Assembly (NCBI GenBank): GCA_000703065.1
Contig: JNLK01000001.1
Location: forward strand, 2,750,001 to 2,814,000
Origin: Lachnospiraceae bacterium AC2029
GTDB taxonomy: Bacteria > Bacillota > Clostridia > Lachnospirales > Lachnospiraceae
DNA: 64,000 bases
Direction: 5' to 3'
Shown: positions 1 to 64,000 of the stretch, one piece after another
Numbering within the stretch: position 1 is the first letter of the stretch
How the letters are laid out: the number at the start of each line of letters is the position of its first letter
Made by a program: the position numbers and the translations under genes
Notes under the pieces: generated by a model
The model's input: the letters and a program-made list of their open reading frames with translations, nothing else
What the model was told of the DNA's origin: nothing
Database searches by the model: none

Positions 1-1
1 C

Positions 2-1081
2 TATCGTATGCTGGTGTCCTCCGTGAAGATGGACGGTGTATCCCGTGAGGTGGTCCGCGGAGAGACGATTCAGGTGGGAAGAGGCGTGAACAGGATCGAG
101 ATCTTCCCGGAGGTCCTCAACTATACCATCGATGATCCTTTCGTCAGCTATTATCTTGAGGGCTTTGATTCGGAGCCGACCATTGTATATCAAAGCGAGC
201 TCTCCGCCGTGACGTACACGAACCTTCCGACCGGAGACTACACCTTCCATCTGGCTGTCATCGACAGTACAAAGGGTGTTATCCTGGAGGAGAGTACGTA
301 CCGGATTGAAAAAGAAAAGGAAATCTACGACAACCACTGGTTCATTATCTACATGGTGATCGTTGCCATGATCGCGGTGGCCTGGTTCACCTGGTTTATC
401 GCAAGGACACAGGGACAGAAGGCGATGGCGCTTCAGCAGAAGCAGCTGGAGCTTGCAAGACAGCAGGTTGAGATGGGCAATCAGACCATTCTTGCCATCG
501 CCAAGACAGTGGATGCGAAGGACGAAAATACCAGCCAGCATTCCCAGCGTGTATCGGAATATGCCGTCATGATCGGACGGGAGCTTGGCTTCGATGATCA
601 GGAATGCGAAAACCTGCGGAAGGCTGCGCTGCTGCATGATATCGGAAAGATCGGTATCCCGGATAAGATCCTGAACAAGCCGGCCCGGCTGACGGATGAA
701 GAATATGCCGTGATGAAGAGTCATGTAGTCCGGGGCGCTGCGATCCTGAAGGATTTCACGCTTGTGGAAAATGTGGTGGACGGCGCACTCTACCATCATG
801 AACGCTACGATGGAAAAGGCTACGCCAACGGACTGAAGGGAGAGGAGATCCCCATCTACGGACGGATCATCGGAGTCGCGGACGCATTTGACGCCATGAC
901 TGCGAACCGTGTATACAGAAAGAAGCTGGACTTTGACTTTGTGATCGGAGAGCTGGAGCGCTGCAGCGGAACACAGTTCGATCCCGAGATCGCCGGCATC
1001 ATGCTGAGGCTGATCAGGGAAGGTAAGGTCGACGTGGAAAGGATTTACGGAAAGGTTGCAGAGGATAATGCAGGATCGTAA
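2..1081 (+). CDS. HD-GYP domain signalling protein with Y_Y_Y sensor (5' partial)
   Basis: The reading frame is open to the left window edge, so the N-terminus is missing. What remains is, in order, a beta-sandwich resembling the Y_Y_Y domain that usually follows a beta-propeller sensor (about bases 50-310), one membrane segment (about 340-405), a short linker helix, and an HD-GYP domain. The HD motif HDIGKIGIPD begins at base 634 and the degenerate GYP region HHERYDGKGY near 793. HD-GYP proteins hydrolyse cyclic di-GMP or related dinucleotides, so the likely role is an outside sensor controlling a cytoplasmic phosphodiesterase. The end overlaps the start of the following BMP-type gene, which suggests translational coupling. 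The substrate nucleotide is not proven by sequence. Y_Y_Y is inferred from position and strand pattern. Confidence 0.85.
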   Translation, partial: YRMLVSSVKMDGVSREVVRGETIQVGRGVNRIEIFPEVLNYTIDDPFVSYYLEGFDSEPTIVYQSELSAVTYTNLPTGDYTFHLAVIDSTKGVILEESTYRIEKEKEIYDNHWFIIYMVIVAMIAVAWFTWFIARTQGQKAMALQQKQLELARQQVEMGNQTILAIAKTVDAKDENTSQHSQRVSEYAVMIGRELGFDDQECENLRKAALLHDIGKIGIPDKILNKPARLTDEEYAVMKSHVVRGAAILKDFTLVENVVDGALYHHERYDGKGYANGLKGEEIPIYGRIIGVADAFDAMTANRVYRKKLDFDFVIGELERCSGTQFDPEIAGIMLRLIREGKVDVERIYGKVAEDNAGS

Positions 1082-2279
1082 AAACTTACTATTAATAACG
1101 ATAATCACTTCGCTGGTGATGGTCGGGATATTTATCGGCATCCATTATGTCTCACTTGCCATGGATGACTCCCGTGAGTTTATAACGGTGGGGTTTGTAT
1201 ATGACGGAGATGAAAGCACTCCCTATACCGCAAATTTCATCAAGGCGGAAAAGGCGGTTCGTGAGAAGTTCGGAATCAGGGTGCACGTGATCGTGAAGAG
1301 CAATACTCACAGCTCGGACGGAGGAGAAGATGCCATAAGAGAGCTGGTGGCGGATGGCTGTGATCTGATCTTTACCACCAGTATCGGATACGGCGAGGCG
1401 GCAAAGAAATGCGCGGGGGAGTTCCCGGCCGTTCAGTTCTGCCAGGCAACCAGCATGGATGCGAACGATGATCCGGTGTATGAGAATTACCACACCTTCA
1501 TGGGAGAAATCTATGAAGGAAGATACATCTCCGGTGTGATCGCAGGCATGAAGCTGAAGGAAATGATCGATGAGGGCGTCATCACGGTGGATCAGGCAAA
1601 GGTCGGATATGTGGCTGCCTATCCCTTTGCCGAGGTGATCTCCGGTTATACCGCCTTTCTGCTGGGGGTTCGGTCCCAAGTGCCGGAGGCTACCATGGAT
1701 GTGAAGTATACCTACACCTGGTCCAGCTACAACATCGAGAAAAACTGTGCCGAGGAACTGATCGCACGCGGCTGTGTGATCCTGTCCCAGCACTCCGACA
1801 CCACCGGTCCTGCGGTTGCCTGTGAGGAAATGTTTGCGGAGAAGGCGGTCTATCATGTGGGCTATAACCAAAGCATGATAGATATCGCACCGACAACCTC
1901 CCTGATCAGCGCCAGGATCAACTGGGAGCCATATATGGTCTCGGCGTGTGAGGCAGTCCTCGAGAACAAAAAGATCGAGAAATGCGTGAAGGGACAGGTG
2001 CATGGAAATGATGTCGGAGCCGGCTTTGATGAGGGCTGGGTCGAGATGCTGGAGCTGAACAGCCTGGTTGCGGCCAAGGGAAGCGATGAGAAGATAGAGG
2101 AATTGAAGGAAGAATTCAGGAAGGGAAAGATCGAGGTATTTAAAGGGGATTATACCGGCGTGAACCCCGATGATCCGAACGATACCTATGATCTTAACAA
2201 GGGATATAAGGAAAATAGTGAGCATTCTGCACCAACATTTCACTATGTTTTGCAAAATGTTATAACTATTGTCGAATGA
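1068..2279 (+). CDS. Membrane-anchored BMP/PnrA-type substrate-binding protein
   Basis: This protein has an N-terminal uncleaved-looking membrane anchor (about residues 5-25) followed by a type 1 periplasmic-binding fold of the BMP (basic membrane protein, PF02608) family, which usually binds nucleosides. The opening strand GFVYDGDESTPY and the later segments with TTSIGYGE and AKVGYVAAYPFAEV are typical of the family. No lipobox cysteine is present, unlike most transporter lipoproteins. The ATG at 1068 is preferred over a TTG at 1056 because AGAGG lies just upstream; the gene overlaps the HD-GYP gene by 14 bases. No ABC permease or ATPase is adjacent, so it may act as a ligand sensor for the HD-GYP partner rather than as part of a transporter (inference). 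A strong terminator follows. Confidence 0.8.
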   Translation: MQDRKNLLLITIITSLVMVGIFIGIHYVSLAMDDSREFITVGFVYDGDESTPYTANFIKAEKAVREKFGIRVHVIVKSNTHSSDGGEDAIRELVADGCDLIFTTSIGYGEAAKKCAGEFPAVQFCQATSMDANDDPVYENYHTFMGEIYEGRYISGVIAGMKLKEMIDEGVITVDQAKVGYVAAYPFAEVISGYTAFLLGVRSQVPEATMDVKYTYTWSSYNIEKNCAEELIARGCVILSQHSDTTGPAVACEEMFAEKAVYHVGYNQSMIDIAPTTSLISARINWEPYMVSACEAVLENKKIEKCVKGQVHGNDVGAGFDEGWVEMLELNSLVAAKGSDEKIEELKEEFRKGKIEVFKGDYTGVNPDDPNDTYDLNKGYKENSEHSAPTFHYVLQNVITIVE

Positions 2280-2294
2280 AAAAAATTTTAAGTC

Positions 2295-2347
2295 ATGGAT
2301 CTGATATATTTTGCACAGAAGAGATATATCAGATCCATTTTCTTTTG
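2295..2347 (+). terminator. Rho-independent terminator
   Basis: A perfect 15-bp inverted repeat (2295-2309 with 2324-2338, core GGATCTGATATAT) with a 14-base loop is followed by a T-rich tract (TTTTCTTTT). It separates the HD-GYP/BMP pair from the glucanase gene. Confidence 0.85.
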
Positions 2348-2407
2348 TATATTTGTACTATCAAGTTGTGTTCGTAGCACATATTTTTAAGAAAGGAGTC
2401 TATGCGA

Positions 2408-5400
2408 ATGACGAAGAAAAGACTGGCAACCAGAAGTATTGCCATGGCCATGACCTTCGCTATGGCATGTCCGGTTCTCGGACAGACAGGAACTGCCTAC
2501 GCAGCAGGGACCGATTCGATTGCTGATGCGTACAAGGACCAGGGCTATCACCTTGTCTGGAATGACGAGTTTGAGGGCACATCACTGAACACAGACGATT
2601 GGAACATTGAAGAGCATGCCCCCGGATGGGTAAATGCAGAGCTTCAGGCTTACGGAGATCCCGACAATCTCGAGGTTTCCGACGGAACTCTGAAGATCTA
2701 TCCGAAGGCAGAGAAGAAGGCGTCCTCAGGGGAAGTTGATGCGGATATTCTGGAGGGCGATGGATTTGATTCGGTAAACTGGAATGGAAATACACAGGGG
2801 ACAGGAGATGCCGATTTCGTTTATGAGAATGGAAAAGCTATCATTACCATCAAGAATTCGGGCTCTTTGGACTATCATGTTCAGTTCCAGCAGGAGAATC
2901 TCAGCGTTGTTGAGGGACATGAATATGAGTTTAAAGTTAAGGCAAAGTCAAATGTTGCCAGAAATGTAAAGATCAATTTCCTGGATATTGCAAGAAGTTA
3001 TGCATGGTATGCAGGAGGACAGGTATACACATTAGGAGAAGAAGAACAGGAGATTACCTTCAAATTCTCACCGGATGGATTAGGTGATGAGGAAGGCAAG
3101 GAAAGAATCACTACTGATACACTTGCCCTTCAGTTCAGCTTTGGTAAGCTTGGTGATACAGACGCAGATACCGCAGCAGCAACAGTAACTCTTTCAGATG
3201 TTTCTGTTGTAGACCTGACGGCAGGTCAGACAACCCAGTACAAGCAGGTTCTTAAAAACGAAGGCTTTGATTCCGCAGACTGGATAGGATCTACGCAGAG
3301 TACCGGAGTAGCTGATTTCAAATATCAGAATGGAGCTGCAGTTGTCACCATCGAGAATTCGGGCTCTTTGGACTATCATGTTCAGCTTCAGCAGGAAAAT
3401 ATCAGCGTTGTTGAAGGACATGAATATGAGTTCCGGGTAAAGGCAAAGTCAGATGTTGCAAGAAATGTAAAGATCAACTTCCTGGATATTGCGAGAAATT
3501 ATGCATGGTATGCAGGAGGACAGGTATACACATTAGGAGAAGAGGAACAGGAGATTACCTTTAAATTCTCACCGGATGGATTGGGTGATGAGGAAGGCAA
3601 GGAGAGAATCACGACAGATACACTTGCCCTTCAGTTCAGCTTTGGTAAGCTTGGTGACACAGAAGCAGATACCGCAGCAGCTACTGTGACGCTTTCCGAT
3701 GTGTCAGTGGTTGATCTCTCCGAAGAAGTAAGTGGAAAAGTAGATGTAAAGAAAGACTATAATTACACCTCCGGACGTGTTTCCACACAGAATAAGCATG
3801 ATTTCGTATATGGCTATTTCGAGGCTCGTTTACGTGTTCCGGAAGGAATGGGATATCTTCCCGCTTTCTGGCTGATGGCAACCGATGAGGACGATTACGG
3901 CGAGTGGCCCAGATGTGGTGAGGTTGACATCATGGAGGTTATGGGACAGAACATCAAGAAGTCCTATCATACCATCCACTATGGTTATGATAATGACAAG
4001 GGACACAAAGAAGGTCAGTCCACATTGACTCTGGAGGAAGGCGATTTCAGCAACGAGTTCCATACCTTCGGTCTTGACTGGGAGCCGGGCAAGCTTACCT
4101 GGTATGTGGACGGCGTTGAGGTTGGTTCTCAGACATCCTGGTATGCAGGAAACAGCGCTGAAGAGCGTCTTGCATATCCGGCACCCTTTGATCATCAGTT
4201 CTATGTGATCCTGAACCTTGCCATCGGCGGAAGCTGGGTAGGTTATCCGGATCAGGACGTAGTTGATGATATGGAGAATCAGAACTTTGAGATCGACTAT
4301 GTAAGAGTATATCAGAAGGATGCAAAAGAATATGCGGCTATGGAAGCGAAGCTGACAGAGCCCGAACCGGAAGAGGTTGTATATCGCGAGCCGGATCAGT
4401 ATGACAACTATGTAGTAAACGGCGATTTCCAGAAGAATCTTAAGGCGATGGACTCGAAGGAGGATAACTTCGAACTTCATCTGGAAGAAGATTGTGAAGG
4501 AACCACATATGAGATTAAAAATGGTGCGATCAGTATCACTCCGGATAACGTAGGTTCAGTGGCACACAGTGTTCAGCTGAAACAGACCGGTATTCCAATG
4601 TTTAAGGGCTGGGAGTATGAGCTGACCTTTGATGCATATGCAGATGAAGCAAGAAGTATGATCGTTGATATCGAGGGACCGGATCATGGCTGGACCAGAT
4701 ATCTTGCCAATACAACGGTTGATCTGACAACAGAGAATCAGCCCTACACATTGACATTTACCATGAATGAAAAGACGGATGCGAATGGAAGCCTTGAGTT
4801 TAATCTCGGAATGCAGAATTCCACAGTACCGGTTCACATTTCTAATGTTAAGCTGAAGCATAAGTCCGGCGAGGAGATCGTCGACGTATTCCGGAAGTCA
4901 GTCGGATCAGACGGAAACTATATATACAACGGAAAGTTTGAGCAGGGCGAAGGCCGTCTGGGATACTGGGATGTTGATACGACAGCCAATAAGAAGGCTA
5001 CAGTCAGTGTAACAAATGACCTGGCTCAGGATGGCACAAGAAAGAGAGAGCTGAATGTTAAGGTTGTTGTTCCGAAGGGCGCAACAGAGCTTCAGCCGGT
5101 AATTGTTTCCCAGGGAGAGCTGTCACCGATCGGTACAGGTTCTTATGTACTCAGCTTTGATGCTTACAGCACATCGGGAAATACAGACGGGATCAAGGCA
5201 GTTGTAGGCGGAAAGAAGTATAAGCCCACACTGACATCAAAGAAGAAGAATTACAGCTACAATATCAAGTTTAACTCCGGTCTTACCAGAGAAGAATCAG
5301 AGGTTAAGTTCCTCTTCACCAAGCCGGGTACCTATTATCTGGACAATGTGGTTCTGACAGAAGCATCCATGATCAAGAACGGATACCTTGATGCAGAACT

Positions 5401-6421
5401 TGCGGGATATGCATATGCTCCGTATGGTACCGGTGCAGCCACCTTCAGCGTAGCAGCAGAGGTTGACGGACGTAAGAATGTCCTGGATGCAGATATTGAA
5501 GCTGTAGGCGATGCTGACTGGAATGTACAGATCAAGCAGGGTGGTATCCTGCTCGAGAAGGGCAAGAGCTACAGACTTACCTATGACGCAAAGTCTACAG
5601 TGGCACGTACAGGTAGCGTGGGTATGCAGAAGGATGGATCGAAGGATGATGACTGGACGGTATACTCCGGCGGTACCTGGATCGATCTCACAACAGAGTG
5701 GAAGACCTTTACGAAGGAATTCACTATGGAAAAAACTACTGATCCGTCCGTATTCCTCAGTATCGCAATTGGTCGCCTGAATGATGAGGAAGTAGGAGCG
5801 CACCATGTATACTTCGATAACTTCGAGCTTATTGAGATTGACGCTGATGGTAATCCGGTAGCGGGTGCAGCAGAATCCAAGATCGATAAGACCTCCGACG
5901 TTTACAAGGTACCGACCTTCACAGGTTGGAAGACAACCTCCAAGGGCAAGATGTACTATGTAAAAGATAAGGCAGTCAAGAAGCAGTGGAAGCAGATCGA
6001 CAAGAAGTGGTATTACTTCGATGCAGACGGTATCATGGCATCCAACGAGTGGATCGAGGGTTACTGGCTGAACAAGGACGGAAGCTGCACTTACAAGGGT
6101 AAGGCAAGCTGGTGCAAGGACGACAATGGCTGGTACTACATGGATACCAAGAAGTGGTATGCTAAGAATCAGTGGCAGAAGATCGACGGCAAGTGGTATT
6201 ACTTCAAGGCTAATGGCTACATGGCAGCAAATGAGTACTGCAAGGGCTACTGGCTGAACAAGAACGGTACCTGGACCTATGAAGCTAAGGCATCCTGGAA
6301 GAAGGATAAGGTAGGCTGGTACTACATCGATACCAAGGGCTGGTATGCTAAGAGTGCATCTTATGTGATCGACGGCAAGAAGTACAACTTCAATGCCAAG
6401 GGTTACTGCACAAATCCGTAA
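2408..6421 (+). CDS. Secreted GH16 beta-glucanase with inserted and C-terminal CBMs and cell-wall-binding repeats
   Basis: A signal peptide covers about residues 1-33 (ending AYA). The family 16 glycoside hydrolase starts with HLVWNDEFEG, but its jelly roll is interrupted after about residue 105 by two nearly identical CBM4_9-like modules (to about 440), then resumes at YTSGRV. It carries the catalytic motif GEVDIME (nucleophile and acid/base E505 and E510, with D507 between). After the catalytic domain (end about 632) come three more CBM4_9-like modules, each opening with an NGDF, NGKF or NGYL type strand. About 160 residues of aromatic choline/glucan-binding-type repeats (KWYYF, GWYYMD) follow for cell-surface attachment. 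The expected role is endo-hydrolysis of beta-1,3 or mixed beta-1,3/1,4-glucan outside the cell. The ATG at 2408 is chosen over 2402 because AGGAG at 2394-2398 is then 9 bases away. Exact specificity is uncertain. Confidence 0.93.
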   Translation: MTKKRLATRSIAMAMTFAMACPVLGQTGTAYAAGTDSIADAYKDQGYHLVWNDEFEGTSLNTDDWNIEEHAPGWVNAELQAYGDPDNLEVSDGTLKIYPKAEKKASSGEVDADILEGDGFDSVNWNGNTQGTGDADFVYENGKAIITIKNSGSLDYHVQFQQENLSVVEGHEYEFKVKAKSNVARNVKINFLDIARSYAWYAGGQVYTLGEEEQEITFKFSPDGLGDEEGKERITTDTLALQFSFGKLGDTDADTAAATVTLSDVSVVDLTAGQTTQYKQVLKNEGFDSADWIGSTQSTGVADFKYQNGAAVVTIENSGSLDYHVQLQQENISVVEGHEYEFRVKAKSDVARNVKINFLDIARNYAWYAGGQVYTLGEEEQEITFKFSPDGLGDEEGKERITTDTLALQFSFGKLGDTEADTAAATVTLSDVSVVDLSEEVSGKVDVKKDYNYTSGRVSTQNKHDFVYGYFEARLRVPEGMGYLPAFWLMATDEDDYGEWPRCGEVDIMEVMGQNIKKSYHTIHYGYDNDKGHKEGQSTLTLEEGDFSNEFHTFGLDWEPGKLTWYVDGVEVGSQTSWYAGNSAEERLAYPAPFDHQFYVILNLAIGGSWVGYPDQDVVDDMENQNFEIDYVRVYQKDAKEYAAMEAKLTEPEPEEVVYREPDQYDNYVVNGDFQKNLKAMDSKEDNFELHLEEDCEGTTYEIKNGAISITPDNVGSVAHSVQLKQTGIPMFKGWEYELTFDAYADEARSMIVDIEGPDHGWTRYLANTTVDLTTENQPYTLTFTMNEKTDANGSLEFNLGMQNSTVPVHISNVKLKHKSGEEIVDVFRKSVGSDGNYIYNGKFEQGEGRLGYWDVDTTANKKATVSVTNDLAQDGTRKRELNVKVVVPKGATELQPVIVSQGELSPIGTGSYVLSFDAYSTSGNTDGIKAVVGGKKYKPTLTSKKKNYSYNIKFNSGLTREESEVKFLFTKPGTYYLDNVVLTEASMIKNGYLDAELAGYAYAPYGTGAATFSVAAEVDGRKNVLDADIEAVGDADWNVQIKQGGILLEKGKSYRLTYDAKSTVARTGSVGMQKDGSKDDDWTVYSGGTWIDLTTEWKTFTKEFTMEKTTDPSVFLSIAIGRLNDEEVGAHHVYFDNFELIEIDADGNPVAGAAESKIDKTSDVYKVPTFTGWKTTSKGKMYYVKDKAVKKQWKQIDKKWYYFDADGIMASNEWIEGYWLNKDGSCTYKGKASWCKDDNGWYYMDTKKWYAKNQWQKIDGKWYYFKANGYMAANEYCKGYWLNKNGTWTYEAKASWKKDKVGWYYIDTKGWYAKSASYVIDGKKYNFNAKGYCTNP
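2764..3718 (+). repeat. Tandem duplication of a CBM-like module inside GH16
   Basis: Two copies of an about 450-bp unit are offset by 501 bp (167 codons). For example, the string GGCTCTTTGGACTATCATG starts at 2861 and again at 3362, and long stretches of both copies are nearly identical in DNA. This points to a recent duplication or ongoing gene conversion. Both copies lie within the split GH16 catalytic domain. Confidence 0.9.
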
Positions 6422-6480
6422 ATAATCACCCCCCCAAAACAGGGATGTCATAATAGATATCCCGCGAGAGTATGAAAAGG

Positions 6481-6519
6481 CGATGGTATGGAAGAAATTC
6501 CATACCATCGTTCCTTTTG
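6481..6519 (+). terminator. Rho-independent terminator of the glucanase gene
   Basis: A 13-bp perfect stem (6481-6493 with 6498-6510, core CGATGGTATGGAA), GAAA tetraloop, then TTCCTTTTGT. It lies 60 bases after the glucanase stop codon. Confidence 0.85.
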
Positions 6520-6583
6520 TGCGTAAAATGAGCCTTGCACAGCGAGGGCCTGGCGATAAAAGAAATGCAGATGTTCCTTACGT

Positions 6584-6612
6584 ATGATATAATAGCCAGG
6601 GGATTGCCCGAA
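6584..6612 (+). promoter_or_regulatory. TATAAT box followed by GCCAGGGGATTGCCC leader repeat
   Basis: A consensus -10 (TATAAT, 6588-6593) runs straight into AGCCAGGGGATTGCCCGAAC. The same TATGATATAATAGCCAGGGG arrangement recurs at 15131, upstream of the NlpC/P60-like gene. No convincing -35 box is seen. It probably marks the promoter and 5' leader of the CPBP gene. Confidence 0.5.
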
Positions 6613-6707
6613 CGTTGCGAAGCAAAAGCATCGTACAATTAGCCGAAAGCGATTGCTTACCCTGGCGGGAGGATTCAGGGGAGATATCAGAATGAGGAGA
6701 AGTAGAA

Positions 6708-7760
6708 GTGCGTATTCAAAACGAGAACCAGCAGAATACACAGGTTGAACTGAAGCCAGGTACAGCGACACAGGTGCCACAGCAGCCGTCAGCACCGGCA
6801 CGTACAGGGGCGCTGGCAGATTATGAAAGAAGCTGCAAAAAGAAGACTGATCACTGGTTCGTGGCTTCGCTGATCGCATTTCTTCTGATAGTTGTCGGTT
6901 CGGGAATCGTGGTTGTGCTCTATCAGGGGTTCGGGATCGATATAGATGCGACGGATATGCAGAAGGCTGCGGCGGAGGCAGGGATCAGTCCGGCTGCCTA
7001 TGAGTTTTGGAAGTACTCCACATTTATCGGGATCTGGATCCTTACATTCATCTGGATGGCTGTGCGGAGAGAGGATCGCCCCCTGTTTCGATTCATGCGT
7101 CCGGATAAGAAAGGAAACCGCTTTCGATGGATCCCGGTCGGAATCCTTGCCGGCTTTGCCGCAAATGGTTTCTGTATTCTGATGTCTGTGTTGAGCAGGA
7201 ATGTGGAACTGGAGTATACAGAGCCCTCCATCGGATGGATGCTCCTGCTCTTTCTGGCAGTAGTGATCCAGTCAGGAGCGGAGGAACTGATCTGCAGGGG
7301 TTACCTGTTCCAGAAGCTGCGACGCAGATACCGGAGTCCCTGGGTGGCGATTATACTGACCATGCTGATGTTTGCAGGCTTCCATCTGGGAAATGACGGG
7401 CTGAGTTTCTGGGCCATCCTGAATCTTCTTGAGGTTGGATTACTGCTGGCTCTTGTGGTGAATTATTTCAACAGCTTCTGGTGGGTTGTGTTCTTTCACA
7501 CGGCCTGGAACTATACTCAGAATATCCTGTTCGGACTGCGGAACAGCGGGCAGGATGCGGTTTATTCCATGTTCAGACAGAAGACACAGGGAACGAACGG
7601 CTTCTTTTTTGATACCGGATTTGGAGTAGAAGGTTCTCCCGGAGCGGTTCTGATCCTGGGACTGATGATCCTGGGGATACTCATTTTCGTGAAGAGAAAG
7701 AAGCTTAGGCCGGTGGACCTTTGGGAGAAGGAAGACAGGGACGAAAGAAGAATAGGATGA
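6708..7760 (+). CDS. CPBP (CAAX/Abi) family intramembrane metalloprotease
   Basis: A multi-spanning membrane protein of 350 residues with a proline- and glutamine-rich cytoplasmic N-terminus of about 45 residues. It has the family motifs in order: EELICRGYLF (EExxxR; glutamates and arginine), GFHLGND (histidine) and FFHTAWNYTQN (HxxxN) in the last third. CPBP proteases cleave prenylated or other membrane proteins; bacterial members serve in bacteriocin self-immunity or maturation. The GTG start at 6708 is preceded by GAGGAG eight bases away, and no in-frame ATG gives a better fit. It overlaps the next gene by four bases (ATGA), so the two are co-translated. No bacteriocin gene is visible nearby; substrate unknown. 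Confidence 0.88.
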   Translation: MRIQNENQQNTQVELKPGTATQVPQQPSAPARTGALADYERSCKKKTDHWFVASLIAFLLIVVGSGIVVVLYQGFGIDIDATDMQKAAAEAGISPAAYEFWKYSTFIGIWILTFIWMAVRREDRPLFRFMRPDKKGNRFRWIPVGILAGFAANGFCILMSVLSRNVELEYTEPSIGWMLLLFLAVVIQSGAEELICRGYLFQKLRRRYRSPWVAIILTMLMFAGFHLGNDGLSFWAILNLLEVGLLLALVVNYFNSFWWVVFFHTAWNYTQNILFGLRNSGQDAVYSMFRQKTQGTNGFFFDTGFGVEGSPGAVLILGLMILGILIFVKRKKLRPVDLWEKEDRDERRIG

Positions 7761-8422
7761 ACGAGATAAATGAGTTAAATAAGCCAAATGAGCCGGAAAC
7801 GAGCGCGGTAACGAAGGATAATGGTGAAACACCATCCGGGAAGAAGGGCAGGGGCGTGGTAATCGCTCTGGTGGTCATATTACTTCTGATCGCCGGCGGG
7901 ATCGCGATTTATTTCCTGGTACGAAAGCCAGCCGACACGCCGGAGGGTATAGCCCAGAAGATCCTTGATGCATCGGCTAAGCAAGACTGGAAGACCGTCA
8001 TAGACATGACACCGGATGAGGTACTGGAGCTCCTACTCAGTGCCGATCAGGAGCTGCTGCAGAAGAAGGGACTTACATCCGCCGGGGAGATCCGGAAATG
8101 GGCGTTGGAGCATGCAGAGGAGATCAAGGATCCTACGAACGGGAATGAGGTGAGAAACCCGAAGGTGGACGAGGTGGTCGCCATATCTCCGGAAGAATAT
8201 CTCGATCTGTTCCTGGCGGGGGAAGATGATAATACGATCTATCCATTTCTGAAAAGCAAGGATGAGATCGCAATAGTAAAGATCAGTTACATCATGGTGG
8301 ATAAGGATAATAATAAGGAGTTGGACAGGAAGGACACGGTGGTTGAATACCGGAAGGGTGGAACCTGGTATCCGATGACCGGGCTCCAGGTGATCTACCT
8401 TATGTTCCAGTACATAGACTGA
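7757..8422 (+). CDS. Membrane-anchored protein of unknown function
   Basis: A 221-residue protein with a hydrophilic N-terminus (about 35 residues), one membrane helix (GVVIALVVILLLIAGGIAIY region) and an extracytoplasmic domain that starts with TPEGIAQKILDASAKQDW. That opening resembles the helical start of NTF2-like DUF4878-type lipoproteins, but the match is only a general impression. It starts inside the CPBP stop codon (ATGA), so it is translationally coupled to the protease and may be its partner or substrate (inference). A longer TTG start at 7721 lacks a good ribosome binding site. Confidence 0.75.
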   Translation: MNEINELNKPNEPETSAVTKDNGETPSGKKGRGVVIALVVILLLIAGGIAIYFLVRKPADTPEGIAQKILDASAKQDWKTVIDMTPDEVLELLLSADQELLQKKGLTSAGEIRKWALEHAEEIKDPTNGNEVRNPKVDEVVAISPEEYLDLFLAGEDDNTIYPFLKSKDEIAIVKISYIMVDKDNNKELDRKDTVVEYRKGGTWYPMTGLQVIYLMFQYID

Positions 8423-8545
8423 TACCGGGGGCAAAAGATTGCGAACGACGTGCGTGCGGTATCACAGATGGGAGGCGGAATACCTTTTGGGCCAGGCATC
8501 ATGGAATTCCGGGCGCCCCGTAGAAACAGAAAGAGGAGAGATCGG

Positions 8546-9385
8546 ATGATTCAGGATATAGCACCTTCGATAATGGACATCAGTTTCAGTGACAGGAGGC
8601 CCTCAAGGGATTCGGTCGTCATGGTTTTCCGGGAGGGAAAGATCCTGGCGGCATATCATGAACCGGAGATCTGCTTTCCGGGAACCGAAGATGTAAATCC
8701 CGAAGTGCTGAAGGATACGGTATATCTTTTTACCGTGGATACCACGGAGTATTTCCTTTTGAATGACGGCCCCGCAGAGATGCAGGGTTTTGAGTATCAG
8801 TCCGTGAGGGATCTCCGCAAGCTGAAAACGGAGAATACCACGGCGCTGTTCGCCGCATTTACCGCATATCATCTTTCCGTCTGGTATGATGCCAATCGGT
8901 TTTGCGGACATTGCGGAAAGCCGATGGCGAGAGATACGGTGGAACGTGCCATGTGCTGTCCGGACTGCGGGAATAAGGTGTATCCCCGGATCAACCCGGC
9001 GGTGATCATCGGGATCCGGAACGGTGACAGGATCCTGATCACCAGATATCGGACCGGATATGCGCATAACGCGCTGGTGGCGGGTTTTGCGGAGATCGGA
9101 GAGGCCCTGGAGGATACCGTTCGGCGTGAAGTGATGGAAGAGGTAGGTGTGAAGGTGAAGAACATCACCTACTACAAATCCCAGCCCTGGGGAATGGCTC
9201 AGGATCTGCTGGTGGGCTTCTTCTGTGATCTGGACGGAGACGATACTATCCGGATGGACGAGGGTGAGCTGAAATATGCAGAGTGGGTAACGCGGGAAGA
9301 ACTGGAACTGCAGCCCAACGACATCAGTCTTACTAATGAGATGATGAAGGTGTTTAAGTATAGTGATCCCGGAGTCGAAGGGTAG
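8546..9385 (+). CDS. nudC: NADH pyrophosphatase / NAD-cap decapping Nudix hydrolase (NudC)
   Basis: The protein has a variable N-terminal domain, a four-cysteine zinc ribbon (FCGHCGKPM, then CCPDCGNKVYPR), a complete Nudix box (GFAEIGEALEDTVRREVMEE with the GX5EX7REUXEEXGU spacing) and the NudC array SQPWGMAQDLL downstream. NudC cleaves NAD(H) to NMN(H) and AMP and removes NAD caps from RNA. About 279 residues is normal for the family. ATG 8546 is used because GAGGAG lies seven bases upstream; an extension to a GTG at 8450 would add unrelated basic sequence. Confidence 0.93.
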   Translation: MIQDIAPSIMDISFSDRRPSRDSVVMVFREGKILAAYHEPEICFPGTEDVNPEVLKDTVYLFTVDTTEYFLLNDGPAEMQGFEYQSVRDLRKLKTENTTALFAAFTAYHLSVWYDANRFCGHCGKPMARDTVERAMCCPDCGNKVYPRINPAVIIGIRNGDRILITRYRTGYAHNALVAGFAEIGEALEDTVRREVMEEVGVKVKNITYYKSQPWGMAQDLLVGFFCDLDGDDTIRMDEGELKYAEWVTREELELQPNDISLTNEMMKVFKYSDPGVEG

Positions 9386-9434
9386 GTTGTCCCGGTGATG
9401 ATCCACAGTATGCATATTATGTGTGTGGTATGAC

Positions 9435-9470
9435 AACGAAAATGCCCCGCGGCTGCGGGGCGTTTTCGTT
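9435..9470. terminator. Bidirectional terminator between nudC and the Rel-like gene
   Basis: The GCCCCGC (9444-9450) / GCGGGGC (9455-9461) stem has a GGCT loop and is flanked by A-rich sequence on the left and TTTTCGTTTT on the right. It can therefore terminate both the rightward nudC and the leftward synthetase transcript. Confidence 0.85.
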
Positions 9471-9481
9471 TTATCACGACA

Positions 9482-10564
9482 TCAGTCGATCATGCTGTAC
9501 TTTTCACGGAGGTGGAGGATGGAAGCCACCTGCTTCTCAATCATTTTCCTTGAAGCCTCATTTTTATTCTCCCCCAGGCTGAAGTATTCACGGAGCTCCT
9601 GTTCACGGAGACCTCCGAATACCAGTCTGGCGCGGCAGATGTAGTAGAAACCGACGGTGGACGCCAATGTGTCCAGATCAGTACCGGACAGAGTTCCCCG
9701 GGCCAGCAGAAGCGCGTGATCGTGTTCTTCCTCGATAAATCTGGTGAGATCGCCCAGGGTTTCTAAATGCAGATAAAGCAGGCGCTCCAGATAGGATTCC
9801 GGAGATACCTTGACGATCTCCGAGCCGGAGAAGGAAGTGATCTCCGATACCAGAGCATTCATCAGCTTGCTCCGATTCATGAATTCCGTGAGAGTAACCA
9901 GATCCAGGCGGTAGTCATCGGCATTGTCCTCCTTGATGGCGGTACGTACCATTTCCACATAGGTGTTGATCTCCCATTTGATGAGGGAGAAGGATTCGTC
10001 GGCGATCTCCAGCAGACCGGCTACACGGGAGAATTCACGGCGAACCTCCAGCGGGATGCCGAATTCCGTCTTATATCCCAGGTCGTGTTCGATCTCTGCC
10101 CAGGCATGCTGAAGTACCGTTCGGAACTGGATCTCGAAGGGAATCTCCGTCAGCTCCTCGGGATAACCCTTATCCTTCGGGAGCGTGCAGATATAGTGAA
10201 GTGACAGATAACCGAAGGCTGTCGGAGCCATCAGCTTTCTCTTGTCGCTGCTTCGGGACATATCCACATCCAGAACCTTGCTGACCAGCTCGGCCATCTG
10301 ATCCACCTGCTCGTTGAAATAGCAGATGATCCGGAATCCGATCAGGTCCGTCAGTGAATTGATCGAAGAGTATTTCTCGGGCTTTCGTTCCAGCTTCTCC
10401 ATGGCTGAATCCCGGCTCTTGATCCGGTGTGCGATCTGCATGGGCCGGATCCCGCCCTCCTCCAGAGTTTTTGCAAGAAGAACCGCAACAATGGTTTCTA
10501 ACTGACGAAACTTCTCCAGAGATTCGTCATATTCGTTGATCAGTATTTCCTTCATCATTCCCAT
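9482..10564 (-). CDS. RelA/SpoT-domain alarmone synthetase-like protein
   Basis: The N-terminal half carries the RelA/SpoT nucleotidyltransferase fold (PF04607): HRIKSRDSAMEKL, then DLIGFRIICYF (metal/ATP region), GYLSLHYI, and EIQFRTVLQHAWAEIEHDLGYK. There is no HD hydrolase domain and no TGS/ACT tail; instead about 150 helical residues follow. It should make (p)ppGpp or a related nucleotide and belongs to the longer, YjbM-like stand-alone synthetase group. The start at 10564 is chosen because the promoter at 10616-10644 would begin transcription near 10609, leaving no leader for an ATG at 10603, and because AAAGGA (10574-10579) sits nine bases upstream of 10564. Confidence 0.87.
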   Translation of the reverse strand: MGMMKEILINEYDESLEKFRQLETIVAVLLAKTLEEGGIRPMQIAHRIKSRDSAMEKLERKPEKYSSINSLTDLIGFRIICYFNEQVDQMAELVSKVLDVDMSRSSDKRKLMAPTAFGYLSLHYICTLPKDKGYPEELTEIPFEIQFRTVLQHAWAEIEHDLGYKTEFGIPLEVRREFSRVAGLLEIADESFSLIKWEINTYVEMVRTAIKEDNADDYRLDLVTLTEFMNRSKLMNALVSEITSFSGSEIVKVSPESYLERLLYLHLETLGDLTRFIEEEHDHALLLARGTLSGTDLDTLASTVGFYYICRARLVFGGLREQELREYFSLGENKNEASRKMIEKQVASILHLREKYSMID

Positions 10565-10615
10565 AAGCTCATATCCTTTATGCTGTATTTTTTCCGTAAT
10601 CATCGGATGCTCTAT

Positions 10616-10644
10616 ATTGTATCATGGAAGGGGAGAGGTGCCAA
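10616..10644 (-). promoter_or_regulatory. Sigma-A promoter of the Rel-like gene
   Basis: On the minus strand a -35 box TTGGCA (10639-10644), a 17-bp spacer and a -10 box TACAAT (10616-10621). The predicted start of transcription near 10609 gives a leader of about 45 bases to the ATG at 10564. Confidence 0.75.
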
Positions 10645-10762
10645 CTCTTTTATGTTGTCATAAGTGGCAGGGCAGCATTGACACCTTTACCACCTTCCGT
10701 GTACATTAATACTGGCGACAACTTTGGAATTAATGAAAAGAAAAAGAATATAGGAGAAAATG

Positions 10763-11362
10763 ATGACAAAGAGTATTAAAAAGAAATGGTTCCTGACGGT
10801 AGCGTTGTTATTGCCTCTGTTATTCCTTCTTGCAGGTTGCGCGAAGAGGACGGATGACGAGGCGACGCAGGAGAGCGATACAAGCGCCTCGCAGGAAGTG
10901 ACCTCAGAGGAGAGCGTGAAGGGATCCCGGGAGGACAGTACGAAGGATTCGCAGGGAGCAACCTCGGAGGAGATCACGGGAGGATCATCAGAAGGAACCT
11001 CGGAGGAGAGCAGTACAGCCGCTGCACAGGAAGAGTCTGAGGATAAGGGCTATATCCAAATTTCACAGGAAGAGGCGGCGGAGATGATGAAAAGGGATGA
11101 CGGCCATGTGATCGTGGATGTGCGGAGACCGGACGAGTACAAGGAGGGACATATCGTCGGCGCCATCAATGTTCAGAATGAATACATCCTGGATGAACCG
11201 CCGAAGAGCCTTCCGGATAAGGATCAGATCCTCCTGGTGTACTGCAGAAGCGGCAGACGCAGCAAGGAGGCGGCAGAGAAGCTTGCAAAGCTTGGATACA
11301 CGCATGTGTACGAATTCGGAGGTATCATAACCTGGACCGGTGAAGTGGAGACAGGCCGTTAA
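10763..11362 (+). CDS. Rhodanese-domain lipoprotein
   Basis: A lipoprotein signal peptide (lipobox LLAGC, cysteine at about residue 26) is followed by a serine/glutamate-rich linker with loose TSEES repeats (about 30-95) and a complete rhodanese domain (about 95-199). The active-site loop is CRSGRRS and the upstream segment is VIVDVRRPDEYKEGHI. Rhodaneses transfer sulfane sulfur or act as phosphatase- or selenium-related modules; an extracytoplasmic lipoprotein form suggests redox or sulfur chemistry at the membrane. ATG 10763 is preferred over 10760 because AGGAG ends six bases upstream. A single-gene transcript is likely; no partner is adjacent. Confidence 0.9.
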   Translation: MTKSIKKKWFLTVALLLPLLFLLAGCAKRTDDEATQESDTSASQEVTSEESVKGSREDSTKDSQGATSEEITGGSSEGTSEESSTAAAQEESEDKGYIQISQEEAAEMMKRDDGHVIVDVRRPDEYKEGHIVGAINVQNEYILDEPPKSLPDKDQILLVYCRSGRRSKEAAEKLAKLGYTHVYEFGGIITWTGEVETGR

Positions 11363-11487
11363 TTTTTCGCTTTTTAATGAAATCTTAATCTTTCTAAAAA
11401 GATTGATTCATCTTTGACTGATAGTATATGCACTGTAAGGACGACAGCAACACACCAAAGTGTGATATACGAGAGGGAGGATGAACC

Positions 11488-12186
11488 ATGAGCGAGTTCG
11501 ATAAGGTTGAAATCTTAACAGATAAATTACATGTAAGTTTTGAAGAAGCGGCAAAGGCCCTTCGGAAATGTGGCGGCGATCTTCTGGATGCCATGAGATA
11601 TCTGGAGAAGATTCTGGATGACCGGAAGTACGGAAATCCGGAGCCCGCAGTGGATCCCGTGAGAAAAGCCGAAGAAGAAAGAGAGAGAAAGGCTGCAGAG
11701 GAGAGGATGAGAGCTCTTGAGGAAGAAAGAGCAAGGATCCGTGCAGAAGAAAGAGCAAAGATCTACGCTGAGGAAAGACGTCAGGCATGTCGTCGGGAAG
11801 CTGAGCGGAGAGGATGCGGCGAGCCGAAGTCGGATTCCCCGTCCTTTGGTTCCTGGCTCGGATCGGTGATCCGGAAGAGCATGGAGAACTACCTGGTAGT
11901 TTCTCATGAAGGCGTAGTGAAGTTCAGAATCTCCATCTTCGCACTGGTACTCCTGTTCATGATCTTCCATGCAACACTGATCGTGGCAATGGTAGTATCG
12001 CTGTTCTTCGGAGTTCAGTATAGCTTCAAAGGCAAGGATGATCTTTCCAGAGTAAATGAAGTCATCGGAAGAGCAGGCAATTCCGCTTCTGAATGGTGGG
12101 AAAAGCGCAGTGACATCGATGATCTCTGCCGTAAGTACGACATCGATGATCTTAGCCGTAAGAACAACGATGATGAGAAGAAGTAA
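11488..12186 (+). CDS. DUF4342 family protein with UBA-like domain and membrane segment
   Basis: The first about 45 residues form a UBA/TS-N-like three-helix unit (VSFEEAAKALRKCGGDLLDAM). A highly charged coiled coil rich in EERAR repeats (about 50-115) follows, then the DUF4342 core around SVIRKSMENYLVV and a strongly hydrophobic membrane region (about 150-180). The C-terminal tail has the short repeat CRKYDIDDLSRK. DUF4342 proteins are conserved in Firmicutes with no established function. The RBS GAGGGAGG lies just upstream of the ATG. It stands alone between its own leader and a terminator. Confidence 0.8.
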   Translation: MSEFDKVEILTDKLHVSFEEAAKALRKCGGDLLDAMRYLEKILDDRKYGNPEPAVDPVRKAEEERERKAAEERMRALEEERARIRAEERAKIYAEERRQACRREAERRGCGEPKSDSPSFGSWLGSVIRKSMENYLVVSHEGVVKFRISIFALVLLFMIFHATLIVAMVVSLFFGVQYSFKGKDDLSRVNEVIGRAGNSASEWWEKRSDIDDLCRKYDIDDLSRKNNDDEKK

Positions 12187-12216
12187 ATCATAGAGAGCAT
12201 AGAGTTCATAATATTT

Positions 12217-12250
12217 GGACCGGCCCGTTGTGACCGGTCCTATATTTTGG
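12217..12250 (+). terminator. Rho-independent terminator after the DUF4342 gene
   Basis: A GGACCGG (12217-12223) / CCGGTCC (12234-12240) stem with a 10-base loop, followed by TATATTTT. Confidence 0.75.
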
Positions 12251-12252
12251 CC

Positions 12253-12301
12253 TTGACAGCTAATTCAAATTAGCCTATAATAAGGCTAAATCAAATTAGC
12301 C
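12253..12301 (+). promoter_or_regulatory. Consensus sigma-A promoter with two TetR operators
   Basis: A perfect promoter: TTGACA (12253-12258), a 17-bp spacer, TATAAT (12276-12281). The spacer is itself a perfect inverted repeat (GCTAATT, two bases, AATTAGC; 12259-12274). A second related palindrome (GGCTAA ... TTAGCC, 12284-12301) covers the predicted transcription start. Both lie directly upstream of a TetR gene, so they are very probably its operators and the operon is autorepressed. Confidence 0.88.
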
Positions 12302-12334
12302 AAACAAAAGAAACCAAACGAAAGGAACGTGCAT

Positions 12335-12952
12335 ATGGATACAAAGCACAGGATTTTAGATGAGGCTCTTACTTTATTTTCGCAGAAGGGATATGCGAAT
12401 GTCTATGTGGGAGAGATCGCCCAAAGGGTTGGGATAAAGGCGCCGTCTCTTTATAAGCATTATAAGAACAAGCAGGCCATTTTCGATGCGATCGTCGATG
12501 AGATGAACAGACGATATGAAGAGCAGGCGGGAATGCTGAATATTGACGGCTTAAATCCAGCGGCAGATGCTTCTGTGTATATGAATGCTTCAGAGGATAC
12601 CGTGGTGAAGATCGGGACCGGACTGTTCCTGTATTTTCTGCATGATGATTATACAAGCAGGTTCAGAAAAATACTGACCATAGAGCAGTTTCATAACAGG
12701 GATTTTGCAAGACTCTACTCGGAGCAGTATGTGGAAGGACCGCTTTCTTATCAGAAAATGCTGTTTCAGTTTATGATCGGCAACGGCGCATTTATTGAAT
12801 CGAATCTGGATGCCATGACCTTACAGTTCTATTCGCCGATTTATATGCTGCTTACATTGTGTGACAGAGAACCGGAGCGGGAAGCGGAAGCGTTAAAGCT
12901 TCTGGAAATGCATTTCAGACAGTTCAGTTCATTATACGGAGGTGGAAAATGA
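12335..12952 (+). CDS. TetR/AcrR-family transcriptional repressor
   Basis: The N-terminal helix-turn-helix is clear (ALTLFSQKGYANVYVGEIAQ and VGIKAPSLYKHYKNKQAIF), followed by a helical ligand-binding domain with no recognised ligand signature. The 205-residue length is typical. ATG 12335 has AAAGGA eight bases upstream; a GTG six bases earlier is too close to it. The stop codon overlaps the start of the flavoprotein gene (ATGA), so repressor and enzyme form one autoregulated operon. The natural inducer is probably a compound handled by the flavoprotein (inference). Confidence 0.92.
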   Translation: MDTKHRILDEALTLFSQKGYANVYVGEIAQRVGIKAPSLYKHYKNKQAIFDAIVDEMNRRYEEQAGMLNIDGLNPAADASVYMNASEDTVVKIGTGLFLYFLHDDYTSRFRKILTIEQFHNRDFARLYSEQYVEGPLSYQKMLFQFMIGNGAFIESNLDAMTLQFYSPIYMLLTLCDREPEREAEALKLLEMHFRQFSSLYGGGK

Positions 12953-13644
12953 AAATAGTAATGCTTAACGGACAGAATCATAAGGGCAGCACATACAATA
13001 TCGGCCGCATGATCGCCGAGAAGATAGAAGGAGAAAATGAGATAACGGAGTTTTTCTTCCCCGGAGATCTGAATCATTTCTGTGCAGGCTGTTATAAGTG
13101 TATTGAAGATTTTACGGCATGTCCTTATTACGATGAAAAGAAAAGGATCATTGACGCCGTTGACGAGGCTGACGTACTTATTGTTACCACGCCGACCTAC
13201 TGCATGCATATGTCAGCTCCGCTAAAGGCATTTTTTGACCTGACATTTGATCTGTGGATGGCTCACAGACCGATGGGATCAATGTTCAAAAAGCGTGCGG
13301 TCATTGTGTCCACCGCAGCCGGAACAGGAACCAAATCGGCGATGAAGGATGTGGAGGATTGCCTTTTCTATCTCGGAGTTCCCAGGATTTATAAGTACGG
13401 AATGGCGGTTCAGGCAATGAACTGGGAAGGCGTGGCTGCCGATAAGAAAGAGAAGATAGGGAAAGCTGCAGAAGGAATAGCGAAAAAACTGGGCAGGACC
13501 GGTTCTCCTTCTGTCGGCATAAAGATGAGATTTATGTTTGGCATTATGAAAATGATGCAGAAAAAAGGCTGGAATTCTTCACCGGTTGAAACCAAATACT
13601 GGCAGGACAAGGGCTGGCTTGACGGAAAGAAACCGTGGAAGTAA
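12949..13644 (+). CDS. NAD(P)H-dependent flavodoxin-like oxidoreductase
   Basis: A flavodoxin-like fold: the N-terminal strand and phosphate loop (MKIVMLNGQNHKGSTYNIG), the CAGCYKCIE segment common in the FMN-reductase/iron-sulfur flavoprotein group, and TPTYCMHMSAPLKAFFD for flavin contact. The C-terminus (about 185-231) is a basic, aromatic extension with WNSSPVETKYW. It likely reduces quinones, nitro- or azo-compounds using FMN. GGAGGT stands at 12939-12944, inside the end of the TetR gene, with a four-base overlap. Regulation by the TetR operators at 12259-12301 is expected. Confidence 0.88.
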   Translation: MKIVMLNGQNHKGSTYNIGRMIAEKIEGENEITEFFFPGDLNHFCAGCYKCIEDFTACPYYDEKKRIIDAVDEADVLIVTTPTYCMHMSAPLKAFFDLTFDLWMAHRPMGSMFKKRAVIVSTAAGTGTKSAMKDVEDCLFYLGVPRIYKYGMAVQAMNWEGVAADKKEKIGKAAEGIAKKLGRTGSPSVGIKMRFMFGIMKMMQKKGWNSSPVETKYWQDKGWLDGKKPWK

Positions 13645-13650
13645 AAGAAC

Positions 13651-13680
13651 TTGACAAAAACTAACGGATGGTAGTATTAT
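13651..13680 (+). promoter_or_regulatory. Sigma-A promoter of second TetR operon
   Basis: TTGACA (13651-13656), an 18-bp spacer and TATTAT (13675-13680), 35 bases before the second TetR start codon. No clean operator palindrome was identified. Confidence 0.7.
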
Positions 13681-13714
13681 TACGAACGAAGAGAAGTGTA
13701 CAGGGAGGTGCCGG

Positions 13715-14332
13715 ATGTCACGAAGAGAAGAGATCATTTATGCTACGCTTGAGCTTGCGTCGGAGTACGGATTAAAAGCAGTATCTCTGTCACAGATCGC
13801 CGATAAGGTGGGGATCAGGAAGCCTTCGCTGTACAATCACTTCAAATCCAAGGACGAGATCGTCAGCGAGATGTATTCCTTCCTCCGGGAAAAGGCAAAG
13901 AGCAACAATGCTCCTGTGGATTACGCCACCCTGATCGGTGACAGAAGTCTGGAGGAGATCCTTATGATCACTCTTTCGATATATGTGGGATTCCTGTTTG
14001 ATAAGAACATGATGGCCTTCTTCCGGGTCCTCTACTCGGAACGCAGTACCTCTCCGGCAGCAGCACAGATCATGCTGGAGGAGACGGAACGCATGACGGC
14101 AGCGGTGAAGAATCTCTTCTATGCCCTTGTGGTCCACGGAAAGCTCCGGAATGAGGATGTGGATACTGCAGCGCTGTCCTATGCCATGACGGTTCACTCG
14201 CTGGTGGATCGGCAGATGGACAAGGTCACCGCAGGACAGATTGAAGTAACGAAGGAAAATGAGATTTCGGAGGACATGCGGCAGTATATCAGATGGTTTG
14301 CAAAACAGATGGAGGTAAAATCGGATGAATAA
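13715..14332 (+). CDS. TetR/AcrR-family transcriptional regulator
   Basis: The N-terminal helix-turn-helix (TLELASEYGLKAVSLSQIAD and VGIRKPSLYNHFKSKDEIV) is typical TetR. The C-terminal domain is helical with no recognised ligand class. The RBS AGGGAGGTG precedes the ATG by four to five bases. The gene overlaps the following DUF998 membrane protein by eight bases, so the pair is one unit; the membrane protein is the probable regulatory target. It is related to but clearly distinct from the TetR at 12335. Confidence 0.92.
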   Translation: MSRREEIIYATLELASEYGLKAVSLSQIADKVGIRKPSLYNHFKSKDEIVSEMYSFLREKAKSNNAPVDYATLIGDRSLEEILMITLSIYVGFLFDKNMMAFFRVLYSERSTSPAAAQIMLEETERMTAAVKNLFYALVVHGKLRNEDVDTAALSYAMTVHSLVDRQMDKVTAGQIEVTKENEISEDMRQYIRWFAKQMEVKSDE

Positions 14333-14990
14333 GAAACTGATCAATTGGGTCGGACTGGCCGGTGTGATCGCATTATTATCCTACGCGGCGGCAGTGATCT
14401 TCTCACCCATGGCATATCCCGGATACAACTGGATGGAACAGGCGGTGAGTGATCTTTCCGCCGAGACCGCTCCCTCCAAAATGCTGTGGAGTCAGCTGGC
14501 AGCCCTGTACGGCATCTGCAGCCCGGTCTGCGTGGTCGTGGTATCCATCTTTGTATCGGACCATAAGGTGGGATCAAAGCTGTTCCGGGTGGGTGTATAT
14601 CTCTTCACTCTGATGACCTGGATCTCGGCCATCGGATATAAAATGTTCCCGCTTTCGGACAGTGGCAAGGAGATCACAACATTCCAGGAGAAGATGCATA
14701 TCGTTGTAACTGTCGCAGTAGTGCTTCTTTCCATTGTTTCCCTGTTGATCCTGATCATTGCAGGCTTCAGGAAGAATGGGATTCGTTCTCTCGGAGTTCT
14801 GGCAGCCATCGCGCTGGCCATGATGTTTGTCGGTGCCATCGGTCAGAAGGCGGTTCCGCCGGAGTACTTCGGTATCGTGGAACGGTTCAGCGTATTTGCG
14901 GCCGTAGGCTTCACTGCGGTTCTGGGGATCTACCTGTTCCGCGGATTCGGAGTGAAGGAGTCTCCGAAAGCGGAAGCGAAGGCGGCATAA
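14325..14990 (+). CDS. DUF998 family integral membrane protein
   Basis: About six hydrophobic helices with the DUF998 features AYPGYNWMEQAVSDLSAE after the first helix and PPEYFGIVERFS before the last. Function of DUF998 is not established; in Firmicutes it often follows a TetR regulator, as here (eight-base overlap). The alanine- and lysine-rich C-terminus is cytoplasmic. A strong terminator follows about 60 bases later. Confidence 0.85.
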   Translation: MNKKLINWVGLAGVIALLSYAAAVIFSPMAYPGYNWMEQAVSDLSAETAPSKMLWSQLAALYGICSPVCVVVVSIFVSDHKVGSKLFRVGVYLFTLMTWISAIGYKMFPLSDSGKEITTFQEKMHIVVTVAVVLLSIVSLLILIIAGFRKNGIRSLGVLAAIALAMMFVGAIGQKAVPPEYFGIVERFSVFAAVGFTAVLGIYLFRGFGVKESPKAEAKAA

Positions 14991-15052
14991 AGTCTTTGAG
15001 CAGAGCATAGACGCGCATACAAAGTGATGTATTCAGATCGATATGACAGAAT

Positions 15053-15077
15053 CGCCCGGAGCCTCCGGGCGGTTTTT
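15053..15077 (+). terminator. Rho-independent terminator
   Basis: CGCCCGGA (15053-15060) / TCCGGGCG (15064-15071) stem with a three-base loop, then GTTTTT. It closes the TetR-DUF998 unit. Confidence 0.9.
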
Positions 15078-15130
15078 AATTGACGGACTTTCACCGGTGA
15101 ACGGAAAAAGACAGGCACTCATGGACCTGA

Positions 15131-15186
15131 TATGATATAATAGCCAGGGGATTGCCCAAACAACAGCCAGGGGATAGCCCGAACGA
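15131..15186 (+). promoter_or_regulatory. TATAAT box and two GCCAGGGGAT leader repeats
   Basis: TATAAT (15136-15141) is followed directly by TAGCCAGGGGATTGCCCAAA and then by a second unit, CAGCCAGGGGATAGCCCGAA, 22 bases later. The first unit matches the site at 6584. The repeats lie in the predicted 5' leader of the NlpC/P60-like gene. Confidence 0.5.
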
Positions 15187-15201
15187 AGTGAGGAGAGATG
15201 G

Positions 15202-16215
15202 ATGAGACACAGGATCAGGCGTGCAATTTCATACATTCTGGTGAGTGGGGTGCTTCTCTCCGGATTGCCCTCCGCGGACACATTTGCATCGGAAGTCAGT
15301 GAGAATGACGTGGCAGGCATTCACGCCGACTGGCAGGATACGCACCTTATGTGGGACAGGCGGATTCCGGAGGATATCACGGATGCAGATTATTTTACCA
15401 GGAATCTGGGAATGAACCTGGTCACACGCCAAAGTGTGATGCGGACCATTGAGGACAACTGGAACGACGGCCTGAAATACGGTGAGGCTGCTTATCATGT
15501 GAATCACGCGGATCCGGCAGGATGTGTGAACTACGGGAGCCGGCAGTATGTAGGAAGGGAAAACGGAAACTGCGGATACAACTGTACGGGGTTCGCAGCC
15601 TCCGTGCTTTACTACGCAAACGGAGGAAGCCGGGAGGATGCGCTTTCCAACATGAAGGAGATCTACCGGCCTCTTTACACCAAGACCGTGGCCTTTTCGG
15701 ACGGAACCGGCTGGTATTACTATATAGCGGACGGATATGACGGAAGAAGAGGAAAGAACGGGGAGACCATCCCGAAGTCGAAGGTCTATTATATGGGAGA
15801 GGCCCGGGATCCGGAAGCTCTTCAGACGGTGCTCACGGAGGCTGAGAAGAAGGGAAAGCTGAAGGAAGGATATATCCTTTATTTTTGGCCCTCCACGGGC
15901 TGGGACTGCCATTTCGGGATCTATGCCGGCAGAGACAGTGCCGGGATCCATCAGATGTATCATGCGGCCGGACGGGGAAATCATAACGGCGTACGGCTGG
16001 AGAAGCCCATAGATCTTACTCAGGCCACATCCGAGGGAGCGTCCCATGTCTATATCATTCCGCTTCCGGAGGTGGAGCCCGGGCTTCAGGTCATTGACGG
16101 AAAGAAGTATTTCTTTTACCCGGACGGCAGGATGGAACGGAATCTTCTGTTTGGAATGTATTTTTATGATAAAAACGGCGTCTGTACGGAATTATGGACG
16201 CGGCTGGGAGGATGA
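15202..16215 (+). CDS. Secreted NlpC/P60-like cysteine peptidase with cell-wall-binding repeat
   Basis: A signal peptide (about residues 1-29, ending TFAS) leads into a domain with a candidate catalytic cysteine in NCGYNCTGFAASVLYY and histidine in WDCHFGIYAG, the order and spacing expected of NlpC/P60 or CHAP amidases/endopeptidases. The last about 45 residues (GKKYFFYPDGRMERN and MYFYDKNGV) are one to two choline-binding-type repeats. The role is probably cleavage of peptidoglycan peptides at the cell surface. GAGGAG lies six bases before the ATG. The next gene starts one base after the stop codon. Family assignment is from motif order only. Confidence 0.78.
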   Translation: MRHRIRRAISYILVSGVLLSGLPSADTFASEVSENDVAGIHADWQDTHLMWDRRIPEDITDADYFTRNLGMNLVTRQSVMRTIEDNWNDGLKYGEAAYHVNHADPAGCVNYGSRQYVGRENGNCGYNCTGFAASVLYYANGGSREDALSNMKEIYRPLYTKTVAFSDGTGWYYYIADGYDGRRGKNGETIPKSKVYYMGEARDPEALQTVLTEAEKKGKLKEGYILYFWPSTGWDCHFGIYAGRDSAGIHQMYHAAGRGNHNGVRLEKPIDLTQATSEGASHVYIIPLPEVEPGLQVIDGKKYFFYPDGRMERNLLFGMYFYDKNGVCTELWTRLGG

Positions 16216-16216
16216 C

Positions 16217-16987
16217 ATGCATCATAATTTTCTGTTTGATCTGGATCAGACCTTACTGGATTTCCATGCATCCGAGAAGGTGGCGCTGGAGCTGGTCCTG
16301 AAAGCACACGGTCTGTCCTGGTCGGAGGATATTTACACACATTTCAAAGCGTATAATAAGCAGCTGTGGCTGGAGCTGGAGAAGGGAACCATTTCCCGGA
16401 CAGAGCTTTTCACGCTTCGCTTTAACGATATCATAGAAAGAAGCGGGGGAGCGGATCGTGGGATCGACCCTCTGCAGATGAACACCGAATTCATTCAGAC
16501 CATGTCCGAAAATGGAGTGCTGATGGACGGGGCCATGGAGCTGATCCAAAGGATCCACAGGGATATCGCGGATGCACGGATCTATATCATTACCAACGGC
16601 GCAACGGTGAATGCCAGGGGAAGGATCGAATCCACGGGACTGAAGCCTTATATCGAAGGATTGTATGTCAGTGATGCCATGGGAGTTGCAAAGCCCTCCG
16701 TCGAGTATTTTGACATGTGCCTCAAGTGGATCGGTGAACCGAAGGAATCCTGTATCGTGATCGGGGATTCGCTGTCCTCGGATATGCAGGGTGCGAAAAA
16801 TGCGGGGCTGACCTCTGTCTGGTTTATGCCGGAGGGAGATATCGAAGCAATCAAGAGCGCTTATCGCATTTCCTATACGGCCTCATCCTATGATGAACTG
16901 TATGAGATATTGAAGGCATGGGCTGAGACTCAGATGACGGACGGAAAAGCAGGCACGACTTACACGCGAAATGCGGAAGGCTCGTGA
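16217..16987 (+). CDS. yjjG: HAD-superfamily nucleotidase, YjjG type
   Basis: A full HAD hydrolase: motif I FDLDQTLLDF (nucleophile Asp), motif II in IIITNGAT, motif III lysine in MGVAKPSVEYF, motif IV VIGDSLSSDMQGA. The opening and the cap sequence (YNKQLWLELEKGTISRTELF) match the YjjG noncanonical pyrimidine nucleotidase group, which dephosphorylates (d)UMP, dTMP and modified pyrimidine nucleotides. ATG 16217 is preceded by GGGAGGA four bases away; the open frame extends further upstream but that part only overlaps the peptidase gene in another frame. About 257 residues. Confidence 0.88.
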   Translation: MHHNFLFDLDQTLLDFHASEKVALELVLKAHGLSWSEDIYTHFKAYNKQLWLELEKGTISRTELFTLRFNDIIERSGGADRGIDPLQMNTEFIQTMSENGVLMDGAMELIQRIHRDIADARIYIITNGATVNARGRIESTGLKPYIEGLYVSDAMGVAKPSVEYFDMCLKWIGEPKESCIVIGDSLSSDMQGAKNAGLTSVWFMPEGDIEAIKSAYRISYTASSYDELYEILKAWAETQMTDGKAGTTYTRNAEGS

Positions 16988-17056
16988 TCATATAGAATGG
17001 TACGTGAGTAGATACAAAGGATTATTTCTTGAATGACAAACGGAAGGACGGACAAA

Positions 17057-18664
17057 ATGATGGACAAGAGAACGGACAGACAAATGCTCCGAAGGAAACG
17101 CCTCATATGGTTGTTACTGATACTGACGATCTGTATGCTGACGGGCTGCGGAAAGAAGGAAGATACCGCATCCGCCGACGGATCGGGAGCAGAGGGACAG
17201 GAGACCGAAGCGGAAACGCCGGAGCTTAAGGAGTTCTCCGAGCTGAACGGGAAGACGGTTTCCATGCTGACGGGAGCGCCCTTCGAGGAACTGGTAAAAA
17301 GCAAGGCTCCCGACGTGGCGCAGTTTACCACCTATAACAATAATCCGGATATGATCCTGGCACTGAAGTCCGGGAAGACGGATGCGGCACTTTCCAACAA
17401 TGCCGTGGGAGCCCTGGCAGTGAACCGGAACAAGGGGATCAGTCTTTTCCCGCAGAACCTGCAGGACGGAGTCTTCGGATTTGCCTTTGCCAAGGGAAGT
17501 CCGCTCCGGGATGAATGGCAGGCGGCATACGATAAGATCTCCCGGGAAAAGAAGGATGAACTCTGGGAGAAGTGGACAGGTGCCGATGAAAGCAAGAAGG
17601 AGCTTCCGGAGCAGGACTGGCCGGGAACGAACGGGACAGTCCGGGTAGCCGCATGTGATACCCTGGAGCCCATGAGCTATGCCGGAGAGAACGGTGTGTT
17701 GAAGGGCTTTGATGTGGAACTCATCCTGTGCATGGCGAAGGAACTGGATGTTCATGTGGAGTTCACCGGAATGGAATTCGCAGCGATCCTGTCCTCCGTG
17801 CAGGCAGATAAGGCCGACATCGGTATCGGTTCCATCATCGCTACCGACGAGAGAAGAGAGGCTGTGGATTTCGTGGATTACTATCCTGCGGCTTTCGTTC
17901 TCCTGGTCCGCACCAAGGATTCAGGGTCGGGAGAAACGGGCGCCGAGGGCTTCTGGGGCTCCATCGCCGAGAGCTTTGAGAAGACATTTATCCGTGAAGA
18001 CCGCTGGCAGCTGTTCCTGGAAGGAATCGGAACCACGCTGCTGATTACGATCCTTTCGATCCTATTCGGTACGGGACTTGGATTCGTCGTATTTCTGCTC
18101 TGCAGAAAGGGGAACCGGTTTGCAAATGTGCTCACGGGCTTCTTTATCTGGCTTGTTCAGGGAATGCCGGTGGTAGTACTTCTCATGATCCTGTACTATA
18201 TCATTTTCAGCGGCGTGGCCATTTCCGGAACCGCCATCTCCATCGTCGGCTTTACTCTGGTATTCGGAGCGGGCGTGTTCGGTATGCTGAAGGTGGGAGT
18301 CGGTGCCATTGACAGGGGTCAGACCGAGGCTGCCTACGCCCTCGGATATACGGACAGGAAAGCATTCTTCCGGATCGTACTTCCCCAGGCACTGCCGCTT
18401 TTCATGCCCAATTTCAGACGGTCCATCACCGAGCTGATCAAGGCAACGGCGATCGTCGGGTACGTAGCGGTACAGGATCTGACGAAAATGGGTGATATCA
18501 TCCGAAGCCGTACCTATGAAGCATTCTTCCCGCTGATCGCAGTGGCAGTCATTTATTTTATCCTTGCAGCCATTCTTACCTGGATCGTGAACAGGCTTGA
18601 ACGTTGTGTGAATCCGAAGAACAGGAATAAGAGCGCCATGCTGAAGGGAGTGAAGACGAAATGA
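17057..18664 (+). CDS. Amino-acid ABC transporter: lipoprotein binding domain fused to permease
   Basis: The N-terminus has a lipobox (MLTGC), then two substrate-binding half-domains and a C-terminal ABC permease (about residues 315-525, EAA-type loop near DRGQTEAAYALGY). The first half-domain (LNGKTVSMLTGAPFEELV to DELWEKW) resembles the second lobe of SBP_bac_3. The second (TVRVAACDTLEPMSYAG to DERREAVDFVDYYPA) resembles the first lobe, so the binding protein appears circularly permuted. The ATPase gene overlaps by four bases (ATGA). Together they form an importer, probably for a polar amino acid. ATG 17057 is chosen since GGAAGGA lies eight bases upstream; 17033 is also possible. Confidence 0.87.
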   Translation: MMDKRTDRQMLRRKRLIWLLLILTICMLTGCGKKEDTASADGSGAEGQETEAETPELKEFSELNGKTVSMLTGAPFEELVKSKAPDVAQFTTYNNNPDMILALKSGKTDAALSNNAVGALAVNRNKGISLFPQNLQDGVFGFAFAKGSPLRDEWQAAYDKISREKKDELWEKWTGADESKKELPEQDWPGTNGTVRVAACDTLEPMSYAGENGVLKGFDVELILCMAKELDVHVEFTGMEFAAILSSVQADKADIGIGSIIATDERREAVDFVDYYPAAFVLLVRTKDSGSGETGAEGFWGSIAESFEKTFIREDRWQLFLEGIGTTLLITILSILFGTGLGFVVFLLCRKGNRFANVLTGFFIWLVQGMPVVVLLMILYYIIFSGVAISGTAISIVGFTLVFGAGVFGMLKVGVGAIDRGQTEAAYALGYTDRKAFFRIVLPQALPLFMPNFRRSITELIKATAIVGYVAVQDLTKMGDIIRSRTYEAFFPLIAVAVIYFILAAILTWIVNRLERCVNPKNRNKSAMLKGVKTK

Positions 18665-19752
18665 TCGAATTGAAAAATCTTGAAAAACGATATGAGAACG
18701 CCACACCTCTGAAGGATGTCAATGTGGTGATCAATGACGGGGATGTGATCTCCGTGATCGGTCCTTCCGGAACCGGTAAGTCCACGCTGCTCCGGTGCAT
18801 CAATATGCTGGAACGTCCCACCGGGGGACAGATCCTTCTGGACGGAGAGGATATCACCGCGCCCGGATATGATCTGACTGCAGCCCGGCGCAGGATGGGA
18901 ATGGTATTCCAGTCCTTCAATCTGTTCGGACATCTGACCGTGATCGAGAATCTGATGATCGCCCAGATCGATATCCTGAAAAAGTCAAAGCAGGAGGCGT
19001 ATGATACTGGAATAGAGCTCTTGAAGCGAGTCGGACTCGCCGGCAGGGAGAACCAGTACCCGGACGAGCTGTCCGGAGGACAGAGACAGAGAGTGGCCAT
19101 CGCAAGGACCCTGGCCATGGATCCGGATGTGATCCTTCTGGATGAGCCTACCAGTGCACTGGATCCTACCATGGTAGGAGAGGTTCAGGCCGTGATCCGT
19201 GATCTGGCAAGAACCGGGAAGACCATGATGATCGTGACCCATGAAATGAACTTCGCCCGTGCCATCTGCAACCGTGTATTCTATATGGATGAAGGCGGGA
19301 TCTATGAGGACGGAACTCCGGAGCAGATCTTCGATCATCCGGAGAAGGAACTGACCCGGCGGTTCATCCACAGACTGAAGGTGCTGGAGTTCAGCATCGA
19401 AGCGGGAAGATTTGATTTCCCGAGAGCGACTGCGGAGATCGATTCCTTCTGCTTCCAGAATGATGTGTCCTCCAGAGTTAAGAAGCGGATCCATCTGGTC
19501 GTAGAGGAACTGCTGCAGCAGATCCTTCTTCCGGAGCTGAAGGAGCCGGACATCCGGGTGTCCATCGAGTATTCCAAGGAGGAGAACCGGGTGGAGATCA
19601 AGGTGCTGTACAGCGGAGAGAGATACGATCCCGCGGATACGGAGAACCAGCTGTCCTACAAGCTTCTGAAGGGGGCAGCGGAGGAACTCGTCTATTCGTC
19701 GGAGAAAGAAGAGGGCTTCACCAATACATTTATCTGCAGGATCTCAGAGTAG
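18661..19752 (+). CDS. Polar amino-acid ABC transporter ATPase with GHKL/anti-sigma-kinase-like C-terminal domain
   Basis: Residues 1-240 are a standard ABC ATPase: Walker A GPSGTGKST, signature LSGGQRQRVAIA, Walker B VILLDEPTSALDP, H-loop VTHEM. Past the usual end there are about 120 extra residues with RIHLVVEELLQQ, then VSIEYSKEENRVEIKVLY and the SYKLLKGAAEEL helix. This is the pattern of HATPase_c_2 (RsbW/SpoIIAB-like) domains, with a glutamate in the N-box-like helix. It may bind a nucleotide or regulate the transporter. It partners the permease fusion upstream (four-base overlap). The ABC part is certain; the GHKL assignment is inference from helix/strand pattern. Confidence 0.9.
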   Translation: MIELKNLEKRYENATPLKDVNVVINDGDVISVIGPSGTGKSTLLRCINMLERPTGGQILLDGEDITAPGYDLTAARRRMGMVFQSFNLFGHLTVIENLMIAQIDILKKSKQEAYDTGIELLKRVGLAGRENQYPDELSGGQRQRVAIARTLAMDPDVILLDEPTSALDPTMVGEVQAVIRDLARTGKTMMIVTHEMNFARAICNRVFYMDEGGIYEDGTPEQIFDHPEKELTRRFIHRLKVLEFSIEAGRFDFPRATAEIDSFCFQNDVSSRVKKRIHLVVEELLQQILLPELKEPDIRVSIEYSKEENRVEIKVLYSGERYDPADTENQLSYKLLKGAAEELVYSSEKEEGFTNTFICRISE

Positions 19753-19765
19753 ACGTGTGCAATTC

Positions 19766-19842
19766 GGGGACGGTTCTGGTTTGATCAGAACCGTCCCTGG
19801 CTGATCAGACCTGTCCCTCCTTGATCAGACCTGTCCCCGGAT
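19766..19842. repeat. GGGACGGTTCTG hairpin and GATCAGACCTGTCCC repeats (REP-like)
   Basis: A 12-bp perfect hairpin (19767-19778 with 19786-19797) is followed by two further direct units CTGATCAGACCTGTCCC / TTGATCAGACCTGTCCC. It lacks a T-tract directly after the stem. The GTCCC core is shared with repeats at 32297, 40136 and 41499. Confidence 0.7.
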
Positions 19843-20019
19843 TGACGGAACCGAGCTCTTCAAGAATGCTGACCCTGGTATCATATCTGTTCTACCCCCA
19901 AAAGTGATTTACGTAATAGTAAAACATCGATTGTGAAAAGAATTATACACAGTACGCCTTCTTGTGGTACAATAAAAATGATATGTTGTGGGGTGACAAC
20001 AGGGGGCTCCGGAATTCCA

Positions 20020-21924
20020 ATGAAGAGAATCAAAGATGAAAAATACAAATCCCTGAACCGGACGAAGTTCAGCATGGAGGGGATGGTGCTGATATTCTCT
20101 CTGATCGCAACCATTCTTTCGGGTTTTTTTTCCTATTTTGTCCTGAAGAAACATGAATACACGGCCGTAAATCAAGAACGGCAGAAGCTGGCGGATGAAA
20201 TCACGCAGGATATCGTATATACCATAGCGAAATATCCCTGCTATGAGTGGCTTTTTACCTACTGGTATGAGCATAGGGATTCTATGGATGTCCAGTATAA
20301 CGAAACAATTGTTACGGTTGAGAAGGCGAAGAAGCTTACCGCGAAACATCCGGGAATGATCATAGAGTATCTGGAGCCGGAAGAGTTGGAAACTTACCCC
20401 GAGGAAGATCAGCGTCTCTACGCCGAGGTGGTTTATGATCAGATCGTCGGGTTAATGAATTATCTGAAGGTGATCTACGAGCCGGCGTATCTGAGTATCA
20501 TGGTCGTGGAGCCGGACTATTCGCAGAAGACCTACATCCTCAGCGCGGCTTCACCGGGACAGGTTCGGGGAACCGACGGCAGACAGGCCTATGTGATCGG
20601 TGTCGTGAGAGAAAGCACACAGGAGCAGATCGACGGAATGATCAAGGCCTCGAAGGGAGGCCGCAGTCTGATCCGGATGAATGACTATGTCAATTCCTAT
20701 GGATTTGTGCTGGATATCATGAAAGGCAGGCATGTCATGGTGGATTTGGTATATGACGTGTCCGGCCTGGAGGATGATGTGGAGTCCAGAGTGCTGGGCG
20801 GTATGTCTCTGTTCATCGGACTGCAGATCGTGCTTGCGGCGGTGCTTGTACTTATGGTCTTCGCTCTTGCCGTGCGGCCCATAGGGCGGATCCAGAGAAA
20901 TGTATGGATCTATCGTGAGGACAAGGACAGCGAGAAGGTTCTGAAGAGTCTTCGATCCGTGAAGACCGGAAATGAACTGGAGGCGCTGGCGGGTGATATC
21001 TCGGATATGATCGTTTCCATCGACCAGTATGTGGATGAGATCAAGCACATAACGGCAGACCGGGAGAAGATCGCAGCCGAACTTGGCGTGGCCAAGAAGA
21101 TCCAGTCGGGTATGCTTCCGTCGGACTTCCCCGCATTTCCGGATAGAAAGGAATTTGATCTTTATGCGAAAATGACTCCTGCCAAGGAGGTAGGAGGAGA
21201 CTTCTATGACTTCTTCCTTGTGGATGAGGATCATCTGGCACTTGTGGTTGCCGATGTTTCGGGAAAGGGAATTCCGGCGGCTCTCTTTATGGCAGAAGCC
21301 AGGACCCGGATCCAGAGCGCGGCACTTCCGGGCAAATCACCCAAGGAGATCCTGTCTGTCGTGAACCACTATCTAAGCATCGGAAATAAGGCAGGCTTCT
21401 TTGTAACGGTATGGATCGCCATCATGGATCTCCGGAACGGAAAGGGCACGGTGTGCAACGCAGGGCATGAGCATCCGATCATCCGTCATGCAGGCGGAGA
21501 GTATGAAGCAGTGATCTACCGGCATTCTCCGGCTGTCGGTGTGGCGGACGGGATCCCGTATAAGGAGCATGAATTCCAGATGCTTCCCGGAGACCGGATC
21601 TTCGTCTATACGGACGGTGTGCCGGAGGCCACCAGCAGGAAGAAGGAGCTGTACGGTCTCGACAGACTGCTGGCAGCGATGAATGCGCATCCGGAGGATA
21701 CACTGCAGGAACTGTTCCCGCATGTGCAGGAGGATATTGATACATTTGTGGATGGTGCCGTTCAGTTTGACGACATCACCATGCTGGGATTCGACTATTA
21801 TGGTACTGAGGGGATGCGGCAGAGTGAAGACGGACCGCAGCAGGATGACGAACCGAATGCAGCTGCCTATGCGGATCAGACAGAGGCGGATTACAAAGAG
21901 TTTATGACTTTTGCACAGGAGTAG
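20020..21924 (+). CDS. Membrane sensor PP2C (SpoIIE/RsbU-type) serine phosphatase
   Basis: Architecture: membrane helix (about residues 20-40), an extracytoplasmic sensor of about 220 residues, a second membrane helix (FIGLQIVLAAVLVLMVFALA), a HAMP-like/coiled-coil linker ending in GVAKKIQSGMLPSDFP, and a PP2C domain. The metal-binding motifs are EVGGDFYDF, VVADVSGKGIPAALF and FDDITMLGF. Such proteins dephosphorylate anti-sigma-factor antagonists in partner-switching cascades. An acidic tail of about 45 residues follows. The ATG at 20020 is chosen because a -10 box TACAAT (19968-19973) would start transcription near 19980. No anti-sigma gene is adjacent, though the RsbW-like tail on the upstream ATPase is noteworthy. 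The ribosome binding site is weak. Confidence 0.87.
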   Translation: MKRIKDEKYKSLNRTKFSMEGMVLIFSLIATILSGFFSYFVLKKHEYTAVNQERQKLADEITQDIVYTIAKYPCYEWLFTYWYEHRDSMDVQYNETIVTVEKAKKLTAKHPGMIIEYLEPEELETYPEEDQRLYAEVVYDQIVGLMNYLKVIYEPAYLSIMVVEPDYSQKTYILSAASPGQVRGTDGRQAYVIGVVRESTQEQIDGMIKASKGGRSLIRMNDYVNSYGFVLDIMKGRHVMVDLVYDVSGLEDDVESRVLGGMSLFIGLQIVLAAVLVLMVFALAVRPIGRIQRNVWIYREDKDSEKVLKSLRSVKTGNELEALAGDISDMIVSIDQYVDEIKHITADREKIAAELGVAKKIQSGMLPSDFPAFPDRKEFDLYAKMTPAKEVGGDFYDFFLVDEDHLALVVADVSGKGIPAALFMAEARTRIQSAALPGKSPKEILSVVNHYLSIGNKAGFFVTVWIAIMDLRNGKGTVCNAGHEHPIIRHAGGEYEAVIYRHSPAVGVADGIPYKEHEFQMLPGDRIFVYTDGVPEATSRKKELYGLDRLLAAMNAHPEDTLQELFPHVQEDIDTFVDGAVQFDDITMLGFDYYGTEGMRQSEDGPQQDDEPNAAAYADQTEADYKEFMTFAQE

Positions 21925-21934
21925 ATACGGGGCC

Positions 21935-21961
21935 GGAGAGTGTGACACTTGTGTGACAAAT
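21935..21961 (+). repeat. GTGTGACA direct-repeat motif
   Basis: GAGTGTGACACTTGTGTGAC-AAAT lies 3' of the phosphatase gene, followed after about 10 bases by TATGAT. The same motif at the same distance from a TATTAT box occurs at 33971-33995. It may be a promoter-associated protein-binding site or part of the TGTGACA hairpin family. The rest of the 255-base gap to 22180 shows only a weak C-rich/G-rich hairpin near 22008-22040. Confidence 0.45.
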
Positions 21962-22179
21962 AATGTGATATGATACACACATAGAAAAAAACCTCTCCCC
22001 TTACCAAAACCCCCTCGTACCTTTCAGGTGCGGGGGGATTTAACATTTACGGGGAATGACCGATAATATGACCGCCGTGTTTTGTTGCGGTTTTGTTATC
22101 CCGGACATGGTATGATCGAAGAATGAGTATGGGGCATTACAGCCCCGGTAAGCCAGTATTACTATGGGAGGAATGAAAT

Positions 22180-24243
22180 ATGCCTAATGATCTGAATCTA
22201 TTCACAAAACAGCCGTCATATAATCATATAACCAGATCTCTGCTGAATGTGGTTACTGCATTTCAGAGTGTGGGAAATGATGAACTGTCAAAGAGTCCGG
22301 CTCTGGAATCCGTTACAGACCTTCAAGGCCCTGTCATCAAGGGAGCCTTTGATGATATGTCGAAGGAGACAGTTGAGACACTGAACTTTGCTTATGACAT
22401 TTATGAGGTCAGAAATAAAAATATCTACAAGATCTATCTGGACCAGGCTGGACAGGCGATCAAGGATGTCGACGACACCATCGACAGTGCTGTTGCCAAC
22501 GGAGATTTCAGCGAGAAAGCAGGGAAAGTCCTGAAGGCGGTTTCCTCCAGACCGGCGCAAAGAGAGATCAGCGGCCGGACGGCTGCACATCTGGCTCTTT
22601 ATACGCCACTGGCGGATACGTATGCCACCAATTTCGGTGCATCCGTTGCATTAACAGCGGATAAGGAAATGGATGCCACCATGAAAAAATGGAACGACAA
22701 ATGTCCGGTCTGGGATCTTATCATTGAGAGTGAAAACCAGATGGATATTCTCGGTGGTTATATCAATGAGAAGGAAAAGGGGACTCTTACGTCCGAGAAG
22801 GAAGCGAAATATAGGAAGGAACTGCTGGAGAATGTGACTCGCATGCAGAAGATGGCGAAGAAGGTGGATGACACCGTTTCGGATCCGAAGCTGCATGATG
22901 AGCTGGTGAAGGATAAGGTCTTCCAGAACGATCCTTTCCATCTTAACACCAAGTCCGCCCGCGGGCAGGCCAGCCTTACGGCCTCTCTGGACGCCTATAA
23001 GAAGGGGCTGGAGAACGGCTGGGAGATTGGGGATCTGGGCGTGCTGGCGGCATTTAACGCAGCCAGACAGTACGCGGAAAACTACCAGACCACAAATATG
23101 GGCCTGAAACTTTCAACCTTCAAGGAGGATACCTCCAAGGCGACGCCAAAGAAGGCTGCTGTCCTGAAGGAAATGAATGAGCTGTATAAGGAAATGACCA
23201 CCACGAAACTGAAACCCGGAGATGAGAAGCGGAATCAGTTTATGGAGAAAATGAAGAGCCTGATGGACCGGGGGAATAAGGAAAACTGTTTCACGGACCG
23301 GACGGCAGCTTCCTTCAATCCCCTCTATGAGAATGTCACCGCACCGGTCAGAGTTACCGAGAAAGAGGTTGAGGAACAGAGAAGCCGGGAGAACCTGAAG
23401 GAGGCACACGACAGAAAGGCGGAATTCCGAAGGATCGTCGAGCAGACGAATAAGGGCATCGACCCTGCGAAGGAGAGCCAGGAGCATAAGGAACTCCGGG
23501 TGGCACTGGAGAAGCTGAAAGAAGTCTTGGATCTGAAGGAGAAGATCGCGGGCAAGGGGATGCTTCCGTCCCAGAAGCAGGCGGAGCGGATCATCGAACA
23601 GACCGTGCTGAGACTGGATGACGTGAGGTATCAGGCGGCAAAGTATAAGACCGCAGGTGCGGATAAAAAGGTGGCCGGGGCCGCAGCACGGACCCAGGGA
23701 GTGGATGCCATAACGAAATATGCGGATAAGATGAGCTATAACATAGACTTGGATTACCGAAAGTTGGATATGTCCATGCCGCTTGAGATGGATAACGATA
23801 TGATCCGGCAACAAGTTGCAACCCGCAGAAGCGAGGCGGCCCAGAAGAAACTGATGGAGAGCGGCATGCCGACGAATGTGGCGGAGCTGAAGACCTTCAT
23901 GCTCCGAGCTGCCGATGTGCTGGTGGGCAAGATCGCCAATTCCGACAGGAAGGAGGCAAAGAACGCTGTCCGGAGTTACGGGATCAACGGGCTGAAGGAC
24001 AATATCCTGGATGACAAGCATTTCAGAAATCTCATCAAGGGATATCTGAACGATAAGACCATGACACCTGCAAAGGTGGTGGCGGAGCTCCGGGGAAATG
24101 ACGGTGTCCGTAAGCTTCAGCAGAATGCGAAGAATGTAAAGAACGCTCAGAATACCCAGAAGCTCACAAAGGGTGAGAAGAACCGTCAGAAGGAGACACA
24201 GGCTCTGGAGAAGAGAGTCAATGAAATGCGGCTTGGAAGATAG
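22180..24243 (+). CDS. Large helical protein of unknown function (687 aa), first gene of a three-gene operon
   Basis: I do not recognise a family. It has no signal peptide or membrane segment, is strongly charged, and is predicted almost wholly helical, with coiled-coil-like stretches around 195-260 and 385-490 and a very basic, glutamine/asparagine-rich C-terminus (KNVKNAQNTQKLTKGEK). The ATG has GGGAGG about eight bases upstream. The next gene starts 47 bases later in the same direction, and both proteins share an alanine/lysine/glutamate-rich helical style and similar closing segments with short PEEVK/TPAKV turns. A structural or scaffold role, or a large intracellular effector, is possible; no catalytic motif is visible. 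Confidence 0.85.
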   Translation: MPNDLNLFTKQPSYNHITRSLLNVVTAFQSVGNDELSKSPALESVTDLQGPVIKGAFDDMSKETVETLNFAYDIYEVRNKNIYKIYLDQAGQAIKDVDDTIDSAVANGDFSEKAGKVLKAVSSRPAQREISGRTAAHLALYTPLADTYATNFGASVALTADKEMDATMKKWNDKCPVWDLIIESENQMDILGGYINEKEKGTLTSEKEAKYRKELLENVTRMQKMAKKVDDTVSDPKLHDELVKDKVFQNDPFHLNTKSARGQASLTASLDAYKKGLENGWEIGDLGVLAAFNAARQYAENYQTTNMGLKLSTFKEDTSKATPKKAAVLKEMNELYKEMTTTKLKPGDEKRNQFMEKMKSLMDRGNKENCFTDRTAASFNPLYENVTAPVRVTEKEVEEQRSRENLKEAHDRKAEFRRIVEQTNKGIDPAKESQEHKELRVALEKLKEVLDLKEKIAGKGMLPSQKQAERIIEQTVLRLDDVRYQAAKYKTAGADKKVAGAAARTQGVDAITKYADKMSYNIDLDYRKLDMSMPLEMDNDMIRQQVATRRSEAAQKKLMESGMPTNVAELKTFMLRAADVLVGKIANSDRKEAKNAVRSYGINGLKDNILDDKHFRNLIKGYLNDKTMTPAKVVAELRGNDGVRKLQQNAKNVKNAQNTQKLTKGEKNRQKETQALEKRVNEMRLGR

Positions 24244-24290
24244 ATACGGAGTGCGGAACCATAGTGTAAGGATACAGGAGGGATCACGAC

Positions 24291-27149
24291 ATGGGAGATC
24301 TGAATGATGAGAAGAAGGAAGAGCAGGACATAAATGAGACGATGAATGTGTCTTCCACTTCCGATCGGGAACAGAAGCGGACAGATGCAGCGCTTAAGAA
24401 GGAAGGCAAAGAGGAGATCAGTCAGAAGACTGCAGATATGGTTCCTGTTGCGGAGGAGTTCTCCTTCAATACCTTCTGGAACACAAGAAGAGTCGAATTT
24501 GCAGTGGATCGGAATGGTAAGCGGATCGATTCCAGGGAAGAGATCGAGAAGGCCCTGTCGGTTCCTGATGAAAATCTTTTCGTCCATACCAGAGGAGGAC
24601 GTGTATTTGTCGCCAAGAACGTTGACGGCAAGCTGATGACGACACAGAGCGTGATCCCGGTGAGGGACGGAGATATGCAGGTGCTTCGGAACCGGACTGC
24701 GGAGGTGAAGACGCTTCTGAAGTGGAACGAAGCGGACATTTCCCATGGGATCAGTGCCTCAGGGAAGAACCTGGGAGGACCGGAGGAGATCCGGAACGCC
24801 CTGGCAGAAGGAAAGGAACGGGTGTTCCTTTATACGGTGTTGGATCCGGACTGCCCCTTTGCGGTGGAAAAGAGAGATGAGGGCTATGCCATCTCAAAAT
24901 TCCCGCAGGAGGTGGATCTCAAGTGGGGAGATACCAAGCTCCTCTATGCAAGAGATGTGGACGGAAATGAGTTTCGTTCCCCCGAGGCGATTCAGGAAGC
25001 TCTCGGAAAGGAGCCGGGCCGTCTGCTGGTACATTTGCAGGACGATCCGGATGATCCCTATATGCTGGAGAAGCGGGAAGACGGAGTCTACCTGTCAAAT
25101 GATCCGGTAAAATCCGGAAATGCCATGAACAAGGCTGCGTACCGCAAGCTGGAGGGCGAGCCGGCGATCGTACCGAAGAAGGAGCCCGTACCCGATGATT
25201 TCATCATGTCGGAGGAACCTCTTTCCCAGACGGGCTTCCTTGAATGGAAGAAGGAGGATGTGCTTTACGCCGTAGGCACCGACGGAAAGAAGATCACAGA
25301 TTATCAGAAGATCGTGGATTCCTTCAATAAGGGCGACACGCGTATGCTGCTCTATACCAAATTGGAGGAGGAGCCCCGCCTGGTCGAGAGAAAGAAGAAT
25401 CGTTTCTATACCTCCAAGCGTACCATGGGGAAGCTGGAGAAAATGCTGGAGAACGCGGATCCGATGAATCTTGATCCGGAGCTCTTCACCTCGGAGGAGG
25501 AGAAGCTGTCGGCTGTCAAATGGAATCTGACCGTCCTGATGGCTGAAAAGACCTCCAAGATCCTTTTCGCCATGGACGATGATGGCAGGATCTACGGGCA
25601 GGATGACAGAAATGATGAGATTCTGTCGGAAATGCAGAAGGAAGGGAAGCGGATGTTCCTTTTCGAGCAGAATAAAACAACCGGACAGGTGACCGCACAG
25701 GCGCTGGAAAACCGGAAGGGGAAGCTGTACGTGTCCGATGCTCCTATAAACAGCCGGAACAAAATGAAGGATACGCCGGACTTCAGTCCCAAGGCGTCTA
25801 TTCGGGTAGAGGATATCATCAATATCGCAGACCGGCATAAGCTTGAGGAACTGCAGGATAAGCTGGGTGCAAACAATCAGAAGAGGAAGGCGCTGGCGGA
25901 TAATCTGGAGAACCTGAATAAGGTCAAGGATGCCAAATCGGTTCTGAAAGAACCCGGTAAGCCGACGAAGCCAAAGAAACCGGGCAAGCCGGGCCTGGGC
26001 TTCTGGGGCGGCCTGTGGCGCGGGATCACAAAGTTCTTTACTTTGGGCTTCGGTGAGACCAAGGGCTATAAAAAGCTTGCTGAGAAACGTAAGAAATATA
26101 ACGAAGTGGAGCTTCCGGAATATGAAAAGAAGATACATGAATTCCCGAACGAACTGAAGAAGTATGAAGCAACCATGAAGAAGTTCAGGGAAGAAGAAAA
26201 GGCTTTGAAGTACCAGAAGGACCATCGAAAGGAACTGGAGGAGAAGTACAGGAAGCTGGACCGACAGGCAGAGCTGGAACAGGCAAATCTGAAGAGCGCC
26301 TACAATTCGGAAAATGAAAGCTGGAAGAAGAAGTCGGCCGCCAACGGTCCGCGTCAGGTTAAGAACTATCGGGATCACCTGGAGGTCCGGGTCGAAGGTG
26401 TTGCTGATTATATGGAGAAGGGTGAGATCACTCCGGACAACATTTTCGCATATACATGGATGAAGGGTGCGGCATGTAAAGGTAAGAGCGCATCGGATCC
26501 CAGCGCCAGGAGGGATCTGGCTGCATATATCGCCTCCAATTCCATTCAGACCAAGATCCTTTCCGACAAGGCATACCAGACTGTGGACAGTGAGGTGCAG
26601 GACAAAAAGAGAGTACATGCGCTGAACACAGGTGCGGCACAGAAGAAGATCGAACAGGATGAAGTATTCAACAAGGTCCTGGATGATCTGAAGGACGGTC
26701 CCATCGATCCGGAGAAGGTACATGACAGGTACCTGATCATGACCACGAAGAAGGACCGATCGAAGAAGATGCCGGATGCGATCCTTCGGGAAGCAAAGGA
26801 GGATCTGATCCGGGGCTTCGGAAAACAGCCCATTTCCGACAGATCCATAGATGAGGTGATCCGGATCAAAGCCATGGATGAGAATATCGAGAAGATCTCC
26901 AAGATGAGGCTGAATCCCAACGCCATGACGCCGGAAGAAGTGAAGAGGTACGAATCGGCAGGTAAGAAGCGTCTGGCCGAGATCCTGATGCTGAAGCCTA
27001 CAGAGGCGGAACGGAAGCCTTATAAGGATGCTGCGGCGAAGCTGGGAAATCAGGGACCTATGAAGCTGGATGACATGAAGAATGCACTGGAAAGCAAGAT
27101 GCCGAAGAAGCAAATGGAGGCCGTTAAGAACCCGCAAGCCGGAAAGTAG
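24291..27149 (+). CDS. Large repeat/coiled-coil protein of unknown function (952 aa)
   Basis: The N-terminal about 490 residues contain five related units of about 75-90 residues. Each has a strand like VLYAVGTDGKKI, a helix with an EEIxxAL pattern, a strand like RMLLYTKL, and VEKREDGVYLS. Starts are near residues 60, 142, 218, 320 and 402. Then comes a lysine/proline-rich hinge (GKPTKPKKPGKPG), a hydrophobic aromatic patch (FWGGLWRGITKFFTLGFGET, about 567-586), a long coiled coil (about 590-690), and a helical C-terminus. No signal peptide. The hydrophobic patch beside the coiled coil could associate with membrane. Family unknown; it lies between the 687-aa protein and the TerB-like gene and is probably co-transcribed. 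Confidence 0.85.
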   Translation: MGDLNDEKKEEQDINETMNVSSTSDREQKRTDAALKKEGKEEISQKTADMVPVAEEFSFNTFWNTRRVEFAVDRNGKRIDSREEIEKALSVPDENLFVHTRGGRVFVAKNVDGKLMTTQSVIPVRDGDMQVLRNRTAEVKTLLKWNEADISHGISASGKNLGGPEEIRNALAEGKERVFLYTVLDPDCPFAVEKRDEGYAISKFPQEVDLKWGDTKLLYARDVDGNEFRSPEAIQEALGKEPGRLLVHLQDDPDDPYMLEKREDGVYLSNDPVKSGNAMNKAAYRKLEGEPAIVPKKEPVPDDFIMSEEPLSQTGFLEWKKEDVLYAVGTDGKKITDYQKIVDSFNKGDTRMLLYTKLEEEPRLVERKKNRFYTSKRTMGKLEKMLENADPMNLDPELFTSEEEKLSAVKWNLTVLMAEKTSKILFAMDDDGRIYGQDDRNDEILSEMQKEGKRMFLFEQNKTTGQVTAQALENRKGKLYVSDAPINSRNKMKDTPDFSPKASIRVEDIINIADRHKLEELQDKLGANNQKRKALADNLENLNKVKDAKSVLKEPGKPTKPKKPGKPGLGFWGGLWRGITKFFTLGFGETKGYKKLAEKRKKYNEVELPEYEKKIHEFPNELKKYEATMKKFREEEKALKYQKDHRKELEEKYRKLDRQAELEQANLKSAYNSENESWKKKSAANGPRQVKNYRDHLEVRVEGVADYMEKGEITPDNIFAYTWMKGAACKGKSASDPSARRDLAAYIASNSIQTKILSDKAYQTVDSEVQDKKRVHALNTGAAQKKIEQDEVFNKVLDDLKDGPIDPEKVHDRYLIMTTKKDRSKKMPDAILREAKEDLIRGFGKQPISDRSIDEVIRIKAMDENIEKISKMRLNPNAMTPEEVKRYESAGKKRLAEILMLKPTEAERKPYKDAAAKLGNQGPMKLDDMKNALESKMPKKQMEAVKNPQAGK

Positions 27150-27290
27150 CCGATACCCGAAATAAAGTGGAGAAGCGGATGAACGTAGCGGGCAGGTGAG
27201 ACGGACGAAGCGACAGAAAGAAGAGGATAGACGAAACGGACATAGCTACGTGTTCATTGCCATGCGCATTGCGACGCGGAAAGGAGTACT

Positions 27291-27779
27291 ATGGCGGATA
27301 CGGAACTGAAAATAATAGTGGATGAAATGTGTGAAGCGATCGACAAGATCGGCGGGCTCACAGGTCTTACAGAGGATCTGGGAACCATTGCGCGGGTTGA
27401 GATGGGACTGTTCATGATGTACCTTTCTGCTTCGGACGGAATGGTCAGCTGGGAAGAAGCGAAGCTGATCTCCGATACCTGCGGGCTGAATCTGACTGTG
27501 GAGAGTCTTGCCGAATTTATCGATGAGAACAACCTGTACTCCGAGGCCTTTGAGAGACAGGTACCGGTATCCCTGAAGATCCTGGTGGCGGCAGATAATG
27601 TGCTTCACGAGGAGGGCGGAGAGGTGTCCGGCTCTCTGGAACTGATCGAGAGCTACAGAGCCCTTGGGATCGGGCTGATCAATGCGGACGAGAAGGTGGA
27701 TCCGAACGAGGAGCGGGATATGGACATCTATCTGAAAATGATGACCGACTACCGAAACGCGAATTACAGGGGTAAGTAA
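27291..27779 (+). CDS. TerB-like small acidic protein
   Basis: A 162-residue acidic helical protein. LFMMYLSASDGMVSWEEAKLI looks like the first acidic metal-binding helix pair of TerB/DUF533-type domains, and INADEKVDPNEERDMD resembles the second. TerB domains are found in tellurite-resistance and stress/defence operons and bind divalent metal. It follows the two large unknown proteins at 22180 and 24291 by 141 bases and probably belongs to the same unit. GGAAAGGAG precedes the ATG. Assignment is from motif resemblance only. Confidence 0.7.
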   Translation: MADTELKIIVDEMCEAIDKIGGLTGLTEDLGTIARVEMGLFMMYLSASDGMVSWEEAKLISDTCGLNLTVESLAEFIDENNLYSEAFERQVPVSLKILVAADNVLHEEGGEVSGSLELIESYRALGIGLINADEKVDPNEERDMDIYLKMMTDYRNANYRGK

Positions 27780-27797
27780 GAAGAATAACATACGGAG

Positions 27798-27881
27798 ATG
27801 CGGGCAGGTATGAGAAAGACAGGAAAATGGATCGACGGGAAGTCCTACCGCTTCGATGCATCCGGCTACCTGATCCCGTAA
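27798..27881 (+). pseudogene. Orphan cell-wall-binding repeat remnant
   Basis: A 27-codon frame ends in GKWIDGKSYRFDASGYLIP, which is one choline-binding-type repeat like those ending the glucanase at 6421. No signal peptide or enzyme precedes it, so it is most likely the 3' stub of a lost surface protein gene. A short real ORF cannot be excluded. Confidence 0.55.
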
Positions 27882-27906
27882 TGACAGAACCGTAGGAGGA
27901 AGTCTT

Positions 27907-28617
27907 GTGAATCATGAAATCATTTTACAGGTAAATGATCTCCGCAAAACATACGGGAGCGAAGAGAATATCGTACACGCCCTGGACGGGATCGATCTTT
28001 CGGTCTACGAGGGGGAACTTCTTGTGATCCTCGGCAGCAGCGGAAGCGGAAAATCAACGCTTCTGAACATGCTGGGGGGAATGGACGTTCCCAACAGCGG
28101 CACCATACTGTTTCGCGGGGTGGATATCGGAAAATACAAGGATAAGGAGCTGACGCTGTACCGCAGAAATCATGTGGGTTTTGTATTCCAGTCCTTCAAC
28201 CTGATCGGGGAACTGACGGTCCGTGAAAATGTGAAGATGACAGCGGATCTGAAGCATCATCCGGGAATCGTGGAGGAGACCCTGGATATTCTGGGACTTT
28301 CCGAAAAGAAGGACAAATACCCCTCGCAGCTGTCCGGCGGGCAGCAGCAGAGAGTGGCCATCGCCAGAGCCCTGGCGGGAAGCTCGGATATCCTGCTCTG
28401 TGACGAGCCTACGGGGGCGCTGGATTATGATACCGGGAAGCAGATCCTGGTACAGCTGCAGGAGCTTTCCCAGGTTCACGGGAAGACCGTGGTCATAGTC
28501 ACACATACGAAGGAGATTTCCATGATGGCGGATCGTGTCATCACCATGAAGGATGGCAGGATCATACATGAGACGGTAAATGAGGCGCCGGTTTCGGCGG
28601 ACGCCATTGACTGGTAG
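27907..28617 (+). CDS. ABC transporter ATP-binding protein (MacB/LolD type)
   Basis: A 236-residue ATPase with Walker A GSSGSGKST, Q-loop FVFQSFNL, signature LSGGQQQRVAIARAL, Walker B ILLCDEPTGALD and H-loop VTHTKE. The CDEPTGALD variant and FQSFNL are typical of the MacB/LolD exporter family that pairs with FtsX-like permeases, exactly the next gene. The GTG start at 27907 has AGGAGG seven bases upstream. It drives the large permease at 28670 as one operon. Confidence 0.93.
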   Translation: MNHEIILQVNDLRKTYGSEENIVHALDGIDLSVYEGELLVILGSSGSGKSTLLNMLGGMDVPNSGTILFRGVDIGKYKDKELTLYRRNHVGFVFQSFNLIGELTVRENVKMTADLKHHPGIVEETLDILGLSEKKDKYPSQLSGGQQQRVAIARALAGSSDILLCDEPTGALDYDTGKQILVQLQELSQVHGKTVVIVTHTKEISMMADRVITMKDGRIIHETVNEAPVSADAIDW

Positions 28618-28669
28618 GAGAAGGGAAATATTCGTACAGCATTAGAAGAAATGGCAGAATAGGGACGAT

Positions 28670-31600
28670 ATGAAGAACAGTCTGTTGCGGGTGATCACAA
28701 AAAAATATGCACGGCTGATGATATCCATGGTGCTTGTTTCTTCGTTGGGATGCGGGATCATGTCCGGCATGACCAGCGGCTTTTTGTCGTTGAACCGGAC
28801 ATTTGACGAGTATGTAGAGGACATGAAGTATCCTGATGTTGTGATCGTAACGGACATTACGACCAAGGATATGGCGGACCGGCTCAGAGACCTGGACGGT
28901 GTGGAAGAGGTGAATGCCAGACTGGAAGGGAATCTTGTTCTGATCGACAAGGAAGGCCGGTATGTCTCCGTAGACGCCATGACCTATGAGGAGGATGAAT
29001 TCCAGAAGTTCTATTACTGGGAGAAAAGTGATAAGAGGGGAGATTACCCAATCCTTCTGGAACACTCCTTCAGTGAGAAAAGGGACATCCATGCGGGAGA
29101 TGTGGTGGAGGTCCATCTGGGAGAGGATGTACGAAGCTGCACGGTATATGGCATTGTATCAAGACCGGAGGTGCTGGTAACGCCCAGCATCGGTCAGATG
29201 AAGATCGGTTATTCAGACTGCTGTTATATGTATGTTCCTGCCTCCCTTCTGAAGGATGAGGAAAACCCGGAGTATGTGAAAGCGCTTGCGGAGTGGGAAG
29301 AGAAGAACCGGGAATACACGGAGGCTAAGGAGCAGGCGGATTCGGAGCATGAAAAGGCCGAGGCAAAGATACGGGAAGCCGAGACGGAGCTGGCCGGGAA
29401 AGAGACAGAGCTGACGGAGGGGATCACGGAAGCGGAGCGTCAGAAGAGAGCCCTGGAAAGCAACCGGACAGAACTGAAGAAGAAGTTAAATGAGATCAGC
29501 AGCCTTTCGAAGGAACTGGAAGAGAAGAAACGGGAACTGCAGGAGGGCGAGGAGAAGTACAGGGAAGAATCGACTAAACTTGATGCTGCGAAGGATGAAG
29601 TCGAGGCAGGCTGGAAGGAGCTTAACGGTCAGAAGAAGGAACTGGATGAACAGTATCAGGAACTGAAGGAAGGGATCGCCGAGGGAGAGAAGCAGCTGGC
29701 CGAGGCGAAGAAGACCCTGAAGGAATGGGAGTCCTTCACGGACAGGTTCAGCAGGTATAAGAGTGAGATCGAGGAACTGACAGAGGATATCAAACTCCCG
29801 AAAGATGCATATCAGGAGGGACGTGAGCTGGCGGCCCGAATGGATGAGATCCTTTCGGACACTGATTATGTGATCTGGATGCTGAAGCAGACGGATGAGT
29901 GGCTCGAAAGTGACACGGTGAATTCCATCATAGACCGGATGGGGAAGTATGCCGCTTCCGTCAGAAGCATGAGAGATGATCTGGTGAAGGCCGTGGAAAA
30001 CCGTGAGGATCCGGAAGTGATCGAAGGGATCCGGCAGAAGTTTGTCTCCACAAGTGAGCTCTTTCTGGAGAACTGTGTTAAGAATAAGAAGACGATGGCA
30101 GAGGTGGTCAAAGCCGTATTTGCCTCTGTACAGAATATGAAGGACCAGATCGAGGCCGGGGAGCTGCAGCTGCAGAAGAGTAAGGATCTTGAGGAAGATG
30201 TTGAGAACGGACTGAAGCTTGTAGAAGAGGGACGCGAGAAGCTGATCACTGCAGGGTCTGAGATTGAGGAAGGTGAGAAGAAGCTGCAGGAAGGAGCCGC
30301 AGAGCTGGAGGCGGCCGCAGCAAAGATCAAAGAGGGAGAACAGCAGATCGTCACCGGAAGAAAACAGGTGGAACAGTATCTCGTGCAGATAGAGAACGGG
30401 ATCAATGCGATCGAAGAAGGGATCCGGCAAGGGCGGAAGGAGTACGCAGACGCGGTGGATCTGGTGGCAGACGCCAGAAAGGAACTGGAGGATCAGTGGG
30501 ATAAAGTCCAAAAGGAACTGTCAGCCGGCGAAGAGGAACTCGGCAAAGCCAAAGAGGAGCTGGACAGCTGGGAAGGCTATGATGTGTTCTGCAACCAGTT
30601 CATGATCCGGGTTTCTGCCGGGGCCGATCCGGAAACCGTGCGGCAGCAGGCGGTGAAGGCTCTGGACGGACTTGAGATCAAGGACAGCTTTACCTATCAG
30701 GACTCCATGCTCAGACGAAGGGTCGTGAATGAAAATCTGGATCCGCTGGGGGTCATGTCGGTCTTTGTGCCGCTGATATTCTTCGCCGTTGCACTGATCG
30801 TGGTCTTCCTTTTCATGAATCTTCTGGTACGGCGGTGCCGCCGTGAGATCGGAATTCTGAGAGCTCTCGGATATACCAGAGGCTCCATCGTGCTTCAGTT
30901 CTGCACGGTGAGCCTGGTCATATCCCTGTTGGCTTCGCTTATCGGATTGCTGATAGGTCTGGCAGTGGCAAAGTATACCGGTGGGTATTTTCAGGACTTT
31001 TTTGATCTGTATTATCTGAAATTCATTCTTGACTGGAAGAAGATCCTTCTTGCCGTGGGCATTACGATCCTGGTGGGACAGGTGTCGACGCTTCTCAGTA
31101 TGGGATATGTGAATCGGGTCGCTCCCGTAGAGGCCATGACAAGACCTGCTCCCAAGACGGCATTTCATATGGGCGGGTTCATGAAGAACGGGAATTCCTT
31201 CTTCAAGTATTGCGTGTTCACGCTTATGCGAAATAAGGCACGGTTCTTCTTCTCAGTGATCTGCCTTGCCTCTTCGGTTATGCTGATCTTCCTGGCCTTA
31301 TCCTTTGGGGAGTCCAAGGACAGGATCCTGGTAAGCTATTACGAAGAGCGGATCCAATATGACTGTGAGGTGTATTTCAGCTATGAGCCTTCATCTGAAA
31401 AGATACAGAAGCTGGTAGAACAGGGATATGCGAAGGATCCGGAGATCGACAGATACTATATGAAGGAGATCCGGTTTAACGGAGCCTCCGAACAGGCAAC
31501 GATCCAGGCGATCCCCATGGGTACCGACAAGATAAAGATCTTTGATACCTCGCAGAAGGAGATCTTTCTTCAGGAGGAGGGTATCATCCTGGAGAAGCAT

Positions 31601-32281
31601 CTTACCGACAGCCTGGGCATTAAGGTCGGAGATGAGGTGACGATCGACGGAGTGCCTGTCCGGGTGACCCACATTTCCGAGCAGTACGAAGGACGTAAGC
31701 AGTATATTTCCTCTGCATATGCGGATCAGCTGTGGAGTCCGAGTGTCTACTCCGTTCTTCTGAATGTGGATTCGGATCAGGAAATCGCTCTGGTAAGGGA
31801 GATCTCCAAGATAGGAGGATATGTATTCGCATCCTTTACCGACAGGAACTACGAGTACTGGCAGGATGGTTTCAAAGGATTTACCGCGTGCGAGATCATC
31901 ATTATCATATTCTCCATCATGATCGGACTTATCATCATTATCAATACGCTTCATGCAAACCTGTTGGAGCAGAAGAGAGATCTCTGTATCATGAGGACAT
32001 TGGGATTCCAGCGCTCCGAGCTGTCTTTCCGGCTTCTCTTCCAGTCAGGCATGTATTACATCTTCGCCATACTGCCGGGGATTCCGCTGGGTGTCTGGGG
32101 CACACAGATGACGCTGGATAAAATGGAAACGGCGGGACGAAGCTACCCGTTTGTGAATACGCCGTCCATGTATCTGCTGACATGCGGAATGGTTCTTGCG
32201 TACCTCCTGATCGGACATGCTATTTCCATGCGGGACATGAAACGATGGGATATCGTGGAGAGCGTTAAGGATAAGGAGTGA
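28670..32281 (+). CDS. FtsX-like ABC permease with giant coiled-coil insert
   Basis: A 1203-residue permease. One N-terminal membrane helix (MISMVLVSSLGCGIMSG) is followed by a MacB-type extracytoplasmic region. Into this is inserted about 450 residues of heptad-rich coiled coil (about 180-640) with many EEGEKKLQEG-like motifs, then a first FtsX membrane domain (three helices, about 690-820). A second extracytoplasmic segment (about 880-1060) and a final FtsX domain follow. Coiled-coil FtsX permeases of Firmicutes transmit ATPase strokes to surface hydrolases or export lipids and peptides. Together with the ATPase at 27907 it is a type VII mechanotransmission-like ABC system. The ribosome binding site is modest (AGGG). 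Substrate unknown. Confidence 0.9.
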   Translation: MKNSLLRVITKKYARLMISMVLVSSLGCGIMSGMTSGFLSLNRTFDEYVEDMKYPDVVIVTDITTKDMADRLRDLDGVEEVNARLEGNLVLIDKEGRYVSVDAMTYEEDEFQKFYYWEKSDKRGDYPILLEHSFSEKRDIHAGDVVEVHLGEDVRSCTVYGIVSRPEVLVTPSIGQMKIGYSDCCYMYVPASLLKDEENPEYVKALAEWEEKNREYTEAKEQADSEHEKAEAKIREAETELAGKETELTEGITEAERQKRALESNRTELKKKLNEISSLSKELEEKKRELQEGEEKYREESTKLDAAKDEVEAGWKELNGQKKELDEQYQELKEGIAEGEKQLAEAKKTLKEWESFTDRFSRYKSEIEELTEDIKLPKDAYQEGRELAARMDEILSDTDYVIWMLKQTDEWLESDTVNSIIDRMGKYAASVRSMRDDLVKAVENREDPEVIEGIRQKFVSTSELFLENCVKNKKTMAEVVKAVFASVQNMKDQIEAGELQLQKSKDLEEDVENGLKLVEEGREKLITAGSEIEEGEKKLQEGAAELEAAAAKIKEGEQQIVTGRKQVEQYLVQIENGINAIEEGIRQGRKEYADAVDLVADARKELEDQWDKVQKELSAGEEELGKAKEELDSWEGYDVFCNQFMIRVSAGADPETVRQQAVKALDGLEIKDSFTYQDSMLRRRVVNENLDPLGVMSVFVPLIFFAVALIVVFLFMNLLVRRCRREIGILRALGYTRGSIVLQFCTVSLVISLLASLIGLLIGLAVAKYTGGYFQDFFDLYYLKFILDWKKILLAVGITILVGQVSTLLSMGYVNRVAPVEAMTRPAPKTAFHMGGFMKNGNSFFKYCVFTLMRNKARFFFSVICLASSVMLIFLALSFGESKDRILVSYYEERIQYDCEVYFSYEPSSEKIQKLVEQGYAKDPEIDRYYMKEIRFNGASEQATIQAIPMGTDKIKIFDTSQKEIFLQEEGIILEKHLTDSLGIKVGDEVTIDGVPVRVTHISEQYEGRKQYISSAYADQLWSPSVYSVLLNVDSDQEIALVREISKIGGYVFASFTDRNYEYWQDGFKGFTACEIIIIIFSIMIGLIIIINTLHANLLEQKRDLCIMRTLGFQRSELSFRLLFQSGMYYIFAILPGIPLGVWGTQMTLDKMETAGRSYPFVNTPSMYLLTCGMVLAYLLIGHAISMRDMKRWDIVESVKDKE

Positions 32282-32296
32282 TTGGCGGAAAAACAG

Positions 32297-32360
32297 CATG
32301 ACAGAGGGACAGGTTCAGTGTCACATGAAAATGTGACGCTGAACCTGTCCCTCCGTCATG
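32297..32360. repeat. 30-bp-arm palindromic repeat (REP-like), bidirectional terminator candidate
   Basis: Arms 32297-32326 and 32331-32360 pair almost perfectly around a GAAA loop. Each arm carries GAGGGACAGGTTCAG and TGTCACAT or their complements. It lies exactly between the convergent ABC permease and oadG genes, so it may terminate both. Related sequence occurs at 19766, 40136 and 41499. Confidence 0.85.
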
Positions 32361-32374
32361 TTTGTCTATGGAAT

Positions 32375-32677
32375 TTACAGGTCCTTGGAAAAGGTATAGG
32401 GGTCATCATCCGTCTCCAGGAAGTCCGTCTTCTCACGTTCCTTCATCAGGTCCAGGGCGGTTTGCTTCGGACCTGCCGCCTTCGGTGCGGCAGCTTCCGG
32501 TGCTGCACCTTCTTCCCCTGCCGCTTCGGCATTATCTACCGGCTCGGCCTTCTTCCGGGTCAGCGCCCTCATAATGTAGATGCCGATGATGATAACGCCT
32601 GTTACGATGAATATTCCAAGGAGACCGGCCCCCATGATTGGGAGGGAGTCTAAAAATGCATTTGTATCTATCGTCAT
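32375..32677 (-). CDS. oadG: Sodium-pumping decarboxylase gamma subunit (OadG family)
   Basis: A 100-residue protein with one N-terminal membrane helix (GAGLLGIFIVTGVIIIGIYI), the basic junction RALTRKK, and an alanine/proline-rich cytoplasmic tail, the usual OadG plan. The gamma subunit anchors the biotin-dependent carboxyltransferase to the Na+-translocating beta subunit. GGAGGATACC precedes the start. It is 91 bases downstream of oadB on the same strand. Confidence 0.88.
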   Translation of the reverse strand: MTIDTNAFLDSLPIMGAGLLGIFIVTGVIIIGIYIMRALTRKKAEPVDNAEAAGEEGAAPEAAAPKAAGPKQTALDLMKEREKTDFLETDDDPYTFSKDL

Positions 32678-32768
32678 AATGGTATCCTCCTGTTAAAACC
32701 TCTATCATAATTCTCATCAGGATTTTCTGTTGAGGACATTCTGTTCTGTCCACCCTGTCATTATCAGC

Positions 32769-33902
32769 TTAGCGTGCGATCAGATTAAGGATCAGGCCGC
32801 CGGCGATCACGGATGCGATCTGTCCGGAGACGTTGATACCGATCGTATGTGTCAGAAGGAAGTTGGAACTGTCTTCCTCAAGACCCAGCTTATGAACCAC
32901 TCTGGCGGACATGGGGAATGCGGAGATTCCTGCAGCGCCGATCATCGGGTTGATCTTCTTCTTGGAGAAGACGTTGATCAGCTTGGCGAAGAGCACGCCA
33001 CCGGCTGTATCGAAGATAAATGCCACAAGTCCGAGTCCCAGGATCAGCAGGGTCGTGGGATCCAGGAAGGCGTCAGCCTGCATTTTCTCGGCGATGGTGA
33101 TACCGAGGAAGAGTGTGATCAGATTCGACAGAACCGACTGGGCTGTCTGGGAAAGGGAATCAAGAACTCCGCATTCCCGGATCAGATTTCCGAACATAAG
33201 GAAACCGATCAGTGCCACCGCATTGGGGGCGACAAGTCCGGTGAGGATGGTAACGAAAATGGGGAAAATGATCTTGGCTGTCTTTGACACTTCTCCGGAC
33301 GTATAGTCCATGCGGATCTTACGTTCGTTCTTCGTGGTCAGGAGCTTGATGACCGGCGGCTGAACGATGGGTACCAGCGCCATGTAGGAGTACGCGGCCA
33401 CGATGATGGCTCCAATGTATTTGGTCCCGAAGTAATTCGCCACGAAGATGGAGGTGGGGCCGTCAGCCGCGCCGATGATGGCGATGGAAGCGGCGTCCTT
33501 CATCTCAAAGCCGAAGAGGGAAGCCATGCTCAGTGTGAAGAAGATTCCGAACTGGGCGGCGGCTCCGAATATCATGAGCTTTGGATTTGCGAGCAGAGGC
33601 CCGAAATCGATCATTGCACCGATCCCGACGAAGAGCAGGAGCGGGAAGAGCTCATTTGCGATTCCGCTGTTGAAAAGGATGGAGATGGGGCCCTCCTGAA
33701 CCGTGCCGTCCACAGTCTGGGTGATCGCACCGGACAGGGGTAGGTTGACCAGGATTGCTCCGAAACCGATGGGGAGCAGAAGGGTCGGCTCCATTTTCTT
33801 CTTTATTGCAAGATAGATCAGGATGCCTCCGATGATCCACATGATCACCTGTTTATAATTCAGGTTCAGGAAATTTGAAAACAGTGCCTCTAATCCGTCC
33901 AT
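32769..33902 (-). CDS. oadB: Na+-translocating decarboxylase beta subunit (OadB/GcdB/MmdB family)
   Basis: A 377-residue polytopic protein with the conserved family segments PLLLFVGIGAMIDFGPL, the IIGAADGPTSIFVAN loop with the Na+-site aspartate, and AGGVLFAKLINVF plus MIGAAGISAFPMSARV near the end. The beta subunit couples decarboxylation of carboxybiotin to outward Na+ pumping. The substrate (oxaloacetate, glutaconyl-CoA or methylmalonyl-CoA) depends on the alpha subunit, which is absent from this window. ATG 33902 is chosen because GAGGAGG is 10 bases upstream, whereas a GTG at 33911 almost touches it. Promoter at 33939-33967. Confidence 0.95.
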   Translation of the reverse strand: MDGLEALFSNFLNLNYKQVIMWIIGGILIYLAIKKKMEPTLLLPIGFGAILVNLPLSGAITQTVDGTVQEGPISILFNSGIANELFPLLLFVGIGAMIDFGPLLANPKLMIFGAAAQFGIFFTLSMASLFGFEMKDAASIAIIGAADGPTSIFVANYFGTKYIGAIIVAAYSYMALVPIVQPPVIKLLTTKNERKIRMDYTSGEVSKTAKIIFPIFVTILTGLVAPNAVALIGFLMFGNLIRECGVLDSLSQTAQSVLSNLITLFLGITIAEKMQADAFLDPTTLLILGLGLVAFIFDTAGGVLFAKLINVFSKKKINPMIGAAGISAFPMSARVVHKLGLEEDSSNFLLTHTIGINVSGQIASVIAGGLILNLIAR

Positions 33903-33938
33903 TATTGTCACACCTCCTCAGTGAAAAACTCTGAAGTA

Positions 33939-33967
33939 ATTATATCACCTATGTGGTTGTGTCACAA
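33939..33967 (-). promoter_or_regulatory. Sigma-A promoter of the oadB-oadG operon
   Basis: On the minus strand: TTGTGA (33962-33967), a 17-bp spacer ending in TGA, and TATAAT (33939-33944), i.e. an extended -10 promoter. The -35 overlaps the TGTCACA arm of an inverted repeat with TGTGACA (33959-33981) that faces the divergent gene at 34053. Confidence 0.8.
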
Positions 33968-34052
33968 TGCGGAGTGTGACATTTGTGTGACAAATGGTGG
34001 TGTATTATTCGATGCGTAAGGTAAATGAGTAAGAGAGAGGAAGGAAACAATA

Positions 34053-34703
34053 ATGAACGATGAGGTTATCAAGCAGGGGACTGAGGCTCCGAAGAACAAG
34101 TATGAACTTGTTGGTGGAAATAAGGTAAATTCGAATCCCTTCGGTGCGGATCCCGAGAATCATGAGGCCAGGACGGCAAAGGCTGACCGGGCCGTGGATT
34201 CGGAGGAGTCTTCTGTAGAGAAGGTCAAGGAGGTTTATGACCGTCCGGTAGAGGTAACTCACAGACCGGAGAGAGTGGACTACGTCAAGGAGTCCGAGGT
34301 TGCTGAGAGCGGAAGATGGTTCCGCTTGAATCCGGTGCTGGTGGTTGCGGTTGCATCTCTCCTGGTGCTGGGAACCTGCTGGATGCTGGGCGTCTTCAAG
34401 AAGCCGTCGAGTCAGCTGGATGGATCTTATCGTTTTAGTTATATAGAGACCAGAGATGAGGTATTCACTCCCGCACAGCTGGAGGCGCTTGGAGCACGTG
34501 TGAACAACACCAAGATCGAGATCGACGGTGACTCGGCGAAGCTTACGGTTTTCGGGTTTACCGGAAACTGTGAACTGGAGAAGAACGGTGACCGTATCAA
34601 GATCACAAACGGTGACAAGTCCATGAGCGGCAGAAGCGATATCGGAAACGGTGAAGTGATTCTGGAGCATAACGGCGTCGATATGGTCTTCGAGAAGGAA
34701 TAA
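34053..34703 (+). CDS. Single-pass membrane protein of unknown function
   Basis: Residues 1-90 are hydrophilic and cytoplasmic. One membrane helix follows (NPVLVVAVASLLVLGTCWML, about 94-113), then a beta-rich outer domain of about 100 residues beginning LDGSYRFSYIETRDE and ending with alternating KITNGDKSMSG-type strands. The outer part resembles small lipocalin-like or DUF-type sensor domains, but no family is recognised. The RBS GAGAGGAAGGA precedes the ATG. It is transcribed divergently from oadB and closed by a strong terminator. Confidence 0.8.
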   Translation: MNDEVIKQGTEAPKNKYELVGGNKVNSNPFGADPENHEARTAKADRAVDSEESSVEKVKEVYDRPVEVTHRPERVDYVKESEVAESGRWFRLNPVLVVAVASLLVLGTCWMLGVFKKPSSQLDGSYRFSYIETRDEVFTPAQLEALGARVNNTKIEIDGDSAKLTVFGFTGNCELEKNGDRIKITNGDKSMSGRSDIGNGEVILEHNGVDMVFEKE

Positions 34704-34718
34704 TCTCATAAGAGTAGT

Positions 34719-34763
34719 GAAAACCCCCTGTTGTCATTTGTAAAATTGAGACAGGGGGTTTTC
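34719..34763 (+). terminator. Rho-independent terminator
   Basis: A 13-bp perfect stem GAAAACCCCCTGT (34719-34731) / ACAGGGGGTTTTC (34751-34763), with the T-tract forming the 3' arm. Confidence 0.85.
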
Positions 34764-34926
34764 GCGGTTTCGGGAAGGCGGTGTTTTAGCGCCTGCTCGA
34801 TTGTTTTGTTTCTCGGCTTTGATTGTTTTGTTGGCGATATGAGGATATTGTGTTACAATTCATGAGCAAATGGTACGTTGATGATGAATTTCACGAAAAT
34901 GTACCGTCAGATGAGAGGAAAGATCT

Positions 34927-35877
34927 ATGGAGAATTACAACAATCCGGAGCAGGCTGTCCGGGATGAACTGAACCACATAGACATGGAAATGAACCATAC
35001 AGACAGGGAAGAAAACCATACAGGCGAGGATGAAAAACGTTCAGAAATAAATGAGAGGATCAAGCGGGCTGAGAGCAGTATTCAGAAGAAGTTTCACAAA
35101 CAGCTTTTTTCGCCCTTTGCCAGGGCCTGTAAGACGTATAAGCTGATCCGGGAAGGGGATCATATCGCGGTCTGCATTTCCGGCGGGAAGGATTCCATGC
35201 TGATGGCGAAGCTGTTCCAGGAGATCAAGCGGCACAGGCAAATGGAGTTTGATCTGACATTTCTTGTGATGGATCCGGGATATAAAAAGGAGAACCGGGA
35301 TCTGATTGAGAGCAATGCGGAGGCTCTCGGGATTCCCATCACGATATTTGAAAGCACCATATTTGATACGGTGGATACGATAGAGAAGAGTCCCTGTTAT
35401 CTCTGTGCCAGGATGAGGCGCGGTTATCTTTACAGCAAGGCAAAGGAGCTGGGGTGCAACAAGATCGCGCTCGGGCATCATTATGACGATGTGATCGAGA
35501 CCATATTGATGGCCATGCTGCACGGGGCTCAGATCCAGAGCATGATGCCCAAGCTTCACAGTACCAATTTCGAGGGGATGGAGCTGATCAGGCCCATGTA
35601 TCTGATCAGGGAAGCGGACATCTGCGCTTGGCGGGATTATAATGAGCTGCGTTTCCTGCAGTGTGCGTGTCATTTTACCGAGACCTGTTCCACCTTCCAT
35701 GAGGACGGGACGACGCCGAGCAAGCGTCTGGAGACCAAGCGACTGATCGCGGAATTAAAGAAGACGAATCCCTATGTCGAATCCAACATCTTCAGAAGTG
35801 TTGAAAATGTTAATCTGGATACGGTGATCGAGTATAAAAAGCATGGCGTGAGACATCATTTTCTGGATGAATATTGA
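34927..35877 (+). CDS. PP-loop ATPase of the TtcA tRNA 2-thiolation family
   Basis: A 316-residue protein. After a low-complexity acidic N-terminus with repeated NHTD/NHTG motifs comes the PP-loop CISGGKDSMLMAKLF, followed by SPCYLCARMRRGYLYSKAKE (the CxxC pair of the TtcA group), GHHYDDVIETILM, and further cysteines in LRFLQCACHF. TtcA-type enzymes activate C32 of tRNA by adenylation and insert sulfur with the help of an Fe-S cluster. The C-terminus (ESNIFRSVENVN) is typical of the Firmicute subgroup. AGAGGAAA lies upstream. It stands alone; its exact tRNA or non-tRNA substrate is not proven. Confidence 0.87.
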   Translation: MENYNNPEQAVRDELNHIDMEMNHTDREENHTGEDEKRSEINERIKRAESSIQKKFHKQLFSPFARACKTYKLIREGDHIAVCISGGKDSMLMAKLFQEIKRHRQMEFDLTFLVMDPGYKKENRDLIESNAEALGIPITIFESTIFDTVDTIEKSPCYLCARMRRGYLYSKAKELGCNKIALGHHYDDVIETILMAMLHGAQIQSMMPKLHSTNFEGMELIRPMYLIREADICAWRDYNELRFLQCACHFTETCSTFHEDGTTPSKRLETKRLIAELKKTNPYVESNIFRSVENVNLDTVIEYKKHGVRHHFLDEY

Positions 35878-35919
35878 CCCTGAATAAAATTTTTTGGATT
35901 TCCTGAAAAATGTTCTTTC

Positions 35920-35958
35920 TTTGTAAGAGGTTTGTAAGCGGCCACATGTTATCATGTG
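35920..35958 (+). promoter_or_regulatory. TTTGTAAG direct repeats and CACATG palindrome
   Basis: Two direct copies of TTTGTAAG, 11 bp apart (35920-35938), are followed by CACATGTTATCATGTG (35943-35958), a palindrome that includes a possible -10 (TATCAT). The arrangement suggests an activator- or response-regulator-controlled promoter for the secreted protein gene. Confidence 0.4.
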
Positions 35959-35992
35959 ATCAAAGCAAACGAAATGAAGGGAGGACGGGAAT

Positions 35993-37417
35993 ATGAGAAA
36001 GAATACATTTAAGATCAGAGCACTCGCACTTACACTCAGTGCAGCATCGATATTTACATTCATCGGCCCGGTTTCGGCAGGTACATATAGAGTAGAAGCA
36101 TCGACCAACGTGGAAGAGACAGAGAGAAAAGAATCTCAGAAGCAGGGAAAGAAGATCATCAAGACGACTTATGAAGGAATCCTGGACGGACTGGCCCTTG
36201 TATTTCCGGAATTTAAGCCCTTCGATCCTTTCCTGAAGTACTTCGGAAATCTTCTATTCGATACGGGATCCACCGAGAACCCCAACGCAGAGATCATGAA
36301 GAAGCTGGAAGAGATCGACGCCGAGATCAAGAAGAGTGTTCAGGAGCTTAAGGACAGCACCTACAATGCGATCCAGCTCAGCAACATCGGGGACAAGTAC
36401 AACACTCTGGTCGATAAGGCCGACACGATCCGGACGAGGATCGGCAACTACGAGAGAAATGTGAACCTGACAGCAGAGCAGAAGCAGCAGAAAATCGCCG
36501 ACCTCTACAATGACAGCGAGTTCCAGAATCTGGAGTCCGCAATGAACGGAGCTACCCGCTGCTTTATGAGCAAGGCCAATGACATCTTCGAGAATCAGAG
36601 CATTTTCGATGCGGCATACGGAAAGGCATGCCAGGCGGTTATGTTCTCCGGTGAGGCCATCGACCTGACAGCTCCCTACATTCTCCGCCAGCTGAACAAC
36701 TACGTGGCAGCCTACGCGGTTATGGGAGAAGTGTATGATGCTTACGAAGCGATTTACGGCGAGGGTTCCCTGAACCAGAGCAGAGAGACCATGTACCGCA
36801 GACTTGCCGGCTGTGATCTGGACGGCAACAAGGTAGATACCTCCGTACTTGAGGTCTGCAGCGAATACTTCTCCGGCGACCGGCTCATCTTCGTGAACAA
36901 GAGCATCACAACGAAGATCAAGCTGAATGAGTACCTGATCTTTAAGGACAAACTCCACAGCAGCGTTATCAAGGATCCGAATCACTACGCAAGCTGGGTT
37001 GAGACTCCGGACTATATGAAGAATATGCCCCTGAACAAGGACCAGGTAACGGCACTCTTTGAGTATTGCTACAACAAGAAGACCACCATCTTTGATCTCC
37101 TTCTGAACCGGGTAGGATTCAAGGTAGAGCAGAAGAGACGTCTGGGAAAGAACAACATCGTAAGCTGCTGGACTCTGAGGAACGGCGTTTACAAGCCGAA
37201 AGGAATGGTCTTCCTCGCAGCAGGAGCACAGGAACTTGAGAAGCATCGTCCGGGCGGCGGCAAATGCTGGGTGACCTACAACGTGTTCGAAATCGCCGGC
37301 AATCTGAACGGACAGATGCAGATGACACTTACACAGGCAAATGTAGAAGCTCACGGAGTAATGAGCGGAAATGTGATCAATGACTCCCCGTACCTGCTCT
37401 TCTTCCAGGGCCGGTAA
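35993..37417 (+). CDS. Secreted, mainly helical protein of unknown function
   Basis: A 474-residue protein with a clear signal peptide (about residues 1-30). The long helical central region begins EIMKKLEEIDAEIKKSVQEL and includes runs typical of helical bundles (about 95-260). A C-terminal part of about 120 residues has more strands (KGMVFLAAGAQELEKH onward). No catalytic motif was found. The helical bundle preceding a beta domain loosely recalls pore-forming toxins of the Cry/HBL type; this is speculation. AGGGAGGA precedes the ATG. It lies just upstream of a LytS-type kinase and regulator, separated by a terminator. Confidence 0.75.
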   Translation: MRKNTFKIRALALTLSAASIFTFIGPVSAGTYRVEASTNVEETERKESQKQGKKIIKTTYEGILDGLALVFPEFKPFDPFLKYFGNLLFDTGSTENPNAEIMKKLEEIDAEIKKSVQELKDSTYNAIQLSNIGDKYNTLVDKADTIRTRIGNYERNVNLTAEQKQQKIADLYNDSEFQNLESAMNGATRCFMSKANDIFENQSIFDAAYGKACQAVMFSGEAIDLTAPYILRQLNNYVAAYAVMGEVYDAYEAIYGEGSLNQSRETMYRRLAGCDLDGNKVDTSVLEVCSEYFSGDRLIFVNKSITTKIKLNEYLIFKDKLHSSVIKDPNHYASWVETPDYMKNMPLNKDQVTALFEYCYNKKTTIFDLLLNRVGFKVEQKRRLGKNNIVSCWTLRNGVYKPKGMVFLAAGAQELEKHRPGGGKCWVTYNVFEIAGNLNGQMQMTLTQANVEAHGVMSGNVINDSPYLLFFQGR

Positions 37418-37454
37418 CAGGAAACTGTTGAAGATGTAGAAGAAGTAGATGATG

Positions 37455-37486
37455 ATCGAGGAGGGCGAGTCCCTCCTCGATTTTTG
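37455..37486 (+). terminator. Rho-independent terminator
   Basis: An 11-bp stem ATCGAGGAGGG (37455-37465) / CCCTCCTCGAT (37471-37481), five-base loop, then TTTTTGT. Confidence 0.9.
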
Positions 37487-37650
37487 TGTGCGGATCTGTC
37501 GCTTCGCCTGATGTGGCAGCATTCTTCACATGGGCGGGTGCATGGTGCCTATATCACGAAAAAAGGACAGTTTTATGAGATAATATCTCTGTAAAGTTGC
37601 CCATATTTACTGTATAATCAAATAAGAGGTCTTTAAAGTGGGGGTGCCGG

Positions 37651-39288
37651 ATGAGAAGTGTCAGGAAGAAGAGAATACTGCTTCAGCTTGTGGTGATCAT
37701 ACTCCCGCTGTTTATTCTGATGGTAGCAGCCGTCGTGTGGACCGTTTATAACAGTACGCTCGACGGATTTCTTGAAGCGCAGAACCGGCATATCGAGGAT
37801 ATCATTTCCGCCCCTGAAAATCATTTTGAGATCCTGGAGGAAGGGGTCTACGAAGAGTATGTCCGTAAATGGTATATCGAGCAGATGGAGAAGGATCCGG
37901 TAGATTATACCGAGGAAATCACGGAAGAGGAGTTAGAACGGCTTCTGGAGTATGAAACTGAGAAGGACAGCTTTGAATATGAATGGTATGTCCGAATGCC
38001 GGAGGATATCAGGCGTCTCTTTATCAAATCTTATCTCTATAATTCATCAAGAAGGATCACGGAGAATATTAAAAACGGAGATATCGACAGTCTGTTCTTT
38101 ATGGATATGACAGAGGGCTACAGGGGGATGGTCCTGTTCGAATGCGTAAGGGACGGCACAGGCAGACGACTGGGAGAATACTTTGATCTTGATCTGTCAG
38201 AGCATCCGGTGCTCCGGGACCTCCTGGACAGTGGCAGCAAGGAGATCGTCTTTGAAAGGGCAAAGGACTTTCCTTTCGAAGGAAATTATTACATCGGCTA
38301 CAAACCGGTGCTGGTCGAAGGAGAGGTACGGGCGGTCATCGGTGTATCCTACCGGTGGGACGGATTTCTTGAGACACTGTCAAGCACTATAAGAAAGGCG
38401 CTGATCATCTGTATCGGCGGGATAGCCGTAGTTCTGGCAGTGCTTCTGTTCTTCATTTACCGTAAGGTCAGCGATCCTGCCACAAAGATGCAGAAGGCAG
38501 TCCTGGAGTATACCAATGACAAGGACAGTGCGAAGATCGTCGGAAAGATGTACAGGATCGCGGCGAAAAATGAGCTTGGCTACCTGGCGGACAGCATTTC
38601 CGATCTGGCACTTGAGATCGATCTCTACACGAAGGAGAATATCCGTATCGCCGCAGAAAGGGAAAGAGCGGAGAAGGAACTGTATGAGGCGGAGGTTCAG
38701 GTCATGGTCTCCCAGATCCGGCCTCACTTCGTATATAATACGCTTTCATCGATCGCCATCCTCTGTGATATAGATCCCAAGACCGCGAAAGAAGCAGCGA
38801 TCACATTTGCCAAATATCTGAGAGCAAATATGGACGCTCTGAGGCAGAAGGAACCGGTGCCCTTCGAGCTGGAGCTGGAGCATCTGAAGAATTATCTCTA
38901 TATCGAAAAGCTGAGGTTCGCCGATGCGCTGAAGGTGGAGTACGATATTCAGACCACCGATTTTGAACTGCCGATCCTTTCGATCCAGCCCCTGGTTGAA
39001 AATGCCGTAAAGCACGGAGTTGGTATGAAGAAGTACGGAGGAACGGTGAAGATATCCACAAGGGAAACCGATGCCGGATATGAGGTGGTGGTTTCCGATG
39101 ACGGGGTCGGCTTCGATCCGGAGGCGCCGAAGAAGGATGACGGAAGGACCCACGTGGGAATGGAGAACACGAAGAAGCGTCTGAAGGATATGTGTGGTGC
39201 GGACATCGTGATCGAAAGCCGCGTCGGGGAAGGGACCACCGCGAGAGTGATCATTCCGAAACAGGGGAAGGAGGATGACCGCGTATGA
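37651..39288 (+). CDS. LytS/YehU-family sensor histidine kinase
   Basis: A 545-residue kinase with two membrane helices (about 8-30 and 247-272) enclosing an acidic extracytoplasmic sensor, a HAMP-like linker, and the His_kinase domain. The phosphoacceptor lies in QIRPHFVYNTL (His359), followed by the N-box QPLVENAVKHGV and G-box DDGVGF and HVGMENTKKRL of the GHKL ATPase. A TATAAT box stands at 37613-37618, beside a GAGATAATATCTC palindrome at 37578-37590. The response-regulator gene overlaps by four bases (ATGA), so it is a cognate pair. The signal is unknown. Confidence 0.93.
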   Translation: MRSVRKKRILLQLVVIILPLFILMVAAVVWTVYNSTLDGFLEAQNRHIEDIISAPENHFEILEEGVYEEYVRKWYIEQMEKDPVDYTEEITEEELERLLEYETEKDSFEYEWYVRMPEDIRRLFIKSYLYNSSRRITENIKNGDIDSLFFMDMTEGYRGMVLFECVRDGTGRRLGEYFDLDLSEHPVLRDLLDSGSKEIVFERAKDFPFEGNYYIGYKPVLVEGEVRAVIGVSYRWDGFLETLSSTIRKALIICIGGIAVVLAVLLFFIYRKVSDPATKMQKAVLEYTNDKDSAKIVGKMYRIAAKNELGYLADSISDLALEIDLYTKENIRIAAERERAEKELYEAEVQVMVSQIRPHFVYNTLSSIAILCDIDPKTAKEAAITFAKYLRANMDALRQKEPVPFELELEHLKNYLYIEKLRFADALKVEYDIQTTDFELPILSIQPLVENAVKHGVGMKKYGGTVKISTRETDAGYEVVVSDDGVGFDPEAPKKDDGRTHVGMENTKKRLKDMCGADIVIESRVGEGTTARVIIPKQGKEDDRV

Positions 39289-40061
39289 GAATGCTGTGTG
39301 TAGATGATGAACCTCTCATGCTGATCATGTTGGAACGGGCTGTAAAGGAAGCTGCGCCCGAGGATGAGGTCTATTCATTTCATTATCAGGAGGATCTGCT
39401 GGAGGACGCGAAGAAAAACGGCTGTGATGTGGCCTTCCTTGATATCCATATGAGAGGCATGAACGGTGTGGAGCTGGCGAAGGAGCTGAAAGCGGTCAAT
39501 CCCAAAATGAACATCATTTTCGTGACGGGATTCTCCGAGTACGCGGGAGACGCCATGAAGCTGCATGCCAGTGGATATATCATGAAGCCGGTCACTGCAG
39601 AGGAGGTAAAGAAGGAGCTTTCCGATCTGAGATTTCCGATGGTTCCCAAGAAGAAGGCGCTGCTGCGGGTGCAGTGCTTCGGAAACTTTGACGTATTTCT
39701 TCCGGGAGGCGAACATGTACGCTTTGAACGAAGCAAGGCAAAGGAGATATTTGCCTATCTTGTTCACCGGAACGGCAGCTCCTGCACGATCAAAGAGATC
39801 GCAGCGGTGCTCTTTGAGGATGAGCCGTATGACAAGAAGCAGCAGAACTATATGCAGCAGCTGACCCATGCACTGATGAAAAGTCTGAGGGCTGTGGGCG
39901 CAGAGGAGGCAGTGGTCAAGGATTTTAACGCACTTGCCGTGAATCCGGAGCGGCTGGACTGCGATTATTATCGTTTTAAGGAACTGGATGCGGGGGCGGT
40001 AAACGCCTATCAGAATGAGTATATGAGCCAGTATTACTGGGCTGATTTCTATCCGGATTAG
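39285..40061 (+). CDS. Response regulator with SARP/BTAD-like output domain
   Basis: Receiver domain residues 1-115: acidic pocket VDDEP, phospho-acceptor Asp53 in FLDIHMRGMNG, switch lysine in YIMKPVTAEE. The C-terminal half starts with a winged-helix strand set (LLRVQCFGNFDVFLPGGEHV) and helices KAKEIFAYLVHRNG, as in SARP/transcriptional-activator (Trans_reg_C plus BTAD-like) proteins rather than the LytTR domain usual for LytS partners. It probably binds tandem direct repeats; the TTTGTAAG repeats at 35920 are one candidate. It forms a two-component system with the upstream kinase. Confidence 0.9.
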   Translation: MRMLCVDDEPLMLIMLERAVKEAAPEDEVYSFHYQEDLLEDAKKNGCDVAFLDIHMRGMNGVELAKELKAVNPKMNIIFVTGFSEYAGDAMKLHASGYIMKPVTAEEVKKELSDLRFPMVPKKKALLRVQCFGNFDVFLPGGEHVRFERSKAKEIFAYLVHRNGSSCTIKEIAAVLFEDEPYDKKQQNYMQQLTHALMKSLRAVGAEEAVVKDFNALAVNPERLDCDYYRFKELDAGAVNAYQNEYMSQYYWADFYPD

Positions 40062-40068
40062 AGCAGGA

Positions 40069-40086
40069 ATCGGCCGATCGGCCGAT
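40069..40086. repeat. 18-bp perfect palindrome ATCGGCCGATCGGCCGAT
   Basis: A perfect palindrome built from overlapping CGGCCG and CGATCG sites, eight bases after the response-regulator stop codon. It may be a protein-binding site or cruciform; no T-tract follows it. Confidence 0.5.
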
Positions 40087-40135
40087 GTGCCAAAATGGAA
40101 CACTGTGAAAGATCTTGCTATGGTACAATGGAACA

Positions 40136-40198
40136 TGTGGCAGGGGGAAAGATGCTCTGTCATGTTAACGTGGCAAGGACCCCGTCCCTCTGTCACAT
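40136..40198. repeat. Degenerate TGTGACA/GTCCCTC hairpin repeat
   Basis: ATGTGGCAGGGGG on the left pairs imperfectly with CCCCGTCCCTCTGTCACAT on the right, with an inner TGTCATGTTAACGTGGCA palindrome. The right arm matches the element at 41499-41529. Confidence 0.6.
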
Positions 40199-40221
40199 AA
40201 TAGCTATGGAGGACTCAAGAT

Positions 40222-41499
40222 ATGTATGAGAAACACGATGCATACCTGCTTTACGAGTACATGAAGAAGGTATCCTTTACGGTAAGGATACTGGTAAGAA
40301 TGAAGGAGAAAGTAGATGCAAAACTGCTGAAGGATGCTGCACAGAAGGCTATCAGCCGGTTACCGTACTTTGCAGTAAAGATCCGGGTCGATGAAGGATC
40401 GAATTTTGTATTGGAACATAATGATGCACCCATCCCGGTGCTGCCGGAGAAAGAGGAGCGCCTGATGCTTGGTTCGGAAGCTGTGTCCGGACATCTCTTT
40501 GCCATCACGTATAAGGACAACTGCGTCTGGTTCAATTTCGCGCATACGGTGTGTGGGGGAACCGGAGGCATGATCTGGCTGAAGAGCACCATGTATCAAT
40601 ATCTGACGACGAAATACGGAGAGATTCCCGCCCCGAAGGATATCAAGCTCCCGGGAACTCCGGTTCCGGAGGGAGAGACCTATTATCCGGATCCGGCAAA
40701 GCTGCCGGATGATGAACCGCTTAAAAGATATACCGGAGGAGCTACGAAGGTGGGGCTCGGCAGATTCCTGAAGTTTCTGCTGAATCCATTTGCGAAGAAA
40801 CAGTATTACAGCGAGATCAGCATTCCGACTGATCGCTTCATGGAATATGCGAAGAGCATCGACGGAAGTCCGAATACGATCTTTGCCTCCCTCATATTCA
40901 AGTCGCTGGCGGAGTATTTCCCGGAGAAAAAGGGAAATGTGATCTCCGGAAGGATCGCGGATGATTACCGAAAGGATATCGGGGCGGAGGAGTCCTACCG
41001 TGACTTTACGAGACTCCTGCATATTCAGTATGACAGGAGCATGCTGAATGAATCAATGGAGAAGCTGAATATCAGAGCCAGAGGTGCCATCATTTATCAG
41101 ATGCAGCCGGAGCTCAGTATCGAGCGGTTCCGCAAGATAGAGGAAACGCGAAGAGAGATCGATGCACTGCCGGATCTGAAGAGCAAGAAGAAGTATGCTG
41201 CACAGCACAGCTTGTTCCGCTCGGATCCGCGGGATGTCTTCAGCGTAAGTTATGTGGGACAGATTGACTGGGGCGGAATGGCGGATCATATCACGGAGGT
41301 GTATACTCTTACTGACGGGGATTTCATGATGGAAGTAAATGCACTGCCGGATAAGTTCTGCGTGAGCTATCAGCTGGTGAATAAGGACCGGGGACCGGTG
41401 GATCTGCTGTGCAAGACATTTGACGCGGAAGGGATTCCGTATGAGGTTTCGGATATGAAGGTCCGGTATCTGCCCGACGTTCAGATCCCGAAGAAGTGA
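40222..41499 (+). CDS. Condensation/acetyltransferase-fold protein (putative acyltransferase)
   Basis: A 425-residue cytoplasmic protein. The arrangement recalls the alcohol acetyltransferase/condensation (CoA-dependent acyltransferase) fold: VDAKLLKDAAQKAISRLPYF in the first helix, then WFNFAHTVCGGTGGMIWL at the place of the HHxxxDG motif, and a second half-domain with DVFSVSYVGQIDWGG (matching the conserved floor-loop strand). The catalytic motif is degenerate (HTVCGG instead of HxxxDG), so activity is uncertain. Such proteins acylate alcohols, antibiotics or lipids. The RBS is only moderate (GGAGGAC). It is flanked on both sides by TGTGACA repeats. Confidence 0.6.
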   Translation: MYEKHDAYLLYEYMKKVSFTVRILVRMKEKVDAKLLKDAAQKAISRLPYFAVKIRVDEGSNFVLEHNDAPIPVLPEKEERLMLGSEAVSGHLFAITYKDNCVWFNFAHTVCGGTGGMIWLKSTMYQYLTTKYGEIPAPKDIKLPGTPVPEGETYYPDPAKLPDDEPLKRYTGGATKVGLGRFLKFLLNPFAKKQYYSEISIPTDRFMEYAKSIDGSPNTIFASLIFKSLAEYFPEKKGNVISGRIADDYRKDIGAEESYRDFTRLLHIQYDRSMLNESMEKLNIRARGAIIYQMQPELSIERFRKIEETRREIDALPDLKSKKKYAAQHSLFRSDPRDVFSVSYVGQIDWGGMADHITEVYTLTDGDFMMEVNALPDKFCVSYQLVNKDRGPVDLLCKTFDAEGIPYEVSDMKVRYLPDVQIPKK

Positions 41500-41529
41500 T
41501 GTGACATTGGATCCGTCCCTCTGTCACAT
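41499..41529. repeat. ATGTGACA ... TGTCACAT repeat
   Basis: Eight-base perfect inverted ends ATGTGACA (41499-41506) and TGTCACAT (41522-41529) enclose TTGGATCCGTCCCTC. It overlaps the stop codon of the upstream gene by one base and belongs to the family seen at 32297 and 40136. Confidence 0.65.
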
Positions 41530-41544
41530 AAGGGAGATGTAATA

Positions 41545-42282
41545 TTGCGTAAGAAAGTATATGCCTACATCAAAAAGAAATATAAGGTCTCGCCCGAGTA
41601 TCCCTGGAGCAGGTATGATACGAGTGCGGTCTTTCGTCATCCCGAGAACCGGAAATGGTTTGCTCTGGTGATGGACGTGAGCCGTGAGAAGCTGGGACTG
41701 CCGGGGGACGGTGAAGTGACGGTCATCAATCTGAAGGTGGACGACATGTTCTTCCGCGATATGATCATCCGCGAGGAAGGAATCATGCCCGCGTATCATA
41801 TGAATAAGCAGCACTGGATCACTGTGATCCTGGACGGAACTGTTCCGGAGGAGCAGGTCTATGATCTTCTGGAAATGAGCTTTCTTGCGACGGCTCCGGC
41901 GAAGAAGAAGGAGAAACTGCGTGCGGCGAAATGCTGGGTCGTTCCGGCAAATCCCAAGTACTATGATGTTGTCGCTGCATTTGAGAAGGAAGACGAGATT
42001 GACTGGAAGCAGGGGAACGGGATCCGCGTCGGAGATACCGTCTTTCTGTATGTGGGTGCGCCGGTTTCGGCGATTCTCTTTAAATGTCTTGTGACGGAGA
42101 CGGACATCCCCTATGATTTCAGCAACGAACATCTGACCATCAAGGCACTGATGAAGATCAAGCTGCAGAAGCGCTATGATCCGGCGGATTTTACATTTGA
42201 TGTTTTGAAGGAGGAGTACGGGATCTACGCGATCCGCGGACCGAGAGGCATACCGGAGGCCCTGCGCCTGGATCTGGGGTAA
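41545..42282 (+). CDS. MmcQ/YjbR-family protein fused to an EVE/PUA-like domain
   Basis: Residues 1-115 match the MmcQ/YjbR (CyaY-like fold) family: WSRYDTSAVFRHPENRKWFAL, then VINLKVDD and PAYHMNKQHWITVIL. Residues about 125-245 look like an EVE/PUA-type domain: KCWVVPANPKYYDVV, WKQGNGIRVGDTVFLYVGAP and an AIRGPRGIP end. EVE domains bind modified bases, so the fusion may read or protect modified DNA or RNA (inference). The start is a TTG at 41545 with GGGAG eight bases upstream; no ATG exists near the N-terminus and the MmcQ domain needs this start. Confidence 0.82.
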   Translation: MRKKVYAYIKKKYKVSPEYPWSRYDTSAVFRHPENRKWFALVMDVSREKLGLPGDGEVTVINLKVDDMFFRDMIIREEGIMPAYHMNKQHWITVILDGTVPEEQVYDLLEMSFLATAPAKKKEKLRAAKCWVVPANPKYYDVVAAFEKEDEIDWKQGNGIRVGDTVFLYVGAPVSAILFKCLVTETDIPYDFSNEHLTIKALMKIKLQKRYDPADFTFDVLKEEYGIYAIRGPRGIPEALRLDLG

Positions 42283-42358
42283 TGATTGGCCGACTGCATC
42301 AACCAGACATCGAACGATTCGGACTTTTTCAGGGTGTTCATGGCATGGAGGAATAGAT

Positions 42359-42592
42359 ATGGGTTATCTGATCAGTGAGACAACAAGAGAAGAAAGAGAG
42401 CGGATCGTCGCGGAGTCCATCGGAAATATCAACGGCTCCTGTGACGGATGCATGGCAGGCCTGGCAGATATGTATCAGGAGTACATAGACGGCAAGAAGG
42501 AGATCCGTGAGATCAACATGGAGTTCCGCGCAAGATATGAGTCCGGCATCGAAGGCCCGACCAGAGAAGGCTGCGGCTACGAAAAAATGTAA
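42359..42592 (+). CDS. Small conserved protein of unknown function (77 aa)
   Basis: A 77-residue acidic protein with a strong RBS (GGAGG) at eight bases. The core IGNINGSCDGCMAGLADMY has a CxxC pair, followed by a helix YQEYIDGKKEIREINMEF. The style is that of small Lachnospiraceae conserved proteins, but no function is known. The CxxC could bind metal or be redox-active. Confidence 0.72.
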   Translation: MGYLISETTREERERIVAESIGNINGSCDGCMAGLADMYQEYIDGKKEIREINMEFRARYESGIEGPTREGCGYEKM

Positions 42593-42640
42593 CACCGAGT
42601 TTTTATGATGACAGAGATAAAGGGTGAAACTCTCCTTACG

Positions 42641-42676
42641 ATCTCCCGGTGAGGCATGCCCTGCCGGGGGATTTTT
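42641..42676 (+). terminator. Hairpin terminator with trailing TTTTTGCTGTCC
   Basis: An ATCTCCCGGT/GCCGGGGGAT stem with a GAGGCATGCCCT loop region, then TTTTTGCTGTCCGG. The same TTTTTGCTGTCC tail follows the hairpins at 47171 and 51679. Confidence 0.6.
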
Positions 42677-42770
42677 GCTGTCCGGATTTAGAAATGTCGC
42701 CTGTCGGGTGACCACCTCCGGCACTCGGTATGGCACAATATAGAAAAATCATAAAACTGGAGGAAAGACT

Positions 42771-43718
42771 ATGTGGAACAATTGGATCAATGGTATGATA
42801 GGTGTGGCGGTTGCGGATGCGTTTGGATCTCCGGTTCAGTTTATGGAAAGAGAAAGGCTGAAGGAGAATCCGATCACGGAGATGGAGTACTGTGATATTT
42901 ATGACAAGCCTGCCGGCGCATGGACGGACGATACCAGCATGGCACTCTGCATTCTGGACAGCATCCGGTCTCTGAGGAAAGTGGATGCTGAGGATGTTAT
43001 GGAGCGATTCGTCAAATGGCTTCGCGAGGGAGAATACACCCCCACAGGCGTCGCATTTGACATGGGGAATACCTGCGTCTTCGCAATCAATAGTTTCCGG
43101 GAGCACCATGATGTGGACACCTGCGGAAGGACGGGAGAATACGCGAACGGAAACGGTTCCCTCATGCGAACGCTCCCGGTATGCCTGTATTATGCGGAAA
43201 GGACGCATTCCGGAGAAGCAACGGAGGAGCAGGCGATCAGTGACATCCATAGATTGTCGTCGCTGACGCATAATCATATCCGAGCCAATATGGCATGCGG
43301 TCTGTATTTCTTCTGTGTCCGGGAAATGATCTATGGAAGCGGAAGTCTGATCGAACGTCTGCAGAACGGTTTTGATCAGGGCTTTGCATTCTATGATACG
43401 GACAGGTCGGCTGCGAAAGAATCAGCCCACTACAAAAGACTGCGTGATCTCTCCGAATTCAGGAAACTGCCGGAGGATCAGATCCGCAGTTCCGGATACG
43501 TGGTGGATACATTGGAGGCTGCCGTCTGGTCTCTGATCACCACCGATAACTACAGAGACTGTATCATCCGGGCGGTAAATCTGGGTGAGGATACGGATAC
43601 GGTGGGTGCCGTAGCCGGCGGACTGGCAGGAATCTACTACGGCTATGAGGCCATCCCGAAGGAATGGCGGGATGAGCTGCTCAGGAGAGAGTGGATCGAG
43701 GAAATGTGCGTGAAGTGA
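42771..43718 (+). CDS. ADP-ribosylglycohydrolase family protein
   Basis: A 315-residue DraG/ARH-fold protein. Motifs: GMIGVAVADAFGSPVQF at the N-terminus, WTDDTSMALCIL (metal-binding TDD), NGSLMRTLPVCLYY, SSLTHNHI, and GEDTDTVGAVAGGLAG (second metal site). It removes ADP-ribose from proteins or small molecules using two Mg2+ ions. GGAGGAAAG precedes the ATG. A second, divergent ARH-type gene lies at 57152. Confidence 0.92.
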   Translation: MWNNWINGMIGVAVADAFGSPVQFMERERLKENPITEMEYCDIYDKPAGAWTDDTSMALCILDSIRSLRKVDAEDVMERFVKWLREGEYTPTGVAFDMGNTCVFAINSFREHHDVDTCGRTGEYANGNGSLMRTLPVCLYYAERTHSGEATEEQAISDIHRLSSLTHNHIRANMACGLYFFCVREMIYGSGSLIERLQNGFDQGFAFYDTDRSAAKESAHYKRLRDLSEFRKLPEDQIRSSGYVVDTLEAAVWSLITTDNYRDCIIRAVNLGEDTDTVGAVAGGLAGIYYGYEAIPKEWRDELLRREWIEEMCVK

Positions 43719-43824
43719 TAGGAAAATGTATGATTATGATGAGGATGTCACGCAGTGGCATGTAAAACGGGCGATTACGAACGCGTCACGTTGACGGAGC
43801 AAAACCGACAGGAGGATGATAGAC

Positions 43825-44889
43825 ATGAATATTGAAAAGATATACTTTGACATGGACGGTGTTCTGGCTGATTTCGAACGTGGTGTTCGTGAGCTCTGTG
43901 GTATGGAACCACCTCCACAGGAAGGTGAGAAGGAGCCCGGCCTGGATCTTTCTATGTGGGATAGAGTCCGCAACGTTGGGAATTTCTATGACGTGCTCGA
44001 GCTGATGCCGGGAGCAAAGGAAATGTTCGATGCTGTCTATGAAAAATATGGTGATAAAGTAGAGATCCTGACCGGCATTCCGAAACCTGATAAGCACATT
44101 CTGACTGCCGCAGAGGATAAGATCAGCTGGATGCGGCGCCTCATTTCCGATAAGGTGGTTATGAATATCGTCTTTCGTGCGGAGAAGCCGAACTTCTGTA
44201 AAGGCAAGGGCCATATCCTCATAGATGATCTGGGGAAGAACATAAGGGAATGGGAGAACATGGGAGGAACCGGCATTCTGCACATCAGTCCGGAAGACAC
44301 ACTGAGAAGACTTTCCGAAATCGAAGGAGACCTCGCGAATAACAACGAGGTGATCGAGAAACTGAAGCGGGGAAATGATCTCTATCTGGAGAGCCTCCAT
44401 AACGGAGGAGATGTATCCCCGGAGCTTCGCCGGAAGACGGCCGAAGAGGGACAGCATCCCTACGCCATCGTGATCGCATGTGCTGATTCCCGTGTGATCC
44501 CGGAGGCAATCTTTTCCGCCGATATAGGGGATCTCTTTGTGATCCGCGTGGCCGGAAATGTCCTGGATAACCATCAGCTGGGCAGCATCGAGTACGCGGC
44601 CGCACACCTGGACGCCAATGTGATCGTCATGCTGGGACACACCAGATGCGGCGCCGTCTCTGCAACCATCAAGGGATCCACGGAAGGTTACATCCGATAT
44701 ATCACGGACGATATCCGGGAAGCGATCGGCGGTGAGAAGGATGATTACAAGGCTACGGTCCTGAATGTAAAGCACGGCGTGAATGTCATTCGTCAGGCCT
44801 TCCGCGAACATCCCGAGATCCCGTCGGATGGACTGGAGATCGTCGGAGCCGTGTACAATGTCGACACAGGCAAGGTGGATTGGTTATAA
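43825..44889 (+). CDS. HAD 5'-nucleotidase-like domain fused to beta-carbonic anhydrase
   Basis: One uninterrupted frame of 354 residues. Residues 1-165 are a HAD phosphatase of the 5'(3')-deoxyribonucleotidase kind: YFDMDGVLADFERGV, EILTGIPKP, KGKGHILIDDLGKNI. Residues about 170-354 are a complete beta-carbonic anhydrase with zinc ligands in IACADSRVIPE (Cys plus the Asp/Arg dyad) and LGHTRCGAVSA (His, Cys). ATG 43825 has GGAGG nine bases upstream; the ATG at 43816 touches it. The joint at about residue 168 (EIEGDLANNNEVIEK) shows no linker. The pairing of a phosphatase and carbonic anhydrase is unusual. Confidence 0.9.
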   Translation: MNIEKIYFDMDGVLADFERGVRELCGMEPPPQEGEKEPGLDLSMWDRVRNVGNFYDVLELMPGAKEMFDAVYEKYGDKVEILTGIPKPDKHILTAAEDKISWMRRLISDKVVMNIVFRAEKPNFCKGKGHILIDDLGKNIREWENMGGTGILHISPEDTLRRLSEIEGDLANNNEVIEKLKRGNDLYLESLHNGGDVSPELRRKTAEEGQHPYAIVIACADSRVIPEAIFSADIGDLFVIRVAGNVLDNHQLGSIEYAAAHLDANVIVMLGHTRCGAVSATIKGSTEGYIRYITDDIREAIGGEKDDYKATVLNVKHGVNVIRQAFREHPEIPSDGLEIVGAVYNVDTGKVDWL

Positions 44890-45004
44890 GAGTAGGGGGA
44901 CGAGATCGCAAAGAACCTATAATGAGATGCTGAACAGCAGGCCGTTTGATCAGCAATGGTGAGCACATAAAGGATGAGTGAGATCCGACGAGGAGGTAGA
45001 GAAA

Positions 45005-45868
45005 ATGGAAAAAGAGGTTCAATTCTTTGACAACCCTTTGCATGAGCTGCTGAATGATGATCGAAATGACAGGATTATGATGTGTAGACAATCTGATTAT
45101 CTTGAGCCGTTATTGCTGATCGCTTATCCGACTGACAAGATCAGAAGGGATTTGATACTTGCCTGTGTCGATGAAGGCATTGCATCTGAAATGATGGTTA
45201 ATCCGCTGGCATATGAAAATATGTATAAGTATATTACAAGATTGATGGAATCCCATGGGTGTTCACGGGATTGGGCCAGGGAAATAATCATAACATGGCT
45301 TCATGCATTGCAGCATATTTCGGTTGTTTATATCGATAGAAAAAGATATGTGAGTTATTTGTTTGAGAACGCATTTTCTTCCGTACCTGTGCCTGAGGAT
45401 GAGACAATTCGATATAAAGCTGAGCCTGAGCGCTTTGTATTGATGGGGGTGCCGGCTGATCCGCATCGTTTTGATGATTCAGAGGAAGACGATGATTATT
45501 TCGAGGATGAAGAGGATGATGATTACGCTGAGGAAGAGGACGATGATTACGAGGCTGAAGATCAACAGGAGAGTTATCCCGGGAAGGATAAATGCGAGAA
45601 GCTGCGTGAGATAAGAAGAAAGATCGCGGAGGCAAATGGGATCGATTTTCAGCCTGCTGAATGTACTCATAAAGGTCCGTGCCGTGGAACCTGCCCGATG
45701 TGCGAGAAAGAAATTGAATACCTGAATGAGCAGTTGGAACGGAAGATAGAATCGGGAGAGACAGTAAATATTACCGGAGTTGCCAAAGACGAAGTGCTGG
45801 AAGCCGGATGTGTTTGCGATTCACCGCAGGAGGATCAAAACTATTTCAAGAAGGGTATGGATCTATAG
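45005..45868 (+). CDS. Protein with cysteine-rich HKGPCRGTCPMC motif, unknown function
   Basis: A 287-residue protein with three parts: a helical N-terminal domain (about 1-155), a very acidic repeat region (DDDYFEDEEDDDYAEEEDDD, about 165-192), and a C-terminal segment with CTHKGPCRGTCPMCEKEIEY and a final CVCD. The cysteine spacing suggests a metal or Fe-S site. The adjacent downstream gene is a radical SAM activase, so the motif may mark a partner or substrate of that enzyme (inference). ATG 45005 is used because AGGAGG lies eight bases upstream; an ATG at 44978 has none. Confidence 0.75.
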   Translation: MEKEVQFFDNPLHELLNDDRNDRIMMCRQSDYLEPLLLIAYPTDKIRRDLILACVDEGIASEMMVNPLAYENMYKYITRLMESHGCSRDWAREIIITWLHALQHISVVYIDRKRYVSYLFENAFSSVPVPEDETIRYKAEPERFVLMGVPADPHRFDDSEEDDDYFEDEEDDDYAEEEDDDYEAEDQQESYPGKDKCEKLREIRRKIAEANGIDFQPAECTHKGPCRGTCPMCEKEIEYLNEQLERKIESGETVNITGVAKDEVLEAGCVCDSPQEDQNYFKKGMDL

Positions 45869-45906
45869 GATCGCGACCTGGAAAGTGATCAGGGGAGGTA
45901 GTTCAT

Positions 45907-46545
45907 TTGTGCAAAGAATACCCGATTCAGAATATCAGTCGGTTACGAATGGGATCTGACGGAGAAGGTGTACGATCGCTGATCACATTATACGGATGCC
46001 CGCTTAGATGTCGGTACTGCATCAATCCCCATACATGGGACGGCAGTTTGCTTCCTGTGAATCTGACAGCAGAAGAGATTTTCAAAAGAGTATCCGTGGA
46101 TCGCTTATACATCCTTGCGACAAATGGCGGGATCACATTTGGCGGCGGGGAGCCGCTCCTATATCCGGGATTGATCAGTGAAATGAGAGGACTGTGTGAT
46201 CCGGAGATGACGATCTATGTCGAAACATCCCTGCATGTGCCATGGGAGAATATAGAAGCATCCTTAGATGCTGTAGATCGATATTTCGTTGATATAAAGA
46301 CCATGGACGCCGTGCTGTATAAAGAGTATACAGGGATGGAGCTGGACCTGTCTCTGGAGAACCTGAAACGTTTTCTGAAAAGAAAACCTGCCGATTCGAT
46401 AGCGGTCAGGATCCCGATCATTCCGGGAATGGCGGATGAAAACAAACAGGAAGAAACAAGAGCAAAGCTGTATGATATCGGAATTAGAAGATTTGATCTT
46501 TTTACGTATGTGATCTCCGATTCGAAACATCTCCACCCTGGATGA
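45907..46545 (+). CDS. Radical SAM activating-enzyme-like protein, 3' end frameshifted
   Basis: A PFL-activase-like radical SAM protein. The cluster motif is CPLRCRYC (CxxxCxxC, in TLYGCPLRCRYCINPHTWDG), with GGGEPLLYP for SAM binding, TSLHVPWENI and VRIPIIPGM farther on. It would cleave S-adenosylmethionine to generate a radical, activating a glycyl-radical enzyme or modifying a peptide. The reading frame stops at 46545 after SKHLHP, but the +1 frame continues from about 46532 to a TAG at 46660. That frame has a plausible helical tail (LDDPEGFLQKVVRKAESG and DEDKKILDGLRAWKA), so one base seems to have been gained. A GTG/TTG-type start is not needed; RBS GGGGAGG is good. Confidence 0.83.
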   Translation: MCKEYPIQNISRLRMGSDGEGVRSLITLYGCPLRCRYCINPHTWDGSLLPVNLTAEEIFKRVSVDRLYILATNGGITFGGGEPLLYPGLISEMRGLCDPEMTIYVETSLHVPWENIEASLDAVDRYFVDIKTMDAVLYKEYTGMELDLSLENLKRFLKRKPADSIAVRIPIIPGMADENKQEETRAKLYDIGIRRFDLFTYVISDSKHLHPG

Positions 46546-46715
46546 CCCGGAAGGCTTCCTGCAGAAGGTTGTTCGGAAGGCAGAATCCGGATATGAGCTT
46601 TCCGATGAGGATAAGAAGATATTGGACGGACTACGAGCATGGAAGGCGGAGAAGGAATAGTATTCGTGGTATGATCAGATACCACGATTGGTGACCTGAA
46701 TACGGAGGAATAAGA

Positions 46716-47132
46716 ATGGACGAGAATAGATCCGACAAGTTTTCGTGGAAACCCGGGGATGTGGTGATTCATTTTCCAAAGAAGAAAAATGATGAAGAAC
46801 AGGAAAAACAGGAGGAGGTACACACCATGGACAAGGAGAAGTACATTCTGATGACCATCGATAATCGTACCTGGTCGCCTGATTTTACTGTGTTTGATGA
46901 CATAGTTACAGCACGCGCGGCTATGAAGAAAGACTTTGACCGTGATCTGGAGAATGCGCTGGATACTATGTGTATTTCACATCCGAAGGAAATCGTTTAT
47001 ACAGATTATTCGGAGCAGTTCTTCGTGATGGAAACGGAAGATTCCCTTCATGCGGAGTTTCTTTCTGACGTCTTTAGTGATGATGTTATTCACTATGAGA
47101 TTAAAGCTCTTTCAGAGATGGAATCCGAATAG
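46716..47132 (+). CDS. Small protein of unknown function (138 aa)
   Basis: An acidic 138-residue soluble protein with a GGAGG ribosome binding site. The first about 38 residues are charged and may be a linker. The rest alternates strands and helices (YILMTIDNRTWSPDF, then DDIVTARAAMKKDFD). No family recognised. It sits between the radical SAM gene and the SEL1-repeat gene, in the same direction. Confidence 0.68.
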   Translation: MDENRSDKFSWKPGDVVIHFPKKKNDEEQEKQEEVHTMDKEKYILMTIDNRTWSPDFTVFDDIVTARAAMKKDFDRDLENALDTMCISHPKEIVYTDYSEQFFVMETEDSLHAEFLSDVFSDDVIHYEIKALSEMESE

Positions 47133-47170
47133 AAAACCTACCTGATCGTGTGACCATGAAGAATGAAATG

Positions 47171-47275
47171 AACCCAGTATTTACGTGGGATTCCGGGACC
47201 TACATCCCGAAAAGCCGCGTAAATACTGGGTTTTTGCTGTCCGTAAATCAGGACATGTTATGTGGTATGGTAGAA
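47171..47275 (+). repeat. Terminator/leader module, copy 1
   Basis: A 15-bp perfect stem (47171-47185 with 47218-47232, core AACCCAGTATTTACG) encloses a smaller CGGGA/TCCCG hairpin and is followed by TTTTTGCTGTCCG, a short TGTCC/GGACA hairpin, and a promoter-like TATGTGGTATGGTAGAATCA. A second copy with compensating base changes lies at 51679-51781. Confidence 0.7.
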
Positions 47276-47311
47276 TCAGCTGAAAAAAATCAATGGATGG
47301 AGGAAAAGAAA

Positions 47312-48133
47312 ATGAAGAATGAGATGAATCTGTATGCACTGCTGAATATGATCAAGGACACTCTGGATGAAGAGGAATTTCCGGAGATCTGCAGAGTTAT
47401 TGATGAAGAACTTCAGACAAATGACCTCCCGATCGGAGAGGCACCGCGGATCGCTACCAGGATCATGGATTGCGATAAGCCGAAGCAGTTCCCGCAGGAT
47501 CTGATTGAGTTCGTGAAGGGCTTGTATGAGATCGGAATCGCTGCTGGGGATGCCGGTGCGATGAATGATCTGGGTGCGCAGTACTATGACGGTCACAGAG
47601 GCTTCGAGCAGAACTTCAGCAAGGCGGTAGAAATGTATAAGATGGCTGCTGCAAACGGAGACCGTCAGGCGCAGGAAAACCTGGGTTACTGTTACTACTA
47701 TGGTCGTGATATGGAGCCGGATTACGAGAAGGCTTTTCATTATTTTGCGTTGGGTGCCTTTGACGGACATCTGATCTCCCTGTACAAGATCGGAGATATG
47801 TACCTGAACGGCTATTATGTCGAGAAGAACGAGAGAGAAGCCTTTGAGATCTATATGCGCTGCCTGGATACCATGACGGACGAGGCGGCTCCGAAGGTGG
47901 CCGGACAGGTATATCTGCGCCTGGGTAAAATGTTCCTCCGCGGCCTCGGAACAAAGAAGAATCTGGAGACAGCTCTGATCTGCTATCAGAAGGCGGAGAA
48001 CTATCTGTACAGCATGGTGATGGACGGCGATGTAATGTACAGAAACAGTCTTATGGCCGCCATCAAAGGGCAGGAAACAGTCCGAAAAGAGATGATGGAA
48101 CTGCTGCCGGACGATGAGTGGAATTTTGACTGA
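47312..48133 (+). CDS. SEL1-like repeat protein
   Basis: A 274-residue helical protein with SEL1/TPR-like repeats (AGAMNDLGAQYYDGHRG, DRQAQENLGYCYYYGRD, HLISLYKIGDMYLNGY, QVYLRLGKMFLRGLGT), each about 36 residues. SEL1 repeats bind proteins. A clear RBS GGAGG is eight bases before the ATG at 47312; the open frame reaches further upstream only through the hairpin module at 47171. The N-terminal about 75 residues are a non-repeat helical cap. Confidence 0.85.
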   Translation: MKNEMNLYALLNMIKDTLDEEEFPEICRVIDEELQTNDLPIGEAPRIATRIMDCDKPKQFPQDLIEFVKGLYEIGIAAGDAGAMNDLGAQYYDGHRGFEQNFSKAVEMYKMAAANGDRQAQENLGYCYYYGRDMEPDYEKAFHYFALGAFDGHLISLYKIGDMYLNGYYVEKNEREAFEIYMRCLDTMTDEAAPKVAGQVYLRLGKMFLRGLGTKKNLETALICYQKAENYLYSMVMDGDVMYRNSLMAAIKGQETVRKEMMELLPDDEWNFD

Positions 48134-48167
48134 GAATCAGCAGAAAATCAAAGAGGAGGAAAGGAAC

Positions 48168-48248
48168 ATGAGCAAGATTTACTTTACGATTACAGGTATG
48201 AATTACTACTGGTGTTTTGTTACACTATTCCTATCATCGAGATTATGA
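48168..48248 (+). pseudogene. HIRAN-type gene remnant
   Basis: A GAGGAGGAAAGG ribosome binding site precedes an ATG that opens with MSKIYFTITGMNYY, the usual beginning of small HIRAN-domain proteins, but the frame then leaves the family pattern and stops after 26 codons. Most of the gene has been deleted; the following SRAP gene begins soon after. Confidence 0.6.
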
Positions 48249-48270
48249 GGGAAAGGAAGGATGTACGCCC

Positions 48271-48716
48271 ATGTGCTGCCGGTACTACATTGGAAAATCA
48301 TCGGAAATGCAGGAAATTGTGAGTGATATGATGCGTTCCTCTTTTGTGAGTAAATGGAATGAACACTACACTGTAAAATCCTATGGGGAGATGAGTCCTA
48401 CCGATATCGTACCGGTGATCGCCTCGAATCGGAATCGGCAGAGAACTGTCTTTCCGATGAAATGGGGCTTCACCGGGAAGACGCTTCTGATGAACGCCCG
48501 CGTCGAAACGGCTGCTGTAAAGCCGACATTCCGGGATGCCTGGAAGAGTCATAGATGCATCATTCCGGCATCGAATTATTTTGAGTGGGAGCATTTGATC
48601 GGAAATAACGGGAAGAAGAAAACCGGTGATAAATATTCGATCCGTCCGCATGACAGCAACATAACCTGGCTGTGCGGACTCTACCGATTCGAAGCAGATC
48701 TTCCGTTCTTCGTTAT
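48271..48716 (+). pseudogene. SRAP (YedK/HMCES) 5' part, interrupted by mobile element
   Basis: The family begins with Met-Cys (MCCRYYIG): Cys2 forms the covalent link to abasic sites. The conserved NYFEWE motif carries Glu105. The frame is broken at codon 149 by the IS200/IS605-type element at 48717-51460. Joining 48716 to 51461 gives a continuous 214-residue SRAP protein. In the interrupted state the open frame runs 17 codons into the element and stops at 48768, so the catalytic histidine is lost. SRAP proteins shield abasic single-stranded DNA; this one is presumably non-functional here. Confidence 0.9.
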
Positions 48717-48722
48717 AAATTT

Positions 48723-48764
48723 GCGGCGAAAAACCCACAGGCTTGCCTGTGGGATGAAAGCCGC
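48723..48764 (+). repeat. Left-end hairpin of the element
   Basis: CCCACAGGC (48734-48742) pairs with GCCTGTGGG (48745-48753); GCGGC (48723-48727) and GCCGC (48760-48764) form an outer stem. It resembles the transposase-recognised subterminal palindrome of IS200/IS605 elements. Confidence 0.8.
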
Positions 48765-48877
48765 CTGAAACACATGGAAATAATATAGAAAGCATATTGA
48801 TATTTCAGTATGCTTTTAATTTTACTTGGCATATACATAGAGTATATATAATCTATGCATATAAGAAAGGAATATTT

Positions 48878-49249
48878 ATGCTTACTTTAAAATGTGAATA
48901 TTGTGGTTTTGAGCAAACTGTAAAAAAGAGAATAGACAAATATACATATTTTGAATTAACCCATTGTAAGCATCTGTGGTGTCCATGTAATAAATGTAAA
49001 GAACAAAATCCCAGGCCAAAACAAATTGAAAAGGGGCTTGTAAAACATGGATGGGTATTAGGTGAATGGGATTGCTTACTTACTGAAGAAGATGCTGCAT
49101 ATGTTCAATCACATCAAAAATATGGCAGTTGGAGTAAAATAATAATTCCTACAATTGAAGAATGCAGGTCTTTGTTAAGAGCAAGACAACTTAAAGATAT
49201 AGGACTGCAGTTATTACAGGAGGCTACTGATGGCACGACCAAAGAGTGA
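48878..49249 (+). CDS. Cysteine-rich (zinc-ribbon-like) passenger protein of the IS element
   Basis: A 123-residue protein with CEYCGFEQTVKKR near the N-terminus and HCKHLWCPCNKCKEQNP about 25 residues later, giving two CxxC-type metal ligand pairs. The rest is helical (TIEECRSLLRARQLKDIGLQ). AAAGGA is six bases upstream of the ATG. It overlaps the next gene by 20 bases, so it is co-translated with the transposition module. Function unknown; a DNA- or RNA-binding accessory is plausible. No match to a known IS gene is recognised. Confidence 0.72.
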   Translation: MLTLKCEYCGFEQTVKKRIDKYTYFELTHCKHLWCPCNKCKEQNPRPKQIEKGLVKHGWVLGEWDCLLTEEDAAYVQSHQKYGSWSKIIIPTIEECRSLLRARQLKDIGLQLLQEATDGTTKE

Positions 49250-49427
49250 CAACGTACAGATTAACATTTCCATTCCTTCTGAGTGGAAGACACAGCTTGA
49301 AAACCTTGCACGTATCTATTCTGTTGAGGAAGGCGAAACTATAACATTTCTTGACCTAATGCGGAGGGGTATTCAGGAAAAATATCAGTTAGGAGTTAAG
49401 GACGATGAGCGAGGAGCAATATCATAG
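49230..49427 (+). CDS. Ribbon-helix-helix-like passenger protein of the IS element
   Basis: A 65-residue protein. NVQINISIPSEWKTQLENLA is a ribbon-helix-helix-like strand and first helix, followed by a second helix EEGETITFLDLMRRGIQE. Such proteins bind DNA as dimers and usually repress their own operon. It overlaps the Cys-rich gene by 20 bases and TnpA by 23 bases. It likely controls expression of the element (inference). Confidence 0.75.
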   Translation: MARPKSDNVQINISIPSEWKTQLENLARIYSVEEGETITFLDLMRRGIQEKYQLGVKDDERGAIS

Positions 49428-49656
49428 TGCTTCACATTGCAAATATCTGATACAGTATCATATCATCTGGTGTCCTAAATTTAGATTTTCAGTTTTAAGA
49501 GGCGATGTTGAGCTTTTTAAGGCATTCCCGCAACTCAAACAGTTTTATACAAGATGCGGCGTATTATGGTCAAGAGGATTTTTTGTATCAACGGTAGGTC
49601 ATATAAGCGAAGCAACGGTAATCAAATACATAGAGGAACAGAAAAATCATGGCTGA
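49405..49656 (+). CDS. tnpA: Internally deleted TnpA (Y1 transposase) without HUH motif
   Basis: The N-terminal YLIQYHIIWCPKFRFSVLRG and C-terminal LKQFYTRCGVLWSRGFFVST ... VIKYIEEQKNHG parts of IS200/IS605 TnpA are present, but the middle about 55-60 residues, with the HUH metal site (normally MPDHVH) and adjoining strands, are missing. The frame is intact: 83 residues against the usual 130-150. It should not cleave DNA, so the element is not autonomous unless a TnpA acts in trans. It overlaps TnpB by eight bases. Confidence 0.85.
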   Translation: MSEEQYHSASHCKYLIQYHIIWCPKFRFSVLRGDVELFKAFPQLKQFYTRCGVLWSRGFFVSTVGHISEATVIKYIEEQKNHG

Positions 49657-51259
49657 TGAAGAGTACAGTAAAGTTTTAAAGAAATTTCATAAGCTGTCTG
49701 ACAGGCATATCTTAGTTGCAGAAACAGATATGTCTTATTCCGATGTCATAAAGGTTGTGGCTCTTTCTGATAAGATCCGCAAAGCAGGCAATGAACTTGT
49801 AGGTCTTATGAAAAAGAATCATGACCAGCTTATGCGTACAAAGAAATATCGCAAATTGCGTGAACTTTATGGCGGTACTGAGGATAAGGATAAACGTAAA
49901 GATTTAGCCAGACAACTTAACGAGATGCAGGCTGAATATAACGTCACATGGGATTTCTGTCGTATATCCATGATACCGATAGGCAAGAAATATGGCATTG
50001 ATGCGATATTTGCTCTTACTAAAGCCGAAGACGTATGGCGGGGTATTGAGAAATGTCTGTATGGCAACGGAAAAAGCATCCATTTTTCACAATACGGAGA
50101 ACTTCCATGTATTAGGGCAAAGCAGATAAACCGTGGCATCCCAATATCTGTCAAGGATAACAAGATACGGTTCAAACTTGGAAAAACAGTTTTTGGATTG
50201 CAGTTAAACGACAGGTTTCAACAGGATGAAGCGAATGCAGTCCTGTCATATCTTACCAAACCTGAGATTATAGATGCAAAAGCGGTAAATATTCTTTTAG
50301 AAGAAGCTATTTGTATAGACACATACAGACCATGCTATGCTACTCTCGTACCTAAGATTATCAGAGGCAAGTACAGAGTATATCTGCATCTGACCATAGA
50401 AGGTAAGGCAAAACCCAAATATGATAAATTCGGTAATCCAAGACATAAATATGGTAAAGGCATAATAGGCGCTGATATTGGAACACAGACAGTTGCCTAT
50501 ACATCTGATACTGAAGTTGGTCTTAAGAATCTTTCGGAACGTGGCAACAGCATACAGAAATCGGAGCATTTGGAAAGACTGTATTACAGGGCTATGGACA
50601 GGTCAAGAAGAACCACTAATCCACAGAACTATAATCCTGACGGCACAGTTAAGAAAGGTCGCAAGACTTGGAAATATTCAAATCATTACAAGAAAATAAA
50701 AGCCAAGCATTCTGAACTTTGCCGAATAAATGCAGTTAACAGGCAGCTTGCAATCAACGAAGATACTAACCATCTCCGAAGTCTTGGCGATGTATTTGTA
50801 ACTGAACCCAAGAACGCAGGTAAGCTGATGAAACGAGCTAAAGTGACCACTATAAACAGCAAAGGCAAGTTCAACAGGAAAAAGCGGTTCGGCAAATCCA
50901 TAAAGAACAGGTGTCCTTCAGGTTTTCAAGCTACGATAGAAAAGAAATTCAAATCATCTGGCGGTACATATATAGAAGTTCCGCAGAATTACAGAGCTTC
51001 GCAGTATGACCACACAGCCGATGATTATATCAAAAAGAAATTGTCTGACAGGATGTATAAACTCACAGACGGAACTTTAGTGCAGAGAGACTGGTATTCA
51101 TCATATATACTCTACTGCTACGATTACAGGACACAAGGTATAGACAAGAATAAATGTATAACTGAATTTGATAAACATTACAACAAAGAAAAAGCCCTAA
51201 TTACGTGGATTAAGGTTAATAAAATCAAAGTATTAAACAGCGGAATCAAAGTAGCTTAA
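49649..51259 (+). CDS. tnpB: TnpB-family RNA-guided nuclease, large variant without typical zinc finger
   Basis: A 536-residue protein. RuvC motifs: I at IIGADIGTQTVAY (Asp276), II at VFVTEPKNAGKL (Glu386), III at VQRDWYSSYILY (Asp481). The usual paired CxxC zinc finger between II and III is absent; in its place are VPQNYRASQYDHTADDYIKK and LTDGTL. It would use an omega RNA from the element's right end to cut target DNA next to TTAT. The N-terminal about 270 residues correspond to the WED/REC region, larger than in compact TnpB. It overlaps the truncated TnpA by eight bases. Confidence 0.9.
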   Translation: MADEEYSKVLKKFHKLSDRHILVAETDMSYSDVIKVVALSDKIRKAGNELVGLMKKNHDQLMRTKKYRKLRELYGGTEDKDKRKDLARQLNEMQAEYNVTWDFCRISMIPIGKKYGIDAIFALTKAEDVWRGIEKCLYGNGKSIHFSQYGELPCIRAKQINRGIPISVKDNKIRFKLGKTVFGLQLNDRFQQDEANAVLSYLTKPEIIDAKAVNILLEEAICIDTYRPCYATLVPKIIRGKYRVYLHLTIEGKAKPKYDKFGNPRHKYGKGIIGADIGTQTVAYTSDTEVGLKNLSERGNSIQKSEHLERLYYRAMDRSRRTTNPQNYNPDGTVKKGRKTWKYSNHYKKIKAKHSELCRINAVNRQLAINEDTNHLRSLGDVFVTEPKNAGKLMKRAKVTTINSKGKFNRKKRFGKSIKNRCPSGFQATIEKKFKSSGGTYIEVPQNYRASQYDHTADDYIKKKLSDRMYKLTDGTLVQRDWYSSYILYCYDYRTQGIDKNKCITEFDKHYNKEKALITWIKVNKIKVLNSGIKVA

Positions 51260-51460
51260 CAACTTAATATGGGGCGATTGACTGTACGTCCCTGCCGCAA
51301 GACAGAAATTTACCGCTAATGTGGTCGTTGGACTGCTTGGTAATGAAAGTCCTGATTCAAACAGATTTATACTTGTAACTCCAAAGTCTGAAAATGATGT
51401 ACGATTACAAGTTACACTTGGCAATCAGAACCCCACGGGCTTACCCGTGGGAGCAGTCAG
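51260..51460 (+). ncRNA. Putative omega RNA scaffold region
   Basis: The 200 bases between the TnpB stop and the element boundary are non-coding and end with the CCCACGGG (51432-51439) / CCCGTGGG (51444-51451) hairpin and GAGCAGTCAG. In IS200/IS605 elements this region plus flanking DNA is transcribed as the omega RNA that guides TnpB. The expected guide would be the flank beginning CCTCACAAGAG at 51461. Prediction from organisation only. Confidence 0.55.
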
Positions 51461-51659
51461 CCTCACAAGAGAACCCGGAGAGCAGATCCGATTCATCCAT
51501 GACCGCATGCCGCTCATCCTGCCGGAGCATTTGGTAAATGCATGGATCGATCCGAATGCGGATCCTGCAGAGCTGGTCGAAGAGGCTGTCACGGATGTGG
51601 TCGCAGAGAAGTGTGAAGCAATCATTGATAGCCAGATGACAATGGATTTTATTGACTGA
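51461..51659 (+). pseudogene. SRAP (YedK/HMCES) 3' part
   Basis: Continues the interrupted gene at 48271: LTREPGEQIRFIHDRMPLIL holds the family's catalytic histidine (residue 162 of the reconstructed protein), followed by the helical end. A GTG-initiated frame (51321) runs from the element into this part but has no promoter or ribosome binding site of note. Confidence 0.88.
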
Positions 51660-51678
51660 TCCGAGGAGGATCGTAATG

Positions 51679-51781
51679 AACCCGGTATTTATGGGGCGTT
51701 TCGGGAATTGTGTTCCGAAACACCGCGTGGATACTGGGTTTTTGCTGTCCCGAAATAGGGACATGTTATGTGATATTGTAG
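51679..51781 (+). repeat. Terminator/leader module, copy 2
   Basis: AACCCGGTAT (51679-51688) pairs with ATACTGGGTT (51731-51740), then TTTTTGCTGTCCCG, a TGTCCC/GGGACA hairpin, and TATGTGATATTGTAGAATCA. The stem differs from copy 1 (47171) by G-U pairs and other compensating changes, so the structure is conserved. Confidence 0.7.
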
Positions 51782-51837
51782 AATCAGAGCCTAAAACGAG
51801 CCTAAAACGAGCTCAGTAAAGCAAGGAGGGAAAAAAT

Positions 51838-52005
51838 ATGTTAAATAGCTTTGATAAAATGTTTGACCGCAATCATGATGGAAGGCTTGACTGGATGGAA
51901 AGAGCCAATCAGATGAGCTTCCTGGATATGGCCATGGGCTTCGATAACATAGACGATGACGACGATGACTTTGACATGGATAATGACGATTACGATGAAT
52001 GGTAA
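51838..52005 (+). CDS. Small EF-hand protein
   Basis: A 55-residue acidic protein with one complete EF-hand loop, DRNHDGRLDWME (ligands D, N, D, backbone, L, E at the canonical spacing), and a tail of 13 acidic residues interrupted by few others. It should bind Ca2+. AAGGAGGG stands seven bases upstream. It is too short for routine gene calling but well supported. It lies just after the leader module at 51679. Confidence 0.8.
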   Translation: MLNSFDKMFDRNHDGRLDWMERANQMSFLDMAMGFDNIDDDDDDFDMDNDDYDEW

Positions 52006-52026
52006 GAGATGGAGGAGGACAGGAAA

Positions 52027-52179
52027 ATGGGAACAATATCAGCGGTAAAAGAACAGGAGATCACACAGATCCTGGCGCCGTGGCTGCGGGCCAGAGTAGA
52101 GAACGGCCTTCTGAAGATCTGGCTGTCAGAGCAGGCGCCTGAACATGTGAAAGAGCTGTACCGCAGCTGCTATTCTTAG
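52027..52179 (+). CDS. Small protein of unknown function (50 aa)
   Basis: GGAGGAGG is seven bases upstream of an ATG opening a 50-codon frame (MGTISAVKEQEITQILAPWL onward, amphipathic helical). It is 21 bases downstream of the EF-hand gene and probably co-transcribed. No family recognised; could be a remnant. Confidence 0.55.
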   Translation: MGTISAVKEQEITQILAPWLRARVENGLLKIWLSEQAPEHVKELYRSCYS

Positions 52180-52232
52180 GAAAGAATGATGAGATGCTGC
52201 TTCCGGGGGATGAGAGCCATTAGTCGATCAAT

Positions 52233-52337
52233 ATAGCAGAGAACCACAAGGAGAATGCCTATGGCAAAGGATATGTATGGACGAAAGATGGCGGTGCAAC
52301 CTATGCAATAACAGATTGGGATCAGTTTGAGTGTTAA
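52233..52337 (+). pseudogene. 3' fragment of an unidentified gene
   Basis: An open frame ending at 52337 reads AYGKGYVWTKDGGATYAITD, like the close of a small structured domain, but it has no start codon or ribosome binding site. Probably the tail of a deleted gene. Confidence 0.35.
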
Positions 52338-52394
52338 AGATCGCTCCTAACAAGGATGGAAATTTAACGGACACTAACTTTCGGAAAAACGTAT

Positions 52395-52450
52395 GGCGTA
52401 AAACCCTGAAATGTGATACAATGAAACGGGGTTTTACGCCCATATTTTTG
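52395..52450 (+). promoter_or_regulatory. Hairpin with T-tract before the WYL gene
   Basis: GGCGTAAAACCC (52395-52406) pairs with GGGTTTTACGCC (52429-52440), then CATATTTTTG. The loop contains TACAAT (52417-52422), a possible -10 box. It could terminate upstream transcription or act as an attenuator for the WYL regulator. Confidence 0.5.
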
Positions 52451-52467
52451 ACTTGGAGAGGTCTGAT

Positions 52468-53469
52468 ATGGCGAGGGGGAAGAAACAGAAACTAAAGCTC
52501 TTTTATCTGTATAAGATCATGCACGAAGAGACGGATCAGACGCATTATCTTACCATGACTCAGATCATCGAGAAACTGGGTTCTTATGGTGTGGAAGCGG
52601 ACCGGAAATCGCTGTATGACGATATCGAAACACTAGAGGTTTTCGGTATCCAAATCAAGAAGAAGAGAGTTGGAGCATACACATATTACTATGCGGCGAA
52701 TCGGCCGTTCGAGCTGGCGGAAATGAAGTTCCTTGTGGACGCAGTCCAGGCATCCAAGTTCATTTCCGAGAAGGAAACAAAAGTACTCATCACCAAGCTG
52801 CTGGACCTTGTCAGCATGAATGATGCGAAAATGCTCGAGCGGGACGTGCATGTGCCGGGGCGGATCAAGAACATGGACGAAAGCGTCTATCACACAGTAG
52901 ACGTTCTTTTTCGTGCCATGAGCGAAGATCGACAGCTCCGGTTTCATTATTTTCAGTGGAATATAAAGGCGGAGCGTGAAATGCGCCGTAACGGAGATTA
53001 CTATCTCGTCAGCCCCTGGGCCCTGCACTATGATGACGAGAAGTACTACCTGGTGGGATACGATCACAAGCATAAGGAGATCCGCCACTACCGTGTGGAC
53101 AAGATGCTGGACCCAGAAGTTGTGGATGCCAAACGGAAAGGCGTAACCAAGTACCGGAAGAAGGATCAGGAAAAGTACACCCAGCAGCACTTCCGGATGT
53201 TCGGCGGAGAACTCCAAACCGTAACCCTTCTCTGCGAGATTGACATGGCAAATGTGATCGTGGACCAGTTTGGCCGTGACATCCAGATGATCCCAGTGGA
53301 CGAAGAACACTTCACCGTGGACGTGGAGGTTGCGGTAAGTTCCCAGTTCTTTGGGTGGCTGGTAGGGATCGGCGGAGGCGTGAAGATTGCAGGGCCGGAG
53401 GATGTGAAAATGCGAATGAGAGAAGAAATAGAGATGATACAGGGTAACAGTACACGGTACCTCCACTGA
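52468..53469 (+). CDS. WYL-domain transcriptional regulator
   Basis: An N-terminal winged helix (LTMTQIIEKLGSYGVEADRKS) is followed by the WYL domain (SPWALHYDDEKYYLVGYD and IRHYRVDKM) and the C-terminal WCX-like domain (VDVEVAVSSQFFGWLVGIG). WYL proteins sense nucleic-acid ligands and regulate DNA damage or defence genes. ATG 52468 has GGAGAGG six bases upstream. The last codons (GNSTRYLH) are encoded by a copy of the 75-bp repeat, so the natural C-terminus was replaced or slightly extended by it. Confidence 0.9.
   Translation: MARGKKQKLKLFYLYKIMHEETDQTHYLTMTQIIEKLGSYGVEADRKSLYDDIETLEVFGIQIKKKRVGAYTYYYAANRPFELAEMKFLVDAVQASKFISEKETKVLITKLLDLVSMNDAKMLERDVHVPGRIKNMDESVYHTVDVLFRAMSEDRQLRFHYFQWNIKAEREMRRNGDYYLVSPWALHYDDEKYYLVGYDHKHKEIRHYRVDKMLDPEVVDAKRKGVTKYRKKDQEKYTQQHFRMFGGELQTVTLLCEIDMANVIVDQFGRDIQMIPVDEEHFTVDVEVAVSSQFFGWLVGIGGGVKIAGPEDVKMRMREEIEMIQGNSTRYLH
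53445..53467 (+). repeat. Gene-end hairpin repeat, partial copy (right half)
   Basis: TAACAGTACACGGTACCTCC and the following ACT are identical to the right half of the full copies at 59223 and 61657. It forms the end of the WYL coding region. Confidence 0.85.
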
Positions 53470-53563
53470 GGACACAATAAGATCTTTAAAGCATACGAGT
53501 GGATCGGATAATAATATGTTTGATAAAACCGTAGAAGTGAAGAGGAATGGAGGTAATGGTTCG

Positions 53564-54205
53564 ATGATGCGTAAGTTTATTCCATGGATAATCGGAGTAG
53601 TAACATTGCTTGTTGTTTGTGTACTTGCAGTGTGTCTGTATAAGAAATGTGTTACACCGACGGGTATCGTGATAACAAACGCGCCGAGATTGATGAAAAT
53701 GGATGATGTTGAGAATTTAGAATACAACATATTCCCTGAGTCTGCGAAGGGGGCGGTTACCTGGAAGAGCAGTAATGATAAAGTTATAGCGGTTGATGAA
53801 AACGGTGTTATTACCGCAGTAAGAGATGGTGTGGCTACTATATCAGTATTTACGGAGAATGGAATTTCAACAAGTGTGGATATAGAAGTGTTTACAATAG
53901 ATGGAGAATGGCATGCTTCAAAAACATTTGATCAGACAATGGGAAATGCATTGACTCCGGAACAAAACAAAACAGTAGCGGCAACAAGATTTCTTTGCTC
54001 AGGTAATAGAGGGATGCTGTTAGTTGATAATAACCGGTGTTTATTTGAAGGTGTTTTATCCAAAACAGATAATGGTGGAGATGGGGAACATGCTGATTAC
54101 AAAATTCAGTATAATCCGAATTTTGCCGCTGAGATTACCGTATTATCACGGGATGAAATAACTGTGAAGGATGGTACGCTGGTAATATATTTAGACAGAA
54201 AATAA
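53564..54205 (+). CDS. Membrane-anchored protein with bacterial Ig-like (BIG2) domain
   Basis: A 213-residue protein. An N-terminal membrane anchor (FIPWIIGVVTLLVVCVLAVC) is followed by a BIG2 domain (about 32-115; VTWKSSNDKVIAVDENGVIT ... GVATISV) and an outer domain of about 95 residues ending in beta strands with KDGTLVIYL. It is likely surface-exposed. ATG 53564 has GGAGGT about 10 bases upstream; the ATG at 53516 lacks a proper site. The segment is more A+T-rich than the genes before it. Confidence 0.8.
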   Translation: MMRKFIPWIIGVVTLLVVCVLAVCLYKKCVTPTGIVITNAPRLMKMDDVENLEYNIFPESAKGAVTWKSSNDKVIAVDENGVITAVRDGVATISVFTENGISTSVDIEVFTIDGEWHASKTFDQTMGNALTPEQNKTVAATRFLCSGNRGMLLVDNNRCLFEGVLSKTDNGGDGEHADYKIQYNPNFAAEITVLSRDEITVKDGTLVIYLDRK

Positions 54206-54497
54206 GGCAGGCCTTGATTACGGTAAATATTTAAAGAAAGAAAAGCCTAAAAGAGTGAGTCGATTAATTGATGGTTGATTTGTTGGAAGTGTAATGGAAC
54301 CTTTAAAAGAGGCGGGGGTTCTTGAGCTGAGAGCAAATAGCGCTAATGAATAAGGATTGGTAATATATCCGAAATAAAATACACCACCTACGACACATTC
54401 GTGCTTTCAGTGGTTCACATTTATTATCCTATAAAATGAACTCTAAGTCAAGAATAATACTTATTATTGAATAAATTGAGATTTGTGGGGATGATAG
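54206..54497. other. Intergenic stretch with no supported gene
   Basis: Between the BIG2 gene and the hsdS remnant I see no coding signal, terminator or known RNA. It is A+T-rich and likely holds rearrangement debris. Confidence 0.5.
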
Positions 54498-54632
54498 ATG
54501 GCAAAATATAAGCTTGAAGAGATATTTGATTTACAAATGGGTAAGAATCCATCAAGAAATACTCTAGAGTATTGGAACACTTGCCATAATAAGTGGATTT
54601 CAATCGGTGATCTTAAGAGCATACCAAAATGA
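54498..54632 (+). pseudogene. Type I restriction specificity subunit (hsdS) fragment
   Basis: A 44-codon frame begins MAKYKLEEIFDLQMGKNPSR and continues YWNTCHNKWISIGDL, the start of an HsdS target-recognition domain (normally 180-420 residues). It stops at 54632. No hsdM or hsdR is nearby. The 111 bases to recQ hold only a 10-codon frame with a good ribosome binding site, probably another remnant. Confidence 0.75.
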
Positions 54633-54743
54633 AGACGCAGAAACGATTACCGGATGGATTCGTACAGAGGACGATTTATTCTAGAGAAACAAAAGGGAAG
54701 GAGATAGGATGCCGCTGATATGTAACGACATTTGGTGTTAAGC

Positions 54744-57014
54744 ATGGATGCGAAAGAGGTATTAAAAGTCTATTTCGGATATGATTCATATAAACCAGGG
54801 CAGGAAGAGATCATTAATTCAATTCTTGACGGGAAAGATGTGTTGGCAATTATGCCTACAGGCTCCGGTAAATCGATATGCTATCAAATTCCGGCATTGC
54901 TCTTGTCTGGCATTACAATCGTTATATCACCGCTTATATCACTGATGCAGGATCAGGTTAAAGCGTTGAATGAAGCCGGTATTAGGGCGGGATACATTAA
55001 TTCTTCTTTGACGGAGTCACAGATATCTACAGTATATGCCAGGGCGCTTGATGGAGCATATAAGATTTTATATGTGGCACCGGAACGACTCGAAAGTTTT
55101 GATTTTTTGAGTTTTGCCGGAAGAGCTGGTATTTCAATGGTTACGATTGATGAGGCTCATTGTATCTCACAGTGGGGACAGGACTTCAGGCCGAGTTATC
55201 TTAAGATCGTGGATTTTATAGATGGACTTGGTAAGAGACCTATAGTAAGTGCATTTACGGCTACTGCAACAGAGGAAGTAAAGAATGACATTTCCTGTAT
55301 ACTCAAACTGCAGGAACCGAAGATTGTTGTGACCGGGTTCGACCGTGAGAATCTGTATTTTGATGTTGAGACTATCAAGAAGAAGGACGATTATGTTCTG
55401 GAATACATCCGGAAACATCATGGGGAAAGCGGAATCATATATTGTGCTACAAGAAAGAATGTGGATTCGTTATACGAAATGCTTTCCAATGAAGGTATTC
55501 AGGTGGCAAGATATCATGCCGGAATGAATAATGAAGATAGAAAAGAAAGCCAGAATGATTTTATATATGACAGAACGCCGGTGATCATAGCTACGAATGC
55601 TTTTGGTATGGGCATTGATAAATCCAATGTCCGATTTGTCATTCATTACAATATGCCGCAGAGCATGGAGAATTATTATCAGGAAGCTGGACGTGCGGGG
55701 AGAGACGGTGAACCATCGCAGTGTATCCTGCTATTTTCTGCGCAGGATATCATGATAAACAAATTTTTACTTGATCATAAGGATTTTACAGATATTCCGG
55801 ATGAAGAAATTGATCTGATCAGACAGCGTGATGCGAAAAGACTTCATGTTATGGAAGGATATTGTAGGACTTCGGGTTGCCTTCGGAAGTATATCCTGGG
55901 ATATTTCGGAGAGAAGCGAAATGAGCCGTGTGACAGTTGCGGAAATTGTCATAGAGAGTTTACAGAGATTGATATGACAGAAGAGGCTAAGATTGTCATA
56001 AACTGTGTCTGGGAAACAAAAGGGAGATATGGATTGAATATACTTTTGGGAACGCTCCTTGGCGCAAACAGAGCCAGATTAAAAGAACTTGGAACCACAG
56101 ATTACAAGACATATGGTGCGTTAAAGAATCGGTCTGAATCGGAACTCAGACTTCTTGTCAGTCAACTACTTTTGGATGGATATCTATATCAGACCGCAGA
56201 TAAATACAGTGTGATCCGATTGGGGGATATAGAACCTCTGAAGAAAGAGGATGCACACCTCATGGTAAGAACTTATAAAGACAGAGAGCCGGAGAGGCAG
56301 AAAAAAAGCCGTAGCAAGAGAAGTACAGATTCACTTACGAAAGCAGGATACGATTTATTTGAGGTTCTCCGCGGTCTGAGACTTACAATTGCCAGGGAAG
56401 AGGGGATGCCGCCATATATTGTCTTTAGTGATAAAACGCTGATTGACATGAGTGTGAAGACTCCGCGTGATAAAAAATCTATGTTTAGTGTATCCGGAGT
56501 TGGGGAGACGAAGTTTGAAAAGTATGGTGAGAGATTTATTGAGGCTATAGTTGAATTTTTAGAAGAGCATCCTGAATCTGTTACAAGTATCAGAGATGAA
56601 GAGAATCCTTCAGAGGAAAAGGCGGAGTCTGCAAAGAGGCATAGGGGCCGCAAAGGTCCGTTTTATCTTAATCCCGAGGACGGGGAAAAGTTCGAATACC
56701 GTGATCTGTTACTTTTGAGCGAGATTAAGGACGAGTTAAACAGGATCACATCCGGGGATAATGTTAAGCATGTATTTGGCACGGATATTTATAAGCTACT
56801 CACAGAAAAAGGCTACGTTGAACAACAGAATATTGAAGGAAGATTTATCCAGGTTCCGACGGAGACCGGGCAGGAAAAGGGCATAGTTGTCAGCGAAAAG
56901 ACAAGTGAGAAAGGTACGGTTTATACCGTGCTGAATTATCCGCCTGCGGTTCAGAAAGAAATCGTCGAGTATTATATAGAGATCCGCCATCAGGTGGTTG
57001 CTACTGAGGCCTGA
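54744..57014 (+). CDS. recQ: RecQ-family ATP-dependent DNA helicase
   Basis: A 756-residue helicase. Motif I AIMPTGSGKSICYQIP, motif II IDEAHCISQWGQDFRPSY, motif VI EAGRAGRDG. The RQC zinc site is CRTSGCLRKYILGYFG ... CDSCGNC, and the HRDC domain is near 525-600 (LFEVLRGLRLTIAREEG). The C-terminal about 120 residues are an extra helical/winged domain. It unwinds DNA 3' to 5' in repair. ATG 54744 is chosen over TTG 54732; both have poor ribosome binding sites, so the true start is uncertain. A copy of the gene-end repeat follows the stop by 12 bases. Confidence 0.93.
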   Translation: MDAKEVLKVYFGYDSYKPGQEEIINSILDGKDVLAIMPTGSGKSICYQIPALLLSGITIVISPLISLMQDQVKALNEAGIRAGYINSSLTESQISTVYARALDGAYKILYVAPERLESFDFLSFAGRAGISMVTIDEAHCISQWGQDFRPSYLKIVDFIDGLGKRPIVSAFTATATEEVKNDISCILKLQEPKIVVTGFDRENLYFDVETIKKKDDYVLEYIRKHHGESGIIYCATRKNVDSLYEMLSNEGIQVARYHAGMNNEDRKESQNDFIYDRTPVIIATNAFGMGIDKSNVRFVIHYNMPQSMENYYQEAGRAGRDGEPSQCILLFSAQDIMINKFLLDHKDFTDIPDEEIDLIRQRDAKRLHVMEGYCRTSGCLRKYILGYFGEKRNEPCDSCGNCHREFTEIDMTEEAKIVINCVWETKGRYGLNILLGTLLGANRARLKELGTTDYKTYGALKNRSESELRLLVSQLLLDGYLYQTADKYSVIRLGDIEPLKKEDAHLMVRTYKDREPERQKKSRSKRSTDSLTKAGYDLFEVLRGLRLTIAREEGMPPYIVFSDKTLIDMSVKTPRDKKSMFSVSGVGETKFEKYGERFIEAIVEFLEEHPESVTSIRDEENPSEEKAESAKRHRGRKGPFYLNPEDGEKFEYRDLLLLSEIKDELNRITSGDNVKHVFGTDIYKLLTEKGYVEQQNIEGRFIQVPTETGQEKGIVVSEKTSEKGTVYTVLNYPPAVQKEIVEYYIEIRHQVVATEA

Positions 57015-57026
57015 TGAATGTTGGGA

Positions 57027-57052
57027 TTAACAGTACACGGTACCTCCACTTG
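57027..57052 (+). repeat. Gene-end hairpin repeat, partial copy (right half)
   Basis: TTAACAGTACACGGTACCTC and CACTTG match the right half of the full copies, 12 bases after the recQ stop codon. Confidence 0.85.
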
Positions 57053-57151
57053 TGGTGAGCATTGGCGTATGTAAGTCGCTTTCGAAACGACCTTATTTGC
57101 AAAAATAAATGCTATATTTGTCTTATCAGATGATAAGCAGGAGGTATTTAT

Positions 57152-57955
57152 ATGTACGGAGCTATTTTGGGAGACATTATTGGTAGCCGTTTTGAGTTTG
57201 ATCGTGGTCGGAAGTCAAAAGAATTCAAGTTTTTCACAAGTGAAAGCCAATATACAGATGATTCGGTTATGACTATAGCGGTGGCAGAAGCATTGTTGAA
57301 CGCCGGGAAGAAAGCTGATGAAAATACGGTAAAAACAGAACTTATCCGGTGCATGAAGGAATGGGGACACAGAATCCCCGATGCAGGATACGGCGGGATG
57401 TTCTACAAGTGGCTGTTTACTGATACTTCAGAACCGTATGGAAGCTATGGAAACGGGGCTGCCATGCGTGTTTCCCCAGCAGGTTGGCTGTATGATACCA
57501 TGGAGCGGACCAGAGAGGTGGCTCGTTGGACAGCGGAGGTAACGCATAACCATCCGGAGGGTGTAAAAGGTGCAGAATCAGTGGCTGCCATTATATTCCT
57601 GGCCCGGACAGGCCATGATAAGTCATATATTAAGGAGTATGTGGTGAAGGTATTCGGATATGATCTGGGCAGAACATGTGATGAGATCCGACCGACCTAT
57701 CATCATGTAGAAACCAGCCAGGAGACTGTTCCGGAGGCAATAACAGCGTTCCTTGAAGGGGAGAGCTTTACTGATGTTGTTCGTACTGCTGTTTCACTTG
57801 GTGGAGACTGTGATACTTTGACTGACATTGCTGTTGCTATGGCGGAGGCGTTTTATGGTTGCCCTCATGAGCTGAAAAGAGAGTGTGAGAAGAGAATAGA
57901 ACCTGAAATGTGGGAGATTCTGAAACGCTTTGGAGATAATCTTGGATGGAATTAA
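57152..57955 (+). CDS. ADP-ribosylglycohydrolase family protein (second copy)
   Basis: A 267-residue ARH-fold enzyme with GAILGDIIGSRFEFD, QYTDDSVMTIAVAEAL, YGNGAAMRVSPAGWLYD, THNHPEGVKGA and GGDCDTLTDIAVAMA in the proper order; both metal sites are present. It belongs to a different subgroup from the enzyme at 42771. GGAGG is seven bases upstream. Its last codon and stop (AAT TAA) run into a hairpin-repeat copy, which supplies the stop codon. Confidence 0.92.
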   Translation: MYGAILGDIIGSRFEFDRGRKSKEFKFFTSESQYTDDSVMTIAVAEALLNAGKKADENTVKTELIRCMKEWGHRIPDAGYGGMFYKWLFTDTSEPYGSYGNGAAMRVSPAGWLYDTMERTREVARWTAEVTHNHPEGVKGAESVAAIIFLARTGHDKSYIKEYVVKVFGYDLGRTCDEIRPTYHHVETSQETVPEAITAFLEGESFTDVVRTAVSLGGDCDTLTDIAVAMAEAFYGCPHELKRECEKRIEPEMWEILKRFGDNLGWN

Positions 57956-57992
57956 CAGTACACAAAGACATTGGTACCGTGTTCCTTTACAG
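57952..57992 (+). repeat. Gene-end hairpin repeat, rearranged copy
   Basis: TTAACAGTACAC (right-half start) is joined directly to AAAGACATTGGTACCGTGTT and CCTTTAC, which is the left half of the next copy. Half-elements are in tail-to-head order, as if two copies recombined. Confidence 0.75.
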
Positions 57993-57998
57993 AGGACT

Positions 57999-58091
57999 AT
58001 GAGATTTGAAGACTACTTAAAAGGAATGATGTCCGGAGATACCAATATAATGGCGGAAACTATGAGTCAGATTACTTACGATAGATTTTGA
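57999..58091 (+). other. Short unsupported frame (30 codons)
   Basis: ATG at 57999 with AGAGGA nearby opens MRFEDYLKGMMSGDTNIMAE and stops at 58091. It may be the 5' stub of a lost gene; nothing further supports it. Confidence 0.25.
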
Positions 58092-58139
58092 CAAGATATT
58101 GTTTTTAAACTTCAGAGTTGTTGAGAGGAGGACAGAAAA

Positions 58140-59060
58140 ATCGAAACGTATTATTTGATTGATTTTGAGAATGTACATAGTGATGGACTGGAAGGCTGTC
58201 AGAAACTTGAAAGTACGGACCATATCATTATCTTTTTTACACAAAATGCTAAGAATTTAGATATGAGTGGTATTGCCAAACATGGTGGTGCGGATTTTGA
58301 AATGGTTGAGGTGCCTGCCGGGAAACAGTCGGCAGATATACATATTGCATCTTACCTGGGATATCTGGCGGGGAAGTATAGTGAGGATAAATGCGAAATA
58401 GTCATTGTCAGCCAGGATACAGATTATGACAATGTGATAAAGTTTTGGAAAAAGCAGGCAGGGATAAAGATTACAAGAAGGCAGAAGATACAGCAACAGC
58501 CACAGAAGGTACAACAGCCACAGCAACCGAAGAAGACGACTCAGCAACAACCATCGAGGAAAAAGGTCACTCCCGCGAAAACGCCCGTAAATGTCAGTGG
58601 TGAAAAGGAGACAAAGCTAAAGCAGGAGATTATGCAGGCAGCAAGAACCATCGGATATGATACGTCTACAGCAAATAAGATTGCTAAGCTTTCTACAGGC
58701 ATGCTCGGAAGCAGGAGCTTTTTAAACGATGTGATGAATGCATTTAATGATGAGTGGTCGAATGGTGCTGAGGTGTATGAGGATCTTAAATCTGTCCTGT
58801 CAAAGTATGCGAATGTGACGGCCCGGAAGACAGTATCTCAGACCGCTACTGCAAAGGATAAGTCGGCAGTGAATAAAGAAGTCATGCAGATACTGAGTAA
58901 AGCCGGATTGTCAAATGATGTTGTCGCGAAAGTGGCTTCCATTGTTGTTAAGAATCATGGTGTAAAAAAAGGAAAACAGACAGCTTACAGAACTATAGTA
59001 TCAAGATATGGACAGGAAAAGGGGCTCGATATATATAAGCGGGTAAAGAAATATATATAA
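58140..59060 (+). CDS. NYN-domain (PIN-like) nuclease, probable AUC start codon
   Basis: The N-terminal about 105 residues are a PIN-like NYN domain with the acidic residues at YLIDFENVHSDG, QSADIHIASYL and SQDTDYDNVI, so an RNase is expected. A glutamine/proline/lysine-rich linker (about 120-155) follows, then two helical repeats with TIGYDTSTANKIAKLS and LSNDVVAKVAS. The family usually starts with Met-x-x-Tyr-Tyr-Leu-Ile-Asp. Here the matching codon at 58140 is ATC, preceded by GAGGAG at a perfect nine bases. The nearest normal start is a TTG at 58155, inside the first strand. Confidence 0.83.
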   Translation: METYYLIDFENVHSDGLEGCQKLESTDHIIIFFTQNAKNLDMSGIAKHGGADFEMVEVPAGKQSADIHIASYLGYLAGKYSEDKCEIVIVSQDTDYDNVIKFWKKQAGIKITRRQKIQQQPQKVQQPQQPKKTTQQQPSRKKVTPAKTPVNVSGEKETKLKQEIMQAARTIGYDTSTANKIAKLSTGMLGSRSFLNDVMNAFNDEWSNGAEVYEDLKSVLSKYANVTARKTVSQTATAKDKSAVNKEVMQILSKAGLSNDVVAKVASIVVKNHGVKKGKQTAYRTIVSRYGQEKGLDIYKRVKKYI

Positions 59061-59135
59061 TCGGGTAATGAGATATATAATGCATATATCATGTTGTGGG
59101 ACTATGTTGTGATATATTTTCACCGGGGAGAAATG

Positions 59136-59276
59136 ATGAGAATCGTAGTTGCAATGGATTCGTTTAAAGAGAGCCTTTCCTCGGAAGAGGCCGGAAATGC
59201 AGTAAAGGCGGGAATACTAGGGATATTGGTACCGTGTAACTTTACAACATTGATACACTGCATAATATTTTCTTAA
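59136..59276 (+). pseudogene. Glycerate kinase 5' fragment
   Basis: MRIVVAMDSFKESLSSEEAG and NAVKAGI are the exact start of a glycerate kinase (GckA/GlxK family, normally about 370-380 residues). After 30 codons the frame enters a full copy of the hairpin repeat (59223-59297) and stops at 59276. GGGGAG is five bases upstream of the start. Confidence 0.88.
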
Positions 59277-59297
59277 CAGTACACGGTACCTCCACTT
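59223..59297 (+). repeat. Gene-end hairpin repeat, full copy
   Basis: Perfect 11-bp inverted repeats GGTACCGTGTA (59228-59238) and TACACGGTACC (59280-59290) enclose 41 bases. The unit is nearly identical to 61657-61731, with the same 63-base span. It truncates the glycerate kinase gene. Confidence 0.92.
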
Positions 59298-59348
59298 GTT
59301 TTAAAAATGAGTCGCTGGAAAAGGCCGGAATCAGGTGGTGGAGAGATT

Positions 59349-59921
59349 ATGAATGAGAGACAACACACAAAGGAATCAATCGGTGCAGATGGTCTTCGGG
59401 CGGAGACAAAATCCAAGGAGAAAAAGGCACTTCTTGTGATCGATATGCAGAATGATTATCTATGGAGTAATAGAAAAGAGATGTTTTCATACGATACAGA
59501 GAAGCTGGTCGGAAATGTGAATCAGGCCATTGAACAATATCAGGAAGAAGGATATGACATCATCTACATCAAGCATATTCTGTCGAAGCTTATGTGGGGT
59601 GTTGGTTTTTCGATCAAAGGAACGGAAGGAGCTGAGCTTTACAGCGGTCTTAATATCGTTTCTGACCATTGCTTCGAGAAGAATCATTCCGATACATTTA
59701 CGGCGAAGGCATTTCGCGAATATATGAAGGATCAGGGATTTACAGAGCTGGCGCTGTGCGGTCTTGATGAATGCGGATGCGTCGGGGCAACTGCCAAAGG
59801 TGCCGTTAAAGCAGGCCTGAAGGTGAAAATGCTCACTGACAGTATCGGAAGAAGATTTCCTGAAAAAAAGGTAAAGGCGATGAGGGATGAGTTGTTATCC
59901 CTGGGTGTAGAGTACATATAG
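59349..59921 (+). CDS. Isochorismatase-family cysteine hydrolase
   Basis: A 190-residue protein with VIDMQNDYLW (catalytic Asp), IIYIKHI (Lys) and ALCGLDECGCVGATAKGA (nucleophile Cys in the final helix turn), the nicotinamidase/isochorismatase triad in order. It probably hydrolyses an amide such as nicotinamide or a ureido compound; substrate unclear. ATG 59349 with GGAGAG about five bases upstream is used; an upstream ATG at 59307 has no such site. Confidence 0.88.
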   Translation: MNERQHTKESIGADGLRAETKSKEKKALLVIDMQNDYLWSNRKEMFSYDTEKLVGNVNQAIEQYQEEGYDIIYIKHILSKLMWGVGFSIKGTEGAELYSGLNIVSDHCFEKNHSDTFTAKAFREYMKDQGFTELALCGLDECGCVGATAKGAVKAGLKVKMLTDSIGRRFPEKKVKAMRDELLSLGVEYI

Positions 59922-59944
59922 TTTTCGTGACGGGGAGCAGAAAA

Positions 59945-60607
59945 ATGGATAGCAAACACAAATCAGATACATTGCTTCTTGCCGTGCTGCTTTCGTTATC
60001 CGGAGGCTTTCAGGATGCATATACTTATGTCCTCAGAGGGAATGTATTTGCAAATGCCCAGACCGGAAATGTTGTCTTTATGAGCCAGCGTTTGATGACC
60101 GGGGATTTCAGAGGGGCCTTACGTTATTTTCTTCCTCTGGTTGCTTTTGCTTCCGGAATACTGGTTGCCGAACAAATCGCACATTTTTTTAAGAAGATCA
60201 ATAAGGTATATTGGAGACATGTTATTTTGATCCTTGAGATCATCGTTCTTTCCATTGTCGGATTCCTTCCGGAGGAATTCAATGAGCTTGCTAATATCCT
60301 GGTTTCATTTACATGTGCGATGCAGGTTCAGACCTTCAGGTCGTTAAAAGGTCACAACTATGCCAGTACCATGTGTATCGGAAATCTAAGAAGCGGAACG
60401 GAGAGTCTGTCAAAGTATCTGAGAACCAGAAATAAAAGCAATATCATCGATTCCTTGTATTACTTTGGGATCATTCTTGTCTTTGCCATCGGCGCCGGTC
60501 TGGGAAGTATCCTGTCAGGGTATTGGGGATTCAAAACTATATTGATCTCAAGCGTTATTCTGCTGTTGGCAAATATATCAATGGTGGAAAGGAAAACTGT
60601 GGAATAA
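59945..60607 (+). CDS. DUF1275 (YoaK) family membrane protein
   Basis: A 220-residue protein with about six membrane helices and the family start LLAVLLSLSGGFQDAYTYVL, NVFANAQTGNVV, and the later QVQTFRSLKGHNYASTMCIGNLR. DUF1275 is suspected to be a transporter, without proof. GGGGAG is six bases before ATG 59945. The isochorismatase gene ends 23 bases upstream, so the two may be co-transcribed. Confidence 0.9.
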   Translation: MDSKHKSDTLLLAVLLSLSGGFQDAYTYVLRGNVFANAQTGNVVFMSQRLMTGDFRGALRYFLPLVAFASGILVAEQIAHFFKKINKVYWRHVILILEIIVLSIVGFLPEEFNELANILVSFTCAMQVQTFRSLKGHNYASTMCIGNLRSGTESLSKYLRTRNKSNIIDSLYYFGIILVFAIGAGLGSILSGYWGFKTILISSVILLLANISMVERKTVE

Positions 60608-60643
60608 TTATGTGGGATGAAATTTGGAAGGGAGAATAGACGT

Positions 60644-60957
60644 ATGGACCGATTTGCTGAAATAAAACGTACGATCCTCGATCATGTTGAAAAGGATGAA
60701 GCAATCTGTGCGGTGGTGGCCATCGGTTCGTCAACAAGAACAGAAGTGAAGGCCGGTTCATCGACCGATGGGCGGATGACTGGATTTTAAACGATATGAA
60801 AAAATGCTTTGCCCATTATGAGTCGGAGGATGTTAAAACAGCACTGGATGCGACACATCTGCTTTTTGAGAAAGTCACCAGACGGATCGCGGAAGCGGAG
60901 GGATATACATATCCGGAGCGGGCGAAGGATTGCGCATATGCGTTTCTGAAATCGTAA
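60644..60957 (+). pseudogene. AadE-like nucleotidyltransferase, internally deleted
   Basis: The frame begins MDRFAEIKRTILDHVEKDEA and reaches the nucleotidyltransferase strand AIGSSTRTEVKA, then stops at 60790. In another frame from about 60751 the C-terminal part of an AadE-like family member is clear: FIDRWADDWILNDMKKCFAH ... HLLFEKVTRRIAEAEGYTYP, ending at 60957. The middle, with the catalytic aspartates, is missing, so it is non-functional. Confidence 0.75.
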
Positions 60958-60963
60958 TCCCAT

Positions 60964-61038
60964 GTCATCCTGAGCGAAGCGAAGGATCTTACACGAAGCG
61001 AAGGATCTTACATGAATCGAAGGATCTTGCGAAGCGAA
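60964..61038 (+). repeat. CGAAGCGAAGGATCTT direct repeats
   Basis: Three tandem, slightly diverged copies of GCGAAGCGAAGGATCTTAC follow CATCCTGA, just before the GNAT gene at 61074. Function unknown; they are short tandem repeats of the kind scattered between genes. Confidence 0.75.
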
Positions 61039-61073
61039 AGACATAGAATAGTGAGAAAGTTGGGTGTAGAACC

Positions 61074-61496
61074 ATGATCGAATACGGAAATGAAATAACC
61101 GCAGAGGAATACCTGGAGCTGCGCAGGCTCGTTGGCTGGATGGAATTCCCTCTCGAGGAAGCGCAGGCCGGACTGGATAACGCCTATTATGTTGTATCGG
61201 TAAGAGATGAGGGACGGGCCATCGGTGTGATGCGGCTTCTCTGGGACGGAGGATATATCGCATTCATTTCAGATGTGATCGTGGCTCCGGATCATCAGGG
61301 ACAGGGAATCGGAAGGAAGCTGGTAGAACTCTGCATCGACAGGGTGAAGGCAGATATGAAACCCGGATACAAGGTGAAGATCAATCTGATGGCTGCAAAA
61401 GGAAAGGAGCCGTTCTATGAGAAATTCGGTTTCCTGGAACGCCCGAACGATAAAACCGGTGCCGGCATGGATCAGTGGTTCTTCGCTGATCTGTGA
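61074..61496 (+). CDS. GNAT-family N-acetyltransferase
   Basis: A 140-residue acetyltransferase with the acetyl-CoA loop VAPDHQGQGIGRKLVE (Q/RxxGxG/A) and the C-terminal NLMAAKGKEPFYEKFGF. Substrate unknown. The ribosome binding site is weak. Immediately downstream lies a second, truncated GNAT gene. Confidence 0.87.
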   Translation: MIEYGNEITAEEYLELRRLVGWMEFPLEEAQAGLDNAYYVVSVRDEGRAIGVMRLLWDGGYIAFISDVIVAPDHQGQGIGRKLVELCIDRVKADMKPGYKVKINLMAAKGKEPFYEKFGFLERPNDKTGAGMDQWFFADL

Positions 61497-61656
61497 CAAC
61501 GACATTCCGGCAGAGGATCTGCAGGAGCCGTTTCTTTCGGTGGACTGGTCTTCGGGACATTTCCCGGGCAGGCTGGTCATGGCGATGAAGAACTATGAGA
61601 CGGTATATACCGCATGGGATAAAGATAAACTGATCGGTCTGATCTGTGCCATGGAA
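61489..61656 (+). pseudogene. Second GNAT gene, truncated at both ends
   Basis: The frame reads ICDNDIPAEDLQEPFLSVDW and NYETVYTAWDKDKLIGLICA, the beginning of a different GNAT subfamily, lacking its own start. It runs into the hairpin repeat at 61657 and stops at 61740 before any acetyl-CoA motif. Confidence 0.78.
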
Positions 61657-61731
61657 GACATTGGTACCATGTACCTTTACAACATTGATACATTGCATAA
61701 TATTTTCTTAACAGTACACGGTACCTCCACT
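61657..61731 (+). repeat. Gene-end hairpin repeat, full copy
   Basis: GGTACCATGTA (61663-61673) and TACACGGTACC (61715-61725) enclose 41 bases nearly identical to those at 59239-59279. It truncates the GNAT gene before it. Confidence 0.92.
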
Positions 61732-61802
61732 GTACTATAAGTCTCGGTATCATATGGGAGAGGTAATATAGAAGATCTTACTAAAAAACGCGAGGTTAAA
61801 GA

Positions 61803-62579
61803 ATGAATAAAAAATCAAGGCAGGATGCGATAGATGAGCTGACACTGGCTCTTTTATATCTGACAAGATTTTCAGACGGAGAGGGCAATCGATATGATGA
61901 GATCGCATGGAAGAATTATGATTTCGACGCGATAGATCGTCTGGATGATGAAAACCTGATCATTAATCCGAAGAGGAAGCGTGGCGGCGGATATAAGTAT
62001 GCCTATATGACGGAAAAAGGCAGGGAGAAAGCGAGAGAACTTCTGCACAGAATGAATATTGAAGATGACAGCATTTATGAGAAGTATGAGTTCCGTAGTA
62101 TAAGGCCGGAGGAGGCAGATGAAGCTGCGGAAATTGAGAGGATATGCTTTCCGCCGAATGAGGCTTGTACGAAAGAACATATGCTGGAAAGGATAAGTGC
62201 TGCATCGGCGCATTTCTTTGTTGCTATAGAAAAAGAGACCGGCAAGATGGCTGGGTTTCTAAATGGTATCTGTACGGATGAAATGGCGTTTCGTGACGAG
62301 TTTTTCACGGATGCATCTTTGCATAATCCGAAAGGGAAAAATGTCATGTTGCTGGGGCTGGATGTGCTGCCGGATTATAGAAAGCAGGGACTTGCAAGAG
62401 AGCTTGTGTGGAACTATTGCCGCAGAGAGGAAGAAGCAGGAAGAAGACGACTGGTGCTTACCTGTAAGGCGACCAAAGTGAAAATGTATCGTAAGTTAGG
62501 ATTTCGTGATCTGGGAGAGTCTGCATCAGAATGGGGCGGCGAGAAATGGCATGAGATGGTTATTTTACTTAGCTTATAA
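61803..62579 (+). CDS. DUF6429-like domain fused to GNAT acetyltransferase
   Basis: The N-terminal about 85 residues (DAIDELTLALLYLTRF, YDEIAWKNYDFDAIDRL, AYMTEKGREKARELL) match small DUF6429-type winged-helix-like proteins. Residues about 95-258 are a GNAT domain (FRSIRPEEADEAAEIERICF, LGLDVLPDYRKQGLARELV, KVKMYRKLGFRDLG). The N-terminal part may bind DNA or protein. Both parts are in one frame. A GAGG site precedes the ATG. Confidence 0.82.
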   Translation: MNKKSRQDAIDELTLALLYLTRFSDGEGNRYDEIAWKNYDFDAIDRLDDENLIINPKRKRGGGYKYAYMTEKGREKARELLHRMNIEDDSIYEKYEFRSIRPEEADEAAEIERICFPPNEACTKEHMLERISAASAHFFVAIEKETGKMAGFLNGICTDEMAFRDEFFTDASLHNPKGKNVMLLGLDVLPDYRKQGLARELVWNYCRREEEAGRRRLVLTCKATKVKMYRKLGFRDLGESASEWGGEKWHEMVILLSL

Positions 62580-62592
62580 CTAAGGTGAAGTT

Positions 62593-63669
62593 ATGGACAT
62601 CGAAGAGGTATCACTGCGGTTTCGTCAAAGCCAGCTTAAAGCTTCCGTCAAAGCAAATGATATTATGCTTCGCTTTTATTGGGGGTTAGGTCGGGATATA
62701 TCCAAATGGAGCAAGCAGGCTGTATATGGATCCGGTTTTTATGAAACGGTCAGCAAAGATCTGCAGGATATATTCCCGACAGTCAAATCCTTTTCAACTA
62801 CAAACCTTAAATATATGCGTTATTTTTATGAGATGTATCCAAATGCCGGAATTCATCCACAGCTTGTGGACGAATTGTCTGCGTCTGAAAATCGTCCACA
62901 GTCTGTGGACGATTTGGAGTCGATCTTTTACATTCCGTGGGGACATAACAGGTGCATATTGGATAAATGTAAAAAAAATCCGGATAAGGCTCTGTTTTAT
63001 GTGCATAAAACACTTGAAAACAACTGGTCCAGAGCGGTACTCTTGAATTTCCTGGATACGGATTTGTACGAAAGACAGGGAAAAGCGGTATCCAATTTTG
63101 ACCTTACACTTCCGGAAATACAGAGTGATCTTGCTCAGGCAATTACAAAAGATCCTTATAACTTTGATTTTCTTACGATCAGCGAGAGGTACAACGAGAA
63201 AGATCTGAAGGATGCATTGATGGATAATATTGGTAAGTTTTTGCTCGAACTTGGGAATGGATTTGCGTTTGTTGGCAGGGAGGTAAGACTACAGATAGGT
63301 GATACCGAGGAATTTGTCGATATGCTATTTTACAACATAAAGCTACATTGCTATGTGGTAATAGAAGTAAAGGTTGAAGAATTCGATGCTCGAGACATGG
63401 GGCAGCTTGGCACATATATGGTGACTGTAAATCACCATTTAAAAGGTGAGAATGATGGACCGACACTGGGACTGATTATCTGCAAGTCCAAAGATAATGT
63501 AAAGGCACAGTATGCCCTAGAAGCAAGTAGCCAACCCATGGGTATTTCAGCGTATGATATCAGTACTTTCTTGCCGGAAGAATACAAATCATCACTTCCT
63601 TCTATCGAAGAAATCGAGGCAGAGCTGATGGATGAGCTCGCCGATGCGGAAGGCGGGCAGACCGAATGA
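62593..63669 (+). CDS. YhcG/DUF1016 PD-(D/E)XK nuclease-domain protein
   Basis: A 358-residue protein. The N-terminal helical DUF1016 part (about 1-160) includes LRFYWGLGRDIS and FSTTNLKYMRYFYEMYP. The C-terminal nuclease domain (about 200-340) has TEEFVDMLFYNIKLHCYVVI and EVKVEEF, the D-ExK residues of a restriction-like fold. Related proteins occur near restriction systems and phage defence islands. A variable loop at residues 88-110 is encoded by two palindromic stretches (62863-62915). The stop codon overlaps a broken gene start. Confidence 0.88.
   Translation: MDIEEVSLRFRQSQLKASVKANDIMLRFYWGLGRDISKWSKQAVYGSGFYETVSKDLQDIFPTVKSFSTTNLKYMRYFYEMYPNAGIHPQLVDELSASENRPQSVDDLESIFYIPWGHNRCILDKCKKNPDKALFYVHKTLENNWSRAVLLNFLDTDLYERQGKAVSNFDLTLPEIQSDLAQAITKDPYNFDFLTISERYNEKDLKDALMDNIGKFLLELGNGFAFVGREVRLQIGDTEEFVDMLFYNIKLHCYVVIEVKVEEFDARDMGQLGTYMVTVNHHLKGENDGPTLGLIICKSKDNVKAQYALEASSQPMGISAYDISTFLPEEYKSSLPSIEEIEAELMDELADAEGGQTE
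62863..62915. repeat. Two CCACAG palindromes within the yhcG gene
   Basis: AAATCGTCCACA (62889-62900) and TGTGGACGATTT (62904-62915) form a perfect 12-bp hairpin. Just upstream, ATCCACAGCTTGTGGACGAA forms a related one. They lie in frame in a variable loop. Confidence 0.65.
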
Positions 63670-64000
63670 GCAGGCAGGATGAACTGATCACTAAAGTGTA
63701 TAGTTTATGGGAAAAGAGGTGGCTGATTTGTTGTTTAGTAAAGAGGATTTGGATTTGGTGAATTAGCAGATTGATATTGAATGCCGCAAAACGGCGAATC
63801 ATTTGCTTTTTGCTCTGGAAACTGACAGGAGATGTTACTGCAGGGTTCAGTGCGTAAATCGAATACTCCAGGTTGAATGTTTGACCTGGTTTCAAAATTC
63901 TGTTACCAAAGAAGATCATGGGTGGAGACTTCCTCTGAACATTAAGGATGCCGAGACGCTTTCAGACATCACCCGAAAAGTAGCCGAACTGATCGTTTAT
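63666..64000 (+). pseudogene. Broken gene of unknown family, cut by window edge
   Basis: ATG 63666 overlaps the yhcG stop (ATGA) and opens MSRQDELITKVYSLWEK. One base missing from an A-run at 63712-63715 shifts the frame; after that the correct frame reads EVADLLFSKEDLDLVN, then an in-frame TAG (63764-63766), then 78 open codons to the window end (QIDIECRKTANHLLFALETD ... LSDITRKVAELIV). It thus has at least a frameshift and a nonsense codon. No family recognised. Confidence 0.6.

Follow-up and report, generated by a model that had tools for sequence, protein, structure and literature searches.

The window, a 64,000-nucleotide stretch of DNA from Lachnospiraceae bacterium AC2029, contains a family of GGTACC-ended repeats that is probably a non-autonomous mobile palindrome on the pattern of REPINs and TIR dimers, mobilized in trans by a Y1 transposase of the RAYT/TIRYT kind and orphaned in the window genome. 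In the mechanism that we favor, such a tyrosine (HUH/Y1) transposase would act on the miniature element from elsewhere, the element would usually settle just past stop codons without target duplication, and single arms would represent half copies or remnants. In the window genome the family is probably confined to one low-GC accessory stretch, within which the copies would have come to sit at the borders of rearranged, partly deleted gene segments. A GGTACC-ended family with compensatory arm changes and a nested insertion is thereby added in Lachnospiraceae-type genomes, along with a candidate transposase group that makes the matching of arms to transposases directly testable.

Repeat copies in the window and the genes they meet

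The repeat totals about 75 bp and is composed of two inverted arms of 17-19 bp with GGTACC ends and an AT-rich loop between them. Two full 75-bp copies, 95% identical, are located on the plus strand at 59222..59296 and 61657..61731. The former consists of a 63-bp hairpin with a 6-bp outer end on each side and has exact arms GGTACCGTGTA / TACACGGTACC at 59228-59238 and 59280-59290, while the corresponding arms of the latter (61663-61673 and 61715-61725) include one mismatch in the first arm. The partial copies, also on the plus strand, comprise two solo right arms with their outer ends (53445..53467 and 57027..57050) and a hybrid at 57952-57991, in which a right arm TTAACAGTACAC truncated after GTACAC (57952..57963) is followed by a solo left arm AAGACATTGGTACCGTGTTCCTTTACA (57965..57991). 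The latter terminates at the stem-loop boundary, like the other three partial arms of the window. Two full and three partial copies in one shared orientation had been reported in an initial annotation of this DNA, and this inventory is confirmed by sequence. With up to two mismatches allowed, the 11-mer matched 17 times in the window against 5.95 expected, a count reached in none of 100 shuffles; the exact and one-mismatch matches all fall within 53-62 kb, with the sole exception of one at 5903.

The gene overlaps proposed in the initial annotation hold as well. The copy at 53445-53467 supplies, by reading frame, the last seven codons of a WYL protein (AAC AGT ACA CGG TAC CTC CAC) together with the T of its stop. 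The ADP-ribosylglycohydrolase gene (57152..57955, plus strand) lies between two partial copies and takes its TAA stop from TTAACAG at 57952, within the truncated right arm. A glycerate kinase fragment (59091..59276, plus strand) is cut off by the first full copy; its frame of 61 amino acids, 28 of which match Pfam, ends on a TAA inside the repeat, and its counterpart in the same-genus genome G038 continues. Similarly, a second GNAT fragment (61417..61740, plus strand; no Pfam match of its own) departs from its relatives, which continue, at 61659 within the other full copy, and its frame runs right through that copy. The solo arm at 57027 is found 12 bp past the stop of a gene that was absent from the initial annotation, a RecQ-type helicase (54732..57014, plus strand) that has lost its C-terminal tail relative to the same-genus genomes G016 and G027.

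Distribution, arm covariation and placement of the family

A genome-wide search, as called for by the initial annotation, matched the family in the complete 3.86-Mb window genome only in an 8.3-kb low-GC stretch. In a one-arm search of this genome the seven arms of the cluster had one mismatch each, and two-mismatch arm matches mean little because a backward control pattern gave 20 matches. Using profile R1, with matches on both strands taken once, we identified 34 further copies in five other genomes, those of distant relatives: 14 in G070, four in G112 (plus one weak match), four in G456, five in G457 and seven in G458. All carrier genomes other than that of the window are drafts. A strict pattern was found on 10 contigs in five genomes; of 397 family genomes, three carry it, a patchy occurrence. 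For G070, contamination was considered and set aside, as the GC content of its copy-bearing contigs (0.44-0.48) is inside the range of its other loci read (0.42-0.50). The exact 16-mer was absent from 60 other genomes of the same genus, and one-mismatch matches in G015, G025 and G049 look like chance, with no second arm within 120 bases. Plasmid and phage searches gave no match to the repeat, viral contigs gave no match to the exact pattern, and an exact 21-mer including the window's own tail had no match in genome contigs that possibly do not cover the window's own genome. No published account of the repeat was found in a literature search made without the sequence itself. Ten weaker model matches in G304 (best E 7e-7) are of a shorter, different design and were not counted in the family.

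The arm consensus, GGTACCGTGTACCWTTA, was derived from alignment A3, which holds 30 of 36 copies and leaves out one long-loop copy, one of 83 bp, three G458 duplicates and one copy whose right arm is broken. In this alignment the arms covary: 11 of 21 pairs are changed on both sides, and 31 such cells were counted against 14.6 after shuffling, with none of 500 shuffles as high. One copy (G457:C136:7608-7671) is nested inside the loop of another, whose arms lie at 7572 and 7697-7713, and the unit is therefore mobile. Loop identity is 0.644 within and 0.567 between genomes, with none of 2000 label shuffles as extreme (30 copies).

The copies prefer gene 3' ends. Based on mechanical ORFs of at least 90 amino acids, 18 of the 34 copies outside the window genome fall within -40 to 20 bp of such an end, compared with 9.4 under the null (2 of 1000 as high). 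The orientation relative to genes described in the initial annotation is uniform in the window, but it is not fixed in the other genomes, where 19 copies are flanked by tandem, six by convergent and five by divergent ORFs, and four lie at contig edges. The divergent cases speak against the mobile palindrome that we prefer, as do four midpoints inside an ORF. So do the 15 single arms of other genomes, only six of which end at the stem-loop boundary (five extend into the loop, and the remaining four are uncertain), and a DNA fold of the 61657 copy that hardly improves on shuffled sequence (equalled by 32 of 200 shuffles). The six copies between convergent ORFs led us to drop a promoter or operator reading.

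MITEs are small, non-autonomous elements with inverted ends, and the initial annotation, in using this term, came close with respect to mobility, given the nesting, the loop likeness and the 3' end preference. In a classical MITE the arms would be recognized as terminal inverted repeats by a DDE transposase, a reading consistent with their inversion, the small size of the unit, the nested copy and the likeness within genomes. It nevertheless appears unlikely, since fixed-register target duplications of 3-7 bp were found in none of the 36 copies (variable length or place could still occur), a single-arm search of six genomes revealed neither a transposon bounded by these arms nor a parent insertion sequence in the loci read, and both arms of a copy change together.

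Candidate transposases and related repeat systems

The recombinase with matching ends that the initial annotation had suggested looking for did not emerge. Among 27 proteins scanned (17 in the window and 10 downstream) there was no integrase, the only mobile-element proteins being a truncated Y1 transposase and an IS605-type TnpB. The exact arm GGTACCGTGTACC adjoined a RAYT gene in none of 31 RAYT-type loci, which argues against the mobile palindrome. The window genome yielded no transposase whose ends match, and the family has therefore probably remained in a single low-GC stretch; the RAYT gene of this genome, at 370 kb, has different palindromes on its flanks and is adjoined by a GGGGACAG tract. 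Six of seven genomes had Y1 matches, these being truncated, containing stops or having different flanks, G457 had none, and no GGTACC arm was present in the DNA read around the RAYT genes of G456 and G070.

A related motif, GGTNNNNGGTACC, occurred 10 times in three of the 31 loci, against 0.77 expected, six of these occurrences being both strands of three palindromes. The RAYT gene of G170 is flanked on both sides by hairpins GGTACCTGACACC..GGTGTCAGGTACC, that of G110 has one GGTACC-ended repeat on each side, and that of G304 has such a repeat upstream only. Among the matches to the G304 protein, those of G110 and G170 rank third and fourth, at 48% identity; the G304 locus itself was entered via a match of E 0.0024 when 299 genomes were searched. 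The motif is missing at the two closest matches to the G304 protein, in G064 and G195, and at 28 of the 31 loci overall, a further point against the preferred reading. The 55 control loci, 26 of which had been fetched for resemblance to the window repeat, gave two matches, one of which (L038, G062) turned out to be a real solo arm. A flank comparison missed the G110 repeats, one of which was outside the compared stretch. The RAYT genes of G170, G110 and G304 form a candidate group for the transposase that moves the family.

PMC3733652 and PMC6006769 describe REP and REPIN (BIME) sequences as occurring singly or as inverted pairs, in many cases downstream of genes, with ties to Y1 transposases. 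Known REP families are mainly from Proteobacteria according to PMC3733652, and the words Clostridi- and Firmicutes are absent from its main text. The present family likewise combines a hairpin of two inverted copies of a short repeat with singlets and a downstream-of-gene bias. It differs from REPIN/REP in that neither a GTAG nor a CGTC foot was seen in the arms of alignment A3, and covariation supports the long-range pairing but no local hairpin within one arm (468 of 500 shuffles as high); some TnpAREP subclasses also lack the foot (in a section of PMC6006769). In PMC3733652, TIR repeats (TIRtrons) of TIRYT (RAYT-type) transposases, with the motif GGGGWSAS, are short inverted repeats on either side of an HUH-tyrosine transposase gene; dispersed copies, single or dimeric, are found as well. 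The tract adjoining the window genome's RAYT gene fits this motif as given there, whereas the window family ends in GGTACC and its exact-arm transposase was not found in the 31 loci. A TIR repeat flanks its own Y1 gene; here, GGTACC-ended relatives flank RAYT genes in G170 and G110 and lie upstream of one in G304, with the exact arm beside none of the 31.

Segment borders and other readings of the repeat

In comparison with relatives, four of the five window copies fall at a border between unlike segments. For instance, the ADP-ribosylglycohydrolase segment is located between RecQ and a PIN7-domain protein (58155..59060, plus strand) in the window, and in G016 the PIN7 start comes directly after RecQ. 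The PIN7 segment and that of the isochorismatase-like and DUF1275 genes (59307..60607, plus strand) are each 96% identical to G038, where they are on different contigs; in the window they are joined by a full copy. None of the window copies can be demonstrated to be a simple insertion that has the same gene on either side, an outcome to be expected now and then from a plain mobile element, and this weighs against the mobile palindrome. The window borders presumably arose by recombination or deletion at the copies. Separately, a single, unproven site in G038 (L157:1434) resembles the left arm.

These borders, together with the lack of demonstrable simple insertions, bear out part of another proposal of the initial annotation, a cassette-like gene-end recombination site whose arms join or exchange gene segments, with every copy a cassette border; the suggested drive of gene exchange was not shown. 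We consider such a site rather improbable, given the scanned proteins without an integrase and the variable orientation in other genomes. A LuxS gene with a near-complete domain stops 6 bp ahead of a copy, and three bordering genes (RecQ, glycerate kinase and the second GNAT) are cut, and the segments therefore do not consist of whole genes. Integron attC sites are imperfect palindromes at gene 3' ends, which the window copies resemble in form, position and single orientation. Unlike in integrons, there is neither an integrase among the 27 neighboring proteins scanned nor an array of intact cassettes with one attC each, two copies being complete and three partial, and no R-box was seen by eye in alignment A3.

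There is a slim chance that the GGTACC palindromes are ends that let a single-strand (HUH/Y1) transposase pick up and join neighboring DNA, which would turn a RAYT-type repeat into a cassette system. Beside this reading stand the four copies at borders, the lack of a demonstrable simple insertion and the partial arms of the window, which all end at the stem-loop boundary. Should the window junctions be shown to reflect active joining, genes would be shuffled here by a new route.

An RNA element at mRNA 3' ends, that is, a stabilizing or terminating hairpin kept by selection, is very improbable despite the compensatory arm changes, the gene-end bias and an RNA fold of the 59222 copy that beats all 200 shuffles, since Rfam gave no match over 52-64 kb of the window, the window copies have no U-run directly past the stem, the 61657 copy gives a less clear fold (equalled by 7 of 200 shuffles), and the family includes solo arms and a nested copy and is patchily distributed.

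Repeat copies and their distribution

The window repeat belongs to a family of miniature palindromes that end in GGTACC and are of the REPIN/TIR-dimer sort, and no description of this family was found in the literature searched. The initial annotation had offered a MITE as one of two readings, which came near the mark. Its sequence observation was sound: two 75-nt copies (59222-59296 and 61657-61731) are 95% identical, their 27-nt ends recur in the window (the right end at 53444, 57027, 59273 and 61708, the left end at 57965, 59220 and 61655), and all window copies share one orientation. On the complete 3.86-Mb chromosome of Lachnospiraceae bacterium AC2029 (G000), of which the window covers 2,750,001-2,814,000, a 17-base arm pattern, allowing two mismatches at most, matched seven arms in the window cluster, with one mismatch each, and a single two-mismatch site outside it. 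The latter is of little meaning, because the backward control of this pattern gave 20 matches in G000. Beyond the two full copies, no match in G000 was returned by a profile search at E 0.1. In 4-kb steps, the GC content equals 41-44% from 48 kb to the window end compared to 47-52% before, and mostly stays low, unevenly, for ~25 kb beyond. The DNA directly downstream of the window (locus L076, 616-11602) encodes a Macro-domain protein, a TnpB of the IS605 type and the Wadjet components JetA, JetC and JetD, with a further gene between JetA and JetC. Tandem 19-bp units CGAAGCGAAGGATCTTACA (2.8 copies, 60975-61028) are located 5' of the first GNAT gene.

The repeat family is rare and patchy. The pattern GGTACCGTGTA N22-52 TACACGGTACC was found in 10 contigs of a collection of 84,980 species genomes, with carriers in Eubacterium sp. 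UBA3720, uncultured Lachnospiraceae RUG12865 and RUG14228, Lachnospiraceae RGIG2871 and an uncultured Clostridia bin. Within the bacterial family of the window, G000 included, it is present in 3 of 397 genomes searched, and a covariance model at E 1e-6 matched 3 of 220. Altogether this model identified 34 distinct places in five genomes in addition to the two in the window, after merging of both-strand matches and omission of one weak match in G112, a genome from the same family (f1) as G000.

Arm structure, mobility and gene ends

Arm pairing, analyzed in 30 of the 36 copies, spans 17 positions and four inner ones. Both sides have changed in 11 of the 21 position pairs, a value matched by none of 500 shuffles, and the covariation is lost once the partner is slid. 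A small hairpin within one arm (GGTAC-NNN-GTACC) had no comparable covariation support. All four single arms of the window end at the stem-loop boundary of a full copy: the right arms (53445, 57027 and 57952) start with TAACAG or TTAACAG, while the left arm ends with CCTTTACA at 57991. Among 15 single arms examined with flanks elsewhere, six stop at this boundary (4375, 6807 and 8472 on contig 110 of G070; contigs 414, 222 and 564 of G456), five continue into the loop (4394 on the same G070 contig, 11511 on contig 3 of G112, and three in G457), and four are doubtful, with one or two mismatches. Outside the window the boundary is thus frequent but not a rule.

On contig 136 of G457, an element with GGCACC/GGTGCT ends (7608-7671) splits the loop of another, which spans 7572 to 7713 including its arms. 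If six bases per side are counted to the inner unit, arithmetic gives an outer element of 66 bases, as in two other G457 copies, which fits a ~75-base unit that does not duplicate its target. In 36 copies, no duplication of 3 to 7 bases in a fixed register was found. Loop identity is somewhat higher within genomes (0.644) than between them (0.567), with none of 2000 label shuffles as extreme.

Relative to random non-coding sites from the same loci, copies are concentrated at gene ends. Of 34 copies, 18 are placed at -40 to 20 bp from a gene 3' end (9.4 +/- 2.5 expected; 2 of 1000 as high) and 24 within 50 bp of one (12.3 expected; 0 of 1000 as high); divergent ORFs flank five of the 34. Genes adjoining copies are not always cut, since the LuxS domain in G070 is near-complete and its gene ends 6 bp ahead of a copy. 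A DUF6429-GNAT gene is found 3' of a copy in both G000 (61803-62579) and G070 (locus L079, 1932-2729), the proteins being 72% identical. In G070, a DUF1275 gene 54% identical to that of the window is also directly 3' of a copy. By eye, the intervening DNA looks unrelated between the two genomes.

Segment borders in the window

The exact right-arm 16-mer occurs in none of 60 other same-genus genomes, and the segments flanking the window copies are found in several. RecQ, 82% identical to that of the relative G016, ends without its tail 5' of the 57027 copy; in G016 RecQ is longer, and a PIN7 gene starts directly after it. Between the two, the window carries an ADP-ribosylglycohydrolase segment (57047-57930, 82% to G048) with arms on either side. 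Contig 11 of G038 matches the PIN7-glycerate kinase segment (57992-59218) at 96% identity, and its glycerate kinase continues; contig 13 of G038 matches the isochorismatase-DUF1275 segment (59300-60606), also at 96%, and has a different left neighbour. The second GNAT gene continues in G038, G034 and G049 and diverges at 61659 in the window. By these comparisons, four of five window copies mark borders of unlike segments, the fifth, at 53445, lying in DNA with no close relative among the genomes compared. Such borders favour recombination or deletion at the copies. They also keep alive the other initial proposal, a cassette-like recombination site, as an unproven and less likely reading in which the joining would be active and site-specific.

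Within 60747-61520, ~500 and 900 bp are missing at two points relative to G020 or G038, with join overlaps of 22-23 and 16 bp; at a third join, where the overlap is 38 bp, a smaller stretch is absent. Judged from these alignments, the gaps represent deletions between short direct repeats.

Candidate transposases

The repeat is likely moved by a RAYT-type protein similar to those of G170, G110 and G304, as GGTACC-type repeats accompany the RAYT genes of these genomes. This enzyme assignment is the weakest step of the case. Y1 transposase matches occurred in six of seven genomes scanned, with 11 in G000. Near 370 kb in G000 (locus L110, 2000-2200), GGGACGGTTCTGATC palindromes and a GGGGACAG tract flank a RAYT-like gene whose frame is open for 252 aa, an arrangement that fits the TIRYT class of PMC3733652; it constitutes a second, unrelated repeat-transposase pair. 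A truncated IS200-type Y1 gene in the window (49405-49653) has a near-identical copy at G000:2914472, inside a longer duplicated block.

Upstream of a RAYT gene in G304 lies a sequence that matches 32 bases of the right end of the window repeat at 84% identity. A search of 200 genomes with the encoded protein gave 28 loci, spread over 24 of them, which together with the G304, G456 and G070 loci gave a set of 31. GGTNNNNGGTACC occurred 10 times in three of these loci compared to 0.77 expected from base counts, six occurrences being both strands of three palindromes; in 55 control loci it occurred twice (1.4 expected), once as a true solo arm. Three palindromes GGTACCTGACACC..GGTGTCAGGTACC surround the G170 gene, while the G110 gene lies between GGTGTCAGGTACC and GGTACCAGGTACC, and the same TTTTGTTCACAATTTGTTCATGGT precedes both. 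The G064 and G195 loci, encoding the proteins nearest to the G304 RAYT, lack GGTNNNNGGTACC, and the exact cognate transposase was not found among the 31 loci. A flank test on 25 RAYT loci gave nine with a shared repeat that exceeded in length those of all 30 shuffles; RAYT genes of this group therefore commonly have flank repeats of their own. G070 also carries intergenic repeats of two further families (locus L081, 6549-6757 and 7671-7736). With positions 3150-9800 of this locus as query, 51 matches were obtained in the G070 draft, all but the self match to these two repeats.
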